A DNA stretch of 64,000 nt, taken from contig CANJLC010000004.1 of assembly GCA_947475445.1 (NCBI GenBank), positions 1 through 64,000 on the forward strand, in the 5' to 3' direction. Below are positions 1-64,000 of the stretch, piece by piece. The position numbers and the translations under genes are program-made. The notes below the pieces were generated by a model. That model had not been told where the DNA came from, did no database searches, and saw only the letters and a list, made by a program, of their open reading frames with translations. Position 1 is the first letter of the stretch, and every line of letters begins with the position of its first letter. This DNA comes from Alphaproteobacteria bacterium. GTDB taxonomy: Bacteria; Pseudomonadota; Alphaproteobacteria; Micropepsales; Micropepsaceae.

Positions 1-85
1 CCGCAACCGACCCGCCCTGCGAAAGCACAATCTCCGCCTCCCGCAGCTTGCCAATAACTTCCTCAGGCTGATGCCTGCGTCCCAT
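1..85 (-). CDS. IS3-family transposase OrfA, N-terminal fragment
   Basis: The frame starts with ATG at 85 and runs off the left edge. The visible 28 residues begin MGRRHQPEEVIGKLREAE, the typical opening of the IS3 OrfA helix-turn-helix domain, which binds the element's ends. A strong GGAGGGAG ribosome binding site lies just upstream (93-100). In this family the active DDE transposase is usually made by -1 frameshifting from orfA into orfB; orfB is outside the window, so activity cannot be judged. Confidence 0.8.
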   Translation of the reverse strand, partial: MGRRHQPEEVIGKLREAEIVLSQGGSVA

Positions 86-148
86 TTCAAATCTCCCTCC
101 AAGGTTCCAATATGATAGTCCCTGGACCACTTGGAAGGGGGCAGATCA
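1..148 (-). mobile_element. End of an IS3-family insertion sequence (partial)
   Basis: Read on the minus strand, the element seems to begin at 148 with TGATCTGCCCCCTTCC, the TG-type terminus usual for IS3-family elements. About 60 bases of leader and the start of an orfA-type transposase gene follow. The rest lies beyond the window, so the second inverted repeat and the target duplication cannot be seen. The end lies 35 bp past the pepN stop codon, an insertion that would leave pepN intact. The exact terminus is inferred from the TG...CA rule and the position of the orfA start. Confidence 0.7.
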
Positions 149-183
149 GCTAAGCAGGCGGGCCCAGACGCCGGGGTCAAAGG

Positions 184-2817
184 TCAGGTGAGGATCTTGC
201 TGGCGACCTCGAACAGGTTGGGCGAAATCCCGCTCTGCTTGAGGATTGTTTCCAGCTCGGCGCGCATCAGGGCCTGGCGCCCTTCGTCATAGCGCCGCCA
301 GGTCTCGAAAGCGCCGGCCAGCCGGGCGGCAATCTGCGGATTGATCGGGTCCAGGGTGCGGATGACCTCGCCCACCAGCCGGTAGCCCGCGCCGTTCTTG
401 TCATGGAAGCGCAAATGATTGGCGCTGAAGGCACCCACCAGGGCGCGCACCCGGTTGGGATTGCGGATGTCGAAGACGCGGTGGCGCATCAGGGCGCGCA
501 CCGTGTCGGCGGTTTCGGGCAGCAGCGAGCCCGCCTGCAGGCTCATCCATTTGTCCAGCACCAGCGGATCTTTCTGGAAGCGGTCATGGAAATGGGTGAA
601 GGCGGCATCGCGCAGCGGGCTTTCCATGCGCGTCAGGGCGGCAAGGCCCGCGATCATGTCGGTCATGTTGGTGGCGCTGCGGTAATGGGCGTCCGCCAGT
701 CCGGCAGCGGCTTCGTCGTCGGCGGCGGTGAGATAGCGCAGGCAGGCGTTGCGCAGGGCGCGGCGTCCGGCGGATTTGGCGTCGGGGCTGAAATCCTCGC
801 TGTCGCGGGAATGCTCATAGAGTTCTGCCAGCCGGTCGCGATGGGCGCTGGCGATGGCGCGCACCAGCGCCATGCGGGCGGCATGGATGCCGTCGGGATC
901 GACCGGCGTGTGGCGCGAGGCCAGTTCGCTTTCGGTGGGCGGCATCAGCATCTGGGCGGCGAAGGCCGGATCATCGCCCGCATCGGCCAGCACGGTGCCG
1001 ATGGCTTTCAAATAATCGTGATTGGCGTCGGCGCGGGCCTTGCCTGCGTTGGCGGCATGCGCCAACTCCAGCATGATCTCGGTGGCGAGGATCTGGCCGG
1101 CCTCCCAGCGATTGAAGGCGTCGCTGTCCTTGCCCATCAGGGTGGCGCGGTCATGGCGGCCATGGGGCGTGCGGAAAATGACGGGTGCGCTGAAACCCTG
1201 GCCGAGCGACAGCAGCGGCGCTTCGGGCACATCGACAAAAACAAAGCGCTGCAAATTCTGCGTCAGCTCCAGCACGCGGCTTTGCGCACCCGGGGCATTC
1301 TCGCCTTCCAGCGTCAGCGCCAGATGCGCGCCGCCCTGGCCCACCAGCCCGATGCGCACCGGCACATGCATGGGCTTCTTGTCAGGCTGGCCCGGCGTGG
1401 GCGCGAGCGATTGCGTCAGCTCCAGCGTGTAGCTGCGTGCCTTGGCGTCATAGGCGCCCTTGGCCTCGATGACCGGCGTTCCCGACTGGCGGTACCACAG
1501 TCGGAACTGGGACAGATCGCGGCCGCAGGCATCCTCGAAGCATTTGACCCAGTCTTCGACCGTGGCGGCCTGGCCGTCATGGCGGGTGAAATACAGGTCG
1601 GTGGCCTTGCGATAGCCTTCATCGCCCACCAGCGTCTTGAGCATGCCGATGACCTCGGAGCCTTTTTCGTAGACCGTGGCGGTGTAGAAATTGTTGATCT
1701 CGATGAAGCTTTGCGGCTGCACGGGATGGGCGAGGGGGCCGGCATCTTCCTGGAATTGCCGTCCGCGCAGGGCGCGTACATCCTGGATTCTCTGCACGCC
1801 ATGGCTGCGCATGTCGCCCGAGAAGCTCTGGTCGCGGAAAACGGTGAGGCCTTCCTTCAGCGAAAGCTGGAACCAGTCACGGCAGGTGATGCGGTCGCCC
1901 GTCCAGTTGTGGAAATATTCATGGGCCACCACGCTTTCGATGCGGGCATAATCGTCATCGGTGGCGGTTTCCGGGGATGCCAGCAGCACCTTGTCGTTGA
2001 AGATGTTGAGGCCCTTGTTTTCCATCGCGCCCATGTTGAAGGCGCTGACCGCCACGATCATGAAGATGTCGAGGTCATATTCGCGGCCATAGGCGTCCTC
2101 GTCCCATTTCATGGCGCGCTTGAGGGCGTCCATGGCGTAATGGGCGCGCGGCTCGTTGCCATGCTCGACATAGATGGCCAGCGCGATATCGCGGCCCGAC
2201 ATGGTGGTGAAGCGGTCATGGATGGAGCCCAGGTCACCCGCCACCAGCGCAAAGAGGTAGGAAGGCTTGGGGAAGGGGTCGTGCCACAGGGCGAAATGGC
2301 GGCCATTCTCCAGAACGCCGCCATCCATGCGATTGCCGTTGGAAAGCAGCACCGGATATTGGTCCTTTTCCCCCTCGATGCGCACGGTGAAGACGGAAAG
2401 ATTGTCGGGCCGGTCCAGGAACCAGGTGATGTGGCGAAAGCCTTCCGGCTCGCACTGGGTGCAGAACATGCCGCCAGACTGGTACAGCCCTTCCAGCGCC
2501 GTGTTGGCGGCGGGGGCGATTTCGCACACGCTTTCCAGCAGGAATTTGTCCGGCACGCGCGCGATGGTGAGGCTCTTGTCCGTGAGCGTGTAATCGCCGG
2601 GTGACAAGGCGCGCCCATCGAGCGCGATGGAGATCAGCTTGAGGTTTTCACCATGCAGCACCAGGGCGGCGCCTTGCGTCTTGCGCGCGATGGCGAGTTT
2701 CGACGTGACCCGCGTCGCCTGGGGATCGAGCGCGAAATCCAGCTCGACCGTTTCGATATGAAAATCGGGCGCCCTGTAATCGGCAAGATGAACGGTGCGG
2801 GGTTCTTCGGTGCGCAT
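184..2817 (-). CDS. pepN: Aminopeptidase N (M1 family zinc metallopeptidase)
   Basis: 877 residues, full length for the proteobacterial PepN type. It removes N-terminal amino acids from peptides in the cytosol. The substrate-recognition motif GAMEN is at residues 263-267, the zinc motif HEYFH at 299-303, and the third zinc ligand lies in the LKEGL segment (E322). The N-terminal beta domain and the long C-terminal helical domain are both present. The start at 2817 begins MRTEEPRTVH; no other start is clearly better. The gene stands alone, with an IS3-type end 35 bp beyond its stop codon. Confidence 0.97.
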   Translation of the reverse strand: MRTEEPRTVHLADYRAPDFHIETVELDFALDPQATRVTSKLAIARKTQGAALVLHGENLKLISIALDGRALSPGDYTLTDKSLTIARVPDKFLLESVCEIAPAANTALEGLYQSGGMFCTQCEPEGFRHITWFLDRPDNLSVFTVRIEGEKDQYPVLLSNGNRMDGGVLENGRHFALWHDPFPKPSYLFALVAGDLGSIHDRFTTMSGRDIALAIYVEHGNEPRAHYAMDALKRAMKWDEDAYGREYDLDIFMIVAVSAFNMGAMENKGLNIFNDKVLLASPETATDDDYARIESVVAHEYFHNWTGDRITCRDWFQLSLKEGLTVFRDQSFSGDMRSHGVQRIQDVRALRGRQFQEDAGPLAHPVQPQSFIEINNFYTATVYEKGSEVIGMLKTLVGDEGYRKATDLYFTRHDGQAATVEDWVKCFEDACGRDLSQFRLWYRQSGTPVIEAKGAYDAKARSYTLELTQSLAPTPGQPDKKPMHVPVRIGLVGQGGAHLALTLEGENAPGAQSRVLELTQNLQRFVFVDVPEAPLLSLGQGFSAPVIFRTPHGRHDRATLMGKDSDAFNRWEAGQILATEIMLELAHAANAGKARADANHDYLKAIGTVLADAGDDPAFAAQMLMPPTESELASRHTPVDPDGIHAARMALVRAIASAHRDRLAELYEHSRDSEDFSPDAKSAGRRALRNACLRYLTAADDEAAAGLADAHYRSATNMTDMIAGLAALTRMESPLRDAAFTHFHDRFQKDPLVLDKWMSLQAGSLLPETADTVRALMRHRVFDIRNPNRVRALVGAFSANHLRFHDKNGAGYRLVGEVIRTLDPINPQIAARLAGAFETWRRYDEGRQALMRAELETILKQSGISPNLFEVASKILT

Positions 2818-2873
2818 GACGGCCTCAAATCGGGGCCGCGAACCTAGCCGAAGCGCAGGGGGCTTGTCAGCTT

Positions 2874-3404
2874 TTACTGGCCCTTCACATGGGCCAGGAT
2901 GTCCTGTGCGTTGTGCGCAAGTTCCACCAGCTCATTGGGCATGTCCTCGCCGGATTTGCGGGCCCAGTCCACCAACCCGCCGGCGAAGGCGGCCAGCTTG
3001 GGCGCGATGGCGATCAGGCGGGCCTGCATTTCCACCTTGGCAGGGTCGAGGTCATATTCGGCGCCCGGGACGCGCCAGCCGCCCCATTCCGCATCGCCGG
3101 TAACGACGACGGGATAGGTGCCCGGCACGGGATGGCGGGCGCAATCTTCGGCGGGCTGCCACTTGTTGCGGGCGCGCACCACGCGCCAATGCTCGCCATT
3201 GCCATTCTGGCCATTTTCGCCCAGCGGTTCCTCGTTGAGCAATTCCTCGGCGGCGAATTCACGGCCCAGGCCGACATCGTAATGAATGCGGATGGGCTCT
3301 TGGATGCCCTTGGCCCAATGCGGCACGACATGCTCGATCAGCGCCCAGGTGCCGACCGGCTTGACATAGACCCGCTGGTTCTTGTGGAACTGCGCCTTGG
3401 CCAT
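2874..3404 (-). CDS. Conserved hypothetical protein, 176 aa
   Basis: A soluble protein without signal peptide or membrane segment that I cannot assign to a named family. It begins MAKAQFHKNQRVYVKPVG, which suggests a small beta-barrel-like N-terminal part, then has an acidic, Asn/Gly-rich stretch and a helical C-terminus (about residues 125-176). Base composition and codon use resemble the neighbours. It is transcribed away from the DUF1289 gene, and a perfect CtrA-type box lies 46 bp upstream of its start, so cell-cycle control of one or both genes is possible. Function unknown. Confidence 0.75.
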   Translation of the reverse strand: MAKAQFHKNQRVYVKPVGTWALIEHVVPHWAKGIQEPIRIHYDVGLGREFAAEELLNEEPLGENGQNGNGEHWRVVRARNKWQPAEDCARHPVPGTYPVVVTGDAEWGGWRVPGAEYDLDPAKVEMQARLIAIAPKLAAFAGGLVDWARKSGEDMPNELVELAHNAQDILAHVKGQ

Positions 3405-3449
3405 ACGGAAATACTCGTAAAAAAGCCCGCAAAGCCTAAAGCGCCGCTG

Positions 3450-3464
3450 TTAAACCCCGGTTAA
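3450..3464. promoter_or_regulatory. CtrA box, TTAA-N7-TTAA
   Basis: The sequence TTAAACCCCGGTTAA matches the alphaproteobacterial CtrA full site, two TTAA half-sites separated by exactly seven bases. It lies in the 104-bp space between two divergent genes, a 176-residue hypothetical (start 3404) and the DUF1289 gene (start 3509), and could act on either. CtrA itself is not in the window, but ChpT, the phosphotransferase that feeds CtrA, is. Confidence 0.6.
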
Positions 3465-3508
3465 GACCGTTGTACGGGTTCGAGCGAATTGGCGCATAAT
3501 TGGTGCAA

Positions 3509-3679
3509 ATGGAAACGCCTTGCGTAAAAACCTGCACTTTTGATCCCGGTTCCGGCCTGTGCCTGGGCTGTGGCCGCACCCTGGACGAGATCGCCAATTG
3601 GGCCAATCTGGGGGACGCAGAGCGCCGCCGGATCATGGCGCAGCTTGGCGAACGGATGAAAAAACTCAGGCCGGATTAA
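3509..3679 (+). CDS. DUF1289 small cysteine-rich protein, 56 aa
   Basis: A short reading frame beginning METPCVKTCTFDP, with the family pattern of cysteines: C5 and C9, then CLGCGRT at about 18-24, followed by a conserved helical tail containing DEIANW. The four cysteines could bind a metal or iron-sulfur cluster; this is inference, as the family has no established function. The start is the only ATG that gives the full DUF1289 motif. The gene ends inside the convergent cobA gene (14-bp overlap). A CtrA-type box lies about 45 bp upstream. Confidence 0.85.
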   Translation: METPCVKTCTFDPGSGLCLGCGRTLDEIANWANLGDAERRRIMAQLGERMKKLRPD

Positions 3680-4469
3680 GGACCGTTGCGGCCTTTTCGA
3701 TCCAGTTCAGTTGCTCGCGAAGCCGCACATTCTCGCCCACCACCAGGATGGACAGTGCCGGGTTTGCGGCGGCAGCTTCACCCAGGCCTTGCAACGTCGT
3801 GACCGTGACCTTCTGGTCAGGGCGCGCCGCATTGGCGATGACGGCGGCGGGCTCATCCGGCTTGCGCCCGGCGGCGATCAGGGCGCTGGCGATGTCACCG
3901 GCAAATTTGCGCGCCATGTAGAAGACCAAGGTCTCGCTGCCCTTGCCGATGGCCTGCCAGTCCAGCTTGGGCAATTTTCCGTCGGAGCCATGGCCGGTGA
4001 TGAACGTCACCGCATGGTTGGTGTCGCGGTGGGTGACGGGAATGCCGGCATAGGCAAGCCCGCCGATTCCCGCCGTGATGCCCGGCACGATGCGGAAGGG
4101 AATGCCCGCCTGTGCCAGCGCGCCCGCTTCCTCGCCGCCGCGTCCGAACACGAAAGGGTCGCCGCCCTTGAGCCGCAGCACACGGCTGCCTTTCTTCGCC
4201 AGATCCACCAGCAGGTTTGATATGTCGCTCTGCTTGCAGCTGGTGACGCCGGCGCGCTTGCCGGCGAAGATCAGGCCAGCGCCTTTTCTCGCCAGCGCCA
4301 GAAGCCGTTCATCCACCAGCGCATCATAAAGAATGAAATCCGCCTCACCGATCGCCATCAGGCCCAGCGCCGTGATCAGGCCAGGGTCGCCCGGCCCGGC
4401 GCCGACCAGCCAGACCCAGCCTTTTTCAAAGGCGGGCAGGTTCAGCGCGGTGATCATGGCCTTGTCCAT
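3666..4469 (-). CDS. cobA: Uroporphyrinogen-III C-methyltransferase (SUMT)
   Basis: 267 residues, single-domain size for the SUMT family. It uses two S-adenosylmethionine molecules to make precorrin-2, the branch point to cobalamin and siroheme. The glycine-rich VGAGPGDPG motif is at about residues 22-30 and the GGDPFVFGRGGEE motif at 102-114, both diagnostic. It has no CysG-type dehydrogenase/ferrochelatase domain, so later steps must be encoded elsewhere. No cob or nir genes are adjacent. Its last 14 bp overlap the convergent DUF1289 gene. Confidence 0.95.
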   Translation of the reverse strand: MDKAMITALNLPAFEKGWVWLVGAGPGDPGLITALGLMAIGEADFILYDALVDERLLALARKGAGLIFAGKRAGVTSCKQSDISNLLVDLAKKGSRVLRLKGGDPFVFGRGGEEAGALAQAGIPFRIVPGITAGIGGLAYAGIPVTHRDTNHAVTFITGHGSDGKLPKLDWQAIGKGSETLVFYMARKFAGDIASALIAAGRKPDEPAAVIANAARPDQKVTVTTLQGLGEAAAANPALSILVVGENVRLREQLNWIEKAATVLNPA

Positions 4470-4565
4470 GCCGCCATTATACCGGTTTGCCGCCCTGTTT
4501 CGAGCCGGGTTGAGGATTCGGGGCCGGTTCGCTAGAACCCGCCTGCATTTCGATGCCAGGACCGC

Positions 4566-6062
4566 ATGATCAAACCGCGCTCAGACCTCAAGCCCAATAC
4601 GGCGGATTACGAGAATTTTCCCTTGGTCACCGCCAATGGCTTTCGCGAATATGATGCGCGCTGGCTGTTCGGCAAGGAGATCAACCTTCTGGGCATCCAG
4701 GCGCTGGGCCTTGGCCTTGGCACCTACCTCAACGATATCGGCGTGCAGCCGAAAATTGTCACCGGCCATGACTATCGGTCCTATTCCCAGTCCATCAAGC
4801 AGTCGCTGATCCTGGGCCTGTTGCAGGCGGGCTGCGAAGTGCATGACATCGGCCTGGCGCTGTCGCCGGTTGCCTATTACGCGCAGTTCGCGCTGGACTG
4901 CCCCGCCGTTGCGATGGTGACCGCCAGCCATAATGAAAATGGCTGGACCGGCGTGAAGATGGGGGCGCAGCGTCCGCTGACCTTCGGCCCCGACGAAATC
5001 AACGCCATCAAGAAGATCGTGCTGGAAGGCCTGGGCAAGCCCCGCCCGGGCGGTTCCTATATCGCGGTGCCCGACATGCGCGAAACCTACCTGCAGGCGG
5101 TGACCAGGGGCCACAAGCTGTCGCGCCCCATCAAGGTGATCGCGGCCTGCGGCAACGGCACGGCGGGCGCCTTCGCGCCCGAAGCCCTGCGGCGCATCGG
5201 CGCCGAAGTGATCGGCATGGACACCGAGCTGGATTTCACCTTCCCCAAATACAATCCCAATCCCGAAGACATGCACATGCTGCATGCCATGGGCGATGCG
5301 GTGAAGGCGCATGGCGCGGACCTTTGCCTGGGCTTTGACGGAGACGGCGACCGCTGCGGCGTGGTGGACGATACGGGCCGGGAAATCTTCGCCGACAAGA
5401 TCGGCGTGATGCTGGCGCGCGACCTCTCGGCGCATCACAAGGATGCGCAATTCGTGGTGGATGTGAAATCCACCGGCCTTTACCTCACCGATCCGGTATT
5501 GAAGGAGCGCGGCGTCAAGACCGATTACTGGAAGACGGGCCATTCCTACATCAAGCGCCGCACCAGCGAATTGAAGGCGCTGGCGGGCTTTGAAAAATCC
5601 GGCCACTTTTTCTTCAATCCGCCCATCGGCCTTGGCTATGACGACGGCATTGTGGCCGGCATCGCCGTGCTGGAGATGATGGACCGTGCCGGGGCCACGA
5701 AACTCTCGGCGCTGTATGACGGATTGCCCAAGACCTGGGGCTCGCCGACCATGGCGCCCGAGTGCCCGGATGACAGGAAATATGCCGTGGTGGGTGCGCT
5801 GGTGAAGGATTACAGCGATCTGGCTGCCAAGGGCGGCACGCTGCTGGGCCAGAAAATCGCCAGCGTCGTCACCGTCAACGGCGTGCGCGTGACGCTGGCA
5901 GACGGCACCTGGGGCCTGGTGCGGGCGTCTTCCAACAAGCCGTCCCTGGTGGTGGTGGTGGAAAGCCCGGCATCGGAAGCCAATATGCGCGCCATGTTCG
6001 CGGATATTGACGGACGCCTGTCGAAGCACCCGTCCGTCGGCGAATACGACCAGAAGATCTAG
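4566..6062 (+). CDS. Phosphomannomutase/phosphoglucomutase
   Basis: 498 residues of the alpha-D-phosphohexomutase family. It interconverts hexose 1- and 6-phosphates for polysaccharide or lipopolysaccharide precursors. The phosphoserine loop TASHN is at 119-123 (Ser121 carries the phosphate) and the magnesium loop DGDGD at 258-262. The four-domain architecture is complete, with a C-terminal phosphate-binding region around residue 460. It resembles the dual-specificity PMM/PGM (AlgC/ManB) type more than GlmM, but substrate preference cannot be read from sequence. The stop shares a CTAG with the convergent dusA stop. Confidence 0.92.
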   Translation: MIKPRSDLKPNTADYENFPLVTANGFREYDARWLFGKEINLLGIQALGLGLGTYLNDIGVQPKIVTGHDYRSYSQSIKQSLILGLLQAGCEVHDIGLALSPVAYYAQFALDCPAVAMVTASHNENGWTGVKMGAQRPLTFGPDEINAIKKIVLEGLGKPRPGGSYIAVPDMRETYLQAVTRGHKLSRPIKVIAACGNGTAGAFAPEALRRIGAEVIGMDTELDFTFPKYNPNPEDMHMLHAMGDAVKAHGADLCLGFDGDGDRCGVVDDTGREIFADKIGVMLARDLSAHHKDAQFVVDVKSTGLYLTDPVLKERGVKTDYWKTGHSYIKRRTSELKALAGFEKSGHFFFNPPIGLGYDDGIVAGIAVLEMMDRAGATKLSALYDGLPKTWGSPTMAPECPDDRKYAVVGALVKDYSDLAAKGGTLLGQKIASVVTVNGVRVTLADGTWGLVRASSNKPSLVVVVESPASEANMRAMFADIDGRLSKHPSVGEYDQKI

Positions 6063-7036
6063 GCCGCTTCGCGTTCCTGCTTCAGGCAGGCCAAGGCGTC
6101 ACGCAGCACGCTGATCCCGGCATCATCGCGCGTGGCGTTTTCGCTCAAGTGACGGCGGAAGGCGCGGGCACCGGGGCGGCCATTGAACAGCCCCAGCATA
6201 TGCTTGGTCATGCTGTTGAGGCGCACGCCCTCCGGCAATTTGCGTTCGACGTATTCGCAATAGCCCTGCACCGCCGCGTCCAGGCCGCGGTCCGGTTGGC
6301 CGAAAAGCCTGGAATCCACCTGCGCCAGCATGGCGCTGTCCTGATAAGCGGCGCGGCCCATCATCACGCCGTCAAAACGGGTGAGGTGCTTTTCGGTTTC
6401 TTCCAGGGTTTGGATGCCGCCATTGAGGATGATTTCCAGCGTGGGATTTTCCTGCTTGATGCGGGCGACCAGGTCATAATCAAGTGGCGGCACGTCGCGG
6501 TTTTCCTTCGGCGACAAGCCCTCCAGCCAGGCCTTGCGCGCATGCACCGCGAAAGAGGTGACGCCGGCAGCGGTGCAATCCCTGATGAGTTCGCGCAGCG
6601 AGATTTCCGGGTCCTGTTCGTCCACCCCGATGCGGCATTTCACCGTGACGGGAATTTTGACCGCCTTGCCCATGGCGGCGACGCACGCCGCCACCAAAGC
6701 GGGCTCCTTCATCAGGCAGGCGCCAAAGCGGCCCGACTGGACCCGGTCCGACGGGCAGCCCACATTCAAATTCACTTCGTCATAGCCGAAATCTTCGGCG
6801 ATGCGCGCCGCCTCGGCCAGCCTGGCCGGATCGCTGCCGCCCAGCTGCAGCGCCACCGGATGCTCCGAGGCGTCAAAGCCCAGCAGCCTTTTCTTGTCGC
6901 CATGCAGGATGGCTTCCGCCGTCACCATCTCGGTGTAAAGCAGCGCGCGCGCCGACAGCAGCCGGTGCAGCACGCGGCAATGCGTGTCGGTCCAGTCCAT
7001 CATCGGGGCGATGGAAAAGCGGCGAGAAATGCTCAT
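6059..7036 (-). CDS. dusA: tRNA-dihydrouridine synthase A
   Basis: 325 residues. The FMN enzyme reduces uridines in the tRNA D-loop to dihydrouridine. The N-terminal SIAPMMDWTD, the NVGCPSDRVQ motif at about 91-100 followed by the FGACLM segment, and the GGIQ and MGRAAY phosphate-binding stretches are typical of DusA. I take the ATG at 7036 (MSISRRFSIAP): the frame can be extended to 7249, but the extra 71 residues overlap the VOC gene and lack homology features. The last four bases overlap the stop of the convergent phosphohexomutase gene. Confidence 0.95.
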   Translation of the reverse strand: MSISRRFSIAPMMDWTDTHCRVLHRLLSARALLYTEMVTAEAILHGDKKRLLGFDASEHPVALQLGGSDPARLAEAARIAEDFGYDEVNLNVGCPSDRVQSGRFGACLMKEPALVAACVAAMGKAVKIPVTVKCRIGVDEQDPEISLRELIRDCTAAGVTSFAVHARKAWLEGLSPKENRDVPPLDYDLVARIKQENPTLEIILNGGIQTLEETEKHLTRFDGVMMGRAAYQDSAMLAQVDSRLFGQPDRGLDAAVQGYCEYVERKLPEGVRLNSMTKHMLGLFNGRPGARAFRRHLSENATRDDAGISVLRDALACLKQEREAA

Positions 7037-7097
7037 GGCGGTTTTTAAGCCGCTGGTGGGACCCAAGGCAAATAGGCCGGTTAACACGCCCGGCCTT

Positions 7098-7868
7098 CTA
7101 GCGTTTTGGCCCGACCAGCGAGAAGGCCGCGCCTTGCGGGTCCATGCAGTTGACGATCCACATGGGCCCGGGAACCTCCATCGGGCCGTTGAGGATCTTG
7201 CCGCCGCCCGCCGTGACGCGCGCTGCGGCGGCGTCGATGGCTTCGACATTGAAATAGAAGCCCCAATGCGCCACCGGAATTTGCGGTGGCCTGGTCATCA
7301 TCGCGCCTGCCGCCAGTTCGCCGCCGGTCTTGAACAGCTGGTAGGTGCCCATGGGGCCCATATCCATGGCACGATCCTTGGTCCAGCCGAACAGCTTTTC
7401 ATAAAAGGGCCAGACCGCGTTCCAGTCATTGGCATAAAGCTCATGCCAGCCGATGGTGCCCGGTGTTCCCGGCGCCAGCGGCGGCGGCGCATCCTTCACC
7501 AGCGGCGTGGCGATCAGGAAGGCTGCACCCTGCGGATCGGACACCACGGCCAGGCGGATGACGCCGGGCACGGTGAAAGGTCCCTTGTGCAGCTTGCCGC
7601 CTTCCGCCTGGATGCGGCCCACCATTTCGTCGGTATTGTCGACATAGATATAGCCAAGCCAGGCAGGGCGGCCGCCGGTCCTGGCATATTCCTCGGGCAG
7701 GGGCATCAGGCCGGCGATGCCGCGGCCGCCCAGCTTGAAGGCCCAGTATTCCGGGCCGCCGCCATCGCCCTGGGATTGCGCCGTCCAGCCCAGCACGTCG
7801 CCATAGAATTTGGCGGCGGCCGCAAGGTCGGTCGCCATCACGTCATACCAGAAGAAATTGCCCTGCAT
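7098..7868 (-). CDS. VOC-family protein with two glyoxalase-like domains
   Basis: 256 residues made of two tandem vicinal-oxygen-chelate domains (about 1-120 and 130-256), each opening with a WxxL/W-type strand (GNFFWYDVMATD and IGWHELYANDW). Such duplicated proteins resemble the glyoxalase/bleomycin-resistance and hydroxylase-like families and usually bind a divalent metal or small molecules. Substrate unknown. It ends 62 bp before the dusA start on the same strand, and the RND permease gene ends 66 bp upstream of its start. The start at 7868 (MQGNFFWYD) gives the complete first domain. Confidence 0.85.
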   Translation of the reverse strand: MQGNFFWYDVMATDLAAAAKFYGDVLGWTAQSQGDGGGPEYWAFKLGGRGIAGLMPLPEEYARTGGRPAWLGYIYVDNTDEMVGRIQAEGGKLHKGPFTVPGVIRLAVVSDPQGAAFLIATPLVKDAPPPLAPGTPGTIGWHELYANDWNAVWPFYEKLFGWTKDRAMDMGPMGTYQLFKTGGELAAGAMMTRPPQIPVAHWGFYFNVEAIDAAAARVTAGGGKILNGPMEVPGPMWIVNCMDPQGAAFSLVGPKR

Positions 7869-7933
7869 GGTCCGTCTCCCTGTTGGCGATATTCAAAGGA
7901 TAGAGCGATGCGATGTCAAAAGCGCGACGGGAG

Positions 7934-10900
7934 CTATTCGTGCCGCTGCAGGCCCCGGTTCACCAGCACGAAGAATACCGGCACAAAGAAAATCGCCAGG
8001 ATGGTCGCCGACAACATGCCGCCGATCACGCCAGTGCCGATGTCATTCTGGCTGCCCGCGCCCGCGCCGGTTGCAATCGCCAGCGGGAATACGCCCGCGA
8101 TAAAGGCGATGGAGGTCATCAGGATGGGGCGCAGGCGCATGCGCGCCGCGGCCAGCGCCGCGTCATAGGCCTTCATGCCCTGCTTTTCATTCTCCACGGC
8201 GAATTCCACGATCAGGATGGCGTTCTTGGCCGAGAGGCCGATGGTCGCCAGCATGCCGACCTGGAAATAGATGTCGTTGAACAGGCCGCGCGCGGACGCC
8301 GCAATCACGGCGCCGATCACGCCAAGCGGAATGACCATCATCACCGACAGCGGGATGGCCCAGCTTTCATACAGGGCCGCCAGGCACAGATAGATGATCA
8401 GGATGGACAGGCCATACAAAGCCGGCGCCTGCGCGCCGCTGGCGGCTTCCTGGAAGGACAGGCCGGTCAGCTCATAGCCCACGCCGGGGGGCATCTTCTG
8501 GAAGATCTTGTCGATCCCCGCCAGCGCCGTGCCGGTGCTGACGCCCGCTGCAGGAATGCCCTGGATGTCGATGGAGCCAAAGCCGTTATAGCGCGTGAGC
8601 GTGGTGGGGCCGACCGTCCAATTGACCTTGGCGAAGGAGGAGAAGGGAGCCATGGCGCCATTGGCGGAGCGCACATACCAGCGGTCCAGGTCCTGCGGCG
8701 CCGAGCGGAAGGGTGCGTCGCCCTGGATATAGACCCGCTTGACGCGGGCGCGGTCGATGAAATTGTTGACGAAGTTGCCGCCCCAGGCCGCCGACAAGGT
8801 GGCATTGGCGTCGGCGGTGGAAACCCCCAGCGCATTGGCCTTGCCCTGGTCCACATCAATATGGATCTGCGCCGTGTCATCCAGGCTGTTGGGATAGACC
8901 TGGGCGAAGGTGGCGCGGTCCTGCGCCGCCATGCCCAAGAGCATGTTGCGCGCCTGGATCAACCCGGCATGGCCGACATTGCCGCGGTCTTCCAGCTGGA
9001 TCTCAAAGCCGTTGGACATGCCCAATTCCTGCACGGCAGGCGGCACCAGGGGATAAATCTGGGCGGTAGGCGACATCATGAATTTGAAGAAGGCGCGCTG
9101 GGCGATGGCTTCGGCGCTGTTGGCCTTTCCCTTGCGCTTGTCCCAGTCGCTCAGGCGGGCAAAGGCGATGCCGGCATTCTGGCCCGCGCCGGAAAAGCTG
9201 AAGCCCGCCACGGTGAAGACGAAATCCACATTGTCCTTTTCCTCTTCCAGGAAATGCTTGGCCACATCCTGCGCCACATTCATGGTGCGATCCTGGGTGG
9301 CGCCGGGCGGCAAGGTGATCAAGGTCATGATCATGCCCTGGTCTTCGCCGGGCAGGAACCCGGTGGGCATGCGGTAGAACAGCAATCCCAGCAGGACCAC
9401 GATCAGGGCGTAAACAACCATCACCCAGCGCTGATGGCGCAGGGTGCGGCCCAAGCCGCGCCGGTAGGATTCGCGCATGCGCTCGAAATTGCGGTTGAAC
9501 CAGGCGAAGAAACGGGCGAGCAGCCCCTTGCCTTGATCGGCCTCGGAATAGGGCAGCAGCAGGGTGGCGCACAAGGCCGGCGTCAGCACCAGGGCGCACA
9601 TGATGGAAAGCGACATGGCCGACACGATGGTGATGGAGAATTGGCGATAGATCACGCCTGTCGATCCGCCAAAGAACGCCATGGGCAGGAACACCGCCGT
9701 CAGCACCAGGCCGATGCCGATCAGGGCGCCGGTGATTTCCGTCATGGATTTCAGGGTTGCTTCGCGGGGCGAGAGTTTTTCCTCCCGCATGATGCGTTCG
9801 ACATTTTCCACCACCACGATGGCGTCGTCGACCAAAAGTCCGATTACCAGCACCAAAGCGAATAGCGTGAGGGTGTTGATGGTGTAGCCGAAGGCCGCAA
9901 GCACGCCAAAGGTGCCCAGCAGCACCACGGGCACGGCGACGGCGGGCACCAGGGTGGTGCGCCAGTTCTGCATGAAGACATACATCACCAAAACCACCAG
10001 GATGATGGCTTCAATCAGGGTTTCGACCACCTGCCGGATGGAAAGGCGGATGTAATCGGTGTTGTCGATGGGGAAGCTCAGCTTCATGCCCGGCGGCAGC
10101 TGGGCGCGCATGGATTCCGCGCGCGCCTTGACGGCGTCAACGGTTTTCAGGGCGTTGGCGCCGGGTGCCAGCATGATCGCCGCGCCCGAGGCGGGCTTGC
10201 CGTTGAACAGGCTCTTGATGGAATAATTGTCCGCGCCCAGCTCGACGCGGGCGACATCGCGCAGCCGCACCACGGCGCCAGAGGCGCTGGTCTTGAGGAT
10301 GACATTGCGGAATTGCTCGGGGGTCTGCAGCTGCGACTGGGCGGTAACCGTGGCATTCAGCTGCTGGCCCTTGGCGGCGGGCTGCTGGCCGATCGAGCCG
10401 GCAGAAACCTGGACGTTCTGGGCCCGGATGGCGGCCGCGATATCCGAGGGCATCAAGCCGAAATCATGCAGCTTGTAGGGATCGAGCCAGACACGCATGG
10501 CATATTGCGCGCCGAACACCTGGACATTGCCCACGCCGCTGACGCGCGACAACGGGTCCTGCATCTTGGAAATCAAGAAGTCGGAAATGTCGACATTGTC
10601 GTAGCGGCCGCTGTCGTCATAGACCGCGACAATCAGGATGAAGTTTGACTGCGCCTTGGTGACGGTAACGCCCTGCTGCTGCACCTGGGAGGGCAGCTGC
10701 GGGATGGCCTGCTGCACCTTGTTCTGCACCTGCACCTGGGCGATGTCGGGATTGGTGCCCGCCGCGAAGGTGGCGGTAATCATCACGGAGCCATCGGCGT
10801 TCGAGGCAGACGAGAAGTAAAGCAGATTGTCCAGCCCGGTCAGCTGCTGCTCGATCACCTGCGTCACGGAATTCTGCAGCGTCTCGGCGTCGGCGCCCGG

Positions 10901-11053
10901 ATAGAAAGTGTTCACCACCACGGCAGGCGGGGCGATGACGGGATATTGCTCCACCGGCAGCGAGAAGGCGGCGATGCCGCCCGCCAGCATGATCACGATG
11001 GCGATCACCCAGGCAAATACCGGGCGGTCGATAAAGAAGCGTGAAAGCCCCAT
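7934..11053 (-). CDS. RND multidrug efflux permease (HAE-1, AcrB/MexB type)
   Basis: 1039 residues, full length for the HAE-1 family of inner-membrane proton-driven drug exporters. It starts MGLSRFFIDRPVFAWV, the characteristic first transmembrane segment. It has the LVDDAIVVVENVER proton-relay region in TM4 (two adjacent Asp), large periplasmic loops and the FFVPVFFVLV last helix. It is transcribed 9 bp after its adaptor gene as one operon. No outer-membrane channel or TetR-type regulator is nearby, so the complex must borrow a TolC-like partner. Substrates cannot be predicted. Confidence 0.96.
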   Translation of the reverse strand: MGLSRFFIDRPVFAWVIAIVIMLAGGIAAFSLPVEQYPVIAPPAVVVNTFYPGADAETLQNSVTQVIEQQLTGLDNLLYFSSASNADGSVMITATFAAGTNPDIAQVQVQNKVQQAIPQLPSQVQQQGVTVTKAQSNFILIVAVYDDSGRYDNVDISDFLISKMQDPLSRVSGVGNVQVFGAQYAMRVWLDPYKLHDFGLMPSDIAAAIRAQNVQVSAGSIGQQPAAKGQQLNATVTAQSQLQTPEQFRNVILKTSASGAVVRLRDVARVELGADNYSIKSLFNGKPASGAAIMLAPGANALKTVDAVKARAESMRAQLPPGMKLSFPIDNTDYIRLSIRQVVETLIEAIILVVLVMYVFMQNWRTTLVPAVAVPVVLLGTFGVLAAFGYTINTLTLFALVLVIGLLVDDAIVVVENVERIMREEKLSPREATLKSMTEITGALIGIGLVLTAVFLPMAFFGGSTGVIYRQFSITIVSAMSLSIMCALVLTPALCATLLLPYSEADQGKGLLARFFAWFNRNFERMRESYRRGLGRTLRHQRWVMVVYALIVVLLGLLFYRMPTGFLPGEDQGMIMTLITLPPGATQDRTMNVAQDVAKHFLEEEKDNVDFVFTVAGFSFSGAGQNAGIAFARLSDWDKRKGKANSAEAIAQRAFFKFMMSPTAQIYPLVPPAVQELGMSNGFEIQLEDRGNVGHAGLIQARNMLLGMAAQDRATFAQVYPNSLDDTAQIHIDVDQGKANALGVSTADANATLSAAWGGNFVNNFIDRARVKRVYIQGDAPFRSAPQDLDRWYVRSANGAMAPFSSFAKVNWTVGPTTLTRYNGFGSIDIQGIPAAGVSTGTALAGIDKIFQKMPPGVGYELTGLSFQEAASGAQAPALYGLSILIIYLCLAALYESWAIPLSVMMVIPLGVIGAVIAASARGLFNDIYFQVGMLATIGLSAKNAILIVEFAVENEKQGMKAYDAALAAARMRLRPILMTSIAFIAGVFPLAIATGAGAGSQNDIGTGVIGGMLSATILAIFFVPVFFVLVNRGLQRHE

Positions 11054-11062
11054 GGGTGCCGC

Positions 11063-12133
11063 CTATGACTTGACGGGTTTTGCGGGGGTGGGCGTCACCG
11101 GCATGTCGGGCATCACTTTCTGCAAGCCCTCCACGATCATCTTGTCGCCGGGCTTGAGGCCATCCAGCACCTGCCAGTTGCCGTCCACGGCGCGGCCGGT
11201 CTTGAGGATGCGCAGGCGCGCAATGTTCTTTTCATCCAGCACCAGGGCGGTGGGTTCGCCCTTGGCGTCATGACCGACCGCAAGCTGCGGCACCAGGATG
11301 CCGTGTGGATCGGTGCCCTGGTTCACCGTGGCGCGGACATACAGTCCGGGCAACAGCAGGCCATCGGGATTGGGGAAGATGGCGCGCAGGCGCACCGCGC
11401 CAGTGGCGGGGTCCACCGTCACATCGGTGAATTGCAGCTTGCCCTTCTGGGCGTAATCGCTGCCGTCATCCAGCTTGAGCGACACTTCGGCGCCGCCGGC
11501 GGAAATATGACCGGCGCTCATGGCCCGCTTGAGCGCCAGCAGTTCGGCGCTGGACTGGTCGATGTCGACATAGATGGGATCAAGCGTGGAGATGACGGCC
11601 AGTGCGGTCGGCTGGTTCGCCGTCACCAGCGCGCCTTCGGTCACGCTGGAGGCGCCGATGCGCCCGGAGATGGGCGCTTCGATATGGGTATAGTTGAGGT
11701 TGATGCGCGCATTGTCGGCGGCGCCCTGCGCAGCCAGGTAGGCGGCGCGGGCGTCCTCGGCATCCTGGGGCGAGATGGCCGTGGCGGCCAGCAGGCGCGC
11801 ATAACGTTCGGCGCGGCTCTTGGCGCTGGCGAGCGTCGCTTCGGCGCTGGCCGCGGCGGCGCGATAGGGGCCTGGATCAATCTGGTAAAGCGCCTGGCCC
11901 TTCTTGACGAGCGCGCCTTCGGTGAAGAGCCGGCGCTGGACGATCCCGGTGATCTGGGGGCGCACTTCGGAGACGGCAAAGGCATTGGTGCGGCCGGGCA
12001 GTTCGGCGATCAGGGAGACAGGCTGTTCCTTGATGACGATGAAGCCCACCATCGGCGGGGGCATTTGCTGCTGCTTCTCCTGACCGCAGGCGCACAGGGC
12101 AAGCAAGGCAACAAGACCAAAACGACGTATCAT
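11063..12133 (-). CDS. RND efflux periplasmic adaptor (membrane fusion lipoprotein)
   Basis: 356 residues. The N-terminus MIRRFGLVALLALCACGQ looks like a lipoprotein signal peptide, with Cys16 the likely lipidated residue. The HlyD/AcrA domain order follows: barrel-sandwich with EVRPQITGIVQ, an alpha-hairpin (about 95-145), a second lipoyl half with THIEAPISGRIG, then beta-barrel and membrane-proximal domains. It links the permease to an outer-membrane channel. It is the first gene of a two-gene operon behind dusB. Confidence 0.94.
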   Translation of the reverse strand: MIRRFGLVALLALCACGQEKQQQMPPPMVGFIVIKEQPVSLIAELPGRTNAFAVSEVRPQITGIVQRRLFTEGALVKKGQALYQIDPGPYRAAAASAEATLASAKSRAERYARLLAATAISPQDAEDARAAYLAAQGAADNARINLNYTHIEAPISGRIGASSVTEGALVTANQPTALAVISTLDPIYVDIDQSSAELLALKRAMSAGHISAGGAEVSLKLDDGSDYAQKGKLQFTDVTVDPATGAVRLRAIFPNPDGLLLPGLYVRATVNQGTDPHGILVPQLAVGHDAKGEPTALVLDEKNIARLRILKTGRAVDGNWQVLDGLKPGDKMIVEGLQKVMPDMPVTPTPAKPVKS

Positions 12134-12164
12134 GAAATCCCCTCAGAAAATCCCCAGCGGGCGA

Positions 12165-12188
12165 GTCCCCTTTTGACGGGTGGGGGAC
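12165..12188 (-). terminator. Hairpin between dusB and the RND operon
   Basis: GTCCCC at 12165-12170 pairs with GGGGAC at 12183-12188, giving a short GC-rich stem and a 12-base loop in the 77-bp gap between the dusB stop and the adaptor start. Read on the minus strand it is not followed by a T-run, so it may be a weak terminator or an mRNA 5' end structure rather than a classic intrinsic terminator. Confidence 0.35.
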
Positions 12189-12210
12189 GGCATACCCAAG
12201 CATACGGCCC

Positions 12211-13242
12211 TTAAATAAGAGCAGATGCGCCAATTGGAAGGGGGGGATTTGTCCAAAGTGCGGCAAGGGCACCTTCCAGGGTGCCGGCGCGCTCAATTTG
12301 ACAAAGGCGGGCCTTTTCACTGCGGCGCGTCAAGGCGTTACCGCCGAACAGGGACAGTGGGGCATTTTCCACATACCAGCCCAGATGTTTGCGGAAGACG
12401 CGCAGGCCCAATGCATCGCCGTAAAATTTCACAGAGCGGGCAAGATGCGCCAGGAGGATTTCGAATCGTTCCGGCAGCTCGGGCTCGACCAGCGGCCCGC
12501 CCGTCGCCAGTGCCCGGTCCAGCGCGGCCGCGATCCAGGGCCGGCCATAGGCGCCGCGGCCGATCATGATGCCGTCCGCGCCCGATTGCTCCAGGGCGGC
12601 GCGCGCCGATGACAGATCTGTGACATCGCCATTGACGATGACGGGAATTTTCACAGCCGCCTTCACATCGGCCACGGCGCGCCAGTCTGCCTGGCCCTTG
12701 TAGAACTGGTTGCGGGTGCGGCCATGAATGGTGACGGCGCGGATGCCGATTTCCTCGGCGCGGGCGGCAATCTCGGGCGCATTTTTCCAATGCTCGTCCC
12801 AGCCCAGCCGCATTTTCAAGGTCACCGGGCGCGATGTGGATTCCACCGCCGCCGCCATCAGCCGGGCGGCCAGTTCGGGTTCGCGCATCAGCGCCGAGCC
12901 CGACAAGGCGCCGGTCACTTCCTTGCAGGGGCAGCCCATGTTGAGGTCAATGATATCGGCGCCGGCCTGCTCGGCCAGTTTCGCGCCCTTGGCGATCCAT
13001 TCCGCCTCGCGCCCGACAAGCTGCACCACCATCAGCGGCAAGCCTTCACCGATGGCGGCGCGGCGCACGACATCAGCCCGGCCGCGCACAAAGCTGTCAC
13101 AGGCCACCATCTCGGTGGCGACATAGGGCGCGCCTTCAGCCGATGCGGTCTGGCGAAAAGGCAGGTCCGACACGCCCGTCATGGGCGCATTCAGCACCCG
13201 GCCGGGGATCGTGACATCGCCAATTTGCAGCGTTTGGACCAT
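12211..13242 (-). CDS. dusB: tRNA-dihydrouridine synthase B
   Basis: 343 residues of the Dus family. [14 protein letters not shown] at the N-terminus, [11 protein letters not shown] with the SGSALM segment, and VNGDVTDL and [11 protein letters not shown] in the C-terminal half of the barrel are typical of DusB. It modifies a D-loop position different from that of DusA. In many alphaproteobacteria dusB (nifR3) sits before ntrBC, but here no ntr genes follow and the next gene downstream is the RND adaptor. Start at 13242 ([10 protein letters not shown]). Confidence 0.94.
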
Positions 13243-13293
13243 GGCGCGGGCATAGACCCGTCATGGCGGGACTTCAAGGCAAACGGACCAATT

Positions 13294-14001
13294 CTAGGGC
13301 GCACGGATCAGTTCGCCCGATCTGGCGATATGGGTTTCCAGATGCCTTGGCTCGGTTTTCAGCCGCACCTGGCCGGAGCCCGCGATGTTCACTTCCAGCC
13401 GCTCGCTTGGGGCGATCTCGGCCTTGCCGCTGCCCAGCACGCTCAGCTCGGCGCTTTTTATGGCCAGTTCTCCCAGGCGGGCATCGCCCGATCCGGCAAT
13501 GACCATTTCAAGGTTATTGGCCTTGCCCGAGGCTTCGACTTCGCCCGATCCGGCGACATGGATGCTCAGGTCCGGAACATCGATATCCGACAGGTTCAGC
13601 CTGCCGCTGCCCGCCAGGTCGAACTGGTGGAAGGCGCGGCCGGGCAGGGTGACTTCGAAACGGCCGGATCCGGAGCGGCGGCGGCAATCCAGCGAAAGCT
13701 TTCCGTCGTCCACCTGCACATGCGCCAGCGCGGCGCGGTCGCCCTCAACCACCAGCTTGTCGCCGCTTCCCTGGCGGAAATGCACATTGGCGGGCATGGC
13801 GATATGCACTTCGCCATCGTCGCCGTTCCAATCCATGCTGCGGCTGGCAATCTCGCCTGACGCCGCGCCGCAACGGGGCTGGAAGCCGGGAAAACTCACA
13901 TCGTGCAGGAAATCCTTGCCGCCCACCGCGGCGGCGGCCACCAGGCAGGTGGCGCAGATGGCAAGGCCGGAGACGGCGATGATGGCGAGTTTTTTCGACA
14001 T
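13294..14001 (-). CDS. Exported GIN-domain protein (DUF2807-like)
   Basis: 235 residues. The N-terminus MSKKLAIIAVSGLAICATC is a signal peptide or membrane anchor, followed by a repetitive beta-rich domain with recurring Gly-Ser-Gly turns (for example LAGSGRLNL, VAGSGEVEA, VLGSGKAEI, IAGSGQVRL) typical of the GIN/DUF2807 beta-helix fold. It is probably a periplasmic or envelope-surface protein without enzymatic residues. It is the last gene of the padR-DUF1700-GIN operon, with 9 bp to the preceding gene. Similar modules in other bacteria are envelope-stress or auto-regulated units of unknown purpose. Confidence 0.85.
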   Translation of the reverse strand: MSKKLAIIAVSGLAICATCLVAAAAVGGKDFLHDVSFPGFQPRCGAASGEIASRSMDWNGDDGEVHIAMPANVHFRQGSGDKLVVEGDRAALAHVQVDDGKLSLDCRRRSGSGRFEVTLPGRAFHQFDLAGSGRLNLSDIDVPDLSIHVAGSGEVEASGKANNLEMVIAGSGDARLGELAIKSAELSVLGSGKAEIAPSERLEVNIAGSGQVRLKTEPRHLETHIARSGELIRAP

Positions 14002-14010
14002 GACGCTTCC

Positions 14011-14583
14011 TCAGATGGCGTTGTTGACGGAGCGGAACAGGCGAAAATGCAGCCTGGCGTAGCGGATCAGCAGCCGCGCCAGTGCTTCACCCACAAGCAG
14101 CAGGAGGGCGCCACCACCGACCGCGCCGCTGACAAATCCGATGCCGGCCAGAATTTGCGCCGGCACATTGTCCAGCATTCCTTGCCAGCCCAGCGGCAGA
14201 AGATTGATCAGCATGAAGGCGCCGAAGCCGAACAGGGCGATGCACGCCACGCCGACTCCCAGGAAAATGCCTGCAAGCGCGAAGAGCAGCGGCAGCAGGA
14301 ACATCACGTCGATGGTGGCCAGGCCCAGCAGCGCCAGCACCACGCCCAGGAAGTTACCGGCGTTGCGATCGCTCTCCCAGCGGCGAAAGCCCGCTTCGGC
14401 GCGCAGCTCGCGCGCCAGCCGCCAGGGATCGCCCAGCGCCTTGGCGATTTCCTCTTCGCTGCGGCCGGCCGCCTCACCGTCGGCGAAATAGGTCTGATAG
14501 TCCGACAGGATGTCGTCTATCTCGCTGGGCGGCAGGCCGCCCAGACCGCGCCGCAACTGGTAGAGGAAATCTTCGCGGTTCAT
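14011..14583 (-). CDS. DUF1700 family membrane protein
   Basis: 190 residues. The N-terminal 70 residues (MNREDFLYQLRRGLGGLPP..., with a conserved AKALGDPWRLARELRAE) form the helical DUF1700 part. The rest has about three hydrophobic segments (roughly 80-98, 100-125, 140-165). The family is commonly encoded directly after a PadR-type regulator, as here, where the two genes overlap by ATGA. The molecular role is unknown; the pairing suggests the repressor controls, and perhaps senses, this membrane protein. Confidence 0.88.
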   Translation of the reverse strand: MNREDFLYQLRRGLGGLPPSEIDDILSDYQTYFADGEAAGRSEEEIAKALGDPWRLARELRAEAGFRRWESDRNAGNFLGVVLALLGLATIDVMFLLPLLFALAGIFLGVGVACIALFGFGAFMLINLLPLGWQGMLDNVPAQILAGIGFVSGAVGGGALLLLVGEALARLLIRYARLHFRLFRSVNNAI

Positions 14584-14906
14584 GTCGCATCTCCCAGGAT
14601 CTTGCGCACGGCAGCTTCGAAATTGGTCCAGTCCTGGCGCTGCTGCTCGAAAGCGGCGCGGCCGGTCTTGGTCAGCTTGTAATATTTGCGCGGCGGCCCG
14701 CTGCCGGATTCGCGCAGGTAAGTGGAAACCAGCCCGTCATTCTGCATCCGGCGCATCAGGGGATAGATGGTGCCTTCGCCCATCCCCACCGCCTCGCTCA
14801 TGTGGCTGGCGATCTCATAGGCATAGCCGTCCTGCCCCGACAGCAGGGCGAGGACGCACATTTCCAGTACGCCTTTCTTGAGTTGAACATTCAGGGCTTC
14901 AGCCAT
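14580..14906 (-). CDS. PadR-family transcriptional regulator
   Basis: 108 residues from the ATG at 14906 (MAEALNVQLKKG). A 20-residue upstream extension in frame is less likely because it would run through the probable operator. The winged-helix domain has the PadR landmarks LEMCVLALLS, DGYAYEIA, GEGTIYPLMRRMQ and the wing GPPRKYYKLT. It is a short PadR-s2-type protein that probably represses its own operon. Its stop overlaps the start of the DUF1700 gene, showing translational coupling. Confidence 0.93.
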   Translation of the reverse strand: MAEALNVQLKKGVLEMCVLALLSGQDGYAYEIASHMSEAVGMGEGTIYPLMRRMQNDGLVSTYLRESGSGPPRKYYKLTKTGRAAFEQQRQDWTNFEAAVRKILGDAT

Positions 14907-14929
14907 GACGGGGGTATAGCACCAGCTAT

Positions 14930-14949
14930 CTTGCAAAGCAAGGTACCTT
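14930..14949. promoter_or_regulatory. Probable PadR operator (nested dyads)
   Basis: Just upstream of padR is CTTGCAAAGCAAG (14930-14942), a perfect 5-bp inverted repeat around AAA. The palindrome AAGGTACCTT (14940-14949) overlaps it. Autoregulated PadR genes usually carry a dyad at this position. The site is about 24 bp from the padR start and about 55 bp from the start of the opposite-facing deacetylase remnant. Assignment as the PadR site is inferred from position and symmetry. Confidence 0.5.
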
Positions 14950-15003
14950 GTTATGTCTGATCCCATTACCCCCGCTTTAACATTTGCCCTTTAAAAAGGG
15001 GCC

Positions 15004-15477
15004 ATGCTTGCCATGCGCCTCACCCGCTTTATCGCCCGCATGACCAATGTCCGGCCTGCGCGCCTGCTTGGCGCAAAGCCCATTGCCAGCATCACCTTTG
15101 ACGATTTTCCCAAATCGGCCTGGACCGTCGGCGTACCTTTGCTGGCCCAATACAAGGCGCGCGGCACCTATTACACGGCGGGCAATTTCTGCGGCCGCAC
15201 CGTGGAGGGCATGGAATTCTACGACGATGCCGATCTGCGCGCCCTTGTGGCTGCGGGCCATGAGATCGGCTGCCACGGCTTTGGCCACCAGCCGACACCG
15301 TCCTTGTCCACGCAAACCCTGGCGCAGGACATGGACCGCAACGCCAGATTCCTGGCGCCCTTCCTGAATGGCGCCAAGCTGGAAAGCTATGCCGCCTGGC
15401 GCAGGGCCGCACGCCTGCGCGCAGCAGGCTGCGCGCCTGACAGAAGGGCCGATTCGCCGCTTCCAGCGATAACATAG
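15004..15477 (+). pseudogene. Truncated polysaccharide deacetylase (NodB domain)
   Basis: 157 residues. The first 122 or so look like a genuine NodB-type deacetylase: SITFDDFPKSAW carries the metal-binding Asp motif and GHEIGCHGFGH the HxxxH motif. After LNGAKLESYA the similarity stops. The remaining residues are Arg/Ala-rich and the expected third motif (R-x-P-Y/F) and C-terminal half are missing in all three frames before hpnI starts. It is probably the remnant of a deletion. It is preceded by an AGGGG-type ribosome binding site. Its position directly before hpnI may be chance. Confidence 0.7.
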
Positions 15478-15608
15478 CCAGGCAGCGGCCCATTTGCCCC
15501 AGGGGGTGGCAAGAATGTCGCATTTAGCCCCGGGTTCCATGGCCGAAGCTTCTTCCCCGCGCCCGGCGCCTTTATGTATATAGAGTGCGTCCAGTGGGGG
15601 CACCGGAT

Positions 15609-16781
15609 ATGAGCATGGCCTTGATTTCGATGGAGTTTGGCTGGTTTCTGGCAGTGCTTGCCCTGTGCGGCGGGCTGTACACGATCATGGCCGCCTTTGT
15701 CGCCGGACGCTTCATGCTGCGCGGCACAGCGCCCCGCACCACCCTTCTGGCGCCTGTCACCATCCTCAAGCCGCTGTACCTGGACGAGCCGGGCCTGCTG
15801 GAAAATCTGGAAAGCTTTTTCCTCCAGGACTATGCCGCGCCGGTGCAGATCGTGTTCGGCGTGCATGACCGCTCCGATCCGGCCGCCTTTGTGGTGCGCG
15901 CCCTGCAGGAAAAATATCCCGGCCGCGATATCGCCATCGTGGCGGAGACGGCGATGTACGGCGCCAACGCCAAGGTTTCCAACCTCATCAACATGCTGCC
16001 CGCGGCCCGGCACGACATACTGGTGCTGAGCGACAGCGACATCGCCGTGCCGAAAAACTGGCTTGCCGCCGTGACAGCCACATTGGCGCAGCCGGGCGTT
16101 GGCCTTGTCACCTGCCTTTACAAGGGCGAAGCCGGCGCCCGCGGCTTGTGGGCCAGGCTGGCGGCGATGGGCATCACCTATGACTTCATGCCCAAGGCCG
16201 TCACCGGGGCATCGCTTGGCCTGGCCGAGCCCTGCATGGGCTCCACCATCGCGCTCACCCGCACCACGCTGGAAATGATAGGCGGCTTTACCGCCTTCGC
16301 CGACTACCTGGCCGATGATTATGAAATGGGCCGGGCGGTGCGCGGGCTGGGCCTGAAGCTTGCCATGCCGGCATTGGCCGTCAGCCACAGCGCCTCCGAG
16401 ACCAGCCTGTCCGAGTTGTTCCAGCACGAACTGCGCTGGACCCGCACCATCCGCCGCATCAACCCGGTCGGGCATGCGGGCAGCATCATTACTTTTGCCT
16501 TGGCGCTGGCCCTGATGTCCGCCTTTTTGCTGGATTTCAGCGCTCTGGGCCTGACTGTGCTGGGATTGGCCCTTGGCGCGCGGCTGTTTCTGAAGTACCG
16601 GATCGACAGCATTTTCGCCACCAAAGCGGGACCGTTCTGGCTTTTGCCCTTGCGGGATATGCTCAGTTTCGCGGTTTTCGTGGCGTCAATGTTCGGTGAG
16701 ACAGTGCATTGGCGGGGAACCCGCCTGTCGGTCCAGCGCAGTGGCGTTATTTCTTCTGAATCGGTTGAGGCAATCCAATGA
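15609..16781 (+). CDS. hpnI: Hopanoid glycosyltransferase HpnI
   Basis: 390 residues, a family-2, ceramide-glucosyltransferase-like membrane enzyme. In Burkholderia HpnI adds N-acetylglucosamine to bacteriohopanetetrol. An N-terminal hydrophobic helix (about 5-30) precedes the GT-A domain: VTILKPLY, LSDSDIAVP (metal-binding Asp motif) and the acceptor-side HELRWTRTIRRI (QxxRW-like). Two or three C-terminal membrane helices follow. I chose ATG 15609 (MSMALISMEF) because a GGGGG stretch lies about 9 bp upstream; the frame also opens at GTG 15585. The stop overlaps the hpnJ start (ATGA). Confidence 0.93.
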   Translation: MSMALISMEFGWFLAVLALCGGLYTIMAAFVAGRFMLRGTAPRTTLLAPVTILKPLYLDEPGLLENLESFFLQDYAAPVQIVFGVHDRSDPAAFVVRALQEKYPGRDIAIVAETAMYGANAKVSNLINMLPAARHDILVLSDSDIAVPKNWLAAVTATLAQPGVGLVTCLYKGEAGARGLWARLAAMGITYDFMPKAVTGASLGLAEPCMGSTIALTRTTLEMIGGFTAFADYLADDYEMGRAVRGLGLKLAMPALAVSHSASETSLSELFQHELRWTRTIRRINPVGHAGSIITFALALALMSAFLLDFSALGLTVLGLALGARLFLKYRIDSIFATKAGPFWLLPLRDMLSFAVFVASMFGETVHWRGTRLSVQRSGVISSESVEAIQ

Positions 16782-18205
16782 TGAAATCCCTTTTCCTCCA
16801 GGCTCCGTCCTTTGACGGCTATGACGGCGGCGCCGGCGCGCGCTACCAGATGAAGCGCGAGGTGAAGTCATTCTGGTTCCCCACCTGGCTGGCCCAGGCC
16901 GCCGTGATGGTGCCGGGCTCCAAGATCATTGACGCCCCGCCGCACAACACTTCCTTCAAGGACATTGAAGAAGACGTGAAGGCGCATGAGCTGATCGTCA
17001 TCCACACCTCAACACCCAGCTTCAAGTCGGACTGCCGCACGGCCGTGATGATCCGGGCCATCAACCCCAATGCCAAGATCGGCTTCATCGGCGCCAAGGT
17101 GGCGGTCGAGCCGGAGCAGAGCATGGCGGCTTGCCCCGCGCTCGATTTCGTCTGCCGCAACGAATATGAATTCACCATCCAGGAACTGGCCAGCGGCAAC
17201 GACTGGTCCACCATCAAGGGCCTGACCTGGCGCAATGAATCGGGCGAGATCGTCTCGAACCCCGAGCGCGAAATCCTGATGGACATGGACAAGCTGCCCT
17301 CGGTGCTGCCCGTCTACAAGCAACTCGACATCTCCAAATATTTCGGCGGCTACCTGCTGCACCCCTACATGTCCTGGTACACGGGCCGCGGCTGCAAGTC
17401 GCGCTGCACCTTCTGCCTGTGGCCCCAGACCATTGGCGGCCACAATTACCGCTTCAAGTCGATCGAGCGGGTGGTCGAGGAAGTGAAATATGTGAAAGAG
17501 AATTTCCCGCAGGTGAAGGAAATCTTCTTCGACGACGATACGCTGACCGACAATCATGACCGCGTGGAAAAACTGGCCGCCGAACTGGGCAAGCTGAACG
17601 TGGTGTGGTCGTGCAATGCCAAGGCGAATGTGCCGCGCAAGACGCTGGAAGCCATGAAGAAAGGCGGCCTGCGCTTGCTGCTGGTCGGTTATGAATCCGG
17701 CAACCAGCAGATCCTGCACAACATCAAGAAGGGCCTGCTGGTGCCTGTCGCCAAGCGCTTCGCCAGGGACTGCCACGATCTGGGCATTGTCGTGCACGGC
17801 ACCTTCATCCTGGGCCTGCCCGGCGAAACCCGCGAGACCATCCAGGAAACCCTGTCCTTCGCCAAGGAAGTCAATCCGCACACCATCCAGGTGTCGCTGG
17901 CGGCGCCCTATCCCGGCACCTTCCTTTACAAGCAGGCCAAGGAAAATGGCTGGTTCGCCAGCGACGTGGACCTTCTGACCGATGACGGCACGCAGATCGC
18001 GCCGCTCAACTATCCGCATCTGGGCCACACGGAAATCTTCGAGTCGGTGGAGACCTTCTACAAGAAGTTCTATTTCCGTCCCTCCAAGATCATGGAGATC
18101 GTGAAGGAGATGCTCACCTCGCGCGACATGATGGTGCGCCGCCTGCGCGAAGGGGTGGAGTTCTTCCAGTTCCTGCGCCATCGCGAAGACATGATCGTCT
18201 CCTAG
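16778..18205 (+). CDS. hpnJ: Hopanoid radical SAM protein HpnJ
   Basis: 475 residues. It has an N-terminal cobalamin-binding-like domain (about 1-160) and a radical SAM core with the cluster motif CKSRCTFC (CxxxCxxC) at about residues 207-214, a TYR-type C-terminal extension following. HpnJ is needed to turn the amino-sugar headgroup of bacteriohopanetetrol into the cyclitol ether. It overlaps hpnI by 4 bp and is followed after 3 bp by hpnK, so the three headgroup genes are one unit. Confidence 0.95.
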   Translation: MMKSLFLQAPSFDGYDGGAGARYQMKREVKSFWFPTWLAQAAVMVPGSKIIDAPPHNTSFKDIEEDVKAHELIVIHTSTPSFKSDCRTAVMIRAINPNAKIGFIGAKVAVEPEQSMAACPALDFVCRNEYEFTIQELASGNDWSTIKGLTWRNESGEIVSNPEREILMDMDKLPSVLPVYKQLDISKYFGGYLLHPYMSWYTGRGCKSRCTFCLWPQTIGGHNYRFKSIERVVEEVKYVKENFPQVKEIFFDDDTLTDNHDRVEKLAAELGKLNVVWSCNAKANVPRKTLEAMKKGGLRLLLVGYESGNQQILHNIKKGLLVPVAKRFARDCHDLGIVVHGTFILGLPGETRETIQETLSFAKEVNPHTIQVSLAAPYPGTFLYKQAKENGWFASDVDLLTDDGTQIAPLNYPHLGHTEIFESVETFYKKFYFRPSKIMEIVKEMLTSRDMMVRRLREGVEFFQFLRHREDMIVS

Positions 18206-18208
18206 GAC

Positions 18209-19051
18209 GTGAAGCAGCTTGTCATCACGGCGGATGACTTTGGCGCCGCCGAAGCAGTCAACATCGCTGTGGAGCGGACCCATGAAAATGGCATCCTCAC
18301 TGCCGCCAGCCTGATGGTGTCGGGCGCCGCCGCCAGTGATGCGGTACGCCGCGCCCGCGCGCTTGCGTCTTTGCGCGTTGGGTTGCACCTGGTGCTGGTG
18401 GATGGAAAGCCGATCCTGCCCGCTGCAAGCGTGCCTGCCCTTGTGGATGGGCGCGGCCATTTCCGCAATGACATGGCGCGGGCAGGGGCCGCCATGTTCT
18501 TTTTCCCCGCGGTGCGCCGCCAACTGGAAGCGGAGATCGCGGCCCAGTTCGAGGCTTTCGCCGCCACGGGACTCAAGCTCGACCATGTCAATGCGCACAA
18601 GCATTTCCATCTCCATCCCACCATCGCAGGCCTGATCCTCAAGATCGGCAGGCAATATGGATTGCGCGGGGCGCGCGTGCCGCTGGAGCCGCAATCCGTG
18701 CTGGGCAAAATCGAAATGCATGGCGCCTCCGGCACCGTGGCGCTGACCGCGCCCTTCGCGCGGATGTTGCGCAGCCGCTTTCGCCGCGCCGGCATCGCCG
18801 CTCCGGACCAGGTGTTCGGCCTGGCCTGGTCGGGGGCGATGACCGCGTCGCGGCTCGCCGGGCTGATAACCCATCTCCCCGAGGGGCTTTCGGAGATTTA
18901 TATGCACCCGGCCTTGGGCGAATATCCCGGCTCTGCGCCCGGGTATGGCTATGGCGCGGAAATGGCGGCTTTGACCGATCCGCGCATGAAAGAGCTGATT
19001 GCCGCAGGCGATATTCGTCTTGGCGGCTTTGGCGACTTTCCGGTACAATAG
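18209..19051 (+). CDS. hpnK: Hopanoid headgroup deacetylase HpnK (YdjC/ChbG family)
   Basis: 280 residues, GTG start (MKQLVITADDFGAA). The ITADDFG motif (Asp metal ligands), GLHLVLV and DHVNAHKHFHLHP are the YdjC/ChbG carbohydrate deacetylase signatures. In hopanoid synthesis HpnK removes the acetyl group from the GlcNAc added by HpnI, giving the glucosamine form used by HpnJ. It follows hpnJ by 3 bp. The 48-bp gap after it contains the ribosome binding site of the first ferritin-like gene. Confidence 0.94.
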   Translation: MKQLVITADDFGAAEAVNIAVERTHENGILTAASLMVSGAAASDAVRRARALASLRVGLHLVLVDGKPILPAASVPALVDGRGHFRNDMARAGAAMFFFPAVRRQLEAEIAAQFEAFAATGLKLDHVNAHKHFHLHPTIAGLILKIGRQYGLRGARVPLEPQSVLGKIEMHGASGTVALTAPFARMLRSRFRRAGIAAPDQVFGLAWSGAMTASRLAGLITHLPEGLSEIYMHPALGEYPGSAPGYGYGAEMAALTDPRMKELIAAGDIRLGGFGDFPVQ

Positions 19052-19099
19052 GGGCGGAGCGTTCCACGCTGAAATTTCAATACCTTAGGCAGCTTTCCC

Positions 19100-20008
19100 A
19101 TGAGCAGTCCGGCCTTCGCCATACCACCTGATTTGACTCGCGATACCGGCTTGTGGCCGGGCAACGGGCCGATCAAATTCGGCTCGGACGAGCACAAAAG
19201 GCTCTTCTGCAAGACGTTGCTTGATACCCACGATCCCTACAGGCCGGCAGTGCTCGACTGGCCCAAGCTGGGCGAGGAAGCCGAAAAACGCATCACAGCC
19301 CTGCCCATCTGGGACATCGCCGTTCAGACGGAAAACCGCGCCGGTCTGAATGTCTGCACCTATGCCGAAGGCGTGCCCGATCCCCTGCTGAAGAAAGCCA
19401 TCGAGCTGAACGGCTTCGAGGAACGCCGCCACCGCCATGTGCTGGCCAATTTGGTGGAGGCTTACGGCATCAAGCTGGCGCCGGAACCGGTTTACGAAAA
19501 GCCGAAAAATCCCGAATGGGCCTTCCTGGTCACCGGCTACAGCGAATGCATCGACAGCTTCTTCGCCTTCGGCCTGTTCAAGGCGGCCAAGGACACGGGC
19601 TATTTCCCGCCCGAGCTGGTGGAGACCTTTGATCCGGTGGTGAATGAGGAAGCGCGCCACATCCTGTTCTTCGTCAACTGGGTGGCCTGGCATCGCCGCA
19701 ACATGCCACTTTGGCGCCGTCCCTATTTCGAACTCAAGGTGCTCGCGGTCTGGATCTTCCTGGTCTATGAGCGCATGGGCATCGCTTCGGATGTCTCCAA
19801 TGGCCAGCAGGACAACAATTTCACCGTCAACGGCGCCGAGGCGCTGGGATCTGATGTCGATGTGGGCGAGCTGATCGCCTTGTGCGTGGGGGAAAATGAC
19901 CGCCGACTGGCGCCGTTCGACGCCCGGCTGAAGCGCCCGCGCTTCGTGCCCTTCCTGGCACGCATCGCGCTGAAATTCATCGGACCGAAAAAGAAAGTCG
20001 CAGCATGA
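19100..20008 (+). CDS. Ferritin-like diiron protein A in the hopanoid cluster
   Basis: 302 residues, predicted soluble. I recognise no named family beyond the ferritin-like four-helix fold. The diiron ligand pattern is complete: E78, E108-x2-H111, E149, E184-x2-H187, with the last site in the stretch NEEARHILFFVNW. Such a set fits an oxygenase, desaturase or oxidase better than an iron-storage protein. It lies between hpnK and hpnL on the same strand and overlaps its paralogue B by ATGA, so co-expression with hopanoid genes is very likely. Role in hopanoid or squalene oxidation is inference. Confidence 0.85.
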   Translation: MSSPAFAIPPDLTRDTGLWPGNGPIKFGSDEHKRLFCKTLLDTHDPYRPAVLDWPKLGEEAEKRITALPIWDIAVQTENRAGLNVCTYAEGVPDPLLKKAIELNGFEERRHRHVLANLVEAYGIKLAPEPVYEKPKNPEWAFLVTGYSECIDSFFAFGLFKAAKDTGYFPPELVETFDPVVNEEARHILFFVNWVAWHRRNMPLWRRPYFELKVLAVWIFLVYERMGIASDVSNGQQDNNFTVNGAEALGSDVDVGELIALCVGENDRRLAPFDARLKRPRFVPFLARIALKFIGPKKKVAA

Positions 20009-20853
20009 AAATCGGATCCCAGGAACATCGCGACGCTTTCTGCAGCCACTTCATGCGGACCTATACCGAGTTCGATCCGGACACGCTGCCCTGGCCGGAA
20101 CTGGACGAGGCCGCGCTGACGCGCCTCAAATCCGTCCCCTTCTGGGAAGAGGTCTTCTATACCGAGCGCAGGGCCGGGGCGATTGTCGCTGCCTTTACCG
20201 AGACCATCACCGACCCGGTGCTGAAAGAGGCGGTGGTGCTGCAGGGGCTGGAAGAAGCCCGCCACGCCAAGATGATCCGGGTGATGATCCAGAAATACAA
20301 TATCGACGCCGCCGAGCGTCCGCTGGAAGACGTTTCGGACAATGTCGAGACCCGGTTCAAGGATTTCGGCTTTGGCGAATGCATGGATTCCTTCCTGGGC
20401 TTCGGCGTTTTCAAGATCGCCATGCAGTCCCAATTCCTGCCCAAGGAGATGTTCTCCATCTTCGAAACCCTGATGTATGAGGAGACGCGGCACATCGTCT
20501 TCTTCGTCAACTGGATGGCCTATACCCAGGCGCGCAAGGGCTTCTTCGCCCGCCTGCTGCTGCCGCTGACCAGCTTTCGTTATTACATGCGCGCCTTGGG
20601 CCGCATGGTCGGCACCGCCAAGCGCGGCAAGGAGCTGAATGACGGCAAGGAATTCACCGCCACCCAGGCCAGTGTCTTCCTGGACGGATTCACCTTCCGC
20701 CGTTTCCTGGAAGATTGCTATTCCGAGAACCGCCGCCGCATGGGCGCGTTCGACGCGGAATTGCTGCGTCCCTCTTTCCTGCCCCAGCTGGCCGAAACTG
20801 CGCTGGGCGCCATGCGCCTGTGGAGCTTCCGCGCCAAGCCGCTGCCCGTCTGA
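20005..20853 (+). CDS. Ferritin-like diiron protein B in the hopanoid cluster
   Basis: 282 residues, a paralogue of the preceding protein: the same helices and the same ligands, E54, E84-x2-H87, E125, E160-x2-H163, with YEETRHIVFFVNW matching the A copy. It lacks the first 24 or so residues of A and has a somewhat longer C-terminal part. Both copies keep all ligands, so neither looks like a dead duplicate; they may form a heterodimer or act on successive intermediates. It overlaps A by 4 bp and is followed 5 bp later by hpnL. Function unknown. Confidence 0.85.
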   Translation: MKIGSQEHRDAFCSHFMRTYTEFDPDTLPWPELDEAALTRLKSVPFWEEVFYTERRAGAIVAAFTETITDPVLKEAVVLQGLEEARHAKMIRVMIQKYNIDAAERPLEDVSDNVETRFKDFGFGECMDSFLGFGVFKIAMQSQFLPKEMFSIFETLMYEETRHIVFFVNWMAYTQARKGFFARLLLPLTSFRYYMRALGRMVGTAKRGKELNDGKEFTATQASVFLDGFTFRRFLEDCYSENRRRMGAFDAELLRPSFLPQLAETALGAMRLWSFRAKPLPV

Positions 20854-20858
20854 CCCTT

Positions 20859-21836
20859 ATGAAATGGGGACCCAAGATCGGCGTCGGCGTTGCGCTGCTG
20901 GCGGGCCTGGTCGCTGCCATCTATGTGGTCTGGGTGATCGGCTTTGGCGCCGTGCTGTCCGCCATTGTCCGCGCCGGGTTCGGCGGGCTGGCGCTGCTGT
21001 GCCTCTATGCGCTGTCGGTGTTCATTTGGCTGGCCTATGCCTGGTACTTCCTGCTGCCCCCGGCGCAGCGGCGCTCCCTTCCTGATCTTTACATCGCACG
21101 GCTGGTGCGCGATTCCATTGCCGAGATTTCGCCCTTCTCGCCGGTGGGCGGCATGATGGCCGCCGCCCGGCTGATGATCCTGAAGGGCATGAATACCGCC
21201 TATGCCGCCGCCTCCATGGCGGCCGACGCCACCACCGAGGCCATGGCGCAAGTGGTCTTTCTCGCCTTTGGCCTGGGCTGGGGCTTTACGCAGTTCCAGC
21301 ATCTGCAGGGCAGCGGTCCGGTGACAAGGGCCATGGTCGCGGTGCTGCTGCTGGCGGTGCCGGGCATTGCGCTGCTGATATTCCTGCAGAAGCGCGGCGC
21401 CGCCTTTGCCGAGAAAATCGCGGCGCGCTTCTTCCCGCAGGTCCGCGAAGGCATTTCCTTCCACGCCGCGATTGAAGACCTTTATGATTCACCTTCCCGG
21501 CTGGCTGCATCGGCGGCGCTGCATCTGCTGGCCTGGATCGGGGCAGGCGGCGGCACCTATATCGCATTCCTGCTGGTGGGCGGAAAAATCACCCTGCTCA
21601 ACGCCATCGCGCTGGAAGCGCTTCTTTGCACCATCCGCAGCATCGCGGCCTTTGTCCCCGCCGCCATCGGCGTGCAGGAAGCCGGCTATGCCATGCTGGC
21701 GCCGCTGTTCGGCCTTCCCGCCGAAATGGGCGTGGCGGTGTCGCTGCTCAAGCGGGCGCGGGAAATCGTCCTGGGTGTGCCGGCCTTGCTCTATTGGCAG
21801 GCGGTGGAAAGCCGCAAGGTTTTCGTCAATGAGTGA
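20859..21836 (+). CDS. hpnL: Hopanoid-cluster membrane protein HpnL
   Basis: 325 residues of the lysylphosphatidylglycerol-synthase-like (UPF0104) transmembrane family, with about seven or eight hydrophobic segments and the typical LxxFVPAAIGVQEAGY stretch at about 270. HpnL genes co-occur with hopanoid synthesis; the protein is thought to be a membrane transporter or flippase component, not proven. I take ATG 20859 (MKWGPKIGVG), directly after the previous gene; a longer in-frame extension overlaps that gene and is an artefact. The end overlaps hpnA by 8 bp. Confidence 0.9.
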   Translation: MKWGPKIGVGVALLAGLVAAIYVVWVIGFGAVLSAIVRAGFGGLALLCLYALSVFIWLAYAWYFLLPPAQRRSLPDLYIARLVRDSIAEISPFSPVGGMMAAARLMILKGMNTAYAAASMAADATTEAMAQVVFLAFGLGWGFTQFQHLQGSGPVTRAMVAVLLLAVPGIALLIFLQKRGAAFAEKIAARFFPQVREGISFHAAIEDLYDSPSRLAASAALHLLAWIGAGGGTYIAFLLVGGKITLLNAIALEALLCTIRSIAAFVPAAIGVQEAGYAMLAPLFGLPAEMGVAVSLLKRAREIVLGVPALLYWQAVESRKVFVNE

Positions 21837-22821
21837 CACGCTATTGGTGACAGGCGCTTCAGGGTTTGTTGGCGCTGCCGTGGCAAGGGCTGCCGTGGCG
21901 CGGGGCTTTAAGACCCGGGTGCTGATGCGGCCCACCGCTTCGCGCGCCAATGTCGAAGGCCTGGACGTCGAGATTGTTTCCGGCGACATGCGCGACACCG
22001 CCTCCATGACGGACGCCTTGCAGGGCGTGCGTTATTTTTTCCACGTCGCAGCCGATTACCGTCTGTGGGCGCGGGATCCGGGCGAGATTGAGCGCAACAA
22101 TCTGCAGGGCGCCCGCGCCACCATGCAGGCAGCCTTGGCGGCGGGCGTCGAGCGGGTGGTCTATACGTCTTCCGTTGCCGCCCTGAAGCCGGGCGATGGC
22201 CAGGCGGTGGATGAAACTTCGCGCCACTCGCCCCAAAGCGTGATCGGCGCCTACAAGCGCAGCAAGCTGGTGGCAGAACGTGAAGTCGAACGCATGATCG
22301 CGCAGGAAAAACTTCCCGCCGTGATCGTGGCGCCGTCCACGCCCATTGGCGCGCGCGACATCAAGCCCACGCCCACCGGCCGCATCATTGTCGAAGCTGC
22401 CACGGGAAAGATTCCCGCCTTTGTGGATACGGGCCTCAACCTGGTGCATGTCGACGATGTCGCGGAAGGTCATTTTCTGGCGCTGGAAAAAGGCGTGATC
22501 GGCGAGAATTACATATTGGGCGGCGAGGATGTCAGCCTCCAAACCATGCTGGCCGACATCGCGCAAATGACGGGCCGCCGCGCGCCCACCCTCACGCTGC
22601 CGCGCGCGCCCCTGTTCCCCCTGGCCTGGGGCGCGGAAATGGTGGCACGCCTTACCGGCAAGGAGCCGTTCCTCACGGCGGATGCCTTGCGCATGTCGCG
22701 CTACCGGATGTTTTTCTCCTCGGCCAAGGCGAAGGCGCAACTGGGCTACCAGGCGCGTCCCTATCGTGAAGGCCTTGGCGATGCGCTGGGATGGTTTTCC
22801 GCCAACGGGTACCTCAAATGA
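21829..22821 (+). CDS. hpnA: Hopanoid-associated sugar epimerase HpnA
   Basis: 330 residues of the extended short-chain dehydrogenase family. It has the NAD-binding LLVTGASGFVGAAVA at residues 4-18 and the catalytic Y-x3-K in AYKRSKLVAE at about 142-146. It is the NAD-dependent epimerase/dehydratase found in hopanoid clusters; its sugar substrate is not established. The start ATGAGTGAC lies inside the hpnL end (8-bp overlap), and the stop overlaps the hpnB start. The long upstream extension of the frame belongs to hpnL in another frame. Confidence 0.94.
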   Translation: MSDTLLVTGASGFVGAAVARAAVARGFKTRVLMRPTASRANVEGLDVEIVSGDMRDTASMTDALQGVRYFFHVAADYRLWARDPGEIERNNLQGARATMQAALAAGVERVVYTSSVAALKPGDGQAVDETSRHSPQSVIGAYKRSKLVAEREVERMIAQEKLPAVIVAPSTPIGARDIKPTPTGRIIVEAATGKIPAFVDTGLNLVHVDDVAEGHFLALEKGVIGENYILGGEDVSLQTMLADIAQMTGRRAPTLTLPRAPLFPLAWGAEMVARLTGKEPFLTADALRMSRYRMFFSSAKAKAQLGYQARPYREGLGDALGWFSANGYLK

Positions 22822-23957
22822 TCGAGGCCGTGCTGCTGGGATTCCTGCCGCTGGCAATCTGGCTTTATCTGCTGCTGGGCCGCGATGGGTTCTGGCGAAT
22901 GAATGAGCGCGATACGCGGGACGTTCCGCCGATGCCCGCAACCTGGCCGCCGGTGGTGGCCGTGGTGCCGGCCCGCAACGAAGCGGACGTGATTGCGCAA
23001 AGCATCGGCAGCCTTTTGATGCAGGATTATCAGGGTGATTTTCGCATCATGCTGGTGGATGACCAGTCGGATGACGGTACCGGCGACCTGGTCCGCTCCC
23101 TGGGTTCCGGCAGGCTCACTGTCATCGGCGGCGCCCCGCGGCCGCCGGGCTGGACCGGCAAGCTCTGGGCGATGAAGCAGGGTGTGGCGCAGGCTTCCAG
23201 CCTCGCACCGGAATTTCTCTGGCTGACCGATGCCGATATCGCCCACGCGCCCGACAATCTCACCCAACTGGTGGCGCGGGCGCAGAGCGGCAACAAGGCG
23301 ATGGTTTCGCTGATGGCGCGCCTGTCCTGCCGCACCGGGCCTGAGCATTTCCTGATTCCCGCTTTTGTGTTTTTCTTCGACATGCTGTTTCCCTTCGGCG
23401 CAGTGAACAATCCGGCCGGTCCCGTGGCGGCGGCGGCGGGCGGCTGCATGCTGGCGCGGCGAAGCGCATTGGAGGCCGCTGGCGGTATCGACTCCATCCG
23501 CCACAACATCATTGACGATTGCGCCCTGGCGCGCGCGATGAAGGCGCAAGGCCCGATCTGGCTGGGCCTGACGGACCGATCTGTCTCGCTGCGCCCCTAT
23601 GAGCGTCTGTCCGACATCCGCCACATGGTGTCGCGCAGCGCCTATGCCCAGCTGGGTTATTCGCCCCTGGCCCTGGCCGGGACATTGCTGGGGCTTTTCC
23701 TGGTCTATATTGCGCCGGTGCTGGTGGCCCTGTTCGCATGGAATTATGTCCAGATGGCGGGTTGGGCCGCCTGGATCATCATGGCGGCGATGTTCCAGCC
23801 CATACTGCGTTTCTATCGCCTGTCGCCGCTTTGGGGTTTCGCCTTGCCGCTGATCGGGGCTTTCTATGCCGGCTTCACCCTGGATTCGGCCATCCAGTAC
23901 TGGTCGGGCAAGGGCGGCATGTGGAAGGGCCGGGCGCAAGCCGGCGAAAAGGCATGA
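22818..23957 (+). CDS. hpnB: Hopene-associated glycosyltransferase HpnB
   Basis: 379 residues from ATG 22818 (MIEAVLLGFLP). It is a family-2 membrane glycosyltransferase with an N-terminal hydrophobic helix, VAVVPARNEADVI at about 46-58, the metal motif LTDADIAH, and QxxRW-like positions replaced by DDCALARAMK. C-terminal membrane segments lie near 290-355. It co-occurs with hopanoid genes, but no acceptor has been proven. ATGA overlaps on both sides (hpnA and hpnC) place it in the main operon. Confidence 0.93.
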   Translation: MIEAVLLGFLPLAIWLYLLLGRDGFWRMNERDTRDVPPMPATWPPVVAVVPARNEADVIAQSIGSLLMQDYQGDFRIMLVDDQSDDGTGDLVRSLGSGRLTVIGGAPRPPGWTGKLWAMKQGVAQASSLAPEFLWLTDADIAHAPDNLTQLVARAQSGNKAMVSLMARLSCRTGPEHFLIPAFVFFFDMLFPFGAVNNPAGPVAAAAGGCMLARRSALEAAGGIDSIRHNIIDDCALARAMKAQGPIWLGLTDRSVSLRPYERLSDIRHMVSRSAYAQLGYSPLALAGTLLGLFLVYIAPVLVALFAWNYVQMAGWAAWIIMAAMFQPILRFYRLSPLWGFALPLIGAFYAGFTLDSAIQYWSGKGGMWKGRAQAGEKA

Positions 23958-24799
23958 GCGGCGAAGGGCTTCAATCCGGCAAGGATCACACCAAGGAAAA
24001 TTTCCCCGTCGCCTCGTTCCTGATTGCGCCGCGGCACCGTGCGCCGGTGATGGCCTTCTACAATTTCGTGCGCTTCGCCGACGACATCGCCGATCACCCC
24101 GCCGCCGCGCCTTCCGAAAAACTGCGCTTGCTGGAAGAAATGCGCGCCACGCTGGTGGGGGAAAGCGATGCCTCGCCCGAAGGCGTGGCGCTGCGCACGA
24201 TTTTGAAAGAGCGAAATCTTTCGCCGGTCCACGCCCTTGACCTGCTGGAAGCCTTCCGCCGCGATGTGACCAAGCTGCGATACCAGGACTGGGATGACCT
24301 GCTGGATTATTGCCGTTATTCGGCCATGCCGGTGGGGCGCTTTGTGCTGGATGTGCATGGCGAGAGCCAAACGACCTGGCCGGCCAATGACGCGCTGTGC
24401 GCCGCACTTCAAATCATCAACCACCTGCAGGATTGCGCCAAGGATTACCGTGAACTGAACCGAGTCTACATTCCCGAAGCCCTGCTGGCCGGGGCTGGCA
24501 TGGACGCCCTGGCCCAGCCCAAGGCCAGCCCCGCCCTCCTGGCGGTGATTGCCGGATTGGCGCGGAAAAATGCGCTTTTGCTTGGGGAATCGGCTGTCTT
24601 TGCGCGGCAGATCCGGGACACAAGGCTTGCCTTGGAAGTCGATCTCATTCAAACCCTCGCCGAAGATTTGAACGCCAAATTGACCCGCCGCGATCCCTTG
24701 TCCCAGACCGTGCACCATTCCAAATTCAACGTTGCGGCGCTGTTCCTGGCGCGGCTGCCGGTCTTTGCTTTTCGCCGCCTGACCATGAGCGCGCCATGA
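23954..24799 (+). CDS. hpnC: Squalene synthesis protein HpnC (hydroxysqualene synthase)
   Basis: 281 residues of the squalene/phytoene synthase superfamily. With HpnD and HpnE it makes squalene from farnesyl diphosphate: HpnC converts presqualene diphosphate to hydroxysqualene. The first Asp-rich motif is FADDIADH (about 37-44); the second region reads HLQDCAKDY. Start at 23954 (MSGEGLQSGK), overlapping the hpnB stop. The order hpnC-hpnD-hpnE is the standard bacterial three-gene squalene route. Confidence 0.95.
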   Translation: MSGEGLQSGKDHTKENFPVASFLIAPRHRAPVMAFYNFVRFADDIADHPAAAPSEKLRLLEEMRATLVGESDASPEGVALRTILKERNLSPVHALDLLEAFRRDVTKLRYQDWDDLLDYCRYSAMPVGRFVLDVHGESQTTWPANDALCAALQIINHLQDCAKDYRELNRVYIPEALLAGAGMDALAQPKASPALLAVIAGLARKNALLLGESAVFARQIRDTRLALEVDLIQTLAEDLNAKLTRRDPLSQTVHHSKFNVAALFLARLPVFAFRRLTMSAP

Positions 24800-25641
24800 C
24801 CGAGACCATGCACGCGCCGCAATCCAAGGCGGTCAAGAAGAAAGCCAGCGGCAGTTCCTTCTATACCGCCATGCGCCTGATGCCGAAAAGCGAGCGCGAC
24901 GCCATGTTCGCGATCTATGCTTTTTGCCGCAAGGTGGACGACATCGCCGATGACGGAATCGGCACGCGGCCCGAGCGCCATGAGAAACTGGAAAGCTGGC
25001 GCGCCGACCTGGACGCGCTGTATGCAGGATCGCCGCCGCCGCGCGCCGCCTTCCTGGCCGCGGCCGTGGCGCAATATGGCCTGCGCAAGGAAGACTTCCG
25101 CACCATCCTGGACGGCATGGACATGGATGTGACGGAGGATATCGTCGCGCCCGACCTGCCCACGCTGGATTTGTATTGCGAGCGCGTCGCCAGCGCCGTG
25201 GGTCGCCTGTCCATCAAGGTGTTCGGTATGGAGGAAGAGCCCGGTTTCAAGCTGGCGCATCATCTGGGGCGCGCCTTGCAGCTGACCAATATCCTGCGCG
25301 ACATTGACGAAGATGCCGATATCGGCCGGCTGTATTTGCCGCGGGAATATCTTTTCGCGGCGGGCTTCAAGTCGCTCGACCCCAGGATGGTGGTGTCCGA
25401 CCCGCGCATCGACACGGTCTGCCGCCAGGTGGCGGCGCTGGCGCATGATCACTATGACAAGGCGCAGGCCGTCCTGACGGCAAAGCCCAAGGGCCGCATC
25501 GCAACGCCTTGGCTGATGGGCGCGGTCTATTCCGAAATCCTCAGCGCCACGGAAGCGGCAGGCTTCGCGCCGCCCCGCCGCCGCGTTTCGCTGGGCAAGG
25601 GCAAGCTCCTGTCGCTGGTGCTGCGCTCCAAATTCTTATGA
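24796..25641 (+). CDS. hpnD: Presqualene diphosphate synthase HpnD
   Basis: 281 residues. It condenses two farnesyl diphosphates head to head to presqualene diphosphate. Both Asp-rich motifs are clear: RKVDDIADD (about 50-58) and LRDIDEDAD (about 170-178). It is closer to phytoene synthases than HpnC is. It overlaps hpnC and hpnE by 4 bp each. Confidence 0.96.
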   Translation: MTETMHAPQSKAVKKKASGSSFYTAMRLMPKSERDAMFAIYAFCRKVDDIADDGIGTRPERHEKLESWRADLDALYAGSPPPRAAFLAAAVAQYGLRKEDFRTILDGMDMDVTEDIVAPDLPTLDLYCERVASAVGRLSIKVFGMEEEPGFKLAHHLGRALQLTNILRDIDEDADIGRLYLPREYLFAAGFKSLDPRMVVSDPRIDTVCRQVAALAHDHYDKAQAVLTAKPKGRIATPWLMGAVYSEILSATEAAGFAPPRRRVSLGKGKLLSLVLRSKFL

Positions 25642-26897
25642 GAGCCAAGGGCCAGGCTTTTGTGATCGGGGCGGGGCTGGCGGGCCTGGCCGCTGCCACC
25701 CACATGGCGGCGCGGGGCGCCAAGGTGACCCTGTTCGAAGCCTCTGGGCAGGCGGGCGGGCGTTGCCGCTCCTACTTCGATCCCAATTTCGACGGCGTGA
25801 TTGATAACGGCAATCACCTGGTCCTGTCCGGCAACCGCGCCATTTACGAGTATGTGAACCGCATCGGATCATCCGCCAGCCTGACCGGTCCGGTGCGGGC
25901 GCTGTTTGATTTCGTGGATCTTGAAAGCGGCGCGCGCTGGACGCTCAAGCCCAATGACGGGCTGCTGCCCTGGTGGGTGACATCGGCGGCGCGGCGCGTG
26001 CCGGGCACCAGCGCCGGCGATTATTTGTCCTACGCCAAACTGCTTTTTGCCGGGCGGCGCCAGACGGTAGGCGATCTGGTGGATTGCTCGGGGCCCTTGT
26101 GGGACCGGCTGATGCACCCTTTCCTGCTGGCAGCGCTCAACACCGAGCCGCAAAGCGCTTCCGCCCAACTGGCCGGCGCGGTCCTGCGCGAAACCCTGGC
26201 CAAGGGCGGCCAGGCCTATCGCCCCCGCATTGCCACGCCGACCCTGGCGGCTGCCTTCATTGATCCGGCGTTGGCCTTCCTCAAGATCCGCAAGGCGCAG
26301 GTGCATTTCAATGAAAGATTGCGGGCGATCACTTTTGCCCACCGCACCGCCATGGCGCTGGAGTTTCCCGACGCCACGCGGCCGGTCAGTTCCGGCGATG
26401 CCGTGATCCTGGCGGTGCCGCCCTGGGTCGCCAGGGACCTGGTGCCAAACCTTCCGGCGCCCACGGAATATCGCAGCATCGTCAATGCGCATTTCAAGAT
26501 CGCGGCCCCTTTGGGCGCCCCCGCGATCCTGGGCGTGGTGGGCGGCACCGCGGAATGGATTTTCAGCTTTGCCGACCGCATCTCCGTCACCGTCTCGGGC
26601 GCCGATGCCATCGTGGACAAGGACCGCGAGGAGCTGGCCAAGATCTTGTGGGCCGATGTCGCCCGCGCCCTCGATATTCCCGCAGCCCTGCCGACATGGC
26701 AGATCGTCAAGGAAAAGCGAGCCACCTTCGCCGCCACGCCGGACCAGGATGCCCGGCGGCCGGTATCCCAGACCGGCTGGCGCAATTTCTTCCTGGCGGG
26801 CGACTGGACCGATACCGGCCTGCCGGCCACCATCGAAGGGGCGGTGCGCTCGGGCGAGACGGCAGCGGCTTTGGCGCTGCGGCAACTGTCTTTATAG
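25638..26897 (+). CDS. hpnE: Hydroxysqualene dehydroxylase HpnE (FAD-dependent)
   Basis: 419 residues of the phytoene-desaturase-like flavoprotein family. It reduces hydroxysqualene to squalene. The dinucleotide-binding motif VIGAGLAGLAAATHMA lies at about 9-24 with the acidic end of the second strand (LFEASGQAGGR) after it. The C-terminal FAD motif is LAGDWTDTGLPATIEGAVRSG. Start at 25638 (MRAKGQAFVIG), overlapping the hpnD stop by 4 bp. The 7-bp gap to shc holds no terminator. Confidence 0.95.
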   Translation: MRAKGQAFVIGAGLAGLAAATHMAARGAKVTLFEASGQAGGRCRSYFDPNFDGVIDNGNHLVLSGNRAIYEYVNRIGSSASLTGPVRALFDFVDLESGARWTLKPNDGLLPWWVTSAARRVPGTSAGDYLSYAKLLFAGRRQTVGDLVDCSGPLWDRLMHPFLLAALNTEPQSASAQLAGAVLRETLAKGGQAYRPRIATPTLAAAFIDPALAFLKIRKAQVHFNERLRAITFAHRTAMALEFPDATRPVSSGDAVILAVPPWVARDLVPNLPAPTEYRSIVNAHFKIAAPLGAPAILGVVGGTAEWIFSFADRISVTVSGADAIVDKDREELAKILWADVARALDIPAALPTWQIVKEKRATFAATPDQDARRPVSQTGWRNFFLAGDWTDTGLPATIEGAVRSGETAAALALRQLSL

Positions 26898-26904
26898 TCC
26901 GCGC

Positions 26905-28836
26905 ATGAACCAGCTTTCCCCGGGCCAATTCAGCGAACTGGACGGCAGCATCCGCGCCGCCACGGAGGCCGTGCTGGCGCAGCAGCGTGCCGACGGTCAC
27001 TGGGTTTATGAACTGGAAGCCGACGCCACCATCCCGGCGGAATATGTCCTGCTGGTGCATTATCTGGCCGAAACGCCCAACCTGGAACTGGAGCGCAAGA
27101 TCGGCGTCTATCTGCGCCGCATCCAGGGCAAGCATGGCGGCTGGCCGCTCTACCACGAAGGCGCTTTCGACATTTCCGCCACCGTGAAAGCCTATTTTGC
27201 GCTCAAGATGATTGGCGACGACATCAATGCGCCGCACATGGTGCGGGCGCGCCAGGCGCTGCAGGAACGCGGCGGCGCCATCAAGGCCAATGTCTTCACC
27301 CGCATTCTCTTGGCCCTCTATGGCCAGACGTCCTGGGCCAATGTGCCCACCGTGCCGGTGGAGCTGATCCTGCTGCCGCGCTGGTTTCCGGTGCATTTGT
27401 CCAAGATGAGCTACTGGGCGCGCACCGTGATCGTGCCGCTGCTGGTGCTTTGCGCGCGCCAGCCCTTGGCGCGCAATCCGCGCGGCATCCATATTGCTGA
27501 ACTGTTTGTGCCGGGCGTCGGCGCCGCCAGTCCCCGCGCGCCGCACCAGAGCGCCGGTTGGTCGGCTTTCTTCAATCTGCTGGACAAGATTCTCAAGATC
27601 GTGCCTTGGCCAAAGGGCTTGCGCAAAAAGGCGATCGAGAAATGCCGCGCCTGGACGACCGAGCGCCTGAACGGCGAAGACGGGTTGGGCGCCATCTATC
27701 CCGCCATGGCCAACAGCGTGATGATGTATGACCTGCTGGGCTATGCGCCCGACCATCCCGACCGGGCCATTGCCCGCAAATCGGTGGAAAATCTTTTGGT
27801 CATTAAGGCGGACGAAGCCTATTGCCAGCCTTGCGTTTCGCCGGTCTGGGACACCGGGCTGGTGGCGCATGCGCTGCTGGAAACCGGCGACGCCAGGGCC
27901 GAAGCTGCTGCCGTTCGCGGGCTGGAATGGCTGAAGCCGCTGCAGGTGCTGGATGTGAAAGGGGACTGGGCCGAGGAAAAACCCGATGTGCGGCCCGGCG
28001 GCTGGGCCTTTCAGTATCGCAACGACTATTACCCCGATCTCGACGATACCGCCGTGGTGGTGATGGCGATGGACCGGGCGCAGAAACGCGGCTTGGCCGG
28101 CGGCTATGACAATGCCATCGCGCGCGGCGCGGAATGGGTGGACGGCCTGCAAAGCCGGGGCGGCGGCTGGGGCGCTTTCGATGCCGACAATTCCTATTAC
28201 TACCTCAACAATATTCCCTTCGCCGATCACGGCGCGCTGCTCGACCCGCCCACGGAAGATGTCTCGGGCCGCTGCGTCGGCATGATCGCCCAGCTTGGCG
28301 GCGACAAGGCGCGGCTGGATGCGGGCGTGCAATATCTGATCCGGACGCAGATGAAAGACGGCAGCTGGTGGGGCCGCTGGGGCGTGAACTATATCTACGG
28401 CACCTGGTCGGCGCTGGCGGGTCTGAATGGCGCCGGCCTTGCGCCCGAACACGCCACCATCAGGCGCGGCGCGGACTGGCTGGTGCAGATCCAGAATCCC
28501 GATGGCGGCTGGGGCGAGAATTGCGACAGCTACAAGCTGGATTACAAGGGCTATGAACCCGCGCCCTCCACCGCGTCACAAACGGCCTGGGCGATCCTGG
28601 GCCTGATGGCGGCAGGGCAGGTGGATCATCCCGCCGTGGCGCGCGGCGTCGCGTGGCTGTTCGCCAACCAGGCTCCCGACGGGCTGTGGGAGCAGGCGCA
28701 TTATACCGGCGGTGGTTTTCCGCGCGTCTTTTACCTCAACTATCACGGCTATCCGAAGTTCTTCCCGCTCTGGGCGCTGGCGCGTTACCGCAATCTCAAA
28801 AGCGGCAATTCGCGGCGCGTCGAGCACGGCCTATGA
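26905..28836 (+). CDS. shc: Squalene-hopene cyclase
   Basis: 643 residues, normal length. It cyclises squalene to hopene and hopanol at the inner membrane. The protonating DxDD motif is in DLDDTAVV (about 377-384). Several QW repeats are visible, for example GGGWGAFD, NPDGGWGEN and APDGLWEQ. Start at 26905 (MNQLSPGQFSEL), 7 bp after hpnE; the longer frame upstream belongs to an alternative reading of hpnE. The stop overlaps the hpnG start by 4 bp. Confidence 0.97.
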   Translation: MNQLSPGQFSELDGSIRAATEAVLAQQRADGHWVYELEADATIPAEYVLLVHYLAETPNLELERKIGVYLRRIQGKHGGWPLYHEGAFDISATVKAYFALKMIGDDINAPHMVRARQALQERGGAIKANVFTRILLALYGQTSWANVPTVPVELILLPRWFPVHLSKMSYWARTVIVPLLVLCARQPLARNPRGIHIAELFVPGVGAASPRAPHQSAGWSAFFNLLDKILKIVPWPKGLRKKAIEKCRAWTTERLNGEDGLGAIYPAMANSVMMYDLLGYAPDHPDRAIARKSVENLLVIKADEAYCQPCVSPVWDTGLVAHALLETGDARAEAAAVRGLEWLKPLQVLDVKGDWAEEKPDVRPGGWAFQYRNDYYPDLDDTAVVVMAMDRAQKRGLAGGYDNAIARGAEWVDGLQSRGGGWGAFDADNSYYYLNNIPFADHGALLDPPTEDVSGRCVGMIAQLGGDKARLDAGVQYLIRTQMKDGSWWGRWGVNYIYGTWSALAGLNGAGLAPEHATIRRGADWLVQIQNPDGGWGENCDSYKLDYKGYEPAPSTASQTAWAILGLMAAGQVDHPAVARGVAWLFANQAPDGLWEQAHYTGGGFPRVFYLNYHGYPKFFPLWALARYRNLKSGNSRRVEHGL

Positions 28837-29489
28837 CGATCATTGCTGTCTGCGGCCTGACGCGCGAAGCCAGAATTGCCGGCGGCGAAGGCGTGATCGC
28901 GGTAGCCGGCGGCGGCGATGCGGAAGGCCTCGCGAAAAAGCTGGATGCCCTGCATGGCGACATCACCGGGGTGATTTCCATCGGCCTGGCGGGCGCGCTG
29001 TCGCCGCACCTGAAGGTGGGCGATGTGGTCATTGCGGACCGCATCCTGGCGCCTGAAGACACATTTTCTTGCGATAATCTCTGGCGCGTGGCCCTGGCGG
29101 CGCGGCTGAAGGGTGCGCACCAAGGCGCGCTTGTGGGCAGCGACGCCATCGTGCCCGATGCCGCTTCCAAGACGGCGCTTTTTGATACCAGCGGCGCCCT
29201 GGCGGTGGACATGGAAAGCCAGGTGGCGGCGCGCTTTGCGGCGGGACGGGGCGTCAAGCTGGCGGGCCTGCGGGTGATTTCCGACGATGCGTCTCACGTG
29301 CTGCCGCCGGCTGCACTGGTCGCCATGGCGCCGGACGGCGGCATCGCGCTCAGCCGCGTGCTGTGGTCGGTGGTGAAAAACCCGCTGCAGATACCGGCGC
29401 TGATCCGCACTGGCCGGACGTCCAGCAAGGCGATTGCGGAATTACTCCGCTGCCGCAACCTCTGTGGCGCCAATCTCGGTGGTGTTTGA
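28833..29489 (+). CDS. hpnG: Adenosylhopane nucleosidase/phosphorylase HpnG
   Basis: 218 residues of the purine nucleoside phosphorylase/MTA-SAH nucleosidase fold. HpnG removes adenine from adenosylhopane to give the ribosyl (phospho) hopane precursor of bacteriohopanetetrol. ISIGLAGALSPHLKVGDVVIAD is the family's ligand-binding core and VDMESQ the ribose-binding motif. The start at 28833 overlaps shc. The last 48 bp overlap the end of hpnH on the opposite strand. Confidence 0.93.
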   Translation: MTIIAVCGLTREARIAGGEGVIAVAGGGDAEGLAKKLDALHGDITGVISIGLAGALSPHLKVGDVVIADRILAPEDTFSCDNLWRVALAARLKGAHQGALVGSDAIVPDAASKTALFDTSGALAVDMESQVAARFAAGRGVKLAGLRVISDDASHVLPPAALVAMAPDGGIALSRVLWSVVKNPLQIPALIRTGRTSSKAIAELLRCRNLCGANLGGV

Positions 29490-30602
29490 CTTGCCGGCCT
29501 TGATCGCGGAAATCTTCTGCTCGACATGACGGGCAAAGAAGAACTCTGCCGGACGCTGTTTTGACAGGTCGATATCCGGGGCCATCGGGCCTTCGGTCTT
29601 CACGCCGCGCATCAGGATGGGCAGCATCTTGAGCGGATGCTTCAGGGCGTCAGTGGCAGCGGTGCCTTCAAAGCCGCAATGCACCATGCAGTTGGCGCAT
29701 TTCTCATATTTGCCGACGCCGTACTTTTCCCATTCCGTGCCTTCCATCAGCTCGGTAAAGGTCTCGGCATAGCCTTCGCCCAGCAGATAGCAGGGCTTCT
29801 GCCAGCCAAACACGGTCAGCAGCGGCATGGACCAGGGGGTGCATTCATAGGTCTGGTTGCCGGCCAAAAAGTCCATGAACAGCGAAGAGTTGGTGAAATC
29901 CCAATTCTTGCCGCCATTGCCGCGGGCCAGGATTTCGCGAAACATCTTCTTGGTGCGTTCGCGGTTGAGGAAATGCTCCTGGTCGGGCGCGCGCTCATAG
30001 GCATAGCCCGGCGACACGGTCATGCCGTCCACGCCCAGTTCCATCATGTGATCGAAGAAGGCGGCGGTGCGGTCCGGATCGGAGCCGTCGAACAAAGTGC
30101 AGTTGATCTGGGTGCGAAAGCCGCGTTCCTTGGCCAGCTTGATGGCGGCCACGGCCTTGTCATAGGTGCCGTCCAGGCAGACCGACTTGTCGTGCATCGC
30201 CTTGTCGCCATCCAGGTGGATCGACCAGGTGAAATTGGGGTGCGGCTCATACTGGTCGATCTTCTTGGCCAGCAGCAACGCGTTGGTGCAAAGGATCACG
30301 AACTTGTCGCGCTCGATATAGCCCCTGACGATCTTGGCCATGTCCCTGTGCAGCAGCGGTTCGCCGCCGGCGATGGAGACGGCCGGCGCGCCGCATTCGT
30401 CGATCGCGGCCATGCACTGGTCATAGGACAGGCGCTGGTTCAGGATTTCATCGGGATAGTCGATCTTGCCGCAACCGGCGCAGGCCAGGTTGCAGCGGAA
30501 CAGCGGCTCCAGCATCAGCACCAGCGGGTATTTGCCGCCGGACAGATGCTTCTTCATCACATAGGCGCCGATCTTGGCGGCCTGGCGAAAGGGAAGTCCC
30601 AT
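29442..30602 (-). CDS. hpnH: Adenosylhopane synthase HpnH (radical SAM)
   Basis: 386 residues. It attaches a 5'-deoxyadenosyl group to diploptene, the first side-chain extension step, before HpnG. The cluster motif is CNLACAGC (CxxxCxxC) at about 37-44. A C-terminal CANCMVHCGFEG stretch (about 310-321) could bind a second metal centre, as in SPASM-like extensions; that part is inference. It forms a minus-strand pair with ispH (3-bp gap). Its 3' end overlaps the 3' end of hpnG by 48 bp. Confidence 0.96.
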   Translation of the reverse strand: MGLPFRQAAKIGAYVMKKHLSGGKYPLVLMLEPLFRCNLACAGCGKIDYPDEILNQRLSYDQCMAAIDECGAPAVSIAGGEPLLHRDMAKIVRGYIERDKFVILCTNALLLAKKIDQYEPHPNFTWSIHLDGDKAMHDKSVCLDGTYDKAVAAIKLAKERGFRTQINCTLFDGSDPDRTAAFFDHMMELGVDGMTVSPGYAYERAPDQEHFLNRERTKKMFREILARGNGGKNWDFTNSSLFMDFLAGNQTYECTPWSMPLLTVFGWQKPCYLLGEGYAETFTELMEGTEWEKYGVGKYEKCANCMVHCGFEGTAATDALKHPLKMLPILMRGVKTEGPMAPDIDLSKQRPAEFFFARHVEQKISAIKAGKSNTTEIGATEVAAAE

Positions 30603-30605
30603 GTC

Positions 30606-31529
30606 TTAAGCCCTCAGCTCTGCCGGCAGGCGGAACTCGATATGTTCCTTCTTGCCGTCCATTTGTTCCACTTCGACCGGTTCGATTTCGCCCAGCGCAT
30701 CGATCACATGCTGCACCAGGCTTTCCGGCGCGGATGCGCCGGCGGTCAGCCCCACGACCTTCTTGCCGCGCACCCATTCAGGGTCCAGCTCGCTGCCGTC
30801 ATTGATGAGGTAGGAGGGAATGCCTTCCTCGATGCCGATTTCGCGCAGGCGATTGGAGTTGGAGGAATTCTTGGCGCCCACCACCAAAATCACATCGGCC
30901 ACCTTGGCCAGTTCGCGCACCGAGGTCTGGCGGTTCTGGGTGGCGTAGCAGATGTCGCTGGTTTCCGGGCCGACAATGTCTTTGAAGCGCTTTTTCAGCT
31001 CGACGATGATGCCCTTGGTGTCGTCGATCGAAAGCGTGGTCTGGGTGATATAGGCGACCGGCTTGTCCAGCGGGATGGGCAAGGTGGAGACATCGGCCTC
31101 GCTCTGCACCAGATGCACCGGCGCGCCGACCTGGCCCATGGTGCCTTCCACTTCGGGATGGCCGGCATGGCCGATCAGGATCAGGGTTCGGCCCTGGCTG
31201 ACATAGCGCTTGCCCTGGTTGTGAACCTTGGAAACCAGCGGGCAGGTGGCGTCCAGCACGGGCAACCCGCGGTCCTGGGCGGTCTTGACCACTGACTGCG
31301 GCACGCCATGGGCGCTGAACACGGTGACGGCGCCATTGGGGACTTCGTCGAGCTCCTCGACAAAGCGGGCGCCCTTGTCCTTCAGGGTCTGGACGACATG
31401 CTTGTTGTGCACGATCTCGTGGCGCACATAGACGGGCTCGCCATACTTATCGAGCGCCTTCTCCACGATATCGATGGCGCGCACCACCCCGGCACAAAAG
31501 CCGCGCGGCTGGGCAAGAATGACTCGCAT
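30606..31529 (-). CDS. ispH: 4-hydroxy-3-methylbut-2-enyl diphosphate reductase
   Basis: 307 residues. It is the last enzyme of the MEP pathway and makes IPP and DMAPP. The three cluster cysteines are in GFCAGV (Cys12), DATCPLV and [14 protein letters not shown] and a TAGASAPE motif are also present. I take ATG 31529 because a GAAGGAG ribosome binding site lies directly upstream; the frame extends 33 residues further but without support. Its place between hpnH and the prenyl synthase suggests it supplies precursors for hopanoids. Confidence 0.96.
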
Positions 31530-31823
31530 AGAACTCCTTCGCCGTTGCCAGCCACCCCTTTGGCCGAAGGCCGTCACAAGGGGCCTTCGCAACGCAGCAT
31601 CGCACTTTCCCGCATCGAGATAGCCCATTCAACCCCTATGCCGGAAGGGCCAATTTTGCCCGGGTTCCCGTGACCTTTTCCCGGAATTGGGGGGCTGGGA
31701 CCTGGGGCAAGGAAAAATCGTTGCGCCCGGGCCAAAGCGATACCAGATTGTCGCGTAACGACGCCCGGAATAGATGGGTTTCGGGCTGGATTTGGGGGGC
31801 CAATCCAGCCATACGGGCAGCAA
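31530..31823. other. 294-bp intergenic region between divergent ispH and ispA
   Basis: This is the longest gene-free stretch within the hopanoid region. It should contain promoters for both directions. The only structure I see is a hairpin in the ispH leader: CCCCTT (31555-31560) pairs with AAGGGG (31578-31583), with GGCCGAAGGCC in between. I see no convincing -35/-10 pair, tRNA or small gene. Confidence 0.5.
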
Positions 31824-32768
31824 ATGGGGCAGTTGGACGTGACCATGGACGGGAATAAGGCAGGGGGCGCAGCCCCGGGCCCAGCCGAAGCCTTGCCAAA
31901 GGCCATTTCGGCCTCGGCACGGGCCGTGGACGCCATGCTGGAAACGGTCATGCCCCAGCCAAGGGGCCCCCAGGGCCGGGTCCAGGAGGCCATGCGCTAC
32001 GCCATCTTTGCCGGCGGCAAGCGCCTTCGCCCTTTCCTGGTGCTGCATTCGGCCCGGCTGTTCGGGGTGGATGACGCCAGCAGCCTGCGCGTCGGCAGCG
32101 CCATCGAAGTGCTGCACACCTACTCGCTGGTGCATGACGATCTGCCCTGCATGGATGACGATGACCTGCGCCGCGGCCGTCCCACCACCCATATTGCGTT
32201 CGATGAAATGACGGCGGTGCTGGCGGGCGATGCGCTCCTCACCATCGCCTTCGAAATCCTAGCGGATGAGAAGACCCATGCCGATCCGGCGGTGCGCATC
32301 GCCCTGGTCCAGCGCCTGGCGCAAGCCAGCGGCCATGACGGCATGATCGGCGGCCAGATCATCGACATGCTGGCAACGGAAAAATTCGGCGTGGACGAGG
32401 TGGTCAACCTCCAGCGCCTCAAGACCGGACAGCTGTTTGAATTCTCCTGCGAGGCCGGTCCCATCCTGGGCAAGGCGTCCGCGGAAGATTGTGCCCGCCT
32501 GCGCGCCTATGCGCGCGAAATGGGCGTGGTGTTCCAGATCACCGATGATTTGCTGGACGTGACCTCCACCGCCGAAAAGACCGGCAAGGCCGTGGGCAAG
32601 GATGCCGAGATGGGCAAGGCGACGCTTGTAACGCTGCTGGGCGTGGACGGTGCGCGCGCCGAAGCGAAAAAGCGCGCCCGGGCGGCGATTGATGCGCTGG
32701 GCCCCTATGCCGCCAGATCGCCCGAGCTTTCGGGCCTGCCGCTGTTCCTGCTGGACCGCGAGGCGTGA
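31824..32768 (+). CDS. ispA: Short-chain polyprenyl diphosphate synthase (farnesyl/geranylgeranyl type)
   Basis: 314 residues. It elongates DMAPP with IPP to farnesyl (or geranylgeranyl) diphosphate, the substrate of HpnD. The first Asp-rich motif is [14 protein letters not shown] (105-118) and the second DDLLD (about 237-241). Two residues between the Asp pairs of the first motif fit the bacterial FPP synthase type. The start is uncertain: ATG 31824 or 31845. The stop shares a TGATG with the dxs start, so the two are coupled. Confidence 0.92.
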
Positions 32769-34564
32769 TGCAAACCCCGCTGCTCGACAAGGTTCGCACG
32801 CCTGCCGAACTGAAAAAGCTGGACAAGGCGCAGCTGCCGCAACTGGCGGCCGAACTGCGCGCCGAAACCATCGACGCCGTGTCGGTAACGGGCGGCCATT
32901 TTGGCGCCGGGCTTGGCGTGGTCGAGCTGACCGTGGCGCTTCACTATGTGTTCGACACTCCAAAGGACAAGGTGATCTGGGACGTGGGCCACCAGGCCTA
33001 TCCGCACAAGATTCTCACCGGCCGTCGTGACGCCATCCGTTCCATCCGCAAAGGCGGCGGATTGTCCGGCTTCACCAAGCGCAGCGAAAGCGAATTTGAT
33101 CCTTTTGGCGCGGCCCATTCCTCCACTTCCATTTCGGCGGCGCTGGGCATGGCGGTGGCGCGCGATCTCACCGGCGAGAAAAACAATGTCATCGCCGTGA
33201 TCGGCGACGGCGCCATGACGGCGGGGATGGCCTATGAGGCGCTGAACAATGCCGGGGCGCTGAAAAGCCGCCTGATCGTGATCCTGAACGACAACGCCAT
33301 GTCCATCGCCCCGCCGGTGGGCGCGCTGGACAAGCATCTGCGTGGCCTTGCGGCAGGCAGCAAGGAAGCTTCGCTGTTCGCCAATCTGGGCATGGAGTAT
33401 ATCGGGCCGGTGGACGGTCACGATGTCGCCGGGCTGGTGAAACTGTTCGAGGAATTGCGCGACAAGGATCATGGCCCCGTCCTGATCCACGCGATCACCG
33501 AAAAGGGCCACGGCTATGCGCCAGCGGAAAAATCCGCCGACAAGGGCCATGCCCGCGGAAAGTTCGATGTCGTCACCGGCGCCGAAATCAAGGGCAAGCC
33601 GGGCGCTCCCACCTATACCGCTGTCTTCGCCAGGGCGCTGATCGTGGAAGCCGAACATGATCCGCGCATTGTCGCCATCACTGCCGCCATGCCGGGCGGA
33701 ACGGGGGTGGACGCATTTGAAAAGCGCTTCCCGCACCGCAGTTTTGATGTCGGCATCGCCGAGCAGCATGGCGTGACCTTTGCCGCCGGCCTTGCCGCCG
33801 AAGGCATCAAGCCATTCTGTGCCATCTATTCCACCTTCCTGCAGCGCGGCTATGACCAGCTGGTGCATGACGTGGCGCTGCAGAATTTGCCGGTGCGTTT
33901 CGCCATTGACCGCGCGGGCCTTGTGGGCGCGGACGGCGCCACCCATGCCGGCAGCTTCGACCTGGCCTATCTGTGCTGCCTGCCCAACATGGTGGTGATG
34001 GCTCCGTCCGACGAGGCCGAACTGATGAACATGGTGGCCACCGCTGCCACGTATGACGAAGGCCCCAGCGCCATCCGCTTCCCGCGCGGCGAAGGCGTCG
34101 GCGTGGCGCTGCCGAATCGCGGCCAGGTGCTGGCCATCGGCAAGGGCCGCATTGTGCGGGACGGCATGGATGCCGCCATCCTGAGCCTGGGCACGCGGCT
34201 GCAGCCCGCGCTGGCCGCCGCCGAGACGCTGGCCGGCGAGGGGCTTTCCATCACCGTGGCCGATGCGCGTTTTGCCAAGCCGCTGGATACCGACCTGATC
34301 CGCCGCCTGGTGCGCAGCCATGACCTGCTGGTGATGGTGGAAGAAGGCGCGGCGGGTGGATTTGGCGCCCAGGTGCTGACCTTCCTGGCCAATGAGGGCC
34401 TGCTGCGCCCGGGCTTGGAGATCCGGTCTCTCCATCTGCCCGACCAGTTCCAGGACCATGACGATCCGGCCCGCCAGTATGAGGCGGCCGGGCTTTCCGC
34501 CTGCGCCATCGCCCAGACCCTGCGCGATCACCTCATCCAGGCCAAGGCCGGAGCGGCCGAGTAG
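32768..34564 (+). CDS. dxs: 1-deoxy-D-xylulose-5-phosphate synthase
   Basis: 598 residues, a thiamine-diphosphate enzyme that starts the MEP pathway. [18 protein letters not shown] is the ThDP motif (about 149-166); [11 protein letters not shown] and DVGIAEQH are also diagnostic. It is shorter than usual (about 620-640): between VGAL and the [17 protein letters not shown] segment there are only about 15 residues where Escherichia coli has about 49, so a flexible loop is missing while all catalytic motifs remain. Start ATG 32768 overlaps the ispA stop (TGATG). Confidence 0.96.
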
Positions 34565-34644
34565 GTCCCCACAATTTTGCCGTGTTGGCGCAGCAATATT
34601 TCCATTCGAGCGTTTTGGAAGGGCATTTTACCAGAGGTATTTTC

Positions 34645-35247
34645 ATGAACCGGACGATCCAGGCGCTTTCCCTTTCTCTTCTTGTTTCGGCCTTGGCCAT
34701 TCCGGCACAGGCGCAGGGCGGCGATCCCGCCGCCGCCACGGTGCAGAATTTCTATGACGGGCTGGTGGCCAGCATGAAGACCGGCGGCGGCACCAAGGCG
34801 CGCTACGAAAAGCTGAAGCCCGTGGTGGAGCAGGATTTCGACCTGCCCGGCATGACGGCGCTGGCCGTGGGTCCGGGCTGGTCTTCCATCCCGGTGGCCG
34901 ACCAGAAGACGCTGACCGATGCCTTTGAGCGCATGACCGTCGCCAATTACGCACGCAATTTTGATTCCTTCCATGGTGAGAAATTCACCGTCGATCCGGC
35001 GGTCTCCCAGCGCGGCACCGACAAATACGTCAAGACCACCATGGTGCCCGGCACCGGCGCGCCCATCGCGTTCAATTACCGCATGCACCAGGCAGGCAGC
35101 TGGAAAATCCTGGACGTTTACCTGGCCGGCAATATCAGCCAGCTGGCGCAGAAGCGGGCCGATTTTGCCGCGGCGCTGACGGCCGGCGGAGCGCAAGGCC
35201 TGGCCAAGCAGATCAACGCCATCGCCGACAAGGAACTGGGCGGCTGA
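34645..35247 (+). CDS. hpnM: Hopanoid-cluster periplasmic protein HpnM (MlaC/Ttg2D family)
   Basis: 200 residues from ATG 34645 (MNRTIQALSLSLL), with an AGAGG ribosome binding site. A Sec signal peptide is visible with probable cleavage after AQA (residue 24). The mature part is the toluene-tolerance Ttg2D/MlaC lipid-binding fold (PVVEQDFDLPGMTALAVG is the conserved core). It probably carries hopanoids or phospholipids across the periplasm together with HpnN and MlaA. It follows dxs after 80 bp on the same strand. Confidence 0.93.
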   Translation: MNRTIQALSLSLLVSALAIPAQAQGGDPAAATVQNFYDGLVASMKTGGGTKARYEKLKPVVEQDFDLPGMTALAVGPGWSSIPVADQKTLTDAFERMTVANYARNFDSFHGEKFTVDPAVSQRGTDKYVKTTMVPGTGAPIAFNYRMHQAGSWKILDVYLAGNISQLAQKRADFAAALTAGGAQGLAKQINAIADKELGG

Positions 35248-35278
35248 TTATTACCCCCTCCGGCTTTCGCTGACCGTC

Positions 35279-35352
35279 GGCCATGGGGCGCAGCCCATGG
35301 CCTCGGTCCGCTACAGCCACCTCCCCCGTAAGCGCGCTTTGCGCGCACGGGG
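35279..35352. terminator. Two strong hairpins between hpnM and hpnN
   Basis: GGCCATGGG (35279-35287) pairs perfectly with CCCATGGCC (35294-35302) around a 6-base loop. A second stem pairs CCCCGT (35324-35329) with ACGGGG (35347-35352), with GCGCGC pairing GCGCGC inside it. They fill the gap between the convergent genes and could stop transcription from both sides, but no clear T-run follows. A dispersed intergenic repeat is an alternative. Confidence 0.5.
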
Positions 35353-35376
35353 AAAGGCGGGCCTGCGTGCTCTTCT

Positions 35377-37983
35377 CTAGACGAGCTTTTCATGTGCGCG
35401 CTCTTTCGATGGCGGCGGCTTGCCCAGCAGGGCCGGCGACACGAACAGCGTTGTCACCAGCGTCCAGGCCAGCGAGATCATCAGGAGTTCGCCCATGCTG
35501 GCGGTGCCCGGATGCTTGCTGAGCCATAGCGTGCCAAAGCCCGTGGCCGTGGTCAGGGCCGAGAAGATCACCGCGCGGGTGAGGGCCGATTGCAGCAGGT
35601 TCTTTGCGCCTGCCCGCCACGCCACCACGAAATAGATGTTGAAGGCGACCCCAATGCCAAGCAGCAGAGGCAGCGCGATGATGTTGGCAAAGTTCAGCGG
35701 GAGGTTCAGCGCCACGCAGCTGCCCAGCGTCAGCAATCCCGCCAGCACCAGCGGCACCAGGGTGCGCATCACGTCGCCGGCATTTTTCAGCACCACGCCC
35801 AGGATGATGGTGATGGCAATGAAGGAAAGAATGCCCGCCTCCAGGAAGGCCCGCACAATGGTGCGGCCGGATTCGCGAATCGAAATCGGCGCGCCGGTGG
35901 CTTGCGGCGCCGCCGCGATGACCTGATCGGAAAAGTCCGACAAGGCGGCGGGATCATTGCTGGTGGTCTTGGGGAAAACCTGCACCCGGGCGCTGCCATC
36001 GCTGGCGACCCAGCCGTCGCGCATGTCGGCGGGAATGTCGGCCAGGGTGATTTTCTGAGGCGTCAGCGAGTCCGACAATTGCTTCAGCATGGTCTGAAGG
36101 CCCGGCACAAAGGCTTTGGTGGCGCGGGCGCGGTCCTGCGGCGAACCCCTGGAAAGTTTTTCCAGCGCATCGGCCAGGCGGCGGGCGTTGCTGGCGGGCG
36201 CGCCGGCATCGGCGCCGGCGGCGGTGCGCAAGGCGGCGGCGGTGGATGCCATGCTGGCGGCGATTTCGGCATCTGTCGGCGCCGGCTTGACGTCAAAGGG
36301 GTTGAGGGTGGGATCGAGGATGGCGTTGGCGTCGGCGATCAGCGCCAGCTTGCTGTCCTGGTCCTCGGGAACAAAGCTGGAAAGCGTCAGCGCCATGGAC
36401 GCCAGCGGCAGGCGCGACAGCTTGGCCGCCATGGCATCGGCAGCGGCCAGCGACGGCGTCAGCACGTCGATCGTGTTGGGGGATGTGTCGGGATTTTGCA
36501 TCAGGTCGAACAGGGTGGAGACGGACTCCACGTCGGGGCTGCGCAAATCCAGCGGGTTTGAGTCAAAGCGCAGGAAGAGGGTCAGCACCAGCGCCGCCGT
36601 ACCGGCCAGGGCTGCAATGCGCAGCACCTGCTTGCGGCGGGGATTGAGATAGGCGTCCCAGCTTGCCAGCGCCGCGAAGCCGACATCCTCGCCTTCCGCC
36701 CTTGGCTTCAGCAGCATCAGCAGGGCCGGCAGCAGCGTGATGCTGGTGAGGAAAGCGGCGATCATGCCCACGCCCGCGACAAAGCCCAGCTCGGCCACGC
36801 CGGTATATTCGGTGGGCAGGAACGAGAAGAATCCCACGGCGGTTGCCAGCGCCGCCAGCGCCAGCGGCAGGCCGACGCTGCGGCCGGTGTGGCACAGCGC
36901 CATTGCCAGGTCGGGCTGGTGGAAGCGTTCGCTGCGATAGCGCACCGCAAACTGGATGCCGAAATCCACGCCCAGCCCCACGAACAGTGCAATGAAGGCG
37001 ATGGAGATGATGTTGAACACCCCCACCACCAGCAGCCCCGCCGCCATGGTGATGACAAGCCCCACCACCAGCATCACCAGGATGGCGAAAATGATTTTCA
37101 CCGAGCGCAGCGCCAGCCACAATAGCAGCAGCACCCCGCCCAGCATTGCGCCGCCCATCAGCCAGACGCGGTCGGTGAGGGATGCGAACTCCTCGTCCGA
37201 CAAAGGTACATCGCCCGTCAGCCGCACCCGCACGCCATTTTCCGGCGTCAGGCCAAGGCCTGCCGCGGCCTTGCGGATCGAGGTCGAGGCCTGCAGGCCC
37301 GGCTGCAGCGCATTGAAATCCAGCCTGGGCTGGACCTGGATGAAGCGGCGGATTTCTTCGGGCCGGGGCGGTGCGCCGGTGATCAGGGAGCGCCAGGACA
37401 GATACTTCACTTCGCCATTGGCGGCGGCGGCAAAGCTTTCGCCAAAGCGCTGCATCGGGCCGTTCAAATCGGCCAGCTTGGCCTGTCCGGCACTGATGCC
37501 CATCAGTGCGGTGGAGAGGCTTTCCATGATGCCGCGCAGGGACGGATCGGAGGCCAGCGCGCCCAGGAAAGGCTGCGCCCGGAACAGTTGCTGCGTGGTG
37601 GTCTTCACCTCGTCCAGCGGCAGGAACAGCAGGCCATTGTGATTGAAGAAGTCGCCGCCGTCGGGCCGGCGAACCGAGGGGAAGAGGGTCTTGTCGGTGC
37701 TGATGCGGGCCGTCAGCGAAGCCGCCGCGGCTTCGGCCAGTTCCGGGGTCTGGCCGTCAATCACCACGGCGATCAGGTCCGACTGGCCGGGAAACTTGGC
37801 GTCGAAGGCCAGGCCGCGCTGGCGCCAGCCGACCTCGGCGGAGATCAGCTGTTCGCTGTCCGTGTTCATGTTGAAATGGGCCTGGGTGTACCAGCCCGCG
37901 CCCAGGGTGAGCAGCAGGGCCGCCAGCACCGTCAAGGCGGCATGGCGGCTGCAGAATGTGACGATGCGTTCAATAAGCAGCAT
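35377..37983 (-). CDS. hpnN: Hopanoid transporter HpnN (RND/MMPL family)
   Basis: 868 residues with the RND layout: one N-terminal membrane helix (about 13-32), a large periplasmic domain, five helices (about 270-440), a second periplasmic domain and five more helices near the C-terminus. The GLGVDFGIQFAVRYRSE stretch is typical of the family. In Rhodopseudomonas palustris HpnN is required to move hopanoids to the outer membrane. It is transcribed toward hpnM, downstream of mlaA on the same strand (54 bp apart). Confidence 0.95.
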   Translation of the reverse strand: MLLIERIVTFCSRHAALTVLAALLLTLGAGWYTQAHFNMNTDSEQLISAEVGWRQRGLAFDAKFPGQSDLIAVVIDGQTPELAEAAAASLTARISTDKTLFPSVRRPDGGDFFNHNGLLFLPLDEVKTTTQQLFRAQPFLGALASDPSLRGIMESLSTALMGISAGQAKLADLNGPMQRFGESFAAAANGEVKYLSWRSLITGAPPRPEEIRRFIQVQPRLDFNALQPGLQASTSIRKAAAGLGLTPENGVRVRLTGDVPLSDEEFASLTDRVWLMGGAMLGGVLLLLWLALRSVKIIFAILVMLVVGLVITMAAGLLVVGVFNIISIAFIALFVGLGVDFGIQFAVRYRSERFHQPDLAMALCHTGRSVGLPLALAALATAVGFFSFLPTEYTGVAELGFVAGVGMIAAFLTSITLLPALLMLLKPRAEGEDVGFAALASWDAYLNPRRKQVLRIAALAGTAALVLTLFLRFDSNPLDLRSPDVESVSTLFDLMQNPDTSPNTIDVLTPSLAAADAMAAKLSRLPLASMALTLSSFVPEDQDSKLALIADANAILDPTLNPFDVKPAPTDAEIAASMASTAAALRTAAGADAGAPASNARRLADALEKLSRGSPQDRARATKAFVPGLQTMLKQLSDSLTPQKITLADIPADMRDGWVASDGSARVQVFPKTTSNDPAALSDFSDQVIAAAPQATGAPISIRESGRTIVRAFLEAGILSFIAITIILGVVLKNAGDVMRTLVPLVLAGLLTLGSCVALNLPLNFANIIALPLLLGIGVAFNIYFVVAWRAGAKNLLQSALTRAVIFSALTTATGFGTLWLSKHPGTASMGELLMISLAWTLVTTLFVSPALLGKPPPSKERAHEKLV

Positions 37984-38037
37984 GGGCCAGAGGCTTTAAA
38001 CTGTTTCGCCGGGTTCTAAAAGTCTGGCCTTGGAGGG

Positions 38038-38777
38038 CTAGAAGTCCGGCAGTTCCGCGCTGACGCTGTTCCTGTCTTCCACCTGGCGCTGGCGGCGCTG
38101 GCGGTAATAGTCCCGCATGGTGGCGTAGAAATCCACCGAGGCGCGTTCGATATCGCGATAGGTCACGATATTGTTGGCGCGGTTGTCCACCGAGCCGATG
38201 GTGGACTTGATCAGGCCGACATACTGTTTTCCGGTGAACTGGATTTTCATGTAGTAGAGCGGCGAAAAAAAAAGCCGTCCACGTAATTGCCGCCAAAATC
38301 GCGCACCGCCGTTGGGCCGCGGAAAGGCAGCACCAGATAGGGGCCCTGCGGCACGCCATAGGTGCCCAGGGTTTCGCCGAAGTCGCGGTCGCGCTCGGGA
38401 TAGCCCCAATCCGTGGCGACATCGAACAGCCCGCCAATGCCGATGGTGGAGTTGATCAAAAAGCGCGCGCTGGCCTTGTCGGCATTCTGGAACTGGCCCT
38501 GCAGCACGTCATTCACCACCGCCACGGGCCCGCCAAGATTGCCGAAGAAATTGCGGAAGGTGCGGCGAAAGCCATTGGGCACATTGGCGGCGTAAAAGGT
38601 CGCGGCCGGCAATGCGGCGCGGCGGTCCAGATGCTGGTTGAAGTCGAAAAAGAAACGGTTCATCGGCTCCAGCGGATCATTGGCCTCGGCGGCTTCCTGA
38701 TTGCTGGACGCAGCGCAGCCTGCAGCCAAAAGGCCGATGGCGCAAACCAGAACTAGCTTTTTCAGAACCATGCCCAC
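38038..38777 (-). pseudogene. mlaA: MlaA (VacJ) lipoprotein gene with a frameshift at a 9-base A/T run
   Basis: The first part (start 38777) has a lipoprotein signal ending LLAAGC, then NDPLEPMNRFFFDFNQ and GGPVAVVNDVLQG, classic MlaA. The frame stops at 38247 shortly after VDGFFF. The remaining MlaA C-terminus (about 69 residues, with VDNRANNIVTYRDIERASVD) continues in another frame to 38038. The shift is at nine consecutive A (38265-38273; T on the coding strand). One more T, or two fewer, would restore an intact protein of about 245 residues. It may be a real mutation, a sequencing error or transcriptional slippage. MlaA removes lipids from the outer-membrane surface. Confidence 0.85.
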
Positions 38778-39004
38778 CCGCCTGGCTCTGCCCGGATCTG
38801 TGTCCGTTGCGTCGCCAGGCCCCCCACCTTAACTTTCGGTCACTATAATGGAGGGCGGGGGACCTGTCCCAAAAAAGCGTTTACGCACTGCACCAATTCT
38901 TGGATGCTTGGCGGAAAGCGGGATTTACCCTTAAGAGAGAGGGTAAAGACGGTGGCCGCCTGCCGAAAAAGCGGGCAGGAAGCAGGCTTGGAAGGAATGA
39001 AGTC

Positions 39005-39298
39005 ATGACGGGGCATCCGGAACTTTTGCGCTTGCGGGACAGCATCGACAATATCGATGCCGCCCTGATCCATCTTCTGGCAGAGCGTTTCAAATGCACC
39101 CAGGCGGTTGGCGTCTACAAGGCGCAGCACGACCTGCCGCCGGCGGACCCGGCCCGTGAAGCGTCGCAGATTGCGCGTCTGCGCGGACTTGCAAGCGCCG
39201 CCAAGCTGGACCCGGATTTTGCGGAAAAGTTCCTGGCCTTTGTGGTGAAGGAAGTGATCCGCCACCATGAGCAGCTTCGCGCCGGCAAGGGCGCATAG
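39005..39298 (+). CDS. Chorismate mutase (AroQ class)
   Basis: 97 residues, a single all-helical AroQ domain. It converts chorismate to prephenate for Phe/Tyr synthesis. LRDSIDNIDAALIHLLAERF gives the N-terminal Arg and helix, and VGVYKAQH the conserved Lys. I take ATG 39005 (MTGHPELLRL), which follows a GGAAGGA ribosome binding site; an upstream 35-residue extension lacks support. Stand-alone gene, convergent with serA and separated from it by a terminator hairpin. Confidence 0.92.
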   Translation: MTGHPELLRLRDSIDNIDAALIHLLAERFKCTQAVGVYKAQHDLPPADPAREASQIARLRGLASAAKLDPDFAEKFLAFVVKEVIRHHEQLRAGKGA

Positions 39299-39300
39299 AA

Positions 39301-39331
39301 AAACACCCGCCGCTTGCGCGGACGGGTGTTT
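39301..39331. terminator. Bidirectional intrinsic terminator
   Basis: AAACACCCG (39301-39309) pairs perfectly with CGGGTGTTT (39323-39331) around a GC-rich 13-base centre. A and T runs flank the stem, so it can end transcription of the chorismate mutase gene (plus) and of serA (minus). Confidence 0.85.
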
Positions 39332-39353
39332 CACATTGCAGAAGTTTTAAATC

Positions 39354-40931
39354 TCAGAACGCCAGCGCCTTGGCCATCTTCACCGGCGGCAGCTTGGTGA
39401 TGGCCTCGATTACGCTGTCCGGCACCTGGCCGTCCACTTCGACCAGGCAGATCGCATCTTGCCCGGGGGCGCTGCGGCCCAGCGTGAAGTTGGCGATATT
39501 GACCTTGCCGTCACCCAGCAAGGTGCCCAGCTTGCCGATAAAGCCCGGCTTGTCCTCATTGACGATGTAGAGCATGTGGGCCGCGAACTCGGCGTCCAGG
39601 TTGATGTCCTTGACCTGGATCAGGCGGGGACGGCCATCGGAGAACACCGTGCCGGCGACGCGGCGGGTGGTGTCGCCCATCGCAACCACGATCTTGATAT
39701 AGCCTTCATAGGCGCCCTGGCGGTCGCGGCGGGTCTCGCTGACCTTTATGCCGCGTTCCTTGGCGACGACGGGCGCATTGACCATGTTCACTTCCGACAG
39801 CATCGGGCGCAGCAGGCCGGCCAGGGCCGCCTGGGTCAGCGCCTTGGTGTTGAGGGCGGCGGCCGTGCCTTCATAGACGATCTCCACCGCTGTCAGGCTG
39901 GAGCCGGTGAGCTGGCCCGCAAAGGAGCCCAACTTTTCCGCCAGCGAAATCCAGGGGCCGACTTTCTGCGCTTCGGCCGCCGAGATGGACGGCATGTTGA
40001 GGGCGTTGGTGATGGCGCCGGTCAGCAAATAATCGGAAATCTGCTCGGCCACCTGCAGGGCGACATTCTCCTGCGCTTCGGTGGTGGAAGCGCCCAGGTG
40101 CGGCGTGGCCACGATCTTCTCATTGCCGAACAGGACATTTTCCTTGGCCGGTTCGACCGCAAAGACGTCGAGGGCGGCGCCCGCGACCTGGCCGCTGTCA
40201 ATCGCTGCTTTCAAAGCCGCTTCATCAATCAGCCCGCCGCGGGCGCAGTTGATGATGCGCACGCCTTTCTTGGTCTTGGTCAGGGCTTCGGCGGAGAGGA
40301 TGTTCTTGGTCTCCGGCGTCATGGGGACATGCAGGGTGATGAAATCGGCACGGGCCAGGAGGTCGTTCAATTCGACCTTTTCCACGCCCATGTCCTGGGC
40401 GCGCTCGGCGGACAGGAAGGGATCATAGGCGATGACGCGCATCTTCAGGCCCTTGGCGCGGTCGGCGACGATGGAGCCGATATTGCCGGCGCCGATCAGG
40501 CCCAGCACCTTGCCGGTGATTTCCACGCCCATGAAGCGGTTCTTCTCCCACTTGCCGGCCTGGGTGGAGGCGTTGGCGGCGGGCAGTTCGCGGGCCAGGG
40601 CCAGCATCAGCGAAATGGCGTGTTCGGCGGTGGTGATGGAATTGCCGAAGGGCGTGTTCATCACGATCACGCCGGCGGCGGTGGCGGCGGGGATGTCGAC
40701 ATTGTCGACGCCGATACCGGCGCGGGCCACGACTTTCAGCTTCTTGGCCGCCTTGATGACATCGGCGGTGATCTTGGTGTTGGAGCGGATGGCGATGCCG
40801 TCATACTGGTCGACCACGGCCAGCAATTCTTCCTTGGTCATGCCGGGCTTGTTGTCGAAATCCAGGCCGCGATCCTTGAAGATGGCGACGGCGGCAGGCG
40901 AGAGCTTGTCGGCGATAAGAACCTTGGGCAT
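39354..40931 (-). CDS. serA: D-3-phosphoglycerate dehydrogenase
   Basis: 525 residues, the long type with an intervening and an ACT domain. First step of serine synthesis. The NAD motif LGLIGAGNIGSIVADRAKG lies at about 145-163. Catalytic landmarks include the NCARGG stretch and HLGAST (catalytic His). The ACT domain lies at about 455-525 and usually binds serine for feedback control. I take ATG 40931 (MPKVLIADKLS) because GGAG lies 6 bases upstream. It follows serC on the same strand after 71 bp. Confidence 0.96.
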   Translation of the reverse strand: MPKVLIADKLSPAAVAIFKDRGLDFDNKPGMTKEELLAVVDQYDGIAIRSNTKITADVIKAAKKLKVVARAGIGVDNVDIPAATAAGVIVMNTPFGNSITTAEHAISLMLALARELPAANASTQAGKWEKNRFMGVEITGKVLGLIGAGNIGSIVADRAKGLKMRVIAYDPFLSAERAQDMGVEKVELNDLLARADFITLHVPMTPETKNILSAEALTKTKKGVRIINCARGGLIDEAALKAAIDSGQVAGAALDVFAVEPAKENVLFGNEKIVATPHLGASTTEAQENVALQVAEQISDYLLTGAITNALNMPSISAAEAQKVGPWISLAEKLGSFAGQLTGSSLTAVEIVYEGTAAALNTKALTQAALAGLLRPMLSEVNMVNAPVVAKERGIKVSETRRDRQGAYEGYIKIVVAMGDTTRRVAGTVFSDGRPRLIQVKDINLDAEFAAHMLYIVNEDKPGFIGKLGTLLGDGKVNIANFTLGRSAPGQDAICLVEVDGQVPDSVIEAITKLPPVKMAKALAF

Positions 40932-41002
40932 GGGAAACTCCATGAAAGAGGAAAATGGGGAGGAAAAATCCCGGCCGCTTTTCAAGCCAAGCCGGGATTG
41001 GA

Positions 41003-42160
<1,158 letters not shown>

Positions 42161-42199
42161 TCATTCCTTCCAGAATGATAGCACCTCGTTGGGGAGGTG
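42161..42199 (-). ncRNA. Candidate serC-motif leader (two hairpins over the ribosome binding site)
   Basis: On the minus strand, CACCTC-CCCAAC-GAGGTG (42199-42182) forms a perfect 6-bp stem. TCATTC-TGGAAG-GAATGA (42178-42161) forms a second with the GGAAGG ribosome binding site in its loop and 3' arm, directly before the serC start. A serC RNA motif of two hairpins ahead of serC is described for alphaproteobacteria; the match here is by position and shape only. It would act on translation of serC. Confidence 0.6.
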
Positions 42200-42299
42200 T
42201 GGCCCGCCGCCGATATAGGGGGTCGCTCCGGTGCCGTCAACACGGAACACAGGGACGGGTTGCCGCGTTACCCGGAAGCACAGAAATGCAGGGAAAATC

Positions 42300-42797
42300 A
42301 TGGCTTCTTCATCCAACGAATCGCCCAGCCTGGACATCGCCAGCGACAAGCTGGCCTTCATCATCGAGAAGGCGCGCGAATATGACGTCAAGGAAGCCGA
42401 CAGCGATCCAGACGCATCGTCCAATCCGTCCGACGACGGCAACACCGATGTCCTGGCCGACAAGGCGGATGATCCCACGCGCGAAGAGCTGATCGGCGCC
42501 ATCCGCGAACTGAACGAGGATGAGCGCAACCAGCTTGTCGCCCTGGCCTGGCTGGGACGCGGCACCTATGATCTGGACGAGTGGGATGAAGCCATAGCCA
42601 CCGCCAAGTCCGAGCATGCCAAGCGCGCCGCCGAATACCTGATCGGCTTGCCGCTGCTGGGCGATTACCTGGAAGACGGCATGGCAATGTTCGGCGAGGG
42701 CATTGTCGATACCGACGACAAGCGCGAAGGCGTTGACGAGGAGAATGAGCCTCTCGGCAACACGAAAGACCGCACGCCGGATTCCAAAAGAGTCTAG
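42300..42797 (+). CDS. DUF3775 domain protein
   Basis: 165 residues, acidic and soluble, starting MASSSNESPSLDIASDK. The conserved part (about 55-130: DPTREELIGAIRELNEDERNQ, LAWLGRGTYDLDEW, LIGLPLLGDYLEDG) matches the DUF3775 family of alphaproteobacteria. Function unknown. I take ATG 42300 with an AGGGA stretch upstream; the frame also opens at 42231. The stop codon overlaps that of rpoH by 4 bp (CTAG). Confidence 0.88.
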   Translation: MASSSNESPSLDIASDKLAFIIEKAREYDVKEADSDPDASSNPSDDGNTDVLADKADDPTREELIGAIRELNEDERNQLVALAWLGRGTYDLDEWDEAIATAKSEHAKRAAEYLIGLPLLGDYLEDGMAMFGEGIVDTDDKREGVDEENEPLGNTKDRTPDSKRV

Positions 42798-43657
42798 GCG
42801 GAAGGACCGCTCATGGACTTTTGCAGCTTCTCGAACGCCCGCACTTCGATTTGGCGTACACGTTCGCGGCTGACGCCGAATTTCTGCGACAGTTCTTCCA
42901 GCGTGGCGGGCTCGTCCTGCAGGCGGCGGGCATTGATGATCTCGCGTTCGCGTTCCGTCAGCGTGTCCAGGGCGCTGGTGAGAAGATTGTGGCGGTCGCC
43001 CATCTCCTCGCGTTCGGCCAGGCGGGTTTCCTGGTCCATGGTGTCGTCGGCCAGCCAGTCCTGCCACTCATTTTCGGATTCGCTTTTCACCGGCGCGTTC
43101 AACGACGAGTCCGGGCCGGACAGGCGCCGGTTCATGTCCGTGACTTCGCGCTCCGTCACGCCCAGCTGGTCGGCCAGGGTGGCGGTGTGGGCGGGTGTCA
43201 GATCGCCTTCCTCGATGGCACCGATATGCGACTTGGCCTTGCGCAAATTGAAGAACAGTTTCTTTTGCGCCGCCGTGGTGCCGAGCTTCACCATGCTCCA
43301 GGACCGAAGCACATATTCCTGGATCGAGGCGCGGATCCACCACATGGCATAGGTGGCCAGGCGAAAGCCCTTGTCGGGATCAAAGCGCTTGACGGCCTGC
43401 ATCAGGCCCACATTGCCTTCGGAAACAATTTCCGCCACCGGCAAGCCATAACCGCGATAGCCCATGGCGATCTTGGCCACCAGGCGCAGATGCGAGGTGA
43501 CAAGCCGGCGCGCCGCTTCGGCGTCGCCATGCTCCTTGAGGCGCTTGGCGAACATGTATTCGTCTTCAGGGGTCAGAAGGGGAAATTTGCGGATCTCGGT
43601 CAAATAACGCGAAAGTCCGGCGTCGCTGGAAAGCGCGGGAAGGCCACGGCTGCTCAT
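42794..43657 (-). CDS. rpoH: RNA polymerase sigma-32 (heat-shock) factor
   Basis: 287 residues from ATG 43657 (MSSRGLPALSS), preceded by GAGAAGGGG. The group-3-like sigma-70 family regions are all present: region 2 with SEGNVGLMQAVKRFDP and LATYAMWWIRASIQEY, the RpoH box QKKLFFNLR, and region 4 with FGVSRERVRQIE. It directs heat-shock gene transcription. It is next to rluD, as in other alphaproteobacteria. A sigma-32-like promoter upstream suggests autoregulation. Confidence 0.95.
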   Translation of the reverse strand: MSSRGLPALSSDAGLSRYLTEIRKFPLLTPEDEYMFAKRLKEHGDAEAARRLVTSHLRLVAKIAMGYRGYGLPVAEIVSEGNVGLMQAVKRFDPDKGFRLATYAMWWIRASIQEYVLRSWSMVKLGTTAAQKKLFFNLRKAKSHIGAIEEGDLTPAHTATLADQLGVTEREVTDMNRRLSGPDSSLNAPVKSESENEWQDWLADDTMDQETRLAEREEMGDRHNLLTSALDTLTEREREIINARRLQDEPATLEELSQKFGVSRERVRQIEVRAFEKLQKSMSGPSA

Positions 43658-43748
43658 TGAATTCCCCTTCTCGCTGTGTTGACACAGCATCTTAAACGCC
43701 CGGGCAGCCGGCTTGGCTCAAAAACGCCCGCCCCCGGGACGATTTAGC

Positions 43749-43777
43749 ATGTGGGAACCCCTTAAGGGCTTTTCAAG
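43749..43777 (-). promoter_or_regulatory. Possible sigma-32-type promoter for rpoH
   Basis: On the minus strand CTTGAA (43777-43772) is followed after 16 bases by CCCACAT (43755-43749), resembling the heat-shock pattern CTTGAA / CCCCATnT. It lies across the end of rluD, about 90 bp before the rpoH start. The -10 match is imperfect, so this is a suggestion only. Confidence 0.35.
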
Positions 43778-44766
43778 CCGCGCAAAGCCGCCACAAGACC
43801 GGCGAAATCGGCGGGCCATGGCGATTCAAACCGCATGGCTTTGTGCAGGGTAGGGTGCTGGAATCCCAGCACAAAAGCGTGCAGCGCCTGGCGGGAAAAG
43901 CCGGTGGCCGCTGTAAACGCAGCTTCATCCTCAGGGGTCTTGGCCCGGGGCGCCTGGCGGGCGCGGCCATATTGGGGGTCTCCGATCAGGGGGTGGCCCA
44001 GATGGGTCAGGTGCACACGGATCTGGTGGGTGCGGCCTGTCTCAAGCCGGCATTCCACCAGCGAGGCGACTGGGCGTTCCGGCGGGCCGAAGACTTCCAG
44101 CACGCGATAACGGGTCCGCGCCAGCTTGCCGCCGCCGCGCAACACCGCCATGCGCTTGCGGTCGAACGGGCTGCGGCCGATCTGGCCCTCAATCACTCCG
44201 TCGCCTGCGCGCGGCGCCCCCCAGACCACGGCGTGGTAGGCGCGCTCGATGGTGTGGTTGGCGAATTGCTTGGCCAGGCTGCGCATTGCCCGTTCCGTCT
44301 TGGCGGCGACCAGCAGGCCGGATGTATCCTTGTCGAGGCGATGGACAATGCCGGGCCGCGCTTCTCCGCCAATGCCGATCAGGTCTTCGCCGCAATGGCC
44401 GATCAGGGCGTTGACCAGCGTGCCGTCGAGATTGCCCGGCGCCGGATGCACGACAAGCCCGGCGGGCTTTTCGATCACGATAAGCTCCTTGTCCTCATAG
44501 ACCACGGCAAGGGGGATATCCTCGCCGCGCGGAGTGGCCGAAACCGTGGCGGGAACGACAATGCGGTAAACGTCGCCTGGTTTGACCCGGTGGTTGGCGT
44601 CTTTTATCGTGACGCCCTCAAGTTCGACCGCGCCTTTGCCCAAAAGATCCTGGAGGCGCGAGCGGCTGAGATCAGGCAGCGATGCCGCCAGAACGCGGTC
44701 CAGCCTCTGTCCGGCCTGCTCGGGCGTGACAGTGCAGATTTGAGCGGAGAGTTCAGTGGCGGACAT
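43762..44766 (-). CDS. rluD: Ribosomal large-subunit pseudouridine synthase (RluD type)
   Basis: 334 residues. An N-terminal S4 domain (about 12-70, RLDRVLAASLPDLSRSRLQ) precedes the catalytic domain with HRLDKDTSGLLV (catalytic Asp at about 142) and the C-terminal HQIRVHL. Modifies 23S rRNA; which uridines cannot be read from sequence, though length and S4 domain fit RluD. Its ATG (44766-44764) overlaps the ATG of the divergent DUF6476 gene within a single CATG. Confidence 0.93.
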   Translation of the reverse strand: MSATELSAQICTVTPEQAGQRLDRVLAASLPDLSRSRLQDLLGKGAVELEGVTIKDANHRVKPGDVYRIVVPATVSATPRGEDIPLAVVYEDKELIVIEKPAGLVVHPAPGNLDGTLVNALIGHCGEDLIGIGGEARPGIVHRLDKDTSGLLVAAKTERAMRSLAKQFANHTIERAYHAVVWGAPRAGDGVIEGQIGRSPFDRKRMAVLRGGGKLARTRYRVLEVFGPPERPVASLVECRLETGRTHQIRVHLTHLGHPLIGDPQYGRARQAPRAKTPEDEAAFTAATGFSRQALHAFVLGFQHPTLHKAMRFESPWPADFAGLVAALRGLKSP

Positions 44767-45094
44767 GGAAGAAATTGATCCGGGAAGCAGGAGAACCTAT
44801 CGCGCGGCCCTGGCCGCCGTCATCATCCTTTCCGTCCTCCTGGTGGCGGCGGTGATTGCGGTGGTGGCGGGCTTTGTGCGCCAGGCAAGGCTTTATCAGG
44901 CCGCCCGCTCTTCTCCAACCATTGCGGCGCCCGCCGCCAGCATCCAGCTTGCGCCCGGCGCCCATATCCTGTCCTCGACCACCGAAGGCGGCAGGCTGGT
45001 GCTGCATGTCCAGACACCGGCGGGCAGCGAAGTGGATGTCATGGATCTGGCCACCGGAAAACTCATCACGCGCGTGAAAGACGGCGCGCCGTGA
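44756..45094 (+). CDS. DUF6476-like single-pass membrane protein
   Basis: 112 residues from GTG 44756, or 109 from ATG 44765 (MEEIDPGSRRTYR). One transmembrane helix at about 18-43, then a small beta domain with LAPGAHILSSTTEGGRLVLHV and VMDLATGKLITRV. Alphaproteobacterial proteins of this kind occur beside rluD; function unknown. It is divergent from and overlaps the start of rluD, and its stop overlaps the start of the peptidase gene (TGATG). Confidence 0.8.
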   Translation: MADMEEIDPGSRRTYRAALAAVIILSVLLVAAVIAVVAGFVRQARLYQAARSSPTIAAPAASIQLAPGAHILSSTTEGGRLVLHVQTPAGSEVDVMDLATGKLITRVKDGAP

Positions 45095-45513
45095 TGCTGT
45101 TCCTGCCCGCTGCGCTGCTGGCGCAGATCGCAGGCGAGGCGCAGGCGGCAAGCCCGCGCGAATGTTGCGGATTGATCGAGGGCGCCGGCGGAGGGCGGGA
45201 TTTTCATGCCACGGCGCTTCACCCCGCGCTTAACCTTGCCGCAGCGCCGGACCGTTTCGAGATTGATCCGGCAGCCCATTTTGCCGCCGTGAAGGCGGCG
45301 CGTGAAAATGGCCATGCGATTATCGGCTGCTATCATTCCCATCCGCAGGGAAGGGCGGAGCCTTCCCGCCATGACGTGGCTGGCGCGCAGGAGGAGAATT
45401 TCCTCTGGCTGATCGCCGGTCCAGAAGGCGTGAAAGCCTTCGCCTATTCCGCCGGGGGCTTTGAACCCGTCAAATTGATATTGGGCGCGGACTTGGTGAC
45501 GTCGTCGCTGTAG
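45094..45513 (+). CDS. M67-family (JAMM) metallopeptidase
   Basis: 139 residues. The JAMM zinc site is complete: Glu at about 23 (PRECCGL), HSHP at 81-84, Ser91 and Asp94, giving HxH-x7-SxxD. Bacterial relatives cleave C-terminal residues from ubiquitin-like sulfur carriers or act on small conjugates; no such partner gene is adjacent. I take ATG 45094, in a TGATG overlap with the preceding stop; GTG 45091 is possible. The 3' end overlaps the DUF6894 gene by 70 bp. Confidence 0.92.
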   Translation: MLFLPAALLAQIAGEAQAASPRECCGLIEGAGGGRDFHATALHPALNLAAAPDRFEIDPAAHFAAVKAARENGHAIIGCYHSHPQGRAEPSRHDVAGAQEENFLWLIAGPEGVKAFAYSAGGFEPVKLILGADLVTSSL

Positions 45514-45764
45514 CTGCGGTACTGGCCGTCACGAAACAGCACATCATCAGCGCTGATCGTCGCCAGAACATCGCCACCTTCGTTGGCGATCTCGATCTGC
45601 CGATGATCCAGCGAACCGCCATGCAGCAGGCGTTCGCCCAGCAATTCGCGATTGGCGTTGATCGCCTCAAGCCGCGCTGCTTCCAGGTCGGCAAGTTCCT
45701 GCCCTTCGATATCCCGGCTAAGGTCATCGCCATTTTCACGGACATGAAAAAAGAAACGGGCCAT
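45444..45764 (-). CDS. DUF6894 family protein
   Basis: 106 residues from ATG 45764 (MARFFFHVRENGDDL). The N-terminal FFFHVRENG... D-EGQELADLEAARLEA pattern is typical of the DUF6894 proteins abundant in alphaproteobacteria, which are small, soluble and of unknown function. The frame opens upstream to 45872 but without family similarity. The last 70 bp lie inside the convergent JAMM gene, so one of the C-termini may not be exact. Confidence 0.8.
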   Translation of the reverse strand: MARFFFHVRENGDDLSRDIEGQELADLEAARLEAINANRELLGERLLHGGSLDHRQIEIANEGGDVLATISADDVLFRDGQYRSYSDDVTKSAPNINLTGSKPPAE

Positions 45765-45902
45765 TTCAGAACCATTTGTTGTGCTTGCAAAAAAACAACG
45801 TAAGCGGCGGGCGCACGTTCCGGTCCCGATTGCGAATTGTTCGCTGGACGTGGGAACTTGCCGGACCTCCAAGAGGCCCCTATAAGCCGTTTCCTGCCTA
45901 AT

Positions 45903-45977
45903 GTTCCCATCGTCTAGCGGTTAGGACGCGGCCCTCTCAAGGCTGAAACCGGGGTTCAATTCCCCGTGGGAGCACCA
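45903..45977 (+). tRNA. tRNA-Glu (anticodon CTC)
   Basis: 75 nt. The acceptor stem pairs GTTCCCA with TGGGAGC (one G-T pair). The anticodon stem CGGCC/GGCTG holds the loop CTCTCAA with anticodon CTC. The T-arm is CCGGGGTTCAATTCCCCG-like, and the 3' CCA is encoded. All identity features fit glutamate. Confidence 0.97.
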
Positions 45978-45999
45978 AAGTTCCATCGCAAAGGTGCCC

Positions 46000-46701
46000 A
46001 TGCGCAGCCTGCATCATCATCGCGAACGTCATCTGGTGGCGCGCATCGGCTGGCTCAGGGCCGCCGTGCTGGGCGCCAATGACGGCATTGTTTCCACGGC
46101 CAGCCTGATCGTGGGTATCGCCGCCGCGGGTGTTGCCAAGGAGGATATCCTTCTCGCCGGGATCGCGGGCCTTGTCGCCGGCGCCATGTCCATGGCGGCC
46201 GGGGAATATGTCTCGGTGAGTTCCCAGGCGGATACGGAAAGCGCCGACCTGGCGCGCGAGCGCGAGGAGTTGCGCACCGATCCGACCGCGGAGCTGGAAG
46301 AACTGGCGGGCATCTATATCAAGCGCGGCCTCGACAAGGACCTGGCGCATCAGGTTGCGCAGGCCCTGACGGCCAAGGACGCGCTTGGCGCGCATGCGCG
46401 CGACGAGCTGGGCATTTCCGAGATCACGACGGCAAGGCCGTTACAGGCTGCGATCTCGTCGGCGATCACTTTCTCCATCGGCGCGGCCATGCCGCTGCTG
46501 GCGGTGATCCTCAGCCCGCGCGACGTCCTGCTTTATGCGGTGGTGGTGGCCTCGCTGCTCTACCTGGCGGCGCTGGGCGCGCTGGGCGCCAGGACGGGCG
46601 GCGCGCAAATCCTGCGCGCCACCGGGCGGGTGACATTCTGGGGCGCCTTTGCCATGGCGGTCACGGCCGGTATCGGCCTTCTCATCGGCCAGGCCGTCTA
46701 G
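46000..46701 (+). CDS. VIT1/CCC1-family membrane transporter
   Basis: 233 residues from ATG 46000 (MRSLHHHRERH); GTG 45994 is an alternative. LRAAVLGANDGIVSTASLIVGIAAAG is the hallmark first helix. Then come a second helix with AGAMSMAAGEYVSVSSQ, a cytosolic metal-binding Glu-rich segment (about 75-135) and three C-terminal helices. The family moves Fe2+ or Mn2+ across membranes, usually for detoxification. The gene starts 22 bp after the tRNA. Confidence 0.93.
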   Translation: MRSLHHHRERHLVARIGWLRAAVLGANDGIVSTASLIVGIAAAGVAKEDILLAGIAGLVAGAMSMAAGEYVSVSSQADTESADLAREREELRTDPTAELEELAGIYIKRGLDKDLAHQVAQALTAKDALGAHARDELGISEITTARPLQAAISSAITFSIGAAMPLLAVILSPRDVLLYAVVVASLLYLAALGALGARTGGAQILRATGRVTFWGAFAMAVTAGIGLLIGQAV

Positions 46702-46790
46702 ATTCGCGCAGCGATGAACGTTTTACCGGGGCGGCGGCAAGCCCAGGGAACCTGCTCTCTCCCGAAACGTTCGTGCTTTGGGAGATTGTC

Positions 46791-46973
46791 ATGCGCAGAT
46801 TGCTTGTTATTGCCCTTGGTCTTTGCGCCGTGGGCGCCCTTTGGAAAGCCGAAGCCGAGGAGGACGGCGCCCCCGTGGCGCTATCGCCTTTCCTGGCGGC
46901 ACTCGCGATCGAGACAGGCATTTTCCTGTTGCGGCGGCACCAGGGCAATTTGCTGATGCAAAGGGACCAATAG
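46791..46973 (+). CDS. Small membrane protein, 60 aa, unknown
   Basis: A short frame starting MRRLLVIALGLCAVGALWKAE, with a GGGAG ribosome binding site 6 bases upstream and two hydrophobic segments (about 4-18 and 33-48). No family recognised. It ends 11 bp before the convergent MFS gene. Reality rests on the good ribosome binding site and sensible membrane topology. Confidence 0.5.
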   Translation: MRRLLVIALGLCAVGALWKAEAEEDGAPVALSPFLAALAIETGIFLLRRHQGNLLMQRDQ

Positions 46974-46984
46974 GTCCAGGGCGA

Positions 46985-48202
46985 TTATGGAAAGGCGCGG
47001 GCAACCGTATAAGCCCGCCGCGCCGACAGCGACAGGAAGATGGCGGGCAGCACCAGCGCCGCCGCCAGCCAGAATGGCGCATTGACGCCCAGCAGCGAGA
47101 AAGCAAAGCCCAGCATCAGCGGACCTGTCAGGCGCGACAGCGCGGCACAGGCATTGTTGAGGCCAAGGCAGCTACCCTGCTCGCAATCATCGCTGTTGCG
47201 CGAGATCAGCGCCGCCACATTGGGCCAGGCGATGGCCTGGCCGCAAGCCGCCAGCGCGATCAATCCCGCGGTGGCGACGGCATTTTGCGACAGGGTAAGA
47301 AGCAGGACGCTGGCTGCCGTCATCGCCATGCCTGCCGCCAGGATCCGGGCTTCGCCAAAGCGCCGTGACAGCGGCCCCACCACCACGATCTGGCAAAAGG
47401 CCGCCACCAGCGCCGCGATGGCGAAGGTATTGCCGACCTGGTGCGGACCCCAGGCAAAGCGGCTCTGCGCCCACAGGCCGAACATGGATTCAATGCCGCT
47501 AAAGGCCGAACCGGACAGAATGGTGACCAGCAGCAGGCGTGCGATGACCGGATGACGGAACAACTCATGGAAGGCGCGGCCCATTTGCGCTTCACCGCGC
47601 GCCGCGCTGCCCTGGACGCGGCTTTCACCCACCAGCAGCGCAAGGCCCGCCACGCAAAGCGCCGACAGGCCGGCGGCGACAAACAGCGGCATGCGAAACC
47701 CGTCATGTCCCGCGGCGGGGTTGGCCAGCCAGCCGCCCATCGCCGGGCCGATGATGAAGCCGACATTGTAGGTGGCGCTGACCCAGGCCATGCGCGAGCT
47801 GCGTTCGCTCTCATGGGTGACATCGGCGAGATAGGATTGCACCACCGAATTGTTGCCGGCCGCGATGCCGCCCAGGAAACGCACTGCAAAAGCGGCGCCG
47901 ATGCTGGGGGCGAAAGCCAGCGCCAGGTAGCAGGCGCAGTTGCCGCAGACGGTCAGCATCAGCACGGGCTTGCGGCCGATGCGGTCCGACAGGCGGCCCC
48001 AGAAAGGCTCGCCAAAGAAGGCGCCGATCGAATAGGCGGAGAAAATCAGCGCCACCTGCCAGGACGCGGCCTGGAAACTTTCGGCATAAAAAGGCAGCAA
48101 CGGCACAATGATGCCAAAGCCGATCATGTTGACGAACATCACCGTCAGCAAGATCGTCAGGGCACTGCCGGATACTTCTTCCTGCTGGCCGTTATGGCGC
48201 AT
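46985..48202 (-). CDS. Major facilitator superfamily transporter (TetA-like, DHA1)
   Basis: 405 residues from ATG 48202 (MRHNGQQEEVSG), with 12 predicted membrane helices. The loop 2-3 motif GRLSDRIGRKPVL and the motif C region VGFIIGPAMGGWLA in helix 5 identify a drug:H+ antiporter of the TetA type. Substrate unknown. The frame continues upstream for 250 residues, but that part is antisense to secF and is not real. It is divergent from secF across about 200 bp. Confidence 0.92.
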   Translation of the reverse strand: MRHNGQQEEVSGSALTILLTVMFVNMIGFGIIVPLLPFYAESFQAASWQVALIFSAYSIGAFFGEPFWGRLSDRIGRKPVLMLTVCGNCACYLALAFAPSIGAAFAVRFLGGIAAGNNSVVQSYLADVTHESERSSRMAWVSATYNVGFIIGPAMGGWLANPAAGHDGFRMPLFVAAGLSALCVAGLALLVGESRVQGSAARGEAQMGRAFHELFRHPVIARLLLVTILSGSAFSGIESMFGLWAQSRFAWGPHQVGNTFAIAALVAAFCQIVVVGPLSRRFGEARILAAGMAMTAASVLLLTLSQNAVATAGLIALAACGQAIAWPNVAALISRNSDDCEQGSCLGLNNACAALSRLTGPLMLGFAFSLLGVNAPFWLAAALVLPAIFLSLSARRAYTVARAFP

Positions 48203-48403
48203 TCTCGACGGTCGCGGCGCCGTTTCAAAAACGGCCGGCGCTCCTCCCCGGCGGAATTGTGTAGCGGCTTTGCCCGCGCCATCAAGCGCCCGTCCGTCCC
48301 GGCGCCAGATCGCCCCTAAAAAGAGCGGAAAAGCGGGATTTTCCCAGCTTGTTCGGGCGGCCCCGGCCTTGTAGGTTCCAGCGCCCGAAACAGAAAGCCT
48401 GCC

Positions 48404-49369
48404 ATGCCCCTGCTGCGATTCATCCCCGAAGCCACCAACATCGATTTTGTCGGGTTTCGCTATGTCGCTTTCGCCATTGACGGGTTGCTGTTGCTGATCT
48501 CGATCGGCGCCATTGTCTGGCAGGGCTTCAACCTGGGCATCGATTTCAAGGGTGGCATCCTGGTGGAAGTGAAATCCGCCAAGGTCATCGATGTCGGCCC
48601 GATGCGCGAGATGGTCGGCACGCTGGGCTTTGGCGAAACCCAGATCCAGTATTTCGGCGGCGGCGTGTGCGACAAGCCCGTCAACAGCTGCGTCATGATC
48701 CGCGTGCTGCCGCGCGAGGCCAAGGCGGGTGAAGACCAGAATGTGATCGACCAGCAGGTTGTCACCACGCTCAAGGCCAAGCTGGGCAGCGGTTATGAAT
48801 TCCGCCGCACCGAAGTGGTGGGCCCCAAGGTCAGCGAAGAACTTTTCACCGACGGCGTGAAGGCCACGGTGCTGGCCATCATCATGATCGCGATCTATGT
48901 CGCGGTGCGATTTGAATGGCAGTATGGCATCGGCGCCGCCTTCGCCACCGGCCATGACGTGCTGGTGACAGCGGGGCTGTTTGCGCTGTTCCAGCTGGAT
49001 TTCAGCCTGACGGCCGTGGCGGCCTTGCTGACCCTGGCAGGCTATTCAATCAACGATACGGTTGTGGTGTTCGACCGAATTCGCGAAAACCGGCGCAAAT
49101 ACAAGCGCATGAAGCTGGCAGAATTGATCAATCTTTCCACCAACCAGATGGTGACGCGAACCATTCTGACCTCGGTGGCGACCTCCATGTCGCTGATACC
49201 GTTGCTGCTGTTCGGTGGTCCGGCGCTGTTCGACTTCTCCGCCCCGATCCTGTTCGGCATCGTGGTGGGCACCTTCTCGTCGATCTATGTGGCGGCCGCG
49301 CTGCTGCTCTACCTGCCCGCACCGGCAGGCCAGGTTGATGGCAAGGCCGACGCAGAAGTCCCCGCCTAA
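48404..49369 (+). CDS. secF: Protein translocase subunit SecF
   Basis: 321 residues. First membrane helix at about 22-40, then the NLGIDFKGGILVEV motif, a periplasmic domain and five further helices with LTLAGYSINDTVVVFDRIREN (about 214-234), typical of SecF. It works with SecD to pull proteins through SecYEG using the proton gradient. No secD or yajC is upstream; the neighbour is a divergent MFS gene. The stop overlaps that of the convergent eipA by 4 bp. Confidence 0.96.
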   Translation: MPLLRFIPEATNIDFVGFRYVAFAIDGLLLLISIGAIVWQGFNLGIDFKGGILVEVKSAKVIDVGPMREMVGTLGFGETQIQYFGGGVCDKPVNSCVMIRVLPREAKAGEDQNVIDQQVVTTLKAKLGSGYEFRRTEVVGPKVSEELFTDGVKATVLAIIMIAIYVAVRFEWQYGIGAAFATGHDVLVTAGLFALFQLDFSLTAVAALLTLAGYSINDTVVVFDRIRENRRKYKRMKLAELINLSTNQMVTRTILTSVATSMSLIPLLLFGGPALFDFSAPILFGIVVGTFSSIYVAAALLLYLPAPAGQVDGKADAEVPA

Positions 49370-49968
49370 AGCGGGAACCAGTCGCGATCTTCGGTGTAGA
49401 CTTGGTAATGCGCGTTGACGCCGGCGCGGATGCCGACGCCCATGCGCATCGGCGCCAGGGTCACGCCGCCGCTGCGCAGGTAATTGATGCCCAGCCCCGC
49501 CACGACATAGATGCTGCCTTCCACGCCGGGGAAACGCTGGAACAGGCGGCGGTCCTCGCGCAGATTATAGACAAGGGTGAAGCTCTTGGAGGCGTTGCCG
49601 CCGGCGTCAAAGCCCACGGACGGACCTTTCCAATAGACTTTCTTGGGCTCGGCGGATTTTCGGATCAGCCAGCCCGAGCCATAGCGCACCCCAAATATGA
49701 ACGCGCCCGAGCCTTCATCGCCCGTGATATAGGCGTCCGGTTCGCCGAGTTCGGCGAAAACATGCTGCACGCCCTTGGCCATGGCCTCGGTGGTGATGCC
49801 GAAGAAATCCGCGCCCGCCCGGGTGATTTCGTTGGCGGTGTAGCGCAGATCATGGTCGCTGGCCGAAGGCGGCGGCGTTTGCGGCGGGGACTGCTGGTTT
49901 TGCGCCAGCGCCGCCGAGGGGCTGACACCCAGCGCGATCAGGCTGGCGATGAATTGCTTGCGGTCCAT
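49366..49968 (-). CDS. DUF1134 periplasmic protein (EipA-like)
   Basis: 200 residues with a signal peptide (MDRKQFIASLIALGVSPSAALA, likely cut after ALA-22), a Pro/Gln-rich linker, then the DUF1134 domain (about 40-200, with GSGWLIRKS, VYWKGPSVGFDAGGNASK, GINYLRSGGVTLAPMRMGVG). EipA of Brucella is a periplasmic envelope-integrity protein whose gene is regulated by CtrA. No CtrA box is visible upstream here beyond a single TTAAC at about 50030. Confidence 0.92.
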   Translation of the reverse strand: MDRKQFIASLIALGVSPSAALAQNQQSPPQTPPPSASDHDLRYTANEITRAGADFFGITTEAMAKGVQHVFAELGEPDAYITGDEGSGAFIFGVRYGSGWLIRKSAEPKKVYWKGPSVGFDAGGNASKSFTLVYNLREDRRLFQRFPGVEGSIYVVAGLGINYLRSGGVTLAPMRMGVGIRAGVNAHYQVYTEDRDWFPL

Positions 49969-50053
49969 GGTCGCTCCTTGCGAATCAAAGTGCCCGTCCG
50001 CGCGAAGCTTTGCACAGATTTTGGCTATTTAACAGCCGGTCTATAATGGGGCG

Positions 50054-50293
50054 ATGGACAGTTCCGAGAAAAGTCCCCTTTCACCTGCCGGATGGATCGC
50101 CATCGCCGTCTTGCTGGCGCTGCTGGGCTGGGCTGGCTGGTATGCTTGGGGCGCCTGGGATTCCATGCAGGGCGTTCACATGAGCGCCTTGGGCTGGACA
50201 TTCCTGGTGCTGGGCGCAGTGGTGACCTTTGTGGTCGGCGCCGGATTGATGGCGCTGGTGTTTTACTCCAGCCGTCATGACATGGACAGGTAG
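50054..50293 (+). CDS. Small two-helix membrane protein, 79 aa, unknown
   Basis: Starts MDSSEKSPLSPAGWIAIAV. Hydrophobic helices at about 13-32 and 43-68, with Trp-rich first helix (GWAGWYAWGAW). No family recognised. A perfect TATAAT at 50042-50047 lies just before the start codon, so the mRNA would be nearly leaderless if this is the promoter; the -35 (TTGGCT, 15-base spacing) is weak. The gene abuts the convergent cysQ stop without a gap. Confidence 0.6.
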   Translation: MDSSEKSPLSPAGWIAIAVLLALLGWAGWYAWGAWDSMQGVHMSALGWTFLVLGAVVTFVVGAGLMALVFYSSRHDMDR

Positions 50294-51031
50294 TTACAGA
50301 ATTCCGCGCGCGACAAAGCCCGGATTTTCAAAACCCGGTTTGCCGTAACCCAGATTCATCCCGCTCCAGCGCTTGACGCTGCCGCCCGCTGCCATCAGCA
50401 CGGCATGGCCCGCGGCTGTATCCCATTCCATGGTGCGTCCTCCGCGGGCATAGATGTCTGCCTCGCCGGCCGCCACCAGGCAGAATTTCAGCGACGAACC
50501 GGCGCTGACGAATTGCTTCACCTTGAAGTCCTTCAGGAATTTTTCCGTCGCCGCGTCATTGTGCGAGCGGCTGCCCACCGCAATCAGCCCGTCCGCCGGC
50601 GCAGGCCGCGCGCGAATGGGCCTTGCGCCTTCAAAGGCGCCCAATGCGTCGCCCAGGAACATGCGGTTGATGGCGGGCGCGAAAACTGCGCCGGCCACCG
50701 GCACGCCGTTCACCACTTCGGCGATGTTGACCGTGAACTCGCCATTGCCGGAAATGAATTCCCTTGTGCCATCCAGCGGGTCCACCAGAAAGAAGCGCTC
50801 CGCCGCGGCGACAACGCGTCCGGCGGCGGCTTCTTCCTCCGCCACAACGGGCACGTTCGGGAAAGCCTTGGCCAGCTCGGCCAGGATCAGGCCTTCGGCC
50901 TCTTCATCGGCAAGCGTGACGGGGGAATTGTCGGTCTTCTGGCGGATTTCCGCGCCGGTTTGGTAATGGCGCATCACCACCGCCCCGGCCCGGGCGGCGA
51001 TCTCGGCCAGTATCTGGGCCGTTGCGGCCAT
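50294..51031 (-). CDS. cysQ: 3'(2'),5'-bisphosphate nucleotidase CysQ
   Basis: 245 residues of the inositol-monophosphatase-like family. It hydrolyses PAP (and PAPS), by-products of sulfate assimilation. VVAEEEAA, FFLVDPLDGTREFISGNGEFTVNIA (the DPLDGT metal motif at about 83-88) and WDTAAGHAVLMAAGG are CysQ signatures. Start ATG 51031 (MAATAQILAEI). A CtrA box starts 2 bp upstream, between it and chpT. Confidence 0.93.
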   Translation of the reverse strand: MAATAQILAEIAARAGAVVMRHYQTGAEIRQKTDNSPVTLADEEAEGLILAELAKAFPNVPVVAEEEAAAGRVVAAAERFFLVDPLDGTREFISGNGEFTVNIAEVVNGVPVAGAVFAPAINRMFLGDALGAFEGARPIRARPAPADGLIAVGSRSHNDAATEKFLKDFKVKQFVSAGSSLKFCLVAAGEADIYARGGRTMEWDTAAGHAVLMAAGGSVKRWSGMNLGYGKPGFENPGFVARGIL

Positions 51032-51032
51032 A

Positions 51033-51047
51033 TTAAGAATTCCTTAA
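51033..51047. promoter_or_regulatory. CtrA box upstream of chpT, TTAA-N7-TTAA
   Basis: TTAAGAATTCCTTAA is a perfect CtrA full site and also an inverted repeat around the centre. It lies between divergent cysQ (start 51031) and chpT (start 51096), 49 bp upstream of chpT. ChpT relays phosphate to CtrA, so CtrA acting on chpT would close a feedback loop. A partly matching TTAG follows at 51053. Confidence 0.7.
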
Positions 51048-51095
51048 GACGCGTTAGGCTTGTTTACCAAATATTATCAACGCCGGACAAAGCCC

Positions 51096-51719
51096 ATGAC
51101 CGAGATTGAATTTTCCGCCCTGATGGTGAGCAAGGTCTGCCATGACCTTGTGGGGCCTTTGGGCGCCGTGATCAACGGCCTTGAGGTCCTGGAAGACGAA
51201 CGCGACGCCGATATGCGCGAGGAGGCCCTGAAGCTGGTGACCTCCAGCGCCAACCAGGCCCTGGCCCGCATCCAGTTCATGCGCATCGCCTTTGGCGCCG
51301 CGGGCTCGGCAGGTGCCGAACTGGACCTCAATGAAGTGGGACGGCTGGTGACCGAGCTTCTGGCCGGGGGCAAGGTCACGCTGGAATGGAATGTCCCCCA
51401 TGTCTATTGGGCCAAGGACTGGGCCAAATTGCTGATGAATTCGACCCTGCTGGCGGCCGATTGCCTGCCGCGCGGCGGGGCGGTGACGGTGGATGCCGGG
51501 ACTGATCCGGCCATGCCCAGCTTCAGGATCCGCGCCAGCGGCCTCAATGCCCGGATCACCGAGGAGGTTGGACGCTCCATCCGCGGCGAGGCCCAGATGG
51601 AAGCGGTGGATGCCCGCGGCATCCAGCCCTATCTGACCCATCGCCTGTCGCGCACCGTCAATGCGGGCCTGACCATCGCGCTGGCGGATGACGGCGCGGT
51701 GGAGCTAACCTCAGGTTGA
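51096..51719 (+). CDS. chpT: Histidine phosphotransferase ChpT
   Basis: 207 residues from ATG 51096 (MTEIEFSALM). The helical hairpin carries the phosphorylated His in SKVCHDLVGPLGAVINGLE (His16). A degenerate ATPase-like domain follows (about 75-207), as in ChpT of Caulobacter, which passes phosphate from CckA to CtrA and CpdR. The frame can extend 12 residues upstream. It is followed by a receiver gene and cheR on the same strand. A perfect CtrA box lies upstream. Confidence 0.95.
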   Translation: MTEIEFSALMVSKVCHDLVGPLGAVINGLEVLEDERDADMREEALKLVTSSANQALARIQFMRIAFGAAGSAGAELDLNEVGRLVTELLAGGKVTLEWNVPHVYWAKDWAKLLMNSTLLAADCLPRGGAVTVDAGTDPAMPSFRIRASGLNARITEEVGRSIRGEAQMEAVDARGIQPYLTHRLSRTVNAGLTIALADDGAVELTSG

Positions 51720-51820
51720 AAAAAGGGCCGGTCTAAAGCCCCTGTTTACCTTCCCGCCTGTAATGTTTGCCCGCTTTGGCTGCCTTTTTGGGGCCAGATG
51801 CTAACGGGAATTATTCGCCC

Positions 51821-52225
51821 ATGGCCCATTGCCTGATCGTGGACGACAGCCGCGTCATACGCACTGTTGCGCGCCGCATATTCGAGGAACTGAATTTCGT
51901 CACCGCCGAAGCGGAAGACGGCATGTCAGCCCTGCGCGCCGTGCGCGAGAAAATGCCCGACCTGGTTTTGCTCGACTGGTCCATGCCCGGCATGACCGGC
52001 ATGGAAATCGTGCGCAGCCTGCGCGCCCAGCCCGGCGGCGATTGCCCCATCATCCTGGTTTGCACCACCGAAGTGGATGCCACCGAGATCGCCCATGCCG
52101 TGGCGGCCGGGATCGACGATTACATCATGAAGCCGTTCGACCGCGAAAGCCTGGCTGCCAAGCTGGCCGAACTGCATCCCCATCGTTCGGACGCGCGTCC
52201 CCAGAGCGCCGTCGCCGGCGCCTGA
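51821..52225 (+). CDS. CheY-like single-domain response regulator
   Basis: 134 residues, a lone receiver domain: acidic pair in IVDDSRVIR (Asp8-Asp9), phosphorylation site Asp52 in VLLDWSMPGMTG, the Thr/Lys positions in CTTEVD and MKPFDRE. No output domain. Its place between chpT and cheR suggests a role in motility or cell-cycle signalling. Start ATG 51821 (MAHCLIVDDS), 101 bp after chpT; cheR begins 2 bp after its stop. Confidence 0.92.
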   Translation: MAHCLIVDDSRVIRTVARRIFEELNFVTAEAEDGMSALRAVREKMPDLVLLDWSMPGMTGMEIVRSLRAQPGGDCPIILVCTTEVDATEIAHAVAAGIDDYIMKPFDRESLAAKLAELHPHRSDARPQSAVAGA

Positions 52226-52227
52226 AA

Positions 52228-53052
52228 ATGTCTCCCGACAATTTCGATATCCTGGCCCGCCTGGTGCACCGGCGTGCCGGCATTGTGCTGACCCAGGACA
52301 AGCGCGCCCTGATCGAGCGGCGGCTGGTGCCGGTGATGCGCCGTTTTGGCTTCAAGGACCGGGCGCAATTGATGCGCGAATTGCGGCTGGGGCATGAAGC
52401 GCTGGCCGCTTGCGTGACCGAAGCAATGACCGTCAACGAGACCAGCTTCTTTCGCGATGCCGACCTGTTTGCCCGCCTGGGCACCGAGATATTGCCCTCG
52501 CTGCTGGCGGCGCGGGCAAAGGAAAAGCGCCTGCGCATCTGGTCGGCAGCCTGTGCGGCGGGGCAGGAAGCCTATTGCATCGCCATGATGCTCGACAGCT
52601 TGGGGCTGGCCCGCGAAGGCTGGAATATCGAATTGATCGCCACCGACATTTCCGCCGAAGCCATCGCCCGCGCCGAGCGCGGCTTTTATTCTACCTTTGA
52701 GACCCAGCGGGGCCTCAGCGACGGCGACCTTGCGGTGTGGTTCCGCGCCGAGGAGGGCGGCCATGCCATCGCCAGCCATCTGCGCGGCATGGTGCGCTTT
52801 CGCCGCTTCAACCTGCTGGATTCCTATGGCTGGCTGGACGATCTTGATTTGGTGCTTTGCCGCAATGTGCTGATCTATTTCGACGGCGCCACCAAGGCTT
52901 CGGTGCTGGAGCGTATCGCCGAGACCATGGCGCCGCATGGCATGCTGGTGGTGGGTGAAACCGAAACCGCGCCGTCAGGATTGTATCGCGCCTTGCCGGG
53001 CGGCGATGGAATCTATGCCCGCGTACCGGTGCGCCGTCTGAAATCGGCCTAA
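52228..53052 (+). CDS. cheR: Chemotaxis protein methyltransferase CheR
   Basis: 274 residues. It has an N-terminal helical domain (about 1-70), then the SAM-binding domain with VNETSFFRD, IWSAACAAGQEAYCIAMML, ATDISAEAIARAERG and LCRNVLIYFD, all characteristic. It methylates glutamates of chemoreceptors; no receptor, cheA or cheB is nearby. The start at 52228 (MSPDNFDILARL) is 2 bp after the receiver stop. The stop overlaps that of the convergent Kdo hydroxylase gene by 4 bp. Confidence 0.94.
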   Translation: MSPDNFDILARLVHRRAGIVLTQDKRALIERRLVPVMRRFGFKDRAQLMRELRLGHEALAACVTEAMTVNETSFFRDADLFARLGTEILPSLLAARAKEKRLRIWSAACAAGQEAYCIAMMLDSLGLAREGWNIELIATDISAEAIARAERGFYSTFETQRGLSDGDLAVWFRAEEGGHAIASHLRGMVRFRRFNLLDSYGWLDDLDLVLCRNVLIYFDGATKASVLERIAETMAPHGMLVVGETETAPSGLYRALPGGDGIYARVPVRRLKSA

Positions 53053-53933
53053 CCCAGCATTTTTCCCGTCAGTTTTTCCAGCACCCGGATTGGCGCGCGC
53101 CCAGGCTCGCCCATCTGCGCGACATCCAGGTGGAAGGTCTGTTCCAGCGCGAATTCCCCCGCCAGAACCGCATGCAGCACCATGTCGGTATAGACCAGCC
53201 AGCAGGAGCCGGGCGGGAATTCCACTGCGCTTTGCGGGGAATTATTCTGATAGTCGGCATCCAGCTTGGCGGCGTCATGCAGCGACAGCATCATCTCGTC
53301 ATAGGCGCTGCGCTGGCCACGCGTGACGCCCAGCTTGCCATAAAGCCAGCTCTTGCCGGGGAAATGCGGCCTGAGCCGCGGCACGAATTTCCTGGCGAAG
53401 GGTTCAAATGGCTCGCCGACATGCCAGCGGCGCTTTCCACCGCCATTGGCCTTCACGGGCGCGACGTTGGCGAAGAAACGCAGGATGCGCCGCCCCGCCT
53501 GCATCGGGCGCGAGGGGAAGGCATCGACATGCAGCAGGCGGTCATCGGAAATCACCGAATAGGCACGGCCTTCCACTTCCACCGGACGATAGGAGGTGCG
53601 CGCCCGTTCCAGGCCGGCATAGCCGGGCAAGAGGCCGGTGACGAATTCCGTGGCGCCGGCGCCGAAGCGTTCGATCATCGCCGCCAGCCGCACCGCATCC
53701 TCGCCAACCGCCGAGGTGCCCTGTATTTTGCCGCTGGTGTGATCCAGGCTTATGTTCTTCGCCTTGCCATCGGTGAGGCGGGCGTCAAGGAAACCCATCT
53801 CGCTGTTGCCCAAACGGAAAGCCAGGTTGGGGAAATACAGAACGCTGCCATTCTCCAGCGCTGTTTGCGCCCGGGTGCGCGTGTCCGCATCGAAAGGCCC
53901 GGTCCAGCTTGCAATGTCGAATGTTTCGCGCAT
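53049..53933 (-). CDS. kdoO: Kdo hydroxylase family protein
   Basis: 294 residues resembling KdoO, the Fe(II)/2-oxoglutarate dioxygenase that 3-hydroxylates a Kdo sugar of lipopolysaccharide in some proteobacteria. Visible features are LLHVDAFPSRPMQ (HxD metal pair), RFFANVAP, WHVGEPFEPFA and a distal LHAVLAG histidine. It is probably a cytosolic or membrane-associated lipopolysaccharide modifier. The start at 53933 overlaps the stop of the serine hydrolase gene (ATGA), a coupled pair. Symbol given by family resemblance. Confidence 0.85.
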   Translation of the reverse strand: MRETFDIASWTGPFDADTRTRAQTALENGSVLYFPNLAFRLGNSEMGFLDARLTDGKAKNISLDHTSGKIQGTSAVGEDAVRLAAMIERFGAGATEFVTGLLPGYAGLERARTSYRPVEVEGRAYSVISDDRLLHVDAFPSRPMQAGRRILRFFANVAPVKANGGGKRRWHVGEPFEPFARKFVPRLRPHFPGKSWLYGKLGVTRGQRSAYDEMMLSLHDAAKLDADYQNNSPQSAVEFPPGSCWLVYTDMVLHAVLAGEFALEQTFHLDVAQMGEPGRAPIRVLEKLTGKMLG

Positions 53934-55156
53934 CAGGCGGCGCGCTCCGACATTGCGTTATAGACAAGGCTGCGCAGGTCCCGCCGGATCTGGATGCGCT
54001 GCGGAGAACCCAGCACTTGCGTCATGAATACCACCGCCAGATCTTCCTTCGGATCGCAGAAGAAATAGGTCGCCGCCGCCCCGCCCCAGGAATATTCCCC
54101 TTCCGTGCCGGGCAGGCCGGTATGGGCAAGGTTGACGGTCACCGCCAGACCCAGGCCAAAGCCGACACCGGCATAGCCGGTCTCAGTGAAGGTGACAGTG
54201 CTTGGCATCATTTGCGTCATTTCGCGGCCGCCGGGCAGATGGTTGCTGGTCATAAGCTTGATGGTGTCGGCCTTCAATAATCGCGCGCCTTCCAGCGCGC
54301 CGCCAGCCAGCATCATGCGGCAAAAGCGCAGATAGTCTGCCGCCGTTCCAGCCAGCCCGCCGCCGCCGGATTCCAGCTGGGGCGGTGCGGCATAGGTGGA
54401 TTGCTGGCCGTCATCATACAGAAGCAGCTTGCCCTCCTTGGCATAATAACAACTCGCGAAGCGCTCGCGCTTTTGCGCCGGCACGAAAAAATCCGTGTCA
54501 ATCATGCCCAGCGGGCCAAGAATGCGGCGGCGCAGGAAATCGGCAAATTTTTCCCCGGCAATCAATTCCACCAGGTAGCCCACCACGTCGGTGGCGACGG
54601 AATAATTCCAGGTCTCCCCCGGCGAAAAATCCAGCGGCAGCTTTTCCAGTTGCGCGATCATTCCGGCCAGTCCGCCTTGGGTATAGTGCTCGCCCACGCC
54701 CAGTTTTGCATAGGCGGCGTCGAGCTTGGTGCGATTGTGAAAACCATAGGTCAGTCCTGAGGTATGCCGCAGCAAATCCAGCACCGTCATGGGCTGCTTG
54801 GACGGCACCGAGGTGAACCCACTTTCCAAATCGCCGCCAGTGGCCACGCGCAGATGCTCAAAGCCGGGAATATAGCGGTGCACCGGATCGTCCAGTGCAA
54901 CCTTGCCTTCTTCCAGCAGCATCAGCAGCGCCATGGCGGTAAGGGGCTTGGTCATGGAATAGATGCGGAAGATGGCGTCTTCCCGCATGGCGGTCTTTCG
55001 TTCCAGGTCGATGAAACCGGACATCCCCAGATGCGCAATCTGGCCGCGCCGCCACACAAGTGTCAGTGCGCCGGAAATGATCCCGCTGTCGACATAGCGG
55101 CTTTTGATGGTGCGGCTGATATCGTCCAGCCGGCCGGGATCGAAGCCATTCGCCAT
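53933..55156 (-). CDS. Serine hydrolase, beta-lactamase class C/esterase family
   Basis: 407 residues from ATG 55156 (MANGFDPGRLD). The catalytic Ser and Lys are in YSMTKPL (SxxK), and the Tyr motif in NYSVATD. A C-terminal WGGAAATYFFCDP replaces the KTG box region, as in EstB-type esterases. No signal peptide is apparent, so a cytosolic esterase is likelier than a beta-lactamase. It overlaps the Kdo hydroxylase start by ATGA. Substrate unknown. Confidence 0.9.
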   Translation of the reverse strand: MANGFDPGRLDDISRTIKSRYVDSGIISGALTLVWRRGQIAHLGMSGFIDLERKTAMREDAIFRIYSMTKPLTAMALLMLLEEGKVALDDPVHRYIPGFEHLRVATGGDLESGFTSVPSKQPMTVLDLLRHTSGLTYGFHNRTKLDAAYAKLGVGEHYTQGGLAGMIAQLEKLPLDFSPGETWNYSVATDVVGYLVELIAGEKFADFLRRRILGPLGMIDTDFFVPAQKRERFASCYYAKEGKLLLYDDGQQSTYAAPPQLESGGGGLAGTAADYLRFCRMMLAGGALEGARLLKADTIKLMTSNHLPGGREMTQMMPSTVTFTETGYAGVGFGLGLAVTVNLAHTGLPGTEGEYSWGGAAATYFFCDPKEDLAVVFMTQVLGSPQRIQIRRDLRSLVYNAMSERAA

Positions 55157-55218
55157 GTCAGTGCCTGAGATTTTCCGCAAAGCAGGCTATACTGCTTTGT
55201 CCTGCAGAGACAAAGCCA

Positions 55219-55644
55219 ATGCCCGTCCTGTTCATCAAGCCCGGCCTGGTGATACCCGACAGCGAATTGTCGGAGCGCTTTATCCATGCCTCCGGCCCCG
55301 GCGGCCAGAATGTCAACAAGGTGGCCAGCGCGGTGCAGCTTTCCTTTGATGTGCTGCATTCGCCCAGCCTGCCGGACGCGGTGCGGGTCGCCCTGATGCG
55401 GCTGGCCGGCTCGCGCCTGAGCAAGGACGGCGTCCTGATCCTGGTCGCCCGCCAGCACCGCGAGCAGGAGCGCAACCGCGCTGATGCCCGCTCCCGGCTG
55501 GCGGACCTCGTTCTGAAAGCGGCCACCCCGCCCAAGCCCCGCCGGCCCACCAAAATACCCAAATCCAGCAAGCGCAAGCGCCTGGAGTCCAAGAAGCTGC
55601 GGGCCTCGCACAAGGCCAACCGGTCTCGTCCGTCTACGGATTAA
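55219..55644 (+). CDS. arfB: Peptidyl-tRNA hydrolase ArfB (ribosome rescue)
   Basis: 141 residues. It has the release-factor catalytic motif GGQ at 28-30 (HASGPGGQNVNK) but no codon-recognition domains. A Lys/Arg-rich tail (about 105-135, with SKRKRLESKKLR) enters the empty mRNA channel. This matches ArfB (YaeJ), which frees ribosomes stalled at mRNA ends. Stand-alone gene, divergent from the serine hydrolase. Confidence 0.95.
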   Translation: MPVLFIKPGLVIPDSELSERFIHASGPGGQNVNKVASAVQLSFDVLHSPSLPDAVRVALMRLAGSRLSKDGVLILVARQHREQERNRADARSRLADLVLKAATPPKPRRPTKIPKSSKRKRLESKKLRASHKANRSRPSTD

Positions 55645-55725
55645 CCAGCCGCGCTCCGGCCAGGCCGCCGATAAAATTTCCTTCGCAATAGGCAGTATGA
55701 TAGGTGCTTGGCTGACGGGAGAATC

Positions 55726-56991
55726 ATGGCGCCATTCTTGAATTTGCTGCGCAGCCGGATCTGGACCCTGACAGCAGGTATCGCCCTGACGCTGGCCGTC
55801 CTGCTGTTTGCGGGACCGAAGGCGATCTGGTGGCTGCTGGGTCTTGGCCTTGTTTGCGCTATCGCCGAGCGACTCCTCACGCCGCCGGAATCGCGCGCCA
55901 GTCTTCCGGCCCAGCGGCCGCAGAACCTGTCGGTGCTGCCGCCTTTGACGCAATTGTTGCTGGAAGAATTGCCCATGCCGGTGCTGCTGCTGGATGAGGA
56001 CCAGCGCGTGCTGTTCGTCAATCAGTGGATGCGCGCCTTGCTGGGACCGGGCCAGGAGCGCAAGCATGTCAGTGCCGTTTTGCGAAATCCGGAGGTCCTG
56101 GCGGCAGTCGCCACGGCGGCGGGCGGCGGCCAGGCCAATGTGCCTTTTACCGTACCGGTGCCGATCGAGCGACATTTCCAGGCCTATGCCACCCGCATCC
56201 ACGTTGATCCGCCGGTCACGGCCTTGCTGCTGCACGACCTAACGGCCATCCGGCGCAGCGAACAGATGCGCGCCGACTTCATCGCCAACGCCAGCCACGA
56301 GTTGCGCACGCCTTTGGCGGCGGTGTCCGGGTTCATTGACACATTGCGCGGCCATGCAAAGGAAGATCAAACGGCACGCGAGCAGTTCCTCGACATCATG
56401 AGCATCGAGGCTTCCCGCATGCGGCGGCTGATTGACGACCTGCTCTCGCTGACCCGCATCGAAATGAATGAGCATGTCCCGCCGGAAGGCCGCATCGCGC
56501 TGGGCGATCTGGTGCGCGAGGTGGCCGCCGCGCTGGCGCCCCTTGCCAAGCCCGATCACATCGCAATTGAAATTTCAGCCGATGCCGAGTTGCCGCAAAT
56601 CCTGGGAGAGCGCGACGAACTGAGCCAGCTTTTCCAGAACCTGATCCACAACGCCATCAAATATGGCCGTGAAAACGGCCATGTCTGGATATCGCTGGGG
56701 CAGACGCCGGAAGGCCAGGTCTTTGCCACGGTGCGCGACGATGGCGAGGGTATCGCCCCCACCGCCATTCCGCGCCTGACCGAGCGTTTCTACCGGGTGG
56801 ATGTGAAACGCAGCCGGGAAAAGGGCGGCACGGGCCTTGGCCTGGCGATCGTCAAGCACATCATCAACCGCCATCATGGCAAGCTCCAGGTCGAAAGCCG
56901 CCTGGGCGAGGGGTCCAGTTTCACCGTGCTTTTGCCCCCTGCACCCCCGGAAAATGCCGAGAAAACAGAGGCGATACCGGCAGTCACATAA
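55726..56991 (+). CDS. phoR: Phosphate-regulon sensor histidine kinase PhoR
   Basis: 421 residues from ATG 55726, after GGGAGA. One hydrophobic N-terminal region (about 12-48), a PAS-like domain (about 75-170), the dimerisation/His domain NASHELRTPL (His191) and ATPase boxes NLIHNAIKYG, DDGEGI and GGTGLGLAIVKHI. The short membrane part without periplasmic domain is PhoR-like. It phosphorylates PhoB. phoU and phoB follow on the same strand; pst genes are absent. Confidence 0.93.
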   Translation: MAPFLNLLRSRIWTLTAGIALTLAVLLFAGPKAIWWLLGLGLVCAIAERLLTPPESRASLPAQRPQNLSVLPPLTQLLLEELPMPVLLLDEDQRVLFVNQWMRALLGPGQERKHVSAVLRNPEVLAAVATAAGGGQANVPFTVPVPIERHFQAYATRIHVDPPVTALLLHDLTAIRRSEQMRADFIANASHELRTPLAAVSGFIDTLRGHAKEDQTAREQFLDIMSIEASRMRRLIDDLLSLTRIEMNEHVPPEGRIALGDLVREVAAALAPLAKPDHIAIEISADAELPQILGERDELSQLFQNLIHNAIKYGRENGHVWISLGQTPEGQVFATVRDDGEGIAPTAIPRLTERFYRVDVKRSREKGGTGLGLAIVKHIINRHHGKLQVESRLGEGSSFTVLLPPAPPENAEKTEAIPAVT

Positions 56992-57009
56992 ATGTTATAA
57001 AACTGTCGC
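56992..57009 (+). promoter_or_regulatory. Pho-box-like site before phoU
   Basis: ATGTTAT-AAAA-CTGTCGC has the two 7-base direct repeats and 4-base A linker of the Pho box (CTGTCAT-AAAA-CTGTCAT), with five of seven matches in each half. It begins directly after the phoR stop codon and lies 54 bp before the phoU start, so PhoB may activate phoU-phoB separately from phoR. Confidence 0.5.
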
Positions 57010-57063
57010 ATAGAATTGGCGGAAGGCCCCTATTCCCTTGGGGCGACAGAAATCCGAGCCCCG

Positions 57064-57795
57064 ATGACCGAACACACCGTCAAGTCCTTCACCGAACAGC
57101 TGGAAGCCCTTTCGGCCCTGGTGGCCCAGATGGGCGGGCTGGCGGAAGCCCAGCTGGCTGGCGCGATCGAAGCGGTGGCAAGGCGTGACAGCAAGGCGGC
57201 GGAAAGCGCCATCGGCGGCGACGCCCGCATCGACGCCATCCAGCAGGATATCGAAGACCGCGCCCTGAAATTGCTGGCGCTGCGCCAGCCCATGGCGGTG
57301 GATTTGCGCGAGACCCTGGCGGCGATCAAGACCGCCGCCGAACTGGAGCGCATCGGCGATCTGGCCAAGAACATCGCCAAGCGCGCTTTGGTGCTGAACC
57401 GCGAACCGCCGATCCGCCTCACCCAGTCGCTGGCCCGCATGGGCCGCGCCTCGCTCAGCCAGCTCAAGCAGGTGCTGGACGCCTATTCCAGCCGCAACGC
57501 CGAACTGGCCGAAGCGGTGTGGAACCAGGACGGCGAGATTGATGAAATCTACAACAGCCTGTTCCGCGAACTTCTCACCTACATGATGGAAGACCCGCGC
57601 ACCATCGGACTGTGCACGCACCTGTTGTTCATCGCCAAGAACATGGAACGCAGCGGCGACCATGCCACCAACATCGCCGAAGTGGTTTACCACATGGTGC
57701 GCGCCGGCCATTTGGCCAGCAACCGGCCCAAGGCCGACACCACCAGCGAAACCGCGGTGGCTTTTGATGCCGGGCGGGGCGAGGCGCAGCACTGA
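57064..57795 (+). CDS. phoU: Phosphate signalling regulator PhoU
   Basis: 243 residues, two PhoU three-helix repeats (about 15-105 and 118-210). The metal-binding ELERIGDLAKNIAKRA and the second-repeat NMERSGDHATNIAEVVYH are both intact. PhoU dampens PhoR activity when phosphate is plentiful, normally with the Pst transporter. The start ATG 57064 (MTEHTVKSF) lies 72 bp after phoR, and its stop overlaps the phoB start (TGATG). Confidence 0.95.
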   Translation: MTEHTVKSFTEQLEALSALVAQMGGLAEAQLAGAIEAVARRDSKAAESAIGGDARIDAIQQDIEDRALKLLALRQPMAVDLRETLAAIKTAAELERIGDLAKNIAKRALVLNREPPIRLTQSLARMGRASLSQLKQVLDAYSSRNAELAEAVWNQDGEIDEIYNSLFRELLTYMMEDPRTIGLCTHLLFIAKNMERSGDHATNIAEVVYHMVRAGHLASNRPKADTTSETAVAFDAGRGEAQH

Positions 57796-58488
57796 TGTCC
57801 AAGCCAACAGTCCTTGTTGCCGAAGACGAAGGCGCCCTGATGACCCTGCTGCGCTACAATCTGGAGCGCGAAGGCTATCGTGTGCTGGAAGCCCAGGACG
57901 GCGAAGAAGCCCTGCTGGTCGCCGCCGAGGAAAAGCCCGACCTGGTGCTGCTGGACTGGATGCTTCCGCAATTGTCGGGCATCGAGGTCTGCCGCCGCCT
58001 GCGCGGCCGCCAGGAAACCCGCAATGTGCCCATCATCATGCTGACGGCGCGGGGCGAGGAAAGCGACCGCATCCGCGGCCTGGACACCGGCGCCGACGAT
58101 TACATGACCAAGCCTTTCGCCATGACCGAATTGCTGGCCCGCCTGCGCGCCGTGCTGCGCCGCATCCGTCCCAGCCTGGCGGAAGACGTTATTACCGTTG
58201 GCGATATTGAAATGGACCGCGGCGCCCATCGCGTGCGCCGGGCCGGGGTGGAAGTCCATCTGGGTCCCACCGAATACAAGCTGCTGGACCATCTGATTCA
58301 GCATCCGGGCCGGGTTTTCAGCCGCGAGCAGTTGCTGGATGCGGTGTGGGGCAGCGACGTCTATGTCGAGGCCCGCACCGTGGATGTGCATGTCGGACGC
58401 CTGCGCAAGGCGCTGAATATCGAAGGCGTCAGCGACCCGATCCGCACGGTGCGGTCGGCAGGCTACTCCCTCGACGAGAGCGTCGCGG

Positions 58489-58505
<17 letters not shown>
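57795..58505 (+). CDS. phoB: Phosphate-regulon response regulator PhoB
   Basis: 236 residues. It has a receiver domain with VAEDEGAL, phosphorylation site Asp54 (LLDWMLPQ) and TKPFAM, then an OmpR/PhoB winged-helix domain (about 135-230, HLGPTEYKLLDHL, VEARTVDVHVGRLRKAL). It activates Pho-box promoters. It overlaps phoU by one base and converges on the glutathione peroxidase gene with a 17-bp overlap. Confidence 0.95.
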
Positions 58506-58965
<460 letters not shown>

Positions 58966-58974
58966 AAAGAAAAA

Positions 58975-59002
58975 CCCTCACCGTGCGCGGGCAGGGTGAG
59001 GG
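58975..59002 (-). terminator. Intrinsic terminator after gcrA
   Basis: On the minus strand CCCTCACC (59002-58995) pairs with GGTGAGGG (58982-58975), followed by TTTTTCTTT. It is a good rho-independent terminator 33 bp past the gcrA stop and 10 bp before the glutathione peroxidase start. Confidence 0.85.
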
Positions 59003-59034
59003 TCTTTATGCATAGGCGTCAACAGGCGCGGCTA

Positions 59035-59499
59035 TCAGCCGGACATGCGTCCCTTATCGGGCGCGCGGCGGGCCTGCTGCGGCTGGTAGGCCTTGCGGGC
59101 ATGCGCTTCGCAATAGGGCGAACCGGCCTTGGGGCCGCGGCCGCAGAAATGAAATTCCGAGGCCGCAGGGTCGCCGATGGGCCAGCGGCACATGCGGTCG
59201 GAAATGGTCAGCACGGTGGCGAAATTGCCGTCTTCCAGCTGCAGCGGATCTTCCTCCACCACCGGAACGGCGGGAACATGGGTGCGCAGCGACGGCGCCT
59301 TGGGCGACATGGAAACCCGGGGGCGTTCGGCCCGCGACGGGCTGGCGCGGCCTGCCAGGCCCAGCCGGTGTACCTTGCCGATCACGGCGTTGCGGGTCAC
59401 CCCGCCCAGCGCGCGGGCAATCTGGCTGGCCGAAAGACCCTCGGTCCAAAGCGTTTTGAGTTGCTCTACCCGGTCGTCGGACCAGTTCATCGCGTTCAT
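59035..59499 (-). CDS. gcrA: Cell-cycle regulator GcrA
   Basis: 154 residues from ATG 59499 (MNAMNWSDDRVEQL), 6 bases after GGGAG; ATG 59490 is the alternative. The N-terminal helix-turn-helix (EGLSASQIARALGGVTRNAVIGKVHRLGL) binds DNA near methylated GANTC sites. The C-terminal domain (MCRWPIGDP, FHFCGRGPKAGSPYCEAHA) contacts sigma-70 RNA polymerase. With CtrA and DnaA it forms the alphaproteobacterial cell-cycle circuit. Confidence 0.95.
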   Translation of the reverse strand: MNAMNWSDDRVEQLKTLWTEGLSASQIARALGGVTRNAVIGKVHRLGLAGRASPSRAERPRVSMSPKAPSLRTHVPAVPVVEEDPLQLEDGNFATVLTISDRMCRWPIGDPAASEFHFCGRGPKAGSPYCEAHARKAYQPQQARRAPDKGRMSG

Positions 59500-59597
59500 G
59501 GAAGGCTCCCTTACCCCGATAAAACCCGTCTCCGGGCCACAAGATATCGTACCGCGATGGTACAAAGTAACAAGCACTGGCAGCGTTCCCCCAGCCC

Positions 59598-59615
59598 TTG
59601 TCCACAAGTTGAGTC
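59598..59615. promoter_or_regulatory. DnaA-box-like site and GANTC site in the gcrA promoter region
   Basis: TTGTCCACA (59598-59606) differs by one base from the DnaA box TTATCCACA, and GAGTC (59611-59615) is a CcrM-type GANTC methylation site five bases away. Both lie about 100 bp upstream of gcrA, in the 212-bp space shared with divergent argD. In Caulobacter DnaA activates gcrA, so the position makes sense. Confidence 0.45.
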
Positions 59616-59711
59616 GGGCCCGATCCGCCCCCGCTCAGGCCTGCCATAACTTGTTTTGGGGTCCGGGAAGGCGGATAAGCAGCCCTTCCCATTTTCGCCA
59701 AGGAGTCTGCC

Positions 59712-60902
59712 GTGTTTCCCGCTTTGCTTCCCACCTATAACCGGACGGACATCGCCTTCGTCCGCGGCGAGGGTTCCTGGCTTTTCGCCGAGGATGGCAA
59801 GCGCTACCTGGATTTCGGGGCCGGCATCGCTGTCAACGCCTTCGGCCATGCCAACCCAAGGCTGGTGGCGGCGCTCACCGAGCAGGCAGGAAAGCTCTGG
59901 CATACTTCCAACCTTTACCGGGTTCCCGGACAGGAGAGCCTGGCCAAAAAGCTGGTGGCGAACAGTTTCGCCGACACGGTGTTCTTCACCAACTCCGGCG
60001 CGGAAGCCGCCGAACTCGCCTTCAAGATGGCGCGGCGCTACCAGTTTGTCAGTGGCCATCCCGAGCGGTACCAGATCATCAGCTTCGAGGGCGCCTTCCA
60101 TGGCCGCACGCTGGCGACCATCGCCGCCACGGGAAATGAAAAATATCTCGAAGGGTTTGGACCCAAGGTTGCGGGCTTCGACCAGGTGCCGCTCGGCGAT
60201 CTGGATGCGCTGAACAAGGCCATCGGCCCGCAAACGGCAGCGCTGATCATAGAGCCGCTGCAGGGCGAGGGCGGGGTGCGTTCTGTGCCGCCGGAATTCC
60301 TGCGCGCCCTGCGCAAGATTTGTGACGACAAGGGCCTGCTGCTGATCTTTGACGAAATCCAGACCGGCATCGGCAGGACGGCCAAGCTGTTCGCCTATGA
60401 ATGGCTGGGCATCGCGCCCGACATCATGTGCCTAGCCAAGGCCATTGGCGGCGGCTTTCCGCTGGGGGCGCTGCTGGCCACTGCCGAGGCCGCCAAGGGC
60501 ATGACGATTGGCACGCACGGCACCACCTATGGCGGCAATCCGCTGGCCATGGCGGTGGGCAATGAAGCGCTGGACATGGTGCTGGCGCCGGGCTTTCTCG
60601 AACATGTCGCAAAAACCGCAAATTATCTCTCCCAGCAGCTTGGCGCGCTGGTGGCGGGCCATCCCGCCATCTTTGAAAGCGTGCGCGGCCAGGGCCTGAT
60701 GCTGGGACTGAAAATGAAAATACCCAATACCGATTTCATCAACGCGGCGCGGGCGGCCGGCCTGATCGTGTTGCCGGCGGGCGAAAATGTCGTGCGCCTG
60801 CTGCCGCCCCTCACCTTGACCGAAGACGAAGCACGCGAAGGCGTGGCCCTGTTGGGCCAGGCCGCCACCGCCCTGGAAGCCCAGAAAGCAGCTGCCCAAT
60901 GA
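59712..60902 (+). CDS. argD: Acetylornithine aminotransferase
   Basis: 396 residues of class-III PLP transaminases. Fourth step of arginine synthesis. [33 protein letters not shown] and the PLP lysine in [14 protein letters not shown] are diagnostic; TTYGGNPLA binds phosphate. GTG or TTG alternatives are not needed: [13 protein letters not shown] is the usual beginning. The stop overlaps the argF start by ATGA. Confidence 0.95.
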
Positions 60903-61837
60903 ACGCGCCCATCTCCAATCGCCCCAAGCATTTCCTGGACCTGTCGGACCATGACAGCCAAACCCTGCGCGCCCTGATCGACGACGCCAAGGCGCGCAAA
61001 TCCGCACGCAACGGCCTGTCCAGGGGCGTGGCCGATGCCGACCGCCCGCTGGACGGCAAGGTGCTGGCGATGATCTTCGACAAGCAGTCCACCCGCACCC
61101 GCATTTCCTTCGACGTGGCGGCGCGGCAGCTGGGCGGCACCACGCTGATGCTGACCGGCAACGAGATGCAGCTGGCGCGGGAAGAAACCATCGCCGACAC
61201 GGCGCGGGTGATCTCGCGTTACGTGGATGGCGTGATGATCCGCCTGCTCGACCATGAAATGGTGGAAGAACTGGCGAACAATTCCACCATTCCGGTGATC
61301 AACGGCCTGACCAAATGGTCCCATCCCTGCCAGGTGATGGCCGATGTGATGACCTATGAGGAGCATAAGGGTCCCATCACGGGCGCTACCGTGTGCTGGA
61401 GCGGCGACGGCAACAATGTGCTGACCAGCTGGGTGCATGCGGCGGTCAAGTTCGGCTTCAATCTGAATGTCGCCTCGCCGCGCGAACTCACCGTGGATGG
61501 CGAAACCCGGGACTGGGCGGCGGGCAACACCAACGTGCGCTTCCTCACCGATCCGCAAGAAGCGGTGGCGGGGGCCGATTGCGTGGTGTCGGACGCTTGG
61601 GTTTCGATGGGCGACGACAACGCCACCAAGCGGCAGAATCTGCTGCGGCCCTTCCAGGTCAATGGCGCGCTGATGAAGCTGGCGAAAAAAGACGCCATCT
61701 TCATGCATTGCCTGCCGGCCCATCGCGGCGAGGAAGTCACCGACGAGGTGATTGACGGGCCGCAATCGGTGGTGTTCGACGAGGCGGAGAACCGCCTGCA
61801 TGCCCAGAAGGCGATTTTGGCGTGGGCCATGCGTTGA
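60899..61837 (+). CDS. argF: Ornithine carbamoyltransferase
   Basis: 312 residues. It makes citrulline from ornithine and carbamoyl phosphate. The carbamoyl-phosphate loop is [12 protein letters not shown] (about 60-71), with the second-domain HPCQVMAD and [11 protein letters not shown] (catalytic Cys) motifs. It overlaps argD by 4 bp and is followed after 31 bp by hslO, an order common in alphaproteobacteria. Confidence 0.97.
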
Positions 61838-61868
61838 AAAACGCTGTCTCGCCCGCCATATAGGGACG

Positions 61869-62816
61869 ATGTCCGAGCTTCCCCGCGAATTCCCCGCCGC
61901 CCCCTCGGGCGACTTTGTCCTGCCATTCGACATCGCCAAGGCTGGCGTGCGCGGGCGTTTGGTCCGCCTGGACCTGGCCTCCGGCCGCGCCTTGTCGGCC
62001 CATAACACCCTTCCGGAAGCCGCCGCCCGCGTCACGGGCGAAGCCCTGGCGCTCAGCGCCATACTGGGCACCGCCCTGAAGCTGGACGGCCGCCTGACGA
62101 TCCAGACAAAATCCGACGGTCCGCTGGATATCATCGCGGCAGACTATTACGGGGAAAGCCAAGACAGGCCGCGTGGCGTGCGCAGTTTCGCGCGGGTGGA
62201 CGCCAGCCGTCTCGATGAGTTGAACGATCCCAGCTTCCGCGCCCTCGTAGGCAAGGGTTCGCTCGCCATCACCATCGAACCCAGGACAGGCGGCAATACC
62301 TACCAGGGCATTGTCGCCTTGTCGGAAGACGGCATCGCGGCTTCCGCCGAAACCTATTTCCTGCAGTCCGAACAATTGCCCACGGTGCTGCGCCTGGCCG
62401 CCGCCCCACTGTATGTGGCGGGCGAGAAGGAGCCGCGCTGGCGCGCCGCCGGCATCATGCTGCAGATGACCCCGGAATCCGCGCGCCCCGATGCTGCGCC
62501 CGAGGAAGTCGAGAGCAATGACGACTGGCAGCGCCTGTCATTGCTCCTCAAGACCGTGGAAGACCTGGAGCTGCTGGACACCCAGCTGACCGCGGAAACA
62601 GTGCTGTGGCGTCTGTTCCACGAAGACGAGGTGATCGTTCATCCCGCGTTGCCCATCGCTTTCCGATGCGACTGCGCGCCGGAGCGCATCGCCCTGGTGC
62701 TGCAAGGCTATGCGCCGGAAGAGCGCGCTTCCCTGGCCGATCCCGATGGCATGATACGGGCGCGCTGCGAATTTTGCGGCACCACGCACGAGATCGCGCC
62801 GGATACGCTATCATAA
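61869..62816 (+). CDS. hslO: Redox-regulated chaperone Hsp33
   Basis: 315 residues from ATG 61869 (MSELPREFPAAP). The substrate domain (about 1-230) is followed by the redox switch: FRCDCAPER (CxC) and RCEFCGTTHE (CxxC), the four zinc-binding cysteines. Oxidation releases zinc and activates it as a holdase for unfolding proteins. It is the last gene of the argD-argF-hslO unit. Confidence 0.95.
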   Translation: MSELPREFPAAPSGDFVLPFDIAKAGVRGRLVRLDLASGRALSAHNTLPEAAARVTGEALALSAILGTALKLDGRLTIQTKSDGPLDIIAADYYGESQDRPRGVRSFARVDASRLDELNDPSFRALVGKGSLAITIEPRTGGNTYQGIVALSEDGIAASAETYFLQSEQLPTVLRLAAAPLYVAGEKEPRWRAAGIMLQMTPESARPDAAPEEVESNDDWQRLSLLLKTVEDLELLDTQLTAETVLWRLFHEDEVIVHPALPIAFRCDCAPERIALVLQGYAPEERASLADPDGMIRARCEFCGTTHEIAPDTLS

Positions 62817-62822
62817 TCCTCC

Positions 62823-62872
62823 ATGGGCGGACTTGATCCGCCCATCCATGGATGGCCGGGTCGAGCCCGGCC
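62823..62872. repeat. Two tandem palindromes after hslO (REP-like or terminator)
   Basis: ATGGGCGGA (62823-62831) pairs with TCCGCCCAT (62837-62845), and GGCCGGG (62854-62860) pairs with CCCGGCC (62866-62872), with the small palindrome TCCATGGA between them. Elements with a GCCGGG...CCCGGC core are dispersed in alphaproteobacterial intergenic regions. The position between convergent hslO and argE also suits a bidirectional terminator. Confidence 0.6.
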
Positions 62873-62879
62873 AGGGCGA

Positions 62880-64000
62880 TTATTGAGAGGCCTTCGCGAT
62901 CACTTTTCGCAGGAACGCCTCGCAGGCTTCAATCTCGCTGACGGCGCAATATTCATCCGCCCGGTGCGCCTGCTCGATGGAGCCGGGGCCGCAGATCACG
63001 GCTGGGATGCCATAAGACTGGAAATGCCCGGCCTCGGTGCCATAGGCCACGGCCTCCACCTGGTTGGCGCCCGTCAGTTCGCGCGCCAGGCGCACCGCCG
63101 GGGAATCCTCGTCCATTTTCAAGCCGGGATATTGCGCATGCATTTGCGTCTGGAACGCGGCCTCGCTGGCGCGGGCGCGGTATTTGGGCAGCACTTCGCT
63201 TTCCGCGCGGCGGCTCACCGTATCCAGGATGGCCTGGGGATCGCGGTCGGGCAGGCAGCGATATTCCCAGGTCACGTCCGCCCGCGCCGCCAATATGTTC
63301 ACCGCCGTGCCGCCGCCGATCACGGTGGCCTGCACCGTGGAATGAGGTGGATCGAAACGCGCATCCTCGTCAGCGCGCAGCCCGTCCCACACGCTGTCCA
63401 GCAGGCTGACAAATCCGCCCGCCATCATCACGGCGTTGGCGCCTTTTTCCGGGGCGCTGGAATGATGTTCCCGGCCGCAGCAATGCGTCACCATCTTGGC
63501 GCCGCCCTTGTGCGCCCCCACGATCTTCATCAGCGTCGGTTCACCCACCAGCGCCAGCGCGGGCCTGATGCCCTCGCGCTTTAAATCCTCCAGCAGCCCG
63601 GTGACGCCGACGCAGCCGATCTCCTCGTCATAGGACAGGGCGAAATGGATCGGGCGCTTCAGCCGGGCCTTTGCGATCTCCGGCGCCAGCGACAAAGCCG
63701 TGCCGACAAAGCCTTTCATGTCGCAGGCGCCCCGACCGTAAAGCTTGCCGTCTCGCACTTCGGCCTTGAAGGGATCGCTGGACCAGTCCTGTCCATCCAC
63801 CGGCACCACATCGGTATGACCCGACAGGACGTAGCCGCCATCGCCTTCCGGCCCGATGGTGGCGAAGAGGTTGGCTTTCTTGCCCGTCGCGTCATGGGTG
63901 AGGCGGCAGCGCGCCCCGGATTTTTCCAGATGACCTTGCGCGAAGCGGATCAGCTCCAAATTGGAACCGCGGCTGGTGGTGTCGAATCCGATGAGCGTCT
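62880..64000 (-). CDS. argE: Acetylornithine deacetylase (ArgE family), N-terminus cut by window edge
   Basis: 373 residues visible. The frame is open to the right edge, reading TLIGFDTTSRGSNLELIRF, the usual ArgE opening, so perhaps 10-15 residues are missing. M20-family metal sites are GHTDVVPVDGQ (His and catalytic Asp), YGRGACDMKGF (bridging Asp), SYDEEIGCVG (catalytic Glu and metal Glu) and a C-terminal His in the CGPGSIEQAHRADEY stretch. It removes the acetyl group from N-acetylornithine, which fits with argD and argF across the intergenic repeat. Confidence 0.93.
   Translation of the reverse strand, partial: TLIGFDTTSRGSNLELIRFAQGHLEKSGARCRLTHDATGKKANLFATIGPEGDGGYVLSGHTDVVPVDGQDWSSDPFKAEVRDGKLYGRGACDMKGFVGTALSLAPEIAKARLKRPIHFALSYDEEIGCVGVTGLLEDLKREGIRPALALVGEPTLMKIVGAHKGGAKMVTHCCGREHHSSAPEKGANAVMMAGGFVSLLDSVWDGLRADEDARFDPPHSTVQATVIGGGTAVNILAARADVTWEYRCLPDRDPQAILDTVSRRAESEVLPKYRARASEAAFQTQMHAQYPGLKMDEDSPAVRLARELTGANQVEAVAYGTEAGHFQSYGIPAVICGPGSIEQAHRADEYCAVSEIEACEAFLRKVIAKASQ

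Follow-up and report, generated by a model that had tools for sequence, protein, structure and literature searches.

Introduction

Ribonucleotide reductase R2 proteins (NrdB/NrdF) carry a diiron ligand pattern of E, ExxH, E, ExxH, and the R2lox proteins share the same diiron helix bundle. Desaturases occur among the soluble diiron proteins of this broad superfamily. Two further proteins were considered for comparison, the tRNA-modifying hydroxylase MiaE, which has tRNA as its substrate, and the N-oxygenase AurF (PF11583).

Bacteriohopanepolyols and their fossil products serve as markers of ancient bacteria and environments, and pentols and hexols make up a large share of some hopanoid profiles. 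A 2025 alphaproteobacterial survey called the genes for bacteriohopanepentol and bacteriohopanehexol unknown; its authors inspected the surroundings of hpn clusters and found no candidate there (PMC12583986). It covers 48 hopanoid-making strains; pentol plus hexol reach 90% in Sphingomonas mali and 77% in Enhydrobacter aerosaccus, while Novosphingobium rosa and Sphingomonas changbaiensis count as non-makers. The pentol cyclitol ether is recorded in the survey for 10 Rhodospirillales and 6 Sphingomonadales and for no Hyphomicrobiales, and the sole Hyphomicrobiales pentol/hexol value above 0 in its Table 3 is that of Enterovirga, at 1%. The passages on pentols in PMC8560942 give Acetobacter, Azotobacter vinelandii and Nostoc as characterised makers and report that B. 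cenocepacia likely contains the pentol cyclitol ether. According to PMC8590665 the pentol cyclitol ether is also made by Rhodopila. Nostoc has a different pentol, and Methylococcales make aminopentols.

A 64,000 nucleotide stretch of an alphaproteobacterial genome (contig CANJLC010000004.1, positions 1 to 64,000), here called the window, contains two genes, A and B, within a hopanoid cluster. The two genes belong to a genuine diiron family that has no name, is linked to hopanoids and split long ago into two branches. Searches of the open-access literature found no report of such genes and no connection of the R2-like fold with hopanoids.

Results

The gene pair and its cluster

An initial sequence-only reading had described two paralogous genes, overlapping by ATGA, between hpnK and hpnL. 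Open reading frames, BLASTP and NCBIfam scoring agreed with this description (Table 1). The overlap lies at 20005-20008. A and B share 34% identity over 267 aa (BLASTP, E 3e-60), and this paralogy rules out chance ORFs. When the organism's own genome was searched with A, the pair in the window gave the sole matches. Spacing between A and B was -4 to +1 nt in 25 of 26 distinct pairs from the window's order, the exception being L023 (genome G079) with 757 nt between the genes.

The gene order was hpnI, hpnJ, hpnK, A, B, hpnL, hpnA, hpnB, hpnC, hpnD, hpnE, shc, hpnG. This was followed by hpnH and ispH on the opposite strand and then by ispA, a dxs-like gene, hpnM and hpnN. The hpn cluster of the window is complete; for hpnC, hpnE and the dxs-like gene the names come from position and inspection of the sequence by eye, not from model scores. 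The convergent hpnG and hpnH genes share 48 bases at their 3' ends. Upstream of the cluster there are two genes recognised by eye as an RND efflux pump pair.

Table 1. Coordinates of the genes A and B and of neighbouring features in the window
Feature	Position	Strand	Basis
RND efflux pump gene pair	7934..12133	-	named by eye
hpnI	15585..16781	+	TIGR03472 over cut-off
hpnJ	16778..18205	+	TIGR03471 over cut-off
hpnK, directly upstream of A	18209..19051	+	TIGR03473, 362 bits vs cut-off 233
gene A, R2-like diiron protein, 302 aa	19100..20008	+	ligands E78, E108, H111, E149, E184, H187
gene B, paralogue of A, 282 aa	20005..20853	+	ligands E54, E84, H87, E125, E160, H163
hpnL, directly downstream of B	20859..21836	+	TIGR03476, 248 bits vs cut-off 196
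hpnA	21829..22821	+	TIGR03466 over cut-off
hpnB	22791..23957	+	TIGR03469 over cut-off
hpnD	24796..25641	+	TIGR03465 over cut-off
shc, squalene-hopene cyclase	26905..28836	+	TIGR01507 over cut-off
hpnG	28833..29489	+	TIGR03468 over cut-off
hpnH	29442..30602	-	TIGR03470 over cut-off
hpnM	34582..35247	+	TIGR03481, 162 vs 160 bits
hpnN, hopanoid transporter	35377..37983	-	NF052374 over cut-off

Protein family and diiron site

Neither A nor B had a match above cut-off in Pfam, NCBIfam or PHROG scans. On NCBIfam A matched zero models and B matched two weak, unrelated ones. The expectation that the pair falls outside the standard hpn genes held, as no curated NCBIfam hpn model fitted A, B or 8 relatives. 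A and B thus resemble the hpn genes in location and in presence with shc but differ in lying outside every curated hpn model.

The six ligands that had been assigned to each protein were numbered correctly. They were invariant in alignments of 31 and 20 rows, and every one of the 185 distinct homologues of at least 240 aa taken from the relatives' loci (149 A-like, 36 B-like) had them. Structure prediction, which had been proposed as a check, gave an R2-like fold for both proteins. The AlphaFold2 models were all-helical, with a mean pLDDT of 82.8 and pTM of 0.85 for A and of 88.2 and 0.86 for B. With this helical fold and the conserved E, ExxH, E, ExxH pattern, both proteins belong to the ferritin-like, R2-type diiron carboxylate proteins. 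The best PDB matches of both models were R2lox and ribonucleotide reductase R2, with Z values near 15 and rmsd 3-5 over some 200-240 residues. The top match of A was 6qrz (Z 15.5, rmsd 3.7, 213 aligned, 15% identity) and that of B was 7qbp (Z 15.3, rmsd 3.1, 202 aligned, 11% identity), both under R2lox; R2 proteins scored Z 14-15. All of the 50 matches listed were R2 or R2lox proteins, and that other families do not appear among them carries no weight. With Foldseek alone the A model gave E no better than 0.005. A Z of about 15 is only slightly above the helix-bundle background, but the long coverage and the ligand pattern agree with an R2-like fold.

Differences from both families were found at two positions. 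Five residues before the third ligand, in what we take to be the place of the tyrosine of the R2lox Tyr-Val crosslink, tyrosine was absent in all 185 homologues; at this position (144 in A) V, D, R, F or another residue was present. Four residues after the first ligand histidine, presumably the place of the R2 radical tyrosine, the residue was L in 147 and I in 38 of the 185. Some class I R2 proteins also lack the radical tyrosine. The R2lox model NF006200 gave one homologue 13 bits against a cut-off of 194, and unlike R2 genes A and B have hopanoid genes as neighbours. Since the ligands are kept and both tyrosine places hold other residues, both genes encode diiron proteins with an intact site that belong neither to the typical R2 proteins nor to R2lox.

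More distant similarities were weak. PDB sequence and profile searches gave no significant solved relative. MiaE was matched marginally by profiles A1 (E 0.012) and A6 (E 0.026) but not by the A-only profile A3. Ten of 20 diverse A proteins had weak AurF matches (best E 0.007), but the proteins of the window scored 12.3 (A) and 13.3 bits (B) against a gathering score of 29.6, outside the AurF family. Weak Rubrerythrin Pfam matches were likewise present in 10 of the 20. Such matches are expected for a far branch of the ferritin-like superfamily.

Co-occurrence with shc

In 96 genomes of the window's order, probably Micropepsales, A was found in 59 (a few fragments counted) and shc in 66 (64 over cut-off). 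shc was present in 58 of the 59 A-bearing genomes compared to 8 of the 37 without A. The sole A-bearing genome without shc (G078) is 58% complete.

Across the class 385 genomes were searched, two weak matches (G262 and G276, E above 1e-4) having been dropped beforehand. A strong match to the A+B profile was found in 27 and a shc match in 107 (102 over cut-off). The A-bearing genomes had shc in 25 of 27 cases and the others in 82 of 358. When the window's own order was left out, the counts were 20 of 22 (13 families) and 82 of 358, respectively. P values for these contrasts take no account of shared ancestry. The two A-bearing genomes without shc were G221 (74% complete) and G399 (92% complete). 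In genomes of other orders G160 alone showed hpn genes in the stretch viewed around A, so the co-occurrence with shc does not come from physical linkage.

A genome collection was searched with A-only patterns, and the best 80 of at least 560 relatives were used; this selection has no bearing on B-only genomes, Methylococcales, cyanobacteria or the strains of PMC12583986. They gave 50 A-bearing genomes (46 of 48 non-Burkholderiaceae loci and 4 of 32 Burkholderiaceae loci), 44 with shc over cut-off and 47 with any shc match. Eight of these genomes had been counted before in the other samples, seven recognised by identical DNA and L160 by identical shc coordinates; without these repeats shc was over cut-off in 37 of 42. 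All 12 isolate records among the 50 had shc over cut-off, and the six genomes without it were MAGs.

Widespread occurrence in organisms without shc would have counted against a tie to hopanoids and was not found: A-bearing genomes without detected shc were few and nearly all MAGs. The proposed tie is supported by position and, independently, by the presence of shc when A is unlinked.

Gene neighbourhood

In 55 of the 59 A-bearing genomes of the order, the contig that carries A also has hpnK, hpnJ or shc. G049 had A apart from an otherwise intact hpn cluster, and in G002, G003 and G058 A and the detected hpn genes were on different contigs. Two genomes (G066, G068) kept A with the genes from hpnL to shc while hpnJ and hpnK were located elsewhere. 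Three others, G042 (L071), G044 (L078) and G048 (L075), kept A and hpnJ without an HpnK match at cut-off; hpnI was also kept in L071 and L078. In Alphaproteobacteria of other orders A was mostly away from hpn genes, with the exception of G160, whose hpn cluster lies between A and B.

The best 80 of at least 560 loci comprised 26 with core hpn genes, 7 with only hpnL beside A and 47 with none. Six of the 26 (L148, L156, L158, L159, L181, L160) repeat genomes of the order. Five of the 7 hpnL-only neighbours were scored by NCBIfam and all five were over the HpnL cut-off. Burkholderiaceae accounted for 31 of the 47 hpn-free loci, which is 31 of their 32 loci, viewed up to 9 kb each side. All five A-bearing Sphingomonadales genomes had the order hpnK-A-hpnL (seed included; 4/4 non-seed); the taxonomic orders of such samples are named after the record titles of their seed genomes. 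The order hpnI-J-K-L-A was found in Azotobacter beijerinckii, Azomonas, Dyella and Nevskia. Cupriavidus had A-hpnB. Homologues mostly outside hopanoid clusters would have spoken against the tie, and this was seen in part: hpn genes stand beside A in several orders, but many relatives, in Burkholderiaceae and most non-order Alphaproteobacteria, lie outside hpn clusters.

No ferredoxin or reductase common to all A loci was seen among ten representatives of recurring neighbours, nine of them Pfam-matched, in a scan that used crude ORF calling in GC-rich DNA and left the largest neighbour groups unnamed. In Burkholderia cenocepacia (L138) a very long repetitive adhesin-like frame lies downstream of A, with no hpn genes there.

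A without B, fusion and loss

In a phylogenetic tree A and B formed two well separated groups (support 100/100), so their split is old. Every genome in which B was detected, 27 in the order and five outside it, also had A or a part of it, and the arrangement A-B-hpnL was found in five further loci. No B was detected in 32 of the 59 A-bearing genomes of the order or in 17 of the 22 elsewhere in the class. An obligatory A-B pair is ruled out by these genomes. The sequence-only reading had proposed a heterodimer or two successive reactions; this is not general, and because A is often without detected B neither arrangement is the core of the system.

In G425 (L113:8773-10722) A and B were fused in one stop-free frame, joined by an R- and A-rich linker of some 45 residues. 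The fusion was seen in one genome only and may be a sequencing error. Upstream of A the frame continues for about 700 codons that match no Pfam family, and this part is probably spurious.

Seven genomes of the order had a near full-length shc match and no A; an eighth, G005, had a shc fragment only. Remnants of A were present beside hpn genes in G026 (with TAG), G022 and G059. As A is absent or decayed in genomes that keep hpn genes, it is an accessory, losable step. The shc-bearing genomes without A and the remnants rule out squalene conversion or another core step, and squalene, which had been named as a possible substrate, is unlikely given the seven genomes that keep shc without A.

Discussion

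A, with B, is very probably a hopanoid-tailoring diiron enzyme. Side-chain hydroxylation is the best single guess for its reaction, at a probability of roughly 0.5. A and B would be O2-using diiron oxygenases that tailor finished bacteriohopanepolyols. A would hydroxylate C-31, next to the tetrol, and so convert bacteriohopanetetrol or its cyclitol ether to the pentol, while B would act on the next carbon (C-30, giving the hexol) or serve as a partner subunit of A. That the proteins activate O2 and hydroxylate, at which carbon they do so and how A and B share the work are inferences. In its most specific form the proposal is tentative: A may be the missing C-31 hydroxylase for pentols in Alpha-, Beta- and Gammaproteobacteria, with its paralogue B adding the C-30 hydroxyl of the hexol and both being O2-dependent, R2-like enzymes.

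The distribution of A agreed with that of pentol makers and non-makers by genus, family and order, and poorly in the Sphingomonadales counts. A was found in Azotobacter beijerinckii, B. cenocepacia, Roseomonas sp. E05 and two Acetobacteraceae MAGs, taxa that are the same as or related to pentol makers and are not the measured strains. In the order of Rhodoblastus sp. 17X3 150 genomes were searched and A was found in the seed only (0/149 non-seed); shc was matched in 31 of the 150 (27 over cut-off), with 26 over cut-off among the 149. Several observations stand against the proposal. The seed Rhodoblastus carries A though its order makes almost no pentol, and unsaturated hopanoids are also produced by many of the taxa with A, such as Acetobacteraceae and Burkholderia. 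The survey's authors, who inspected the hpn clusters of their strains, named no candidate. According to the survey (PMC12583986), the hopanoids of Rhizomicrobium palustre, which is probably related to the window organism, are nearly all tetrol cyclitol ether, with 1% pentol plus hexol. Muricoccus, a measured member of the Acetobacteraceae, has zero pentol in its Table 3.

Sphingomonadales agreed poorly. Of their 24 non-seed genomes in which shc was over cut-off, A was present in 4, a count for which up to 10 candidates per genome were scored, so that a few members were possibly missed. Table 3 of the survey shows pentols in 6 of 8 cultured shc-bearing Sphingomonadales (PMC12583986). From 4/24 against 6/8, A is not the sole pentol route in this order unless the sample misleads; it was drawn evenly over lineages and includes many small genomes and deep lineages. 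The four A-bearing genomes are 4.4-4.6 Mb. Another enzyme may serve in Sphingomonadales, or the reaction may differ.

Unsaturation offers a different explanation, in which A and B would be ring desaturases making delta-6 and delta-11 unsaturated hopanoids. Several Acetobacteraceae (PMC12583986 Table 3) and B. cenocepacia (PMC8560942), taxa carrying A, are reported to contain such hopanoids. Sphingomonadales, however, have A beside hpnK, and the eight cultured makers recorded in the survey are 0-1% unsaturated. Afipia (Hyphomicrobiales) is 43% unsaturated in the same source, yet A was found in none of the 149 non-seed genomes of the Rhodoblastus order. For part of the unsaturation step the survey proposes a sterol-desaturase-family protein (PMC12583986). 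On these figures the distribution of A fits pentols better than unsaturation, and ring desaturation is unlikely. The headgroup is another conceivable target: A directly follows hpnK in the window and in Sphingomonadales, and the weak AurF matches of half of the 20 members would suit an AurF-like N-oxygenase, or a ring hydroxylase, acting on the amino-sugar or cyclitol headgroup from HpnI, HpnK and HpnJ. But the AurF scores of the window proteins fall far below the cut-off, A stays with hpnL and shc in G066 and G068 where hpnJ and hpnK are elsewhere, and it is kept in the three genomes without an HpnK match at cut-off. Action on the headgroup is therefore distinctly unlikely.

Oxidation of a secondary alcohol needs no diiron enzyme, which argues against A as an oxidase making a 32-oxo intermediate that another enzyme would turn into the pentol by adding water or into 31-methyl hopanoids by adding a methyl group. 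There was also no obvious hydratase among the nine Pfam-named neighbours, a weak point as other neighbour groups are unnamed. In favour of such a route, its chemistry is the one preferred by the survey authors, and Zymomonas has a known 32-oxo hopanoid, according to PMC12583986; we regard it as quite improbable for A. That A and B do not act catalytically on hopanoids at all, and that the cluster merely carries them along as a sensor or as accessory proteins for iron or redox functions, would be consistent with the lack of a significant solved relative by sequence in the PDB searches. This is very improbable, given the strict conservation of all six ligands, the co-occurrence with shc even when A is unlinked and the fact that two distant orders have them between hpnK and hpnL.

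Side-chain hydroxylation, if it needs O2, would make pentols also an oxygen-linked marker. A conserved, hpn-linked diiron family that was not found, outside the seed, in the sampled and nearly pentol-free order makes the question of the pentol genes directly testable.

Two A genes stand isolated. That of Rhodoblastus sp. 17X3 (L182, L220) is the sole A in its sampled order, and that of L112 (genome G446) groups with Burkholderia and Cupriavidus in the tree. Both were perhaps acquired by transfer.
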